A stretch of DNA of 35,692 nucleotides from the NCBI GenBank assembly GCA_023384595.1, contig JAHDVQ010000021.1, positions 1 through 35,692 on the forward strand, in the 5' to 3' direction. Position numbers and translations under genes: made by a program. This document shows, piece by piece, positions 1-35,692 of this stretch. The DNA comes from Vicinamibacteraceae bacterium (GTDB lineage: Bacteria > Acidobacteriota > Vicinamibacteria > Vicinamibacterales > JAFNAJ01). Position 1 is the first letter of the stretch. Each line of letters starts with the position of its first letter. Under the pieces are notes generated by a model, which saw only the letters and a list, made by a program, of their open reading frames with translations, was not told the DNA's origin and searched no databases.

Positions 1-2
1 AC

Positions 3-1181
3 GGGGGCCGCACGGGCACGCTCGCCGCGGAGCTGGACCCGATCCCGGCGCTGGATCTCGGTGCGGACTCGCTGCGGCCGCCCTCGACGGAGGCGTGTGT
101 GCTCGACGAAGCCGGTAAGGTCATCGGCTGCTCGTCGGGCGTGGCCGCCGACGATGCAGCCACGGTGGCCAGGGTCTGCCGCGAGAGCACCACCGCGAAC
201 CGCATGATGCGGGCCGACGACCACTTGTACGTCGCCTGCTGGAGCGTCCCGTTGAGGACCCAGTTCGGCGTGCCGTACTGGACGGTGGCGATCGTCGTCG
301 AGCGCGACGACGTCCTGGCCCCCACGGCTTCCTTTGGCCGATCCTTCCTCGCCGTGCTCCTGCTGTCGCTTCTCATCGTGGTGCTGCTGTCGCTCTCGAC
401 GATCCGGCACAACCTGAGGCCGCTCGAGGAACTGAAGGAGGGCGTCGAGCGTGTGGCGGCGCGAGACTTCCGCACGCCCGTCGCCGTCACGAGTCAGGAC
501 GAGTTCCAGGAGGTGGCCGAAGCGTTCAACACCATGATGACGACGCTCGAGGCCACCTTCGCCGAGCTCGATGCCCTTCACATGGGCACGCTGCGCGCCC
601 TCGCCCTCGCCATCGACGCCAAGTCATCGTGGACGGCGGGCCACTCCAATCGCGTCACGGAACTCGCGCTCGAGATCGGACGCGAGATGGGCCTGCCGGA
701 GGCCGATCTGAAGGACCTCGAGGTGGGGGGCCTGCTTCACGACATCGGCAAGCTGGGCGTACCGGGCAGGATTCTGGACAAGCCGGGACCGCTCACGCCG
801 GAGGAGGTGGCGGTCATGCGGCAGCATCCGCAGCTCGGGGCGCAGATTCTGGCGCCGATCCCGTCCATTCGGCGCGTGCTGCCCATCGTGCTGCAGCACC
901 ACGAGCGCTACGACGGCCGGGGCTATCCGGCCGGTCTGGCCGGTGACGACATCACGCTCGCGGCGCGCATCTTCGCGGTGGCCGACGTCTTCGACGCGTT
1001 GCACTCGACGCGGCCGTACCGGGCGTCGATGCCGGCGCCGGTCGCCGTGGAGCGCGTCAAGGCGGAATCGGGCCGGCACTTCGACCCGCGCGTGGTCGCG
1101 GCGTTTCTCACGGTGATGACGCGCCGACAGGCCGACGGCTCCGGGCCCCGGACGATGCCGGAGCCCAGGGCCGTCGCATAG
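3..1181 (+). CDS. HAMP / HD-GYP domain putative cyclic-di-GMP phosphodiesterase, 5' truncated by the window edge
   Basis: Frame is open to the window start (the ORF track begins at an internal GTG at 99). TM segment SFLAVLLLSLLIVVLLSLS, HAMP-like segment RPLEELKEGVERVAARDF, then HDIGKLGVPGRILDKPGPLT and HHERYDGRGYP, which are canonical HD-GYP motifs. Confidence 0.9.
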   Translation, partial: GGRTGTLAAELDPIPALDLGADSLRPPSTEACVLDEAGKVIGCSSGVAADDAATVARVCRESTTANRMMRADDHLYVACWSVPLRTQFGVPYWTVAIVVERDDVLAPTASFGRSFLAVLLLSLLIVVLLSLSTIRHNLRPLEELKEGVERVAARDFRTPVAVTSQDEFQEVAEAFNTMMTTLEATFAELDALHMGTLRALALAIDAKSSWTAGHSNRVTELALEIGREMGLPEADLKDLEVGGLLHDIGKLGVPGRILDKPGPLTPEEVAVMRQHPQLGAQILAPIPSIRRVLPIVLQHHERYDGRGYPAGLAGDDITLAARIFAVADVFDALHSTRPYRASMPAPVAVERVKAESGRHFDPRVVAAFLTVMTRRQADGSGPRTMPEPRAVA

Positions 1182-1217
1182 CCGCACGCGCGAACCTGGT
1201 GCCGCCGTGAGGGGTGC

Positions 1218-3335
1218 TCAGGGCACGGCCGACGCGGTTGGCGCCGCCGCCGGCTTCCGCCCGAGCAGTTCATTCACCAGCGTCTCGGCCCCGTAGATGC
1301 TCTCGAGCGCCTCGATGATGCCGCGGGCGTCGACCGCCACGGTCCGGTTCACCGAACCGTCGTAGATGAAGTACCCGGGCAGCGACTGGATGTTGCCGTC
1401 GAAGGCGATGCCGACGAGTTCGCCCCTGGCGTTGATGACGGGCGAGCCGCTGTTCCCGCCCACGATGTCGTTGGTCGTGACGAAGTTGTACGGGACGGTG
1501 AGGTCGAGCGACGCCTTGCGTTCGACCCAGCGCGCCGGCAGCTCCCACGGCGCCTTCCCGCCCTTCTCGTCGACGCGCTGGTAGAGGCCGGCGAAGTCGG
1601 TGAACGGCGCGACCCGCCGCCCGTCCTCCTCGTAGCCCTTCACCGCGCCGTACGACAGTCGCAGCGTCGAGGTCGCATCCGGATACGCGGCGGTGCCCTT
1701 CACCGCGAAGAGCGCGCGCGCGATGCGCGCGTAGCCGTCGCGTTCGACGCTCACGACTTCGTTCTCGTACCGCGCCCGCAGGGCTCGGGCCTCCCCGTCG
1801 ACGGCGAGGGCCAGCGCGATGAGCGGGTCGCTCGAAGCCTTGACTGCCTCGGCTCCGCCTTCGAGCAGCCCCTTGCGGACGTCGACCGAGGCGAGCGTCG
1901 TCCCGCTGATGAGCGCGCGCGCGCGCTCGGCGGGGGACTGCCCCTGGAGCGCGGCCTTGACGGCCTCGTGGTCGGCGCCGAGCGTGTCGACCAGCCACGC
2001 GAGCGAGTCGGCGAGCTTGGCCTCCTCGGCGGCGGGATACACGGGCGCCGGCGACAGGAGCATGCGCTCGTAGGTCGGACGTCTCGATTCGGTGTACTCG
2101 GGCAGCCGCTCGGTATCGGGCTTCTGCCGCTCGGCGGCGGCCCGCACGATCCAGCGCGCGAAGCTGAAGAGCCTCGACGTGAACCCGCGGCCCATCTCGA
2201 GGGCCTCGTAGGGCGCCGCGTACCCGCGCACCGCGCGCCGCGCCGCGGCGATCTCCTTCCACGGGTCGCCGAAGGTCGCGCTGAGCGCCGCGTCCTTCCG
2301 GACGGCCTCGCGCAGGGCGGCCTCGTCGGCCTCCTTGCGCGCCATGACGGCCGCGTCGCGCAGGCCCTGGAGCTGTCCCGTCTGCGACTTGATCGCGTTC
2401 TCGAGCCCGAAGATCTCGTCCTTCACCTGCCGGAACTGCTCCGGGCCTCGCTCGGCGTAGCGGCGCAGCACCCCGAGCCGGCGCGTGTTGAACTTCAGCG
2501 TGCCCGGCAGCGCGACGTCGCGGACGTACTCGAGATGCGCCACCGTGTTCAGCCGCTGCGTGGGCCCGGGATGCCCCGAGGTGAAGACGACCTCACCTTC
2601 CCGGGCGCCGGCGGTCGACCACTTCAGGTAGTGGTCGGTCTTCGCGGGCTCGCCGTTCTCGTAGACGCGGAACAGCGTGATGTCGAGGTTGTAGCGCGGG
2701 TAGGTGAAGTTGTCGGGATCCCCGCCGAAGAACGCGATGTCGAACTCCGGCGCGAAGACGAGCCGCACGTCCGTGTAGCGCTTGTAGCGATAGAGGTGAT
2801 ACTGCGCGCCCTGGTAGAGCGTGACGACCTCGCTCTTGAGGCCGGTCTTCTCGGTCGACTCCTTCTCGATGGCGGTCATCGCCGCGCGCCGCGCGGCGTA
2901 GGCCTCGCCCTGCGCGAGTCCCGGCCTGGCGGCGGCGTTCACGCGCCCGGTCACGTCCTCCATGCTGACGAGCACGTTGAGCTCCGTGTCCTTGGCCGGC
3001 AGTTCCTCGGCGCGCGAGCGCGCGTGAAAGCCCGTTTGCACGAGGTCGCGCTCGCGTGTCGAGAGCTTCTGGATGGCTCCGAGGCCCACGTGGTGGTTCG
3101 TGAGCACGAGCCCGTCGGGCGAGACGAACGAGCCGCACGCGCCGCCGAAGCGCACCGACGCGAGCCGCACGTGCTCGAGCCAGGCATCGGTCAGCTCCAC
3201 GCCGTACGTCTGGCGGATGGCGTCGCGCGGCGCGGCGTTGAACGGCCAGAACCCTTCGTCGGCGCGCAGCGGCGCCGAGCACCACAGCGCGAGGGCCAGC
3301 GCGGCCGCGAACGAGATGCGAACAATCGAACGCAT
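1218..3335 (-). CDS. S46 family serine peptidase (dipeptidyl-peptidase 7/11 type), secreted
   Basis: Signal peptide-like N-terminus; GGACGSFVSPDGLVLTNHHVG (catalytic His), FGGDPDNFTYPRYNLDI, and C-terminal NDIVGGNSGSPVINARGELVGIAFDGN (catalytic Ser), typical of S46. Confidence 0.92.
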   Translation of the reverse strand: MRSIVRISFAAALALALWCSAPLRADEGFWPFNAAPRDAIRQTYGVELTDAWLEHVRLASVRFGGACGSFVSPDGLVLTNHHVGLGAIQKLSTRERDLVQTGFHARSRAEELPAKDTELNVLVSMEDVTGRVNAAARPGLAQGEAYAARRAAMTAIEKESTEKTGLKSEVVTLYQGAQYHLYRYKRYTDVRLVFAPEFDIAFFGGDPDNFTYPRYNLDITLFRVYENGEPAKTDHYLKWSTAGAREGEVVFTSGHPGPTQRLNTVAHLEYVRDVALPGTLKFNTRRLGVLRRYAERGPEQFRQVKDEIFGLENAIKSQTGQLQGLRDAAVMARKEADEAALREAVRKDAALSATFGDPWKEIAAARRAVRGYAAPYEALEMGRGFTSRLFSFARWIVRAAAERQKPDTERLPEYTESRRPTYERMLLSPAPVYPAAEEAKLADSLAWLVDTLGADHEAVKAALQGQSPAERARALISGTTLASVDVRKGLLEGGAEAVKASSDPLIALALAVDGEARALRARYENEVVSVERDGYARIARALFAVKGTAAYPDATSTLRLSYGAVKGYEEDGRRVAPFTDFAGLYQRVDEKGGKAPWELPARWVERKASLDLTVPYNFVTTNDIVGGNSGSPVINARGELVGIAFDGNIQSLPGYFIYDGSVNRTVAVDARGIIEALESIYGAETLVNELLGRKPAAAPTASAVP

Positions 3336-3469
3336 GAATCCTCCTCGAGGATGGAGGGACGAGGACGGGCGACGGCCTCCCGGCGCGCGGGCGGCCCGAA
3401 ACAGCCCCTCATTATGGCAGGGAACGGCCTGGGGACCGAGCCCGGTTCGGGACCAGTCGCGGGCGTAAC

Positions 3470-3489
3470 GGGACGAATCGACCCGTCCC
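3470..3489 (-). terminator. Stem-loop downstream of the ECF sigma gene (possible terminator)
   Basis: GGGACG-AATCGACC-CGTCCC, 6-bp perfect stem and 8-nt loop just past the sigma-factor stop at 3493; no clear U-tract. Confidence 0.3.
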
Positions 3490-3492
3490 CCC

Positions 3493-4059
3493 TCACCGCG
3501 CCGGGTTGAGCGCCGCGCGCAGCCACGCGCGCGCCTTCAGCCAGTCGCGTTGCACCGTCCTGAGCGACACGCCCAGCGCGTCGGCGGTCTCCTGCTCCGA
3601 GAGCCCCGTGAAATACCGGCACTCCACCACCCGCACCAGCCGCGGATCGACGGCTTCGAGCCGCCCGAGCGCGTCGTCGAGTTCGAGCAGATCGTGCGCC
3701 TCGCGCGCCACGACGCCCGGCACCTCGTCGAGCGGCACCGGCACGGCCCCCGCACCGCGCTTGGCGCGGAGCCGGCGGCGCGCGTGATCCACGAGAATCT
3801 GCCGCATCGCGACCGACGCGACGGCGAGGAAGTGCTGGCGATCGTTCCAGCCGGCCCGTTCGGCGTCCACGAGCTTCACGTAGGCTTCGTGCACGAGGGC
3901 CGTCGTGTCGAGCGTCTCGCCCACCCGCAGCCGGCGGAGCTGCGCGCGGGCAAGGCGGCGCAGGTCGGGATAGACGAGCGGCACCAGGCGATCGAACGCC
4001 TCGGCATCGCCCTGCCCCATCGCCACGAGCAGCGAGGTCAGATCCGGTGCCTCGGTCAT
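3493..4059 (-). CDS. ECF-type RNA polymerase sigma factor (TIGR02999-like)
   Basis: MTEAPDLTSLLVAMGQGDAEAFDRLVPLVYPDLRRLARAQLRR...TTALVHEAYVKLVD...RQHFLAVASVAMRQILVDHARRRLRAKRG...CRYFTGLSEQETADALGVSLRTVQRDWLKARAWLRAAL. Sigma-70 region 2 and region 4 patterns. ORF track starts at 4098; the ATG at 4059 overlapping the kinase stop is preferred. Confidence 0.9.
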   Translation of the reverse strand: MTEAPDLTSLLVAMGQGDAEAFDRLVPLVYPDLRRLARAQLRRLRVGETLDTTALVHEAYVKLVDAERAGWNDRQHFLAVASVAMRQILVDHARRRLRAKRGAGAVPVPLDEVPGVVAREAHDLLELDDALGRLEAVDPRLVRVVECRYFTGLSEQETADALGVSLRTVQRDWLKARAWLRAALNPAR

Positions 4060-7000
4060 CATCCGCCTCCGCGGTGGAACGGCCACCGTGGCATCCACGA
4101 GGAGCCTCTCGTGCCCGTGTCACCAACGGCGCCGTCGGCCCACCGCTCGATGACGACGAGATGCCGCCAACGCGCCTGCGCATCGTCGTCGCCGCCGCGC
4201 AACACGAGCAGCCGCCCGTCGCGGGCCACCGAATAGATCGGTCCCAGGCGATCGGTCATCCACGGGGCCTCGACCACCCGCTCGGGCGCCGAGGCGGGCC
4301 AGCGCCGCACGTCGCCAGGCGCCGCTCCCTGAGGGACCGGCACGCCGACAATGCCGCGCCCGTCGTAATAGAGCAGCCGGCGGCCGTCGCGGCTCCACAC
4401 CGGCGAGGTGCCCCCGCCGGTCGAGACCTGCACGCGCGCCGACTCGACATCGGGCCACGGGCGCACGTAGATCTCGAATCGCCCCGATTCGTCCGACTGG
4501 TAGGCGAGCCACCGTCCGTCGGGCGAAAGCTGCGGTCGAAGCTGTGCGCCCGGTCCGCCCGCGAGCACACGCTCGTCGAGGCTGCCGTCCATGGGGGCCA
4601 TCTTCACATCCTGCTCGCGGTAGCTGCGGAAATCGGTGAAGAGCACGAAGGCGCCGTCGGCCGTGACGTCGTAGGCGGTGTGAATCGTCCCATTGGGTCG
4701 CGTGATCTGCACCGGCGGCGAGGCTCCGTCGGCGGCCACCCGGTGCAGCCCGCCGGCCTCGCGGTCCGATCGGAAGACCAGGCTGCGCCCGTCCCTCGTC
4801 CAGATCGGCGCTGTGTCGAGCGCGGCGTCGAAGGTCACCCGGGTCGTCGTGCCCCGTTCGAGGTCGTGCACCCAGATGTCGTGCGCGTCCTCGCTGATCG
4901 AGACGGCAATGCGACGCTCGTCGGGCGAGAGGCTGAAGCGCGAGTACCGCCGGGGCTCGAGGCCGAGCGGGCGCTCGCCGCCGCCGGACGTGAGCCACGC
5001 GAAGGTACGCCCGCGACGGGCGGTGCGGCGCGGCAGGAACGCCAGCGTACCCGACTCGGAGACCGCGGCGTGCGCGACGCCCGTGATGCTCGCCAGCTGG
5101 ACCTCGTCGAGCACCGACGACTGCGGCCCCATCAGGCGGGCAGCCGTCAGGTCGAAGGCCGACGAGAACAGGCTGCCCTCGCGCACGAACAGAAGGCGTC
5201 CCTGTTCCGCTCCGCCAGCGCCGAGCCAGCCGCCGCCCGCCGTGCGCGCGAGCACGCGGGGCTGGAGGCCCGCGCCGAGCCGGCGGTGCGCCCCTCCCGT
5301 GACCGGGACGACCGCAAGGTGCCATTCGTTGCCGGCGAGCACGCTGAAGAGCACGGCGCGTCCGTCCGGCAGCACGTGGGGCAGCGCGTGCGCCTCGTCG
5401 CCGGCGGCCACGTCGAGGGTGGTGAGCGGCACGGGCTGGCCGCCGTTGGCGCTGACGCGATACAGCACGCGCCTGGCACCGGTGGCGAACACGATCTCGC
5501 CCCGCGGCGACCAGCTGGCCGACGCACCTCCGGGCGCCTCGGCGATGCGCAGCGGCGGGCCGCCGTCGAGCGAGAGCGTGAAGAGCGTGCCGTCGCGATC
5601 GAAGCCAATCGCGCGCCCGTCGGGCGAGAAGAACGGCGCCGCCGCCCCCTCCGTGCCGTCGAGCGGATGCGGCTCCTCGCGATCGAGATCCCGCAGGTGC
5701 AGCCTGATGACGCCATCGCGGCTCGCCCGATACACCAGCCGCCGCCCGTCGGGGGAGATGGCAAGTGCCGGCGCCTGACCGGTGATGAACGCATCGGCGT
5801 CGGGCAGGACGACGGCGAGCCTGGACGGACCGGGAGGCGCCGAGACCACCGGCCGCAGCCAGCCGGCCACCGCCACCGCCGCGAGCGCGGCCGCGGCGCC
5901 CATCGCGGCCCACCTCCGCCACCTCCGATGCCCAGCGCTCCGCGCCTCGGCGCCTTCGTCGGGCGCAGCCCCCTGGAGTTCGGCTTCGGCGTCGGCCAGG
6001 TCGAGCCGCGCGTCACCGATGAAGCCGAGACGCCGCTCGGGTGCCTTCTCGAGCGACCGCCTGATCAGACGGCGCAGCGCGAGGGGAACACCGGTCGGCA
6101 GCGCCGTGAAGTCGGGCGCGCGCTCGAGGACACGGGCGATGGCGTCGGTCGTGGTCTTGCCGCCAAAGGCCCGACGCCCGGTGAGCATCTCGTAAAGGAT
6201 GCAGCCAAAGCCCCAGACGTCGGTACGGTGATCGACGCGCAGGCCCCGCGCCTGCTCCGGGCTCATGTAGGGGGCCGTGCCGCGGATGACGCCCTCGATC
6301 GAGACGTCGAGCCCGGGTCCGCCCGCACCGCCGTGCAGACCCGTCAGGGCCTTGGCCAGCCCGAAGTCGAGCACCTTCACGACGTTGTCGCGACTGAACC
6401 CGACGTTGGCCGGCTTCAGATCCCGGTGAACGACCCCGCGGTAGTGCGCCGCCTCGAGCGCATCGACGATGCCGCGGGCCACGCGCAGGCACTCGGCCAC
6501 TGGCAACGGGCCGCGGGCGAGGCGGTCGGCAAGCGAGCCGCCGTCGGCCAGTTCGAGCACCAGCGCCACGCGTCGGTCGGCGTCGACGATGTCGTAGATG
6601 GCCGCGATGTTCGGATGGCTGAAGGCGCCGAGGACGCGGGCCTCGCGCTCGAGACGCTCGCGCAGTGCGCTGTCGTGCGCCATGGCGGCCGGCAGGACCT
6701 TGAGCGCGACCTCGCGTCCCAGCCGCTCGTCGAACGCGCGATAGACCTCGCCCATCCCGCCGCGCCCGAGCAGCCCGCGCACCTCGTAGGGCCCGAGCCG
6801 CGCGCCCGCCTCGAGCACCGCCGGCGCATCGCCGGCCGACGGCGCCGGCGGGGAGTCTGCCCCGAGCGCCGACGACCAGTCGGCGAAGAGCGCGCCTCCG
6901 AGTGCCCCGGCCGGCGGCAGGAACTCGTCGTCGGTCGTCGACTCGGCAAGGACGGCGAGCACCGCGTCGGCCAGCGCCTCGTCCCCGGCGGCCGCGCGGC

Positions 7001-7091
7001 GGACGAAGGCCTCCCGCTCCGGCAGCGGAACCTCGAGGGCGCGCTCGATGAGGGCGTCGGCCTCGGGCCAGCGGGTGTGGTCGAGCAACAC
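4059..7091 (-). CDS. Ser/Thr protein kinase with TM segment and C-terminal TolB/PD40-type beta-propeller
   Basis: GRGGMGEVYRAFDERLGREVALKVL, VVHRDLKPANVGFS, KVLDFGLAKAL, GTAPYMSPEQARG; TM RWAAMGAAAALAAVAVAGW; repeated SPDGR / WSRDGR propeller blades in the C-terminal half. Confidence 0.95.
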   Translation of the reverse strand: MLLDHTRWPEADALIERALEVPLPEREAFVRRAAAGDEALADAVLAVLAESTTDDEFLPPAGALGGALFADWSSALGADSPPAPSAGDAPAVLEAGARLGPYEVRGLLGRGGMGEVYRAFDERLGREVALKVLPAAMAHDSALRERLEREARVLGAFSHPNIAAIYDIVDADRRVALVLELADGGSLADRLARGPLPVAECLRVARGIVDALEAAHYRGVVHRDLKPANVGFSRDNVVKVLDFGLAKALTGLHGGAGGPGLDVSIEGVIRGTAPYMSPEQARGLRVDHRTDVWGFGCILYEMLTGRRAFGGKTTTDAIARVLERAPDFTALPTGVPLALRRLIRRSLEKAPERRLGFIGDARLDLADAEAELQGAAPDEGAEARSAGHRRWRRWAAMGAAAALAAVAVAGWLRPVVSAPPGPSRLAVVLPDADAFITGQAPALAISPDGRRLVYRASRDGVIRLHLRDLDREEPHPLDGTEGAAAPFFSPDGRAIGFDRDGTLFTLSLDGGPPLRIAEAPGGASASWSPRGEIVFATGARRVLYRVSANGGQPVPLTTLDVAAGDEAHALPHVLPDGRAVLFSVLAGNEWHLAVVPVTGGAHRRLGAGLQPRVLARTAGGGWLGAGGAEQGRLLFVREGSLFSSAFDLTAARLMGPQSSVLDEVQLASITGVAHAAVSESGTLAFLPRRTARRGRTFAWLTSGGGERPLGLEPRRYSRFSLSPDERRIAVSISEDAHDIWVHDLERGTTTRVTFDAALDTAPIWTRDGRSLVFRSDREAGGLHRVAADGASPPVQITRPNGTIHTAYDVTADGAFVLFTDFRSYREQDVKMAPMDGSLDERVLAGGPGAQLRPQLSPDGRWLAYQSDESGRFEIYVRPWPDVESARVQVSTGGGTSPVWSRDGRRLLYYDGRGIVGVPVPQGAAPGDVRRWPASAPERVVEAPWMTDRLGPIYSVARDGRLLVLRGGDDDAQARWRHLVVIERWADGAVGDTGTRGSSWMPRWPFHRGGG

Positions 7092-7248
7092 GGTCGGTTC
7101 CGGAATCGCTGCGGGCGTGCGCCGGCCCCGTGGCGGGAATGCGGCGTGCGCGACGTTAAGAGAGTGTGGCCCGATTGTCGAGGGAAAGGTTGAGCATGGT
7201 CAAGTCCGGGAACGCCGCGCGCCGCACCCAACCGGGAAGGCTGTCGGC

Positions 7249-10200
7249 ATGAGTGCCTTCTGCTACAGCTGCCTGGCGCCGATGGACGCCCTGGGCGACG
7301 CGCACTGCCCGCAGTGCGGTCTGCCCCGCCCTTCGCACGGCTGGCCGCGCGACGCGAGGCTCGGCACGCTGGTCGCCGGCGGCCAGTACCGCGTCCTCCG
7401 CCGGCTGGGCGCTGGAGGCTTCGGCGTGGTGTACCTGGTCGAAACGGTGGTCGGCGGCCTGCGCCGTGCCCTCAAGGTGCTGCACACCGAGTGGGCCTCC
7501 GATCCCGCCGCGCGCGATCGCTTCGTCAACGAGGCGCTCATCGTCGAGCAGGTGAACCACCCGAACGTCGCGCGCTGCTATGCGGCGGGCGCGCTCGACG
7601 ACGACGCGCTCTACTTGCTGATGGAGCTGGTCGAGGGCATACCGCTGACGGCGCTCGTCGAGGCCGGTCCGGCGAGGGGGCCGCTCGCGCCCGCACGCGC
7701 CGTGCGGCTGGCCAAGCAGGTGGCTTCGGGGCTGGTCGCCGCGCACGCCACGCGCGTGCTCCATCGCGATCTGACGCCACAGAACATTCTCGTCATCGAC
7801 GCCGGCACCCCGGACGAGCACGTCAAGATCGTGGACTTCGGCATTGCGCGCTCCATCGACGCCACGGCGGCGTCCACCCGCGGCATCCTCGGCACGCCCG
7901 GCTACCTGCCGCCCGAGCGGCTGCGGTCGGGCGAGGTCGTCGACGCGCGGAGCGACCTCTGGCAGCTGGGGGCGGTGCTCTTCTACCTGCTCACCGGCCG
8001 TCCCCCGCTCGCCAGCGCCGACGGGTCGCTGGCCGACGCCATGCGGCTGCACGAGCGATGGCTCGATGCGGGTCCCGCGCCCTCGTCAGTCGTGCCGGCG
8101 CTTGCGGCCTCGGCGGCGCTCGACGGGTTCGTGGCGCGGCTGCTCGCGACCCGGCGCGAGCGCCGGCCGCGATCGGCCGCGCAGGCATGCGCCCAGCTCG
8201 CCCACATCGAGTCGAGCCTCGCCCCGACCGACGCGCCCGGCGCGCTCGCCCTCATCGAGGCGCTCTGCGCGGTGCCGGGCGAAGGCGGATGGTGGGCGCT
8301 CTGCCGCTACCTCTCCGAGGCACCCGATCGCCAGTTCCTCGTCGAGGCCGCCGACGCGCTGCTCGCGTCGTGGCCCGACACGCTGCGGCTGGCGCCGACG
8401 GCCTGGTGGGAGGCGGTGCGCCGCGGCGAGGCCCACGCGCTGTGGCCGCTCGCCCGCACGCTCGACCTCTCGCGCCGGGAGCTGGCCGAAGACGACGTGC
8501 ACGATCTGGCGGAGTGCCAGGCCGTCTCGAGCCTGACGCGACTGGCGCTCGCGGGCAACGGCCTCGACGACGGCGCGGCAAAGCGCCTTGCCCCGTCACC
8601 GCACCTGCGCGGACTCGTCGCGCTCGACCTCTCGCACAACCGGCTCACGTCGGACGGTGCCGCCGCCATCGCCGCGAGCGCGCACCTGGTGAACCTGGCG
8701 GAGCTGTCGCTCGCCAATAACGGGCTCGGCGCGCGCGGGGCCGCGGCGATCGCGCAGAGCGGACTAGCGCTGCGCGTGCTCGATCTTGGCGACAACGACC
8801 TCAGGGCCGAGGGCGCGGCCGCCATCGCCGGCAGTCCCGCGCTCGGCGGCCTCGAGGTGCTCAGGCTCGCGCGCAACGGCATCGGCTCGGACGGAGCCGG
8901 CGCGCTCGCCGTCTCGCGGACGCTCACCAGCCTCGCGGAGCTCGACCTCGCCGGCAACGGCATCGGTCCGGGCGGAGCCGCGGCGCTCGCCCTCTGCCCC
9001 AACGTCTCGCGGCTCCACACGCTGCGGCTCGGCGCCAACGCGCTCGGCCGCCAGGGCATCGAGCTGCTCGTCGCCTCGAACCGCTTCACCGCCCTCGAGC
9101 GGCTCGACATCACCGGCAACCAGATCGGCGCCTCGGGCGCCATGGCACTGGCCGCCTCGCCCTTCGCGCGACGCGTGAAGACCCTCGACGTCGCCGACAA
9201 CCAGCTCGGCGACGCCGGCCTCGCCGCGCTGCTCGGCGCCACGCCCTTCGCCGGGTTGCGCGCGCTCGGCCTGGCGCGCAACGAGCTGACCGCGGGCGGA
9301 ATGACGCTGGTTGCTGGCGCGCCGCCCGAACTCGAGTCGCTGGATCTCGCCGGCAACGACATCGGCACGGCGGGCGCCGGCGCCCTCGCGCAAGCGCTCG
9401 AGCGGTCGCGCGTGGCGACGCTCGATCTGAGTCACTGCGGCCTCGACGGCCGGAGCCTGGCCGCCGTTCTCGGCGGCGGCCGTATCACGACGCTCAAGGC
9501 GGCGCGCAACCCGCTGGACGCCGCCGGGGTCGACGCGGTCGCCTCGTCGGACGGGGCACGCGCGCTCGAGTGCCTGGAACTGGGCGGGGCGCCGTTCGGA
9601 CTCGGGGGCATCGAGGCCCTCGCGCGGGGACGTCTCCCGCAGCTGCGCCGCCTGCGACTCGAAGCGGTGGGCCTGGAGGACGCGGACGCGGAGGCGGCGT
9701 TGAAGGCCCTCGGAGTCCTCCCGTCGCTGCAGTGGCTGGCGCTTCCCGCCAACGACCTCGGCGCGGCGACCGCCGCCGCCATCGCCGCGTCGCCGATGGC
9801 GGCGAGGCTCGCGGTGCTCGATCTCTCACACAACCGCATCGGCGATGCCGGCGCGTCTGCGCTCGCGCGCGGCGCGCACTGGCACATGCTCCACACGCTG
9901 GTCCTCGACGACAACGGCCTCGGCGCGGCCGGGGCGGCGACCATCGTCGCCTCATCGGCGCTGGCGTTGCTGGCGCGCGTCGATCTCGCGCACAACGCGC
10001 AGGAAGGGTCCGTCGATCTTCACAGCCTCGGCCGCCACCGGGTGGCGCTGCTCGAGGCTTCGTTCGGGCGCGTGGCCGCGCTCGGCACCGACTTCGCCGA
10101 AACGGTGTACCGAAAGCTGTTCGAGCGTCATCCCGGCGTCAAGCCGCTCTTTGCCCGCGTGCCCATGAAGCTGCAGTCGCAGCACCTGATGCAGACCCTC

Positions 10201-10485
10201 GTGATGGTCATCGACCGGCTCCGACAGCCGGACGTCGTCGCCGAGCAGCTGCGGCAGTTGAGCCTCCGCCACGTCGGCTACGGCGTGTTCCCGTCGCAGT
10301 ACTTCGCCTTGAACGGCATCATCCTCGAGGCGCTGAGGGAGGCGCTCGGCGAGGACTGGAACGACGAGGTGGACGATGCGTGGCGCGAGGGGCTCGAGGC
10401 GCTGACGCGCGTGATGCTCGAGGCGCACAGGACAGCCACGTCGATGGCGGCACCTGCGCCACGCGCCGTGACGCCGACCGTCTGA
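7249..10485 (+). CDS. Multidomain protein: zinc-ribbon + Ser/Thr protein kinase + leucine-rich repeats (RNI type) + C-terminal single-domain globin
   Basis: CYSC-X12-CPQCG ribbon; GAGGFGVVYLVE, ALKVL, VLHRDLTPQNILV, KIVDFGIARS; more than a dozen ~28-aa LRRs (LxLxxNxLGxxGAxALA); C-terminus FAETVYRKLFERHPGVKPLFARVPMKLQSQHLMQTL...LRHVGYGVFPSQYFALNGIILEALREALGEDWNDEVDDAWREGLEAL aligns with the bacterial haemoglobin/Hmp globin fold. ORF track starts at 7048; the MSAFCYSC start at 7249 is preferred. Confidence 0.88.
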   Translation: MSAFCYSCLAPMDALGDAHCPQCGLPRPSHGWPRDARLGTLVAGGQYRVLRRLGAGGFGVVYLVETVVGGLRRALKVLHTEWASDPAARDRFVNEALIVEQVNHPNVARCYAAGALDDDALYLLMELVEGIPLTALVEAGPARGPLAPARAVRLAKQVASGLVAAHATRVLHRDLTPQNILVIDAGTPDEHVKIVDFGIARSIDATAASTRGILGTPGYLPPERLRSGEVVDARSDLWQLGAVLFYLLTGRPPLASADGSLADAMRLHERWLDAGPAPSSVVPALAASAALDGFVARLLATRRERRPRSAAQACAQLAHIESSLAPTDAPGALALIEALCAVPGEGGWWALCRYLSEAPDRQFLVEAADALLASWPDTLRLAPTAWWEAVRRGEAHALWPLARTLDLSRRELAEDDVHDLAECQAVSSLTRLALAGNGLDDGAAKRLAPSPHLRGLVALDLSHNRLTSDGAAAIAASAHLVNLAELSLANNGLGARGAAAIAQSGLALRVLDLGDNDLRAEGAAAIAGSPALGGLEVLRLARNGIGSDGAGALAVSRTLTSLAELDLAGNGIGPGGAAALALCPNVSRLHTLRLGANALGRQGIELLVASNRFTALERLDITGNQIGASGAMALAASPFARRVKTLDVADNQLGDAGLAALLGATPFAGLRALGLARNELTAGGMTLVAGAPPELESLDLAGNDIGTAGAGALAQALERSRVATLDLSHCGLDGRSLAAVLGGGRITTLKAARNPLDAAGVDAVASSDGARALECLELGGAPFGLGGIEALARGRLPQLRRLRLEAVGLEDADAEAALKALGVLPSLQWLALPANDLGAATAAAIAASPMAARLAVLDLSHNRIGDAGASALARGAHWHMLHTLVLDDNGLGAAGAATIVASSALALLARVDLAHNAQEGSVDLHSLGRHRVALLEASFGRVAALGTDFAETVYRKLFERHPGVKPLFARVPMKLQSQHLMQTLVMVIDRLRQPDVVAEQLRQLSLRHVGYGVFPSQYFALNGIILEALREALGEDWNDEVDDAWREGLEALTRVMLEAHRTATSMAAPAPRAVTPTV

Positions 10486-10534
10486 CGCGGACAGACGAAC
10501 GGGCGGCCCCGCAGGCCGGAGACGCGGCGCCGGC

Positions 10535-12096
<1,562 letters not shown>

Positions 12097-12115
<19 letters not shown>

Positions 12116-12159
12116 CTGTTTAAGATTCTACAACAGGATCGTGTTGACGTACTCACAAC
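12097..12159. promoter_or_regulatory. Candidate NorR enhancer region with nested inverted repeats
   Basis: GTTGTGAGT (12100-12108) with perfect inverted copy ACTCACAAC (12151-12159); CCTGTTGT (12097-12104) with inverted copy ACAACAGG (12130-12137). GT-N7-AC motifs at 12103-12113 and 12149-12159. Confidence 0.55.
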
Positions 12160-12208
12160 GCATCGGTCCAATCGGCCGAAAACAGGCCTGACTTCACACG
12201 TCGTCTTC

Positions 12209-12224
12209 TGGCATCGCAGGTGCA
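12209..12224 (+). promoter_or_regulatory. Sigma-54 (-24/-12) promoter for ric-norB
   Basis: TGGCATCGCAGGTGCA: invariant GG-N10-GC spacing; consensus TGGCAC-N5-TTGCA. Located 33 nt before the ric ATG, with AAGGAG SD at 12243-12248. Confidence 0.8.
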
Positions 12225-12256
12225 CTAGTAGCAGGTGAGAACAAGGAGTCCCCACC

Positions 12257-12922
12257 ATGACCACCGCTGCCATGACACTTGCCGACCTCGCCACCAGCCA
12301 TTCGGGCGCCTCGCGGGTGTTCATCCGCCACGGCCTCGACTACTGCTGCGGCGGCCGCCGTCCCCTGTGGGACATCTGCCGCGAACGCGGCCTCGACGCC
12401 GACGCCCTCATCGAGGAAATCCGGCGCGAAGACGAGGTCGCGGGCCCGTCTGCGGGCTGGGATCGGCAGCCGCTCCCGGCCATCGTCGACCACATCGTCG
12501 GCTACTACCACGCCAGGCTGCGTGAGGAGATGCCGCAGCTGGTGGCGATGGCCGCCCGCGTCGAGGAGCGGCACGCCGAGAAGCCGCTCGTGCCGGCGGG
12601 CCTGGCCGCGGAGCTCACCGCCATGCACGAGGGCGTGGTCGATCACCTCGCGAAGGAGGAGCAGATCCTCTTTCCGATGATCCTCGCCGGTCACGGCACG
12701 CGCGCCGGCGGGCCCATCAACGTCATGGAACTCGAGCACGACGAGCACCGCGTGCATCTCGAGCGCGTCAAGGCGCTCACCGGCAACATGGAGCCGCCCG
12801 AGTATGCGTGCACGACGTGGCGCGCGCTCTACCTGCGGCTGACGGCCCTCGAGGCCGACCTGATGGATCACATTCATCTCGAGAATCACATTCTCTTCCC
12901 CCGCGCGCTCCAGGGCGCGTGA
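12257..12922 (+). CDS. ytfE: Repair of iron centres di-iron protein (RIC; YtfE/ScdA/DnrN family)
   Basis: N-terminal ScdA-N motif HSGASRVFIRHGLDYCCGGRRPLWDICRERGLD; hemerythrin-like His/Glu pattern (DHIVGYYHARLREEMPQL, HEGVVDHLAKEEQILFPMI, ELEHDEHRVHLERV, DLMDHIHLENHILFPRAL). Confidence 0.93.
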   Translation: MTTAAMTLADLATSHSGASRVFIRHGLDYCCGGRRPLWDICRERGLDADALIEEIRREDEVAGPSAGWDRQPLPAIVDHIVGYYHARLREEMPQLVAMAARVEERHAEKPLVPAGLAAELTAMHEGVVDHLAKEEQILFPMILAGHGTRAGGPINVMELEHDEHRVHLERVKALTGNMEPPEYACTTWRALYLRLTALEADLMDHIHLENHILFPRALQGA

Positions 12923-12934
12923 AAAGGCGCAGTC

Positions 12935-15241
12935 ATGTCCTCCGATTCCGGCACGTCCCATCGCGGCCTGTGGGTGCTCTTCTGCGGAGCCCTGCTGGTG
13001 GCCTTCTTCATCCTCGGGTTCTTCGGACGCGACGTCTACCGTCAGGCGCCTCCCATTCCCGGCCAGGTCGTCACGACCGACGGCGATCTGCTGCTGACGC
13101 GCGACGACATCCTCACCGGCCAGCAGGTCTGGCAATCGACCGGCGGGCAGCAGCTCGGCTCCATCTGGGGCCACGGAGCCTATCAGGCCCCGGACTGGTC
13201 GGCCGACTGGCTGCATCGCGAGTCGGAAGCGCTGCTCGGGCTCTGGGCCGAGCGCGAGTACGGCCGTCCGTTCGCCGCGCTCGACGCGACGGCGCGCGGC
13301 GGTCTGCAGGCGCGACTCACCGAGGAACTCCGCACGAACACGTACGACGCGGCCACCGACACGGTCACCGTGTCGCCTGATCGCGCCGAGGCCATGCGCC
13401 GCACCGCCGCGCATTACGACGCGCTCTTTGGCGGAGCCCCGGCCCTCGCCGGTCTGCGCGACGACTATGCGATGGCGCGGGTGACCGTCCCTGACGCGGC
13501 CCGGCGCGAGCGGCTCACCGACTTCTTCTTCTGGACCAGCTGGGCGTCGGCCACCAACCGGCCGGGCCGCACGGTGACCTACACGAACAACTGGCCGCAT
13601 GAGCCGCTCATCGGCAACACGCCGACGGCGGCCAACGTGTTGTGGTCGCTCATCAGCGTGCTGATGCTGCTGGCGGGCATCGGCGCGTTCGTCTGGTGGC
13701 ACTCGTTCCGCTCGGCCCCCGAACCCGAAGTCGAGGCCCCCGGCACCGATCCGCTCGCCGGCATCCAGCTGACGCCGTCGATGCGCGCCGTCGCCAAGTA
13801 CCTCGGGGTGATCGTGGCCCTCTTCGTCGTCCAGGTGCTGCTCGGCGCGGTCACGGCGCACTACACGGTCGAGGGCCAGTCGTTCTTCGGGTTCCCGCTC
13901 GCCGACTATCTCCCCTACAGCCTCACGCGCACGTGGCACATCCAGACGGCGATGTTCTGGATCGCGACGGCGTTTCTCGCCGCGGGCCTCTTCCTTGCCC
14001 CGGCCGTGGGCGGCGCCGAGCCGCGCTTCCAGCGGCTGGGGGTGAACGTCCTCTTCGGCGCGCTGCTCGTGGTGGTCGCCGGATCGCTCGCCGGCGAGTG
14101 GATGGCCATCCACCAGAAGCTGCCGCTCGAGTGGAGCTTCCTCCTCGGTCACCAGGGCTACGAGTACGTCGATCTCGGCCGCGTGTGGCAGATTGCGCTC
14201 TTCGTCGGCCTCCTCCTCTGGCTGGCGCTCATGCTGCGCGCGCTCGCGCCGGCGCTGCGGCGCCGTGACGCGGCCCGTTCGCTCGTGCTGATGTTCACCG
14301 CGGCCACGACGGCCGTGGGCCTGATGTACGGCGCGGGCTTCTTCTTCAGCGCCCGCACGCACCTCACCGTCATGGAGTACTGGCGGTGGTGGGTCGTGCA
14401 CCTCTGGGTCGAGGGCTTCTTCGAGGTCTTCGCCACGGCGGCCATCGCGCTCATCTTCGCGAGCCTCGGCCTCGTGCAGAAGCGGCACGCCGGCGCCGCG
14501 GTCATCGCGTCGAGCGCGCTCTTCCTCTTTGCCGGCATCCCCGGCACCTTTCATCACCTCTATTTCAGCGGCACGCCCACCTCGATCATGGCCATTGGCG
14601 CCAGCTTCTCGGCGCTCGAGGTCATCCCGCTCGTCGTCATCGGCTTCGAGGCCTACCAGACGAGCCGCCTGCAGCGGGTGACGGCCTGGATGCGCAAGTA
14701 CCGGTGGCCGGTCATCTTCTTCGTCGGCGTGGCCTTCTGGAACCTCGTCGGCGCCGGGCTCTTCGGCTTCCTCATCAACCCGCCGATCGCGCTCTATTAC
14801 ATGCAGGGGCTCAACACCACGCCGGTGCACGCCCACACCGCGCTCTTCGGGGTCTACGGGCTGCTCTCGCTCGGCCTCGTCCTCGTCATCGCGCGCGTCC
14901 TCACCGGGCACCGCGTGTGGAACGAGAAGTGGCTGGGCATCTCGTTCTGGGCCATGAATCTGGGCCTCGGTCTCATGGTCGGGCTCAGCCTCCTCCCCAT
15001 CGGCCTCGCCCAGGCCTGGGCGAGCATCACGCACGGCCTGTGGTTCGCGCGCAGCGCCGAGTTCCTCCAGCAGCCGTGGATCGAAGCGCTCCGCTGGCTG
15101 CGCATCGTCGGCGACACGATCTTCCTCGTCGGCGTCGGCAGCTTCGCCTGGTTCCTGGCCGGCCTCTGGCGCGGGTGGAGCTACGAGCGGGTGGCAGCTC
15201 CCGAGCCCGTGCGCGGCGCCGCGGCGTCGCACGCGGCGTAG
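12935..15241 (+). CDS. norB: Quinol-dependent nitric oxide reductase (qNOR, NorB/NorZ)
   Basis: N-terminal cytochrome c-like extension without CXXCH (TGQQVWQSTGGQQLGSIWGHGAYQAPDWSADWLHRE), then haem-copper NOR core: HLWVEGFFEVFATAAIALI, GIPGTFHHLYFSGTP, VHAHTALFGVYG. Confidence 0.95.
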   Translation: MSSDSGTSHRGLWVLFCGALLVAFFILGFFGRDVYRQAPPIPGQVVTTDGDLLLTRDDILTGQQVWQSTGGQQLGSIWGHGAYQAPDWSADWLHRESEALLGLWAEREYGRPFAALDATARGGLQARLTEELRTNTYDAATDTVTVSPDRAEAMRRTAAHYDALFGGAPALAGLRDDYAMARVTVPDAARRERLTDFFFWTSWASATNRPGRTVTYTNNWPHEPLIGNTPTAANVLWSLISVLMLLAGIGAFVWWHSFRSAPEPEVEAPGTDPLAGIQLTPSMRAVAKYLGVIVALFVVQVLLGAVTAHYTVEGQSFFGFPLADYLPYSLTRTWHIQTAMFWIATAFLAAGLFLAPAVGGAEPRFQRLGVNVLFGALLVVVAGSLAGEWMAIHQKLPLEWSFLLGHQGYEYVDLGRVWQIALFVGLLLWLALMLRALAPALRRRDAARSLVLMFTAATTAVGLMYGAGFFFSARTHLTVMEYWRWWVVHLWVEGFFEVFATAAIALIFASLGLVQKRHAGAAVIASSALFLFAGIPGTFHHLYFSGTPTSIMAIGASFSALEVIPLVVIGFEAYQTSRLQRVTAWMRKYRWPVIFFVGVAFWNLVGAGLFGFLINPPIALYYMQGLNTTPVHAHTALFGVYGLLSLGLVLVIARVLTGHRVWNEKWLGISFWAMNLGLGLMVGLSLLPIGLAQAWASITHGLWFARSAEFLQQPWIEALRWLRIVGDTIFLVGVGSFAWFLAGLWRGWSYERVAAPEPVRGAAASHAA

Positions 15242-15290
15242 TTATCAGTTATCAGTTATCAGTTTTCAGTTATCAGTTTTCAGTTTTCGG
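15242..15290 (+). repeat. Heptameric tandem repeat, 7 units of TTWTCRG
   Basis: TTATCAG x3, TTTTCAG, TTATCAG, TTTTCAG, TTTTCGG, beginning at the base after the norB stop. Confidence 0.95.
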
Positions 15291-15297
15291 TTCGATC

Positions 15298-15325
15298 AGG
15301 GGCGCCGTGATGTTTCGGCGCCCCT
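15298..15325 (+). terminator. GC-rich stem-loop downstream of norB
   Basis: AGGGGCGCCG-TGATGTTT-CGGCGCCCCT: perfect 10-bp stem, 8-nt loop; followed by C-rich rather than U-rich sequence. Confidence 0.5.
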
Positions 15326-15352
15326 CCCCCGTTCCCCCGATCCCTCCTTCCC

Positions 15353-15432
15353 CGATCCGCCGATCCGCCGATCCCCCGATCCGCCGATCCGCCGATCCGC
15401 CGATCCGCCGATCCCCCGATCCGCCGATCCGC
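15353..15432 (+). repeat. Octameric tandem repeat, 10 units of CGATCCSC
   Basis: CGATCCGC repeated, with units 3 and 8 reading CGATCCCC; degenerates into TGATTCCC at the 3' end. Confidence 0.95.
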
Positions 15433-15465
15433 TGATTCCCCCGATCCCCTGCTACACTCCCCTTC

Positions 15466-16530
<1,065 letters not shown>

Positions 16531-16532
16531 CC

Positions 16533-17831
16533 ATGACGAGGCTCCGTCTCACGTGGAGCCGGCTCCGCAGCAGCTACTGGCTCGTGCCGGCGGTGATGGC
16601 GGTGCTCTCGGTCGCCGCGGCCGTCGTGAGCGTCGCGCTCGACAACTGGTATCCGCTCGACTCGGACTCGGTGTTCGGCCGCCTCGTCGGCGGTCCCGAA
16701 GGCGCCCGCGCCGTGCTCACCACCATCGCCGGGTCGATGATCACCGTGGCCGGCCTCGTGTTCTCGATCACGATGGTCGCGCTCTCGCAGGCCGCCTCGC
16801 AGTTCGGCCCGCGCCTGCTGGTCAACTACCTCCGCGACCCGGGCAACCAGATCGTCCTTGGCACCTTCATCGCCGCCTTCCTCTTCAGTCTCGTCGTGCT
16901 CCGCAGCGTGCGCGGCGAGCCCGGGCCGGAGTTCGTGCCGCACATCGCGGTCACCGCGGCGCTGCTGCTCGCCGTGGCGAGCCTCGGCGTGCTCATCTAC
17001 TTCATCCACCACGCGGCCACCAGCCTGCGCGTCGAGTTCGTCATCGCCGGCGTGGTGCGCGATCTCGACGCGGCGATCGACAGGCACTGCCCGGTCGAGG
17101 AGCAGGGCCCCGGCGCGGGGCGTGGCGCCCACGCGGACGTGCCCGTGCCTCCCGCCGGCGCGGACGCCGTGGTGGTGTTCGCCCCGGCGAGCGGCTACAT
17201 CCAGGTGGTGGATACCGCGCCGCTCGTGGCAGCGGCGCGGGCCCGCCAGGCGCAGGTCTGGTTGCGCTGCCGGCCCGGGCACTTCGTCGTCAAGGGGCTG
17301 GCGCTCGCCAGGATCACGCCGTCGGTGGCCGCGAAGGACGAGCTGTGCGAGGCCGTGCGGAACTCGGTCGTCATCGCCGGCGAGCGCACCGCCGATCAGG
17401 ATCTCGAGTTCGCCATCACTCAGCTCGTCGAGATCGCGCTCAGGGCGCTCTCGCCGGGCATCAACGATCCGTTCACCGCCATCGCGTGCATCGATCACCT
17501 CTCGGCGGCGCTCGCGCGCATCGCCACGCGCCCGCCGCCCGCCTCCGCGTTCTTCGACGAGGACGGGGTGCTGCGTGTGCGCCTCGACGGCACCGGCTTC
17601 GAGGGGTTCCTCGGGACCGCCTTCGACCAGCTCCGCCAGGTCTCACGCGGCAATGCCGCCGTCAGCATCCGTCTGCTCGAAGCCCTCGCGCGGATCGCCG
17701 AGGTCGGGCCCGCGGAGGTGCGACCGGCCGTGCGCGCCCAGGCCGAGATGGTCCATCAGGGCGGCCTCGAAGCGCTGCCTGAAGCCCGCGATCGCGCAGC
17801 CCTGAGCGCCAGGATGAAGGGGATTGGCTGA
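16533..17831 (+). CDS. DUF2254 family membrane protein
   Basis: N-terminal TM segments; TTIAGSMITVAGLVFSITMVALSQAASQFGPRLLVNYLRDPGNQIVLGTFIAAFLFSLVVLR; ALSPGINDPFTAIACIDHLSAAL typical of DUF2254. ATG at 16533 preferred over the ORF-track start. Confidence 0.88.
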   Translation: MTRLRLTWSRLRSSYWLVPAVMAVLSVAAAVVSVALDNWYPLDSDSVFGRLVGGPEGARAVLTTIAGSMITVAGLVFSITMVALSQAASQFGPRLLVNYLRDPGNQIVLGTFIAAFLFSLVVLRSVRGEPGPEFVPHIAVTAALLLAVASLGVLIYFIHHAATSLRVEFVIAGVVRDLDAAIDRHCPVEEQGPGAGRGAHADVPVPPAGADAVVVFAPASGYIQVVDTAPLVAAARARQAQVWLRCRPGHFVVKGLALARITPSVAAKDELCEAVRNSVVIAGERTADQDLEFAITQLVEIALRALSPGINDPFTAIACIDHLSAALARIATRPPPASAFFDEDGVLRVRLDGTGFEGFLGTAFDQLRQVSRGNAAVSIRLLEALARIAEVGPAEVRPAVRAQAEMVHQGGLEALPEARDRAALSARMKGIG

Positions 17832-17845
17832 ATTCGCCAGCCGAC

Positions 17846-18112
17846 TCACGCGTGCCGGAGCTCCTCGACGAGCCCGACGTAGTCGCGCATGGCCTCGTCC
17901 CTGGTGAGGCCCTTCAGCCCGGCCCAGGCGTCGTACTTCGCCCTGCCGACGAAATCCAAGCCGCCGGGCCGTTCTCCCGAGACGTCACCGACCGTGGCCT
18001 GCTTGTAGAGCGCATAGAGGCGCAGGAGCGCCTCGTTGTCGGGACGCGAAGGGAGCGTCTTCGACGCGGCCGCGGCCGCTTCGAACGCCTTGACCAGGTC
18101 CGATTGCACCAC
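17846..18112 (-). CDS. Acyl-CoA-binding protein (ACBP)
   Basis: 88 aa: FEAAAAASKTLPSRPDNEALLRLYALYKQATVGDVSGERPGGLDFVGRAKYDAWAGLKGLTRDEAMRDYVGLVEEL; the YALYKQATVGD and KYDAWxxLKG motifs are diagnostic. GTG start (18112 or 18109) after GGGAGG. Confidence 0.93.
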   Translation of the reverse strand: MVQSDLVKAFEAAAAASKTLPSRPDNEALLRLYALYKQATVGDVSGERPGGLDFVGRAKYDAWAGLKGLTRDEAMRDYVGLVEELRHA

Positions 18113-18135
18113 GCACCTCCCGGACGGCCTGTGGT

Positions 18136-18151
18136 CTGAACGGCCGTTCAG
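18136..18151. promoter_or_regulatory. 16-bp perfect palindrome upstream of ACBP, TetR-operator-like
   Basis: CTGAACGGCCGTTCAG, 24 nt upstream of the ACBP start. Confidence 0.6.
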
Positions 18152-18186
18152 CCACCAGTGTAACGTCGGGAGGGACGTCGCGGACG

Positions 18187-18426
18187 TCACTGCTTCTTGG
18201 TGCGTTCCTCGTCGTGCTCCGCGTCGTACAAGAGATCGGCGCCCGTCCTCGGCGGCTCGTTGTGGGACACGAACCACGCCGTGCCGAAGATGAGCACCAG
18301 GGCGATGGCGTTCAGCCACATGAACGCCGACACGGAGAGCCTCGCAGGCACGAACAGGAACCACACGACGAGAGCGGCGACGATCCACGCAGCGAGCGCC
18401 GACCAGCGGGTCGCGATGGCCATCAT
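18187..18426 (-). CDS. Small two-TM hypothetical membrane protein (79 aa)
   Basis: MMAIATRWSALAAWIVAALVVWFLFVPARLSVSAFMWLNAIALVLIFGTAWFVSHNEPPRTGADLLYDAEHDEERTKKQ; two hydrophobic helices, charged C-terminal tail, upstream GGAGG. Confidence 0.6.
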   Translation of the reverse strand: MMAIATRWSALAAWIVAALVVWFLFVPARLSVSAFMWLNAIALVLIFGTAWFVSHNEPPRTGADLLYDAEHDEERTKKQ

Positions 18427-18479
18427 GGCAACCTCCGGAGGTACCTCCACTATACGCCTGCGGGGGGTGGAGATTCTGG

Positions 18480-18515
18480 AATTCAGGTACTCAGGTACCC
18501 ACGTGCCCAGGTACG
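18480..18515. repeat. Short degenerate repeat with CAGGTAC core (3 copies)
   Basis: ATTCAGGTACTCAGGTACCCACGTGCCCAGGTACGG between the divergent small membrane protein and GlcG genes. Confidence 0.6.
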
Positions 18516-18610
18516 GAGGGGCAGGGCGCCGACGCGCCAGAGCTCTGGCATGATGACGGGACCGGGGGCGGCGGTGCCGCCGTCCCACGGAAGCCCGACT
18601 GGAGGTCCCG

Positions 18611-19126
18611 ATGCCCGAGCGCCCGACCAGAACCGCATTCCGATCCCGCTCGCTGACGCTCGCCGTGACGGCCGGCGCCTGCCTCCTGGCGTTCGGCGCC
18701 AGTGCCAGCGCGCAGGCCCCGCCCTATGGTCAGAACGTCACGCTCGAACAGGCCCGCGTCGCCGCCGCGGCCGCCGAGGCCGAGGCGAAGAAGAACAACT
18801 GGAACGTCGCGATCGCCGTCGTCGACACCGGGGGGCACCTGGTGCACTTCACGCGGCTCGACCAGACACAGCTGGGCAGCAGCGACATCGCGACGCGGAA
18901 GGCATGGACAGCCGTCGCGTTCAAGCGGCCGACGAAGAGCTTCGAAGACACGGTGGCAGGTGGTGGAGTGGGCCTGCGCGTGCTGGGCATCGAGCCTGTC
19001 CTGCCCATCGAGGGCGGACTGCCGCTCACCATCGACGGAAAGATCGTCGGCGCCATCGGCGTGTCGGGCGTGCAGCCGGCCCAGGACGGCCAGGTCGCCA
19101 AGGCGGGTGCCGACGCGCTGCACTAG
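18611..19126 (+). CDS. Secreted GlcG/HbpS family (haem-binding-like) protein
   Basis: Signal peptide ending ASASAQA; VTLEQARVAAAAAEAEAKKNNWNVAIAVVDTGGHLVHFTRLDQTQLGSSDIATRKAWTAVAFKRPT ... GGLPLTIDGKIVGAIGVSGV is the GlcG/HbpS pattern. Confidence 0.9.
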   Translation: MPERPTRTAFRSRSLTLAVTAGACLLAFGASASAQAPPYGQNVTLEQARVAAAAAEAEAKKNNWNVAIAVVDTGGHLVHFTRLDQTQLGSSDIATRKAWTAVAFKRPTKSFEDTVAGGGVGLRVLGIEPVLPIEGGLPLTIDGKIVGAIGVSGVQPAQDGQVAKAGADALH

Positions 19127-19155
19127 CGCGGGCCGCGGGTGCAGCTGCGGGCGCG

Positions 19156-20280
19156 TCAGGTGGCGGCCCGAGACGCGGCCGCCTCCACGGTCGCCGCGTG
19201 CCGCCTGGGGCCCCACCCGAGGAGCGCGAGCAGGAAGAGCCCCGCCGCCGCCGCCAGCGGACCCAGTTCGCAGAGGCCGACGCGAGGCCCGCCCGCCACG
19301 ATCGCGGGCCAAATCATCGTGTAGAGGTCGAGCGCGCGGCCGGCGACGACGATGGCGGCCACCGCGGCGAGCACGCGCCCCCGCTTCGCCCGGCGGAAGA
19401 GCAGCACCAGGAACGGCACCACCCAGTTCAACCCGACGTTCAGGTAGAAGAGCGTGAGCCAGGCACCCTCGCGCCGCCGGACGTAGTAGGTCGCCTCCTC
19501 GGGGATGTTCGAATACCACATCAGCATGTACTGGCTGAACCAGATGTACATCCAGAACGTGCTGAAGGCGAACAGGAGCGTCCCGAGATCGTGGAAGTGC
19601 GCGTCGGTGATCGTGTGGCTGGCGAGGCCCTGGCGCCGTAGCCACATGAGCGCCAGCACGAGCAGCGCGAGCGTCGACGCGAAGGCCCCGGCAAAGTGAT
19701 AGACGCCGAAGATGGTGCTGTACCAGTGCGGCTCGAGCGACATGATCCAGTCGACGCTCGCGAGCCAGAACGTCAGCGCGAAGACGATGAGGAAGGCGGT
19801 GGCCGGCGCACGCGTCGCTCGTGCGTCGTCGCTGGACGGGTCAATCGCGATCTGGCGCGTCCGTCCGACCAGCACCGCGGCGAAGACGAGCCACAGGGCG
19901 ACGTAGACCGCGGCCCGGACGTAGAAGAACCCCTGGCTCAGCCACACGGCCTTGAACCCCGTCAGGTGCCCGGCCTCCGCCATCCACGGGTACAGCCAGG
20001 GCGCGAAGACAAACACCAGCGCCAGGCCGGCGGCCCCCACTGGAATGGCGGCGGCGAAGGTTGCGGGGACGCCGCGGAACGCGAGGTCCCACGTCGCGCC
20101 GCAGACGCGGTTGAGCGCCACGAAGAACAGCCCGCCAAGCCCTGCGGCGAGCGTGCCGAAGCTGGCGATGAGGATGCCGGCCCACGTCCGCGCGGGATCG
20201 TGCACCAGGCCCGCGACCGCCCCGGCCACGCCGGCGACGACGAGCACGCGGGCGACGGTGTGGAGGCGTGCAGGGGTCAT
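19156..20280 (-). CDS. actF: Alternative complex III subunit ActF (NrfD-like membrane protein)
   Basis: Multi-TM; FKAVWLSQGFFYVRAAVYVALW, DWIMSLEPHWYSTIFGVYHFAGAF, WFSQYMLMWYSNIPEEATYYVRR; last gene of an act cluster. ATG at 20280. Confidence 0.92.
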   Translation of the reverse strand: MTPARLHTVARVLVVAGVAGAVAGLVHDPARTWAGILIASFGTLAAGLGGLFFVALNRVCGATWDLAFRGVPATFAAAIPVGAAGLALVFVFAPWLYPWMAEAGHLTGFKAVWLSQGFFYVRAAVYVALWLVFAAVLVGRTRQIAIDPSSDDARATRAPATAFLIVFALTFWLASVDWIMSLEPHWYSTIFGVYHFAGAFASTLALLVLALMWLRRQGLASHTITDAHFHDLGTLLFAFSTFWMYIWFSQYMLMWYSNIPEEATYYVRRREGAWLTLFYLNVGLNWVVPFLVLLFRRAKRGRVLAAVAAIVVAGRALDLYTMIWPAIVAGGPRVGLCELGPLAAAAGLFLLALLGWGPRRHAATVEAAASRAAT

Positions 20281-20837
20281 CGCGTGCTCCGCTGGAGCGC
20301 CCGCACGTGCGCGATGGCGCGCCACCGATCGCGCTCGCCGATCTGGCCGGCGTAACCGGGCATGTTCATCTGCCCGTAGGTGATGATGTGGAACAGGTGG
20401 CCGTCCTTCATGTCGGTCGCCTTTGGCGCGAGCAGCGAGGGCGGGGCCGGAAACCCGCGGGCGACGACCGGCCCTTGACCGAGGCCGTCGGCGCCGTGGC
20501 ACGGCGTGCAGAAGGTGGCGTAGACCGAGGCGCCCCGCGCGGCGTCGCCATCCTCCGCGGGCGGGGCCACGAGGGCGGCGGCCGCGCGCTCGGCTCCCGC
20601 CGGGTTAGCCTCGAACCGCTCGAGGCTCACGCCGCGTGCGACCACGCCTGGCGGCGGCGGCTGCAGCACCTGGTTGTTCGCCAGCAGCGGCGAGGCCGCG
20701 TACGGTTCGGCCGCGGGCGAGTGCACCATCTCGGGCATCACGTCCACGTTCGGCTGCTCCGGCGAGGGCCGCACGACCGCGTGCGCGGCGATCATGCCGA
20801 GGAGCACCAGCGCGAGCAGCAGGTTCAGCGTCCTCAC
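20277..20837 (-). CDS. actE: Alternative complex III subunit ActE (monohaem cytochrome c)
   Basis: N-terminal TM, YATFCTPCHGADGLGQGPVVARGFPAPPSL...HLFHIITYGQMNMPGYAGQI; GTG start overlaps the actD stop (GTGA). Confidence 0.9.
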   Translation of the reverse strand: MRTLNLLLALVLLGMIAAHAVVRPSPEQPNVDVMPEMVHSPAAEPYAASPLLANNQVLQPPPPGVVARGVSLERFEANPAGAERAAAALVAPPAEDGDAARGASVYATFCTPCHGADGLGQGPVVARGFPAPPSLLAPKATDMKDGHLFHIITYGQMNMPGYAGQIGERDRWRAIAHVRALQRSTR

Positions 20838-21372
20838 GACGCCTCCTCCGCCGGCTCGACGCGCGCCCGGACGTCGACGGCATGGTGCGCGTCGAAGAGC
20901 GCCCTCACCGAGGCGAGCGACGCCGTGGCATCCGCCGGCTCGACGACCAGCGCGAAACGGTCGTCGGTCACCTGGTCGGCCACGAGCGCCGGCCGCCGGC
21001 CGGGCCTGAGCCCCGCCACGAGGAAGAGCGCGCTCACCGTCGCAAGCCCCGCAAACAGCACCATCACCTCGAAGGTGATCGGCACGAAGGCCGGCAGCGA
21101 GTTGTGCGGCTTGCCGCCGACGTCGAGCGGCCAGTCGACGACCGCGGTCCACAGCTCGAACCACAGCTTGAGCACGGCGCCCGTCGCCCCGGCGACGAGG
21201 CACACCAGCGCCAGCCGCGACGGCCGCAGCCCCATGGCCGCGTCGAGGCCATGGACCGCGTACGGCGTGTAGGCATCGACAATCCGCAACCCGGCGGCAC
21301 GCGCCGCCCGCGTGGCGCCGACGAGGTCGTCCTCGCGCTCGAAGACGCCGACATAACGCGTCTCGGCCGTGT

Positions 21373-21376
<4 letters not shown>
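20834..21376 (-). CDS. actD: Alternative complex III subunit ActD (DUF3341)
   Basis: YVGVFEREDDLVGATRAARAAGLRIVDAYTPYAVHGLDAAMGLRPSRL ... WPLDVGGKPHNSLPAFVPITFEVMVLFAGL. Confidence 0.93.
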
Positions 21377-22795
<1,419 letters not shown>

Positions 22796-22803
<8 letters not shown>

Positions 22804-25800
22804 GGTGCCCGCTCCCCTCTGCCGCGCCCGTCTCCCCGGACGTCGGCGCGCCCTGACGCACGATCTTCAGATAGGTCACCGACGGCTGCACGTTCAGCTC
22901 CTCGAGCAGGACGTAGCCGCGGCGATCGTGCGACAGCCGCGCGACGGCGCTCGACGGGTCGTTCAGATCGCCGAAGGTGATGGCGCGCGTCGGACACGAC
23001 TGCTGGCATGCCGTCCGGATGTCGCCGTCGCCGACGCGCGTGCCGGCCGACTTCGCCGCGATCTTTCCTTCCTGAATGCGGTGCACGCACATCGTGCACT
23101 TCTCCATCACCCCGCGCGTACGCACGGTGACGCCCGGGTTCAGGCCCAGCGTCTCGGTGCCCTCGCCGTGCGGGTAGGCGAACCAGTTGAAGCGCCGCGC
23201 CTTGAACGGACAGTTGTTGGCGCAGTAACGCGTGCCGACGCACCGGTTGTAGACCTGCTGGTTGAGGCCCTCGGCGCTGTGCACGGTGGCGAGCGTCGGG
23301 CACACCGTCTCGCACGGCGCGTGCCCGCAGTGCTGGCACAGCATCGGCTGGTGCGCCATGTGCAGCCCGTCATCGTCCTCGGTGTAGTAACGATCGATGC
23401 GGAGCCAGTGCATCTCGCGATTGCGGCGCACCTCGTCGAGACCGACCACGGGGACGTTGTTCTCGACCTGGCAGGCCACGACGCAGGCGCCGCAGCCGGT
23501 GCAGGCGTCGAGGTCGATGGCCATGCCCCACCGGTGCCCCGTCGCGGGGTGATCCTCGGGCCAGAGGTCGGCCATCTCGTGCGACGGTCCGTGCGCCGCG
23601 CCATCGGGCCGCATCAGCGCATCGCGCGAGATCTCCTGCACGATCGGCCGGGGCGGCGTGCCCGCGGGGACGAGGTGCGCAGGCACGGCCAGCGAGTGGT
23701 ACTCCTGCGTGCACGCCAGCTCGCGCCGCCCATTCGCCCGCACGAGGCGGACGCCGGCGACCTCGCGCTCCAGGCGCCCTTCCCGCCAGCGGAGGAGCGG
23801 CGCCGCGTTGACGCCGACCCGCCCCTGTTCGCCCACCGTCGGCCGGCTGCGGAACCAGTGGCGGCCGAGGTCCCTGAAGCGCTCGGTGACGAGGCCGCCG
23901 TAGCCGAGCGCCACGGCCACCGTCCGCTCGTGCTGGCCGGGCTGCACGAGCACCGGCAGCGTGAGCGCACCGCCCTCGGTCTCGACGCGCACGAGGTCGC
24001 CGGTCGCGAGGCCTTGGCGCGCGGCGATGGCCGGCGACACGGCGGCGTAGTTGTCCCACACGACCTTGCTCACGGGATCGGGCAGTTCCTGCAGCAGCGG
24101 ATTCCACGCGTGCTCGCCGCCCGGCATCGACGTCTTGTTGTAGAGCACGAGCGTGAGCGCGCCGGGCTCGGGGCGCGGGCGCTCGACCGACGGCGCCGGC
24201 AGCGCGGCGGCCGACTCGCGGGCCGGTGCCGATGGCACGCGCGACGGTGCCGATGACGCAGGGGCTGGTGCCGATGCCGCGTCGAGCGTGATGAACCCGC
24301 GCTGGACGCTGCCGGACCAGAAGCGCTCGAAGTCCGTGCCCTCCTGTTGCCGCGGCCACACGCCGGCGCGCCAGCGCTCCCGCACGAGGTCGTGTGCCGC
24401 GGCCGGCCGGCCCCGCCAGGCGGCGAGCGTCTCGATGACGCCGCGCGTCTCGCCCAGCGGGCGCACGAGCGGCTGGCACGTGCCCAGAAGACCGGCCACC
24501 GGCCCGCTATCGCCCCAGCTCTCGAACGGGTGGTGATCCGGACAAATCGCATGGGCGGCGGCGGTCGTTTCGTCCGGGCGTTCGGCCAGGCTGACCAGGA
24601 GCGGAACCCGCGCGAGCGCCGAGGCGTCGGGCAGATCGAAGAACGGGTTGGCCCGCCACACGACGAGCGCGGCGACCTGGCCCGCCGCGGCCTCGTCGAG
24701 CAGGCGCCGCACGGCGCGGTCGTCGCCGCGTCGCTGGTACGAGGGGCGATCGAGATCGAGGGTGGCGCCGTACGCGCCGAGCGCCGCGTTGATCCGGTTG
24801 CAGCGGATCTGCGTGTCGAGGTCCTGGGATCCCGCGATGACGAGCGCGCGCCCGCGCGCCGCGAGCAGTCGCTCGGCCAGCATCGCGACGTCGCCTCCCG
24901 CGGTCCCGCGGCCCTCGATGGCGGCGAGCAGATCGAACACGAGGGCGGGAATCTCGTCGGGAGCCACGGCGATGCGCCGGTCGGCCTTGCCGCCGGTGAT
25001 GGTCACGCGCGACTCGACCTGCGCGTGCCACATGGGCGCGTGGCCCGAACCGACGGCGCGGCGTCGTGCGTAGGCGCTCGCGTACTCCACAGGCGCGACC
25101 CACGTGCCGAGGAAGTCGGCGTCGAGCCCGGCGACCACGTCGGCGCGATCGAAGCGGTAGCGCGGAAGGGCGCGCAGGCCGTGCGTGACAAGATGCGCAT
25201 CGAGCGCCGCCGAGGCCGACAGCGCGTCGTACTCGACGTGGACGCCATCGGCGAACGTCGCGAGGAAGCCCTCGATCTCCTGCCGCAGTGTCGGGCTGTG
25301 CACCGTCGGCGTCAGCACCCTGACGGCGCCGCCGGCCTTCCTGATCGCGTCGAAGCGGCCGGTGAGCTGCGCATCGGCCTCGGCCCACGTCGCGTCGCGG
25401 CCCTCGATCGACGGCCGCCTGAAGCGCCGGTTGTCGTAGAGGCCCGCGAGCGAGGCCTGCGCCAGCGCGCACGTGCCGCCGGCCGAGAGCGGATGCTCCG
25501 GCAGGCCCTCAACCTTCGTCGGCCGCCCGTCGCGGGACGTGACGAGCAGTCCGCACCCCGCGGCGCACCCCTGGCACGTCGTCGCATAGGACGCCGTCGC
25601 CCCTGGCACGAACCCTTCGGGCTGGACCACGAGCGGCACGGCGTGCTTGACGGGCGCGCGGCTGCACGAGGTGCCGATCGCGGCCGCGCTGAAGCCGGCG
25701 AGGCGCAGGAAGTCGCGGCGCGAGGGCTCGCGATCGGCATCCTGCACGTGCTCCGCCTCGTTGTCCGGCACGCGGCCTGGGTGTCGATCGCGGGCCTCGA

Positions 25801-25825
25801 GGCTCTTCCAGTAGGTGTTCGCCAT
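22796..25825 (-). CDS. actB: Alternative complex III subunit ActB (molybdopterin oxidoreductase-like domain fused to Fe-S domain)
   Basis: N-terminus MANTYWKSLEARDRHPG and Tat-like PSRRDFLRLAGFSAAAIG; CQGCAAGCG...C; C-terminal ferredoxin-type clusters CTGCGACVVACQVENNVPVVG, CQHCGHAPCETVCP, CVGTRYCANNCPFKARRFNWF, CTMCVHRI, CQQSCP. Confidence 0.94.
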
Positions 25826-25829
25826 GGCG

Positions 25830-26483
25830 TCAGTAGTGACAGGTCGAGCAGTCGATCGACGGCTGCACCGCCCGCCCGCCGATGCCGTCGCGCGCCGCGT
25901 CGCGATGGCAGTTCACGCACCAGCCCATGCTCAGGTCGCCCACCTGCCGCACGCGCTCCATCGTTTCCACCGGGCCGTGGCAGGTCTGGCACGTGACGCC
26001 GGCGGCGACGTGCGGCCGGTGGTCGAAGTACACGAAGTCGGGAAGGTTGTGCACGCGCGTCCACGCAATGGGCTGCGGCGTGCGCGCGGGATCCGGCCGG
26101 AGCGCGACGTCGAGCGCGAGGGCGTCGTACAGCTTGCGCAGCTCCGCTGAGACGATCGCGCGCCGCGGTCGCTTCTCGCGCGCGGCCGCCTCGTCCTCGG
26201 CGAGGATCGCGCCGAGCGGCGCCGTGACGAACCGGTGGCAGTTCATGCACACCGAGGCCGGCGGCACGCCGGCGTAGCGGCCACGCTCGGCGTTCGAGTG
26301 GCAGTAGAGGCACGGCACCTGCAGATCGCCCGCGTGCAGCCGGTGTGAGTACGCAATCGGCTGCACCGGCTCGTAGCCCTGGTGGTTGCCCGGCAGGTGC
26401 ACGCTTCGCGCGCGGGCGACGAGCAGCGACCCGGTCAGCGCGATGGCGGTCACGAGCAGGATGGTGACGAGGCGCCCGGTCAT
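25830..26483 (-). CDS. actA: Alternative complex III subunit ActA (pentahaem cytochrome c)
   Basis: Five CXXCH motifs (CLYCH, CMNCH, CQTCH, CVNCH, CSTCH) in 217 aa with an N-terminal TM anchor; directly precedes actB. Confidence 0.93.
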   Translation of the reverse strand: MTGRLVTILLVTAIALTGSLLVARARSVHLPGNHQGYEPVQPIAYSHRLHAGDLQVPCLYCHSNAERGRYAGVPPASVCMNCHRFVTAPLGAILAEDEAAAREKRPRRAIVSAELRKLYDALALDVALRPDPARTPQPIAWTRVHNLPDFVYFDHRPHVAAGVTCQTCHGPVETMERVRQVGDLSMGWCVNCHRDAARDGIGGRAVQPSIDCSTCHY

Positions 26484-26484
26484 G

Positions 26485-27801
26485 TCAGCGACTCACGCCG
26501 CGCGCCGGATACCCCGGGGCGGCGCCAGGTGCCGCGGCGTACTTCAGCACCCAGGCCATCGACAGAGAGACCAGCGCGAGGAAGATGAAGACGATGAAGC
26601 CGATCGGATAGCCCTTCTCGCCGAGATCGCGTACGGCGAAGGCCATCACGGGCGGCACGACGAACCCGCCGAACGCGCCGAGGCCGCCCACCCACCCCGT
26701 GGCGCCCCCGACGGCCTGGGGCACGGCCTGCGGCACGATCTTGAAGACCGCGGCATTGGCGATGCCCATCCCGAAGGCGAGGAGGAACTGCCCGGGCACC
26801 GCCAGTTCGAACTGCTGCGCGTTGACCATCACCAGCGCGCCCGCGAGCATGATCAGGAGCGCGAGAATCGCGGTGTTCTCGCCACCCTCGCGCAGGTGAT
26901 CGGCCATGATGCCGCCCACGATCCGCACGATGGAGGTCGTGAGCGAGTAGGCGGCCGTCAGCGCCCCCGCCGTCACGAGCGACACGCCGAAGTAGCTGTG
27001 CCAGTACGTCGGTAGCCACGCCGTGAGGCCGATGAAGCCGCCGAAGGTCGTGAAGTAGATGAGCACGAGCGCCCACGTCCGCCACGAGCGCGCGGAGATG
27101 GCGAGGCTCTCGCGGAGCGTGCCGGCCGGGAACAGCTCCTGCCCGGCGGCACGCGCGGCCTCGCGCGCCTCCGCCTCGGCCATCCCGCCGCCGCGCAACT
27201 GGAAGTACCACGCGTCGCGTCCCGTCATCGCGTAGAGCACGGTGCCGACGGCGAGCAGCAGCAGCCACGCGACGTAGGATCCGGCCAGTCCCCACACCGT
27301 GAGGGCGAACGGCAGCACGAACGAGAAGAGGCCGGGCGCGAGGTTGCCCACGCCGGCGAAGATGGCCAGCGCACGCCCCTGCCTCGCCTGGGGGAACCAG
27401 TACGAGACCTGGGCGGCGCCGACCGAGAACGAGGCGATGGCGCTGCCGCTCAGCAGGGCGAGCAGGAGCAGCAGCGGATAGAGCGAGGCCGTGAGCCGGG
27501 CGGGGTAGAGGAAGGAGACGACGGCGGTGATGCCGGCCATCCCGGCGAGCGAGAGGCCGAGCAGCAGCAGCATTGGCGTCCGCCCACCGCGCGTGTCCAC
27601 CCATGCGGCGCAAGGAATGCGCAGGAGGGAGCCCGACAGGGCTGGCATGGCGACGAGAAAGCCCACGGCCATGGGGCTCAGGTGCATGACGTCCTGGAAG
27701 CGGGCCGCGGTGGGCCCGAAGAGCGCCACGGCCGCGAACCCGAAGAAGAAGCCGAGCGTGGCGCCCCAGAGGGCCTGGCGAGGGGTGCCCTGCGCCTTCA
27801 C
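26485..27801 (-). CDS. narK: MFS nitrate/nitrite transporter (NarK family)
   Basis: LWGATLGFFFGFAAVALFGPTAARFQDVMHLSPMAVGFLVAMPALSGSLLRIPCAAWVDTRGGRTPM ... GVGNLAPGLFSFVLPFAL ... GWVGGLGAFGGFVVPPVMAF. GTG start at 27801 overlaps the narI stop; the ORF-track upstream extension is spurious. Confidence 0.92.
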   Translation of the reverse strand: MKAQGTPRQALWGATLGFFFGFAAVALFGPTAARFQDVMHLSPMAVGFLVAMPALSGSLLRIPCAAWVDTRGGRTPMLLLLGLSLAGMAGITAVVSFLYPARLTASLYPLLLLLALLSGSAIASFSVGAAQVSYWFPQARQGRALAIFAGVGNLAPGLFSFVLPFALTVWGLAGSYVAWLLLLAVGTVLYAMTGRDAWYFQLRGGGMAEAEAREAARAAGQELFPAGTLRESLAISARSWRTWALVLIYFTTFGGFIGLTAWLPTYWHSYFGVSLVTAGALTAAYSLTTSIVRIVGGIMADHLREGGENTAILALLIMLAGALVMVNAQQFELAVPGQFLLAFGMGIANAAVFKIVPQAVPQAVGGATGWVGGLGAFGGFVVPPVMAFAVRDLGEKGYPIGFIVFIFLALVSLSMAWVLKYAAAPGAAPGYPARGVSR

Positions 27802-28493
27802 GACACGACTCCCGGGCCGCGGTACCACCGCACCACCTGCGGCTTCCTCCACAGGTAGGGCAGCGGCGCCACCAGCACGTGCACGAGACGGGAGAACGGC
27901 GTGTAGCCGACGAGCACGAACGCCGTGACGATGTGCGTCTTCACGAGCCATGGCATGGCCGCCATGGCGGTGAGGTCGGGCCGCAGGAAGACGAGCGACC
28001 ACAGGTAGGGGGCGGCCGTCGCGGCAAACCAGGAGGAGCCCCACGGGTAGAGCATGGCGACGAGCACGCCCGTCACGGTCTGCACGCCCAGCATCGCGAA
28101 GAGCACCCAGTCGCGCGTGTTGGTGACGCGCCGCACGCGGCCCACGGTGATGCGCCGCCACACCGCGGCGGCCAGGCCGATGACGGTCAGCACGCCGAAG
28201 GCGAGCGCCGAGACCTCCAGGACGTAGAGCCTGAGGGGCTGCGCGTTCCACGCGAGCACGCTGCGCGGGATGAGGAACGCGACGAGGTGTCCCGTCAGCA
28301 CGACCAGGATGCCGTAGTGGAACGGCACGAGCCCCCAGAAGTGCTGCCGGTTCTCGAGGAACTGCGACGAGAGGCTCGAGTAGCTGTAGCGCCAGCCCCG
28401 GTAGCGCGCGATCGACCCGAGCAGGAAGACGGCGAGCGCCACGTAGGGCAGGACCCCGAAGAGCAGCGCATCGAGCGAGAGCACGCTGGTCAT
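27798..28493 (-). CDS. narI: Respiratory nitrate reductase gamma subunit (cytochrome b)
   Basis: FLENRQHFWGLVPFHYGILVVLTGHLVAFLIP and WLVKTHIVTAFVLVGYTPFSRLVHVLVAPLPYLWRKPQVVRW; all four haem-ligand His of E. coli NarI appear conserved by eye. Confidence 0.95.
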   Translation of the reverse strand: MTSVLSLDALLFGVLPYVALAVFLLGSIARYRGWRYSYSSLSSQFLENRQHFWGLVPFHYGILVVLTGHLVAFLIPRSVLAWNAQPLRLYVLEVSALAFGVLTVIGLAAAVWRRITVGRVRRVTNTRDWVLFAMLGVQTVTGVLVAMLYPWGSSWFAATAAPYLWSLVFLRPDLTAMAAMPWLVKTHIVTAFVLVGYTPFSRLVHVLVAPLPYLWRKPQVVRWYRGPGVVS

Positions 28494-29011
28494 GACACTC
28501 TCTCTTCCACCGGGCCGGTGCCGGGAAGCGCCGCCCGTGCGGCGAGCACCAGGCCGGCAAAGGGACTCGCGGCGGGCAGGGCGGCCGCGATCCTGTCGAG
28601 CGCCGGCGCGAGCACGCGCGCCGCGAACGCCGCCGCGTCGGCGGAGGGCATCGCTCCGACGAGCGGCAGCACGTGGAGGAGGTGATCGGGCAGCTCGCCC
28701 GTCTCGGCGATGCCGGCCTCGCGCAGTTGCCCCCTGAGATCCACCAGGAACGCCCCGCGCTCGTACTGCTCGCCGAACAGGTGCCAGCCGACCTCGAGCG
28801 TCGCCGCGGGGTTGAGGTCGAACGCCTGGACGAAGGCTTCCTGGAGCGACGTGACCGGCAGGGCCGCGACCGCCGCGGCGAACGCCGCCAGACCCTCGTC
28901 GCCCGTTCGCGTGGCCGCCTCGTGGGCGCGCGCGGCGTAGGCCTCGTCGGGGTACGCAAACAGCGGCGCCAGGGCGTCGAGGGCGCCGGCGTGATCGATC
29001 ACCGCGCTCAC
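28490..29011 (-). CDS. narJ: Nitrate reductase molybdenum cofactor assembly chaperone
   Basis: LAPLFAYPDEAY...LPVTSLQEAFVQAFDLNPAATLEVGWHLFGEQYERGAFLVDLRGQLREAGI...ELPDHLLHVLPLV; position between narH and narI. Confidence 0.94.
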   Translation of the reverse strand: MSAVIDHAGALDALAPLFAYPDEAYAARAHEAATRTGDEGLAAFAAAVAALPVTSLQEAFVQAFDLNPAATLEVGWHLFGEQYERGAFLVDLRGQLREAGIAETGELPDHLLHVLPLVGAMPSADAAAFAARVLAPALDRIAAALPAASPFAGLVLAARAALPGTGPVEERVS

Positions 29012-29012
29012 G

Positions 29013-30503
29013 TCACACCCCCCGTCGTGGCGCCTTGATGAACCCGAAGCCGGCGGCCTGCTTGTGCTCCATCGGCTCCTCGAGCATCTGCAGGGCTTCT
29101 TCGCGGTGCATCGGCGGAATCACGAAGCGTTCCTCGAACGTGCACAGCGACGTCAGCCGGTAGATGGCTTCGGCCTCCTCCGCGGTGCAGTCGGCCTCGC
29201 GCAGCATGCGATCGGCCGTGGCGCGGTCGACGTCGCCGACCGTCTCGGCGCGCCGGTGCCAGCGCACCGCCTTCTGCTTGCGCAGGGCGTAGCGCACCTT
29301 CGCGTCGTGGCCGGCGCCGAAGAGGTTCCCGAGGAACTGCAGCGGCACGCGCGCCGCCTCGATGTCGTGGAAGAGGTCGTCGCTCACGCTGTCGACCACG
29401 CCCTGCCCCCGGTTGGCCATCACGGGCGCCATCGGCGGCACGTAGAAGAGCATCGGCATCGTCCGGTACTCGATGTGCGGCGGGAGCGCGACCTTCCACA
29501 CCTTGACGAACTGGTAGACGGGCGATCGCTGCGCCGACTCGATGACCGAGTCGTGCACGCCGTTGGCCGCCGCCGCGGCGATGACCTGCGGGTCGAACGG
29601 GTCGAGGATGAGCGAGCGCTGCGCCTCGACGAGCTCGTCGTCGGGCCTCGAGGCGGCCTCTTCGAGCCGGTCGGCGTCGTAGAGCAGCACGCCGAGATAG
29701 CGGATGCGTCCCACGCACGAGTGGAAGCACGCCGGCGCCTGCCCGGTCTCGAGCCGCGGGAAGCAGAGGATGCACTTCTCGGACTTCCCCGTGCTCCAGT
29801 TGAAGTAGACCTTCTTGTAGGGACAGGCCGCGATGCAGGCGCGCCACGCGCGGCACCGCGTCTGGTCGACGAGCACGATGCCGTCCTCGCCGCGCTTGTA
29901 GAGCGCCCCCGACGGGCACGCCGCCACGCACGCCGGGTTCAGGCAGTGGTTGCAGATGCGCGGGAAGTAGAAGAAGACCAGCCGCTCGACGGCGAACAGC
30001 TGCTGGCGCTGCTCCTCGGAGAGCCCCTCGAGGTTCCGGTCGTGCTCCGCGTAGACCGGCGACCCGCCCAGGTCATCGTCCCAGTTGGGCCCCGACTCGA
30101 TGGCCACCGGCTCGCCCGTCACCATCGAGATCGGCCGCGCGATGGGCTGATCCGAGCCCTCGGGCGCGTCGAACAGGTTCTTGTAGTCGTAGGTCCAGGG
30201 GTGGTAGTAGTCGTCGAGCGTCGGCAGGTTCGGGTGGTGGAACATGTTGACGACGCTCTTGGTCCGGCTCTGCGAGCGGAGCGCGAGCGTGCCGTCCTCG
30301 ACCTTCCAGCCGCCGTTGTACTTCTCCTGGTCCTCCCAGGCCGTCGGGAAGCCCGTGCCGGGCTTGGTCTCGACGTTGTTCCACCACATGTACTCGGTGC
30401 CCTTGCGATCGGTCCAGATGTTCTTGCACGCGATGCTGCAGGTGTGGCATCCGATGCACTTGTCGAGGTGGAACACCATCGACACTTGCGAGCGCACGTT
30501 CAT
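29013..30503 (-). CDS. narH: Respiratory nitrate reductase beta subunit (Fe-S)
   Basis: DKCIGCHTCSIACKNIWTDRKGTEYMWWNNVETKPGTGFPTAWEDQEKYNGGW; CNHCLNPACVAACPSGALYKR; CRAWRACIAACPYKKVYFNWSTGKSEKCILCFPRLETGQAPACFHSCVGRIRYLGVLLYD. Confidence 0.97.
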   Translation of the reverse strand: MNVRSQVSMVFHLDKCIGCHTCSIACKNIWTDRKGTEYMWWNNVETKPGTGFPTAWEDQEKYNGGWKVEDGTLALRSQSRTKSVVNMFHHPNLPTLDDYYHPWTYDYKNLFDAPEGSDQPIARPISMVTGEPVAIESGPNWDDDLGGSPVYAEHDRNLEGLSEEQRQQLFAVERLVFFYFPRICNHCLNPACVAACPSGALYKRGEDGIVLVDQTRCRAWRACIAACPYKKVYFNWSTGKSEKCILCFPRLETGQAPACFHSCVGRIRYLGVLLYDADRLEEAASRPDDELVEAQRSLILDPFDPQVIAAAAANGVHDSVIESAQRSPVYQFVKVWKVALPPHIEYRTMPMLFYVPPMAPVMANRGQGVVDSVSDDLFHDIEAARVPLQFLGNLFGAGHDAKVRYALRKQKAVRWHRRAETVGDVDRATADRMLREADCTAEEAEAIYRLTSLCTFEERFVIPPMHREEALQMLEEPMEHKQAAGFGFIKAPRRGV

Positions 30504-30516
30504 GGCGTCGGCCTCC

Positions 30517-33500
30517 TCACCACACGAGCGCCGGCAGCTTGCGCACGAGCACGTGCGTGTCGCGGTTGGCGCCGGTCGGGCCCCAGTAGTTGAAGTGGAA
30601 GGTGAACTGGCCGTAGCCGCCCACCATCAGGTTCGGCTTGAGGCGGGTGCGCGTCAGGCTGTTGTGGCCGCCCGCCCGCCGGTGTCCCCGCAGCGGCGAC
30701 TTCGGCACGCCGAGGGTCCGCTCGGGCGAGTGGTACTGGATGCAGACGCCCCGCGGGATGCGCGCGCTCACGACGGCGCGCGTCACGACCACGCCGTGAT
30801 CGTTGTGCACCTCGACCCAGTCGTTGTCGTCGATGCCGATCTCCGCCGCGTCCTTGTCGCTCAGCCAGAGCGGCTCGATGCCGCGCGAGAGCGTCATCAT
30901 CCGGTTCGTGTCGCCGTAGGTCGAGTGGATGTGCCACTTGCCGTGCGGCGTCAGGTAGTTGAGGGTGAGCGTCGGCCCCTCTTCGCGGCTCACGCGCAGG
31001 TCGGCGTAGTCCTTCGGCTGCGGCTTGGGCTTGTAGGTCGGCAGGTGCTCGCCGAAGTCGATGTAACCCTCGTGATCCAGGTAGAAGTGCTGCCGTCCCG
31101 TGAGCGTCCGCCATGGCACCAGGCACTCGACGTTGTAGGTGAACGGCGAGTACGGCCGGCCCTCGTCGACGAGCCCCGACCACATCGGGCTGTTCACGAA
31201 GCGGAAGGGCCGCGTCTGGATGCCCTTGTAGTCGGTGCGCACGCTCCGCGACTTCTCGGCCAGGTGCGCCAGCGGCAGGCCCACGCGCTCCTCCATGCGC
31301 CGGTACGACCGGTACGCCAGCTCGCCGTTGGTGACCGAGGCGAACTGCAGGATCGCGTTGCACACGTGCTCGTCGTCGTGGAGCGAGGGGTAGGCCTGGC
31401 CGTCCCACTGCTGGCGCGGACCCACCCGGACGGCCTCGTCGTAGACGTCCTCGACGCCGTAGCGGGTGCCGTGCGCCCCGAGCCCGCCCGACCGGACGAG
31501 CGGCCCGAACGAGATGAACTGCCGGTAGATGTTCCGGTAGTCGCGCGTGACGACCTTCAGCGCGGGCATCGTCTTGCCCGGCACGGGCTCGACCTCGCCC
31601 GCGAACCAGTCGCGCAGGACGGGTTGCGCGATCTCGGCCTCGGTGTCGTGCTGCAGGGGCACCGCGACCATGTCCTTCACCGGCTCGGGAAAGTGGCGCG
31701 GCGCCAGTTCCGAGAGCTTGCGCGCGATCGCCCGGAAGATCTGCCAGTCGCTCTTCGACTCCCACGACGGCGGCACCGCCGCCGACAGCGGGTGGATGAA
31801 GCTGTGGAGGTCGGTCGAGTTCAGATCGGCCTTCTCGTAGAAGGTCGCCGCCGGCAGGACGATGTCGGAGTAGAGCGCCGACGTGTCCATCCGGAAGTTC
31901 AGATCGACGACGAGGTCCATCTTCCCGGAGGGCGCGTGCTCGTGCCACGCGATCTCGCGCACCGAGTCGCCCGCCACCTCGTCGGCCAGCTTGTTGGTGT
32001 GCGTGCCGAGGTAGTGGTGCAGGAAGTACTCGTGGCCCTTGGCGCTCGACATGAGCGCGTTCCCGCGCCAGATGAACCAGACCCGCGGCCAGTTCTCCTC
32101 GGCATCCGGATCCGCAACCGCAAACCCCAACGACCGTGAGCGCAGCGCCTCGACGGTGTGCGACACGATCTCCTCGGGCGTCGCGGCGCCGGCGGCCTCC
32201 GCCTCGGCGACGACGTCGAGCGGGTTGCGGCTGAACTGCGGATAGAACGGCAGCCAGCCGTTGCGCACCGCCTTCACCTGGATGTCGGCCGTGTGGCCCT
32301 TTGCGAGCGAGGGCCGGCCGTTCGACGGCGGCACCGTGTGGTAGTCGGTGAAATCGCGCTCGTAGCGCCACTGGTCGGTGTGGATGTAGTGCCAGCTCGG
32401 CGCGTTCTGCAGCCGCGCGGCCGGATGCCAGTCGCGTCCGAAGGCAATCGCCGACCAGGGCTCGGCGGGCGCGAGCTTCTCCTGCCCGACGTAGTGCGCC
32501 AGCCCCCCGCCGTTGACCCCCACGCAGCCGCAGAACATGAGGGCGTTCATCGCCGCGCGGTACATCAGGTTGTTGTGGTACCAGTGGTTGATGCCGGCGC
32601 CGATGATGATCGTGCACTTCCCGTTGGTGAGCCGCGCCGTCTCGCCCCACTCGCGCGCGAAGCGGATGAGCGTGTCGCGCCCGAGGCCCGTGTAGCGCTC
32701 GGACCACGCCGGCGTGTACGGCCGCGTCTCGTCGTCGTAGCTCGCGGGGTAGTCGCCGGCAAGGCCGCGGCCGACGCCGTACTGCGCCATCATCAGGTCG
32801 TAGACGGTGGCGACCGTCGCCGTGCGGCCGCCGGCGAGCGCCACGCGCCGCACGGGCACGTGGCGCGTGAGCGTTCGGCCCTCGCCGAAGTCGTCGAAGG
32901 CGACGGCAACGTCACCGTCGCCGCCGACCGGCCCGCCCTCGAGAAAGGTCAGGGCCGGATCGATCGCCTCGCCCGTGAGCCCGTCCTCGAGCTTCAGGTT
33001 CCACTTGCCCTTCTCCTGGCTCCACCGGAAGCCCACGCTGCCCACCGGCATCTTCGGCCGCCCGTCGGTGGCGTCCCACATCAAGAACTGCCAGTCGCCG
33101 TGCTCGACGCCGCCGTAGGCCTCGAGGCGGTTGGCCCGGAGCAGACGGCCGGGACGCCACGCGCCGCCCTCCTCGACCAGCTCCACGAGGAGCGGGGCGT
33201 CCGTGTAGCGCTTGGCGTAGTCGAGGAAGTAGGGCACCTGCTGCTCGTGGTGCATCTCGGTGAGCAGCACGTGGTTCACGGCCATCCACCAGGCACCGTC
33301 CTGCCCGGCGTTGATCGACATCCACTCGTCGGCGTACTTCGCGACCTGGTTGAAGTCCGGAGCGAAGACCCACATCTTCGTCCCGTTGTGGCGCGCCTCG
33401 GCCGCGAAGTGGCAGTCGGGCGTGCGGGTCATGTTCAGGTTCGACCCCATCACCGCGAGCAGCTTCGCGTTGTACCAGTCCGCCGACTCCTGCACGTCGG

Positions 33501-34173
33501 TCTGTTCGCCCCACAGTTCGGGCGAGGCCGGCGGCAGGTCGCAGTACCAGTCGTAGAACGAGAGCGACACGCCGCCAATCAGCTGCAGATAGCGCGCGCC
33601 CGACGCGTAGCTGATCATCGACATCGCCGGGATGGGCGAGAAGCCGGCAATGCGGTCGGGCCCGTACTTCCGAATCGTGTACAGGTTCGAGGCCGCGATG
33701 ATCTCGAGCGCCGTCTCCCAGTCGAACCGCCGGAACCCGCCCTTGCCGCGCGCCACCTGCCAGCGCTGGCGCTTCTCGGGCGACTCGACGAGCGACGCCC
33801 ACGCCTCGACCGGATCGTCGTGTTCGCCGCGCGCCGCCTTCCACAGGTCGAGCAACGCACCGCGCACGTATGGATAGCGCACGCGGATCGGGCTGTAGAG
33901 ATACCAGGAATACGAGATGCCCCGCTGGCAGCCGCGCGGCTCGTACGGGGGAATGCCGTCCTGCAGCGGCGGGTAGTCGAGCCCCTGCATCTCCCACGTG
34001 ACGATGCCGTCCTTCACGTAGATCTGCCAGGTGCACCCGCCCGTGCAGTTCACCCCGTGCGTGCTGCGCACGACCTTGTCGTGCTGCCAGCGGTTCCGGT
34101 AGAACTCCTCCCAGCCGCGGAGCGAGGCCTTGTCCTCGTCGCGAATCCAGCGAATCGTCTGCTTCGGCATCAT
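30517..34173 (-). CDS. narG: Respiratory nitrate reductase alpha subunit (Mo-bisMGD)
   Basis: [41 protein letters not shown]...[56 protein letters not shown] (Mo-ligand Asp region). No Tat motif seen. Confidence 0.97.
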
Positions 34174-35024
34174 GACCTCGCGAGGCGGCTACGCTCGACG
34201 AGCGCCCGCCGCACGCTCACCAGCCGCGAACGCCACGCGGCATCCATCGTCACCAGCCCGACGACCGTCGCGCCGAGCCCGAGCAGCACGAACGTGAGGA
34301 GTCCGGTCTTCGGGTCCTCGCCGCCCTGCGTGGCGGCGTGCTCGAAATACGCCACGAGCGGCTGCAGCTCCGCGTCGGTGAGCGCACGCCCGGCGAAGAG
34401 CGACTGCATGGTGGGCGTGGGCGGGGCGTTCAACCACGTCGCCAGCCCCTTCCTGCCCTGGAGCCGCTCGTAGACCTTCGTCAGATCGGGCGCGAGGTGG
34501 CCGCCGCCAAGGCCGCCCACGCCGCGCACGGCGTGGCACGACAGGCAGGCGGGCGCGCCGTTCACCAGGCGCTCGTCGCCGCGGAAGAGCGCGCGGCCTC
34601 GCTCGACGTCGGCCGCCGTGAACGGGCGTGTCGGCACCGCGACGCCGGCAAACTGCGACTTCGGCAGCGCCGATTCCGCCGCGATGAGATCGAGGAGCGC
34701 CTCGGCGAGCTGAGGGGTCATCCCGGCGACGTCCGGCATGACGACGCCCCGGGCCTCCTGCAGGAGCTGCTGCGCGTAGGGATCGCCGCTGTCGAGGACC
34801 CGGCGCGGCGAGACGATGAAGTGCGCGAGCCACGCGCGGTCCTTGCGGGCGGCCACGCCCTTCAGGTCGGGCCCCGTCAGGCGGCCGCCGCCAATCGTGT
34901 GGCAACTCGCGCAGTTCTGACGGAAGAAGGCCGCGGTGTCCTGCGCCGAGGCCTCGGAGAGCGGCCCGGGGAGAACGCCGAGCAGCAGGGCCAGCGGAAC
35001 GAGTCGGCGGACGATGAGGCGCAT
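34170..35024 (-). CDS. Diheme cytochrome c with C-terminal TM anchor, NarC-like by position
   Basis: Signal peptide, CASCH and CLSCH motifs, C-terminal hydrophobic helix [19 protein letters not shown]; first structural gene before narGHJIK, as narC is in Thermus. Confidence 0.88.
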
Positions 35025-35497
35025 CACGCGTGCGGCTCCTCTCGCAACAGCGAATCCTGGTGAATGACGGGCGTGTCGCACGCGGCGAGCGTCGCGAGGG
35101 TGGTCTGTTCGAGAAACGCGAGATAGGCGTGCTTGACGACCTTCCACGTCGCGTGCGCGGCGCACGCCGTCTCGTCGCTGCACGCGTGGGGACCGCCGAG
35201 AATGCAGGCGGATCCAGAGCGGGCCTTGTCGAACAGCTCCACGACCTCGACGAGGCGCACGGTCTCCGACGGCCGCCGGAGCCGGTAGCCGCCGCCGGTG
35301 CCGCGGGTGGCGTCGATGAGGCCGGCGCTGCCGAGCGTCCAGAGAATCTTCGACAGGTAGTTGGGGGGGATGTCGGCGGCCGCGGCGATGTCGCGCCCGC
35401 CGGCCGTGTGTCCGGGCGGGAGGCTGGCCAGGTGGGCCAGGGCGCGCAACGCGTGTTTGGCGGTGACGGAGAGCATTGTTGACTTGTCGATGAACAA
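35024..35497 (-). CDS. Rrf2 family transcriptional regulator with C-terminal Cys cluster
   Basis: MLSVTAKHALRALAHLASLP...GRDIAAAADIPPNYLSKILWTLGSAGLIDATRGTGGGYRLRRPSETVRLVEVVELFD; C-X7-C-X5-C-AAH (CILGGPHACSDETACAAH). Start is TTG 35497 (after GAGG) or ATG 35476. Confidence 0.92.
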   Translation of the reverse strand: MFIDKSTMLSVTAKHALRALAHLASLPPGHTAGGRDIAAAADIPPNYLSKILWTLGSAGLIDATRGTGGGYRLRRPSETVRLVEVVELFDKARSGSACILGGPHACSDETACAAHATWKVVKHAYLAFLEQTTLATLAACDTPVIHQDSLLREEPHA

Positions 35498-35524
35498 GTA
35501 TCCTCATCTCGAAGTCGCGATCAA
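35482..35524 (-). promoter_or_regulatory. Candidate promoter and operator for the Rrf2-cytc-nar-act operon
   Basis: On the minus strand: TTGATC-N16-GATACT (-35/-10-like), with the -10 overlapping the inverted repeat ACTTGT-N6-ACAAGT (35482-35499). Confidence 0.4.
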
Positions 35525-35539
35525 GGCCAGAAATGGTCG

Positions 35540-35692
35540 GATATCAGGCCGGCTTCCGGCGTCGGGCGTCCGGCGTTCGGAAAGCGGCGTTGGGAAGCGG
35601 CTCGCGGCGGCCCAAGCCGGCCGCCGACCGGATGTCGGAAGCCGATGCCAACCAGACGCCGGATGCCGGGATCAGGCCGGATGCCGGATGCC
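35540..35692. repeat. Degenerate GCCGGATGCC / GGCGTCCGG repeat-rich intergenic DNA, running off the window edge
   Basis: Repeated GCCGGATGCCGG-like and CGTCGGGCGTCCGGCGTTCGG runs with no plausible CDS. Confidence 0.6.

Follow-up and report, generated by a model that had tools for sequence, protein, structure and literature searches.

What does a globin do at the end of a bacterial protein kinase? The question is raised by a single ORF of 1078 aa, without internal stop, in the window, by which we mean the whole 35,692-nucleotide stretch of Vicinamibacteraceae DNA analysed here. The first-pass annotation had read this ORF as a zinc ribbon, a Hanks-type kinase, an array of RNI-type leucine-rich repeats (LRRs) and a C-terminal globin, and all four parts were recovered, as follows.

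7249..10485, + strand: zinc ribbon-kinase-LRR-globin fusion protein, 1078 aa (ORF, Pfam, orthologue alignment)
7261..7317, + strand: CxxC...CxxC zinc-ribbon-like segment, residues 5-23 (Cys 5, 8, 20 and 23 invariant in three orthologues)
7387..8190, + strand: Hanks-type kinase domain, residues 47-314 (Pkinase, PF00069, E 3e-42)
8461..9999, + strand: RNI-type LRR array, residues ~405-917 (LRR_6, PF13516, E 3.5e-41; repeats judged by eye)
10024..10443, + strand: predicted F-family 3/3 globin domain, residues 926-1065 (Pfam, PDB phmmer, alignment, AlphaFold2, Foldseek)

The Pkinase, LRR_6 and Globin matches (the last at residues 953-1054, E 1.9e-12) all exceeded the Pfam gathering scores. As claimed earlier, the kinase domain keeps the glycine loop (at 54), the VAIK-type lysine (Lys76), HRD (at 172) and DFG (at 196), and by domain and motifs the protein is a predicted Hanks-type Ser/Thr kinase; in its variant HRDLTPQN motif, threonine replaces the usual lysine after HRDL, and one orthologue has HRDLKPEN. 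Pfam and NCBIfam scans of the fusion found no FAD/NAD reductase domain, in agreement with the earlier view that the protein is not an Hmp enzyme, and NF009805 scored 49.7 bits against a cut-off of 432. With no such C-terminal reductase, the protein falls outside the flavohaemoglobins. An AlphaFold2 model of the full-length fusion from its single sequence was uninformative (pLDDT 44).

The C-terminal domain was assigned to the 3/3 globins of the F family, with both HisF8 and PheCD1. In a phmmer comparison with the PDB, residues 926-1065 matched HGbRL (3wfw, E 4e-18) and Hell's Gate globin I (3s1i, E 2e-11), and an AlphaFold2 model of the domain, built with one relative's sequence, had a mean pLDDT of 91.8 and 3s1i as its best Foldseek match (TM 0.82/0.87, rmsd 1.7 Å). 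The model and the Pfam match thus bear out the globin fold suspected at the C-terminus. The haem-pocket residues TyrB10 (Tyr954), PheCD1 (Phe968), GlnE7 (Gln976) and HisF8 (His1008) are retained in all three orthologues. Tyr954 and His1008 had been assigned in the same way by the first-pass annotation, whereas GlnE7 had been placed at Gln978; we assign it to Gln976, because Leu980 sits at E11 and the family alignment gives the same register. Gln976 is invariant in the three orthologues, and position 978 is Gln, Gln and His. The alignment to E. coli Hmp, described earlier as gap-free from TyrB10 to GlnE7, also needs correction: against Hmp-type globins there is a two-residue difference in the CD region. 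Since the pocket residues are present, the globin likely binds haem, and a sensor role for the kinase-LRR-globin protein is likewise judged likely. The domain is not of the globin-coupled sensor (S family) type, being C-terminal and having its best matches in the F family.

Searches of 193 genomes of the class Vicinamibacteria, with the globin domain as query and then with a 19-row profile, found the full-length architecture in only three: this genome, G146 (protein P0003) and G137 (P0004). The latter two represent two genera of another family in the same order, and their proteins are 54% (P0003) and 53% (P0004) identical to the fusion over the whole length, without internal stops. Beyond the class, a contig scan gave one alphaproteobacterial single-domain globin, and among the globins and flavohaemoglobins found in a plasmid search, none was evidently fused to a kinase by its feature name. 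Two long ORFs with an N-terminal globin and a repeat-rich extension (L072:7445-11275 and L073:5573-7378) were left aside, being unlikely signalling fusions.

Comparison of the three loci (the window, L028 and L029) identified a conserved trio in which genes for an ECF sigma factor and a receptor-type kinase stand head-to-head with the fusion gene in all three genomes. In the window these neighbours and the intervening element are as follows.

3493..4062, - strand: ECF sigma factor, 189 aa, with Thr54 in the sigma2.2 motif DTTALVHE (PF07638, E 8e-54; motif alignment)
4059..7091, - strand: receptor-type Ser/Thr kinase with PD40 beta-propeller, 1010 aa (PF00069, E 1e-47; PF07676, E 8e-24)
7129..7156, + strand: candidate ECF-type promoter element, CGTGGCGGG-N16-CGT (common to the three orthologous intergenic regions)

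The receptor kinase has a single hydrophobic segment (residues 394-412, by hydropathy); its gene overlaps the ECF gene by 4 bp and diverges from the fusion gene, which starts 157 bp away. Across the three loci the ECF is ~64% and the receptor kinase 45-47% identical. At L029, where Pfam confirmed the ECF, its gene precedes that of the kinase, and an extra ORF (~7647-8378, +) may stand before the fusion gene. The earlier reading of the gene context had correctly noted adjacent nor genes and had missed this trio, which, rather than the nor cluster, is what all three loci have in common. The element CGTGGCGGG-N16-CGT lies on the fusion-gene strand in all three intergenic regions; it was found after the fact and its bare pattern is common genome-wide, and in a shuffle control none of 3000 sets had such a three-way element and two of 3000 shared any 9-mer. 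This shared ECF-like element is suggestive of the ECF also driving the fusion gene. As a genome-wide regulon finder the pattern was rejected (~79 matches, nine spacings in genome G000, no excess at N16).

The ECF offers a candidate phosphosite. In ECF43 systems, a sigma2.2 threonine of the sigma factor, T51 in EcfK, is phosphorylated by a Hanks kinase, PknT in the case of EcfP and PknS in that of EcfK; the residue lies within a QTTA-type motif that takes the place of the acidic DxxD (PMC13147305). Compared with the ECF43 QTTA, the window motif DTTALVHE has the threonine (Thr54) and has lost the second Asp, but retains the first; the ECF43-type adjacency of the gene to that of a Hanks kinase is also found, in the 4-bp overlap. 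A threonine occupies the third place of the xxTA motif in all 16 aligned ECFs from globin loci, although such a motif may be common to kinase-linked sigma factors of PF07638 at large and not specific to globin loci. Nor is the sigma2.2 Thr site always decisive: in Xanthomonas citri, the T51A variant of EcfK retains function (PMC13147305).

On the strength of the ECF43 kinase precedent and the threonine in 16/16 globin-locus ECFs, together with the domain matches, the globin fold, the conserved trio, the shared intergenic element and the recurrence of globins beside ECF-kinase cassettes described below, we propose a cytosolic, haem-globin-controlled Hanks kinase that feeds a phospho-activated ECF sigma factor, a reading that we consider about equally likely to be right or wrong. 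The C-terminal F-family globin would bind haem, as its pocket residues suggest, and the O2, NO or redox state of the globin would alter kinase activity, with the LRR array serving as a scaffold or relay. The fusion kinase would act in the same pathway as the receptor kinase and ECF encoded head-to-head with it, and one or both kinases would phosphorylate the ECF at Thr54, by similarity to the PknT-EcfP and PknS-EcfK pairs; phospho-Thr54 would then supply the negative charge needed for RNA polymerase binding. The signal would pass from globin ligand or redox state to the fusion kinase, from there to the ECF, directly or together with the receptor kinase, and on to target promoters, which may include that of the fusion gene itself. 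Gene adjacency by itself does not fix this direction of signalling.

The association between globins and ECF-kinase cassettes extends beyond the fusion. Counting one per locus or genus, with expectations taken from ECF densities, a PF07638 gene was close to 9 of the 14 globin loci in the class (0.53 expected, P 1e-10) and to 11 of 23 in the class and phylum sample together (1.13 expected, P 1.6e-9); these P values are indicative only, as the maps were classified by hand, the distance limit was set post hoc and the genera are partly dependent. A second fusion type, kinase-2Fe2S ferredoxin-cyclase-like-globin, occurs in genomes G015, G016 and G017 and twice in G519, where the cyclase domain of one copy is below the cut. 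A tree of 45 globins placed the two fusion types in clades of their own, each supported (97/91 and 100/99) and distinct from FHP/VHb, and this separation suggests that they had separate origins. That haem globins are a general input to Hanks-kinase/ECF-sigma signalling in Acidobacteriota, recruited several times as neighbour genes, in kinase-LRR-globin and in kinase-ferredoxin-cyclase-globin proteins, is a tentative generalization to which we give somewhat less than an even chance.

Several further arrangements were recorded among the globin loci. The second fusion type (L030:6608-8932, L031:6713-9031, L032:6771-9089, L070:7395-10130 and L071:6896-9268) spans two acidobacterial lineages, and its adenylate-cyclase-like domain is a weak Pfam match that may be degenerate. 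Two different globins flank one ECF-kinase cassette in three genera (L033:2327-5103, L034:801-5124 and L035:4890-7579), the globin on the ECF side having Leu in the E7 column. The second globin gene of this genome (L038:9049-10107, contig C304), just upstream of another ECF-kinase pair, has Arg instead of Gln in that column. Judged by eye, the globins of family f26 adjoin an apparent Rrf2/NsrR-type regulator (L083, L084, L085 and L086, globin near 5990-7360), and a single-domain globin is divergent to an apparent [NiFe]-hydrogenase operon at L081:6521-6937 and L082:6360-6779.

Other readings of the locus were weighed against the proposed pathway. The globin could be mainly an O2/redox sensor whose kinase acts on substrates other than the ECF, with the trio kept together through co-regulation. 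The receptor kinase, overlapping the ECF gene, is the obvious partner for the sigma factor, and Hanks kinases usually have several targets (PMC13147305), so that the ECF may answer only to the receptor kinase and the globin kinase may have another substrate. We nevertheless regard this as unlikely: globins lie beside ECF-kinase cassettes far above expectation also without the fusion kinase, and because the enrichment holds where that kinase is absent, a link of globins to the cassette itself is favoured.

The second reading concerns nitric oxide, the hypothesis of the first-pass annotation, and rests on the genes that follow the fusion gene.

10535..12115, - strand: norR (context; linkage partial; NF003451, 656.8 bits, cut-off 476)
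12257..12922, + strand: ric/ScdA-type di-iron protein (context; PF01814, PF04405)
12935..15241, + strand: norB, quinol-type nitric oxide reductase (context; PF22085, PF00115)

According to this reading, the fusion kinase senses NO specifically and tunes the adjacent nor cluster, and the ECF and receptor kinase are separate chance neighbours. The norR-ric-norB cluster begins 50 bp beyond the end of the fusion gene, norB itself being 2.5 kb away; in G137 the distance to norB is 7.3 kb, with ric and norR beyond it, a placement expected by chance in ~0.3% of cases (an estimate for one norB in 5 Mb). The proximity that had inspired the hypothesis stands in two genomes, but norB was not found in the fusion-bearing G146 (a genome 87% complete), and the same-family genomes G001 and G003 have norR-ric-norB without the kinase-globin. 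Synteny with nor thus holds at only two of the three loci, compared with all three for the ECF and receptor kinase, and NorR already serves the nor genes as a dedicated NO regulator. The globin may have NO as a ligand; an NO-specific kinase dedicated to the nor genes seems to us doubtful. Elsewhere, the window holds an HbpS-like protein of the haem-degrading type (18611-19126, +; PF03928, E 8e-38), a nitrate-reductase-type cluster (26485-34173, -) with a NarH-like beta subunit assigned by Pfam (29013-30503) and the others by size and order, and an Rrf2 regulator near the window end (35024-35476, -).

It is also conceivable, if very unlikely, that the globin does not sense at all and instead serves, free of haem, in structure or dimerisation, or scavenges NO/O2 as a module attached to a kinase scaffold. 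Haem-free globin folds exist in stress signalling, RsbR being a non-haem globin, and haem binding by the fusion globin is a prediction from its pocket residues; against this, TyrB10, PheCD1, GlnE7 and HisF8 are kept in the three orthologues, and the protein has no reductase domain to sustain NO dioxygenation. Finally, an assembly error or frameshift joining separate genes, which the fragmented assembly (500 contigs) might have invited and the first-pass annotation had raised, can be practically dismissed because full-length orthologues, 53-54% identical and uninterrupted by stops, occur in two other genomes.

Among known proteins, Hell's Gate globin I (3s1i) is the closest solved globin by structure and HGbRL (3wfw), a globin fused to Roadblock/LC7, the closest by sequence; unlike the window protein, neither is fused to a kinase. 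Flavohaemoglobins (FHP, 1cqx; Hmp) also carry an F-family 3/3 globin, whereas the fusion has no FAD/NAD reductase and lies outside the clade of FHP and VHb. HRI, the eukaryotic haem-regulated eIF2alpha kinase, is another Ser/Thr kinase under haem control and, to our knowledge, has no LRR. The globin-like assignment of its N-terminus has been questioned (PMC1457004). An Allomyces macrogynus protein of 1129 aa has, as here, a globin behind a stretch of ribonuclease-inhibitor-like and LRR repeats, but it is fungal, its globin belongs to the T family and no kinase was reported (PMC3287990).

The closest parallels in signalling are the globin-coupled sensors and the ECF43 systems. Globin-coupled sensors such as AfGcHK and the globin-coupled diguanylate cyclases likewise join a haem-globin-type domain to a signalling enzyme; their globins are of the S family and generally N-terminal, with variable C-terminal outputs that include diguanylate cyclase, chemotaxis, histidine kinase and STAS domains (PMC1457004, PMC3287990), and autophosphorylation of AfGcHK rises upon O2 binding (PMC8697598). 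In the window protein, by contrast, the globin is F-family-like, C-terminal and part of one chain with an LRR array and a kinase of the Hanks type, so that the fusion departs from both defining points of a globin-coupled sensor and yet may work like one. In the EcfP-PknT and EcfK-PknS systems, the ECF likewise adjoins a receptor Hanks kinase and has a sigma2.2 threonine, as in EcfK T51 (PMC13147305), the window ECF being likened to them by motif and kinase adjacency; no globin input is described there, and a second, cytosolic kinase is added here. Searches of the open-access literature turned up no description of a bacterial Hanks kinase that carries a globin.

The conservation of the kinase-globin in three genera, beside an ECF and a second kinase, suggests a so far undescribed pathway for sensing gas or redox state, as judged from gene content and domain architecture. 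For most bacterial Hanks kinases and kinase-linked ECF sigma factors, the input signal is not known. Here, a covalently attached globin would be a kinase input testable with defined ligands, and the linked ECF, with its predicted phosphosite, is a candidate substrate, which would make the route from gas to promoter open to study with three purified proteins. If this is true, Ser/Thr phosphorylation of a sigma factor would join the known outputs of haem-globin sensors.
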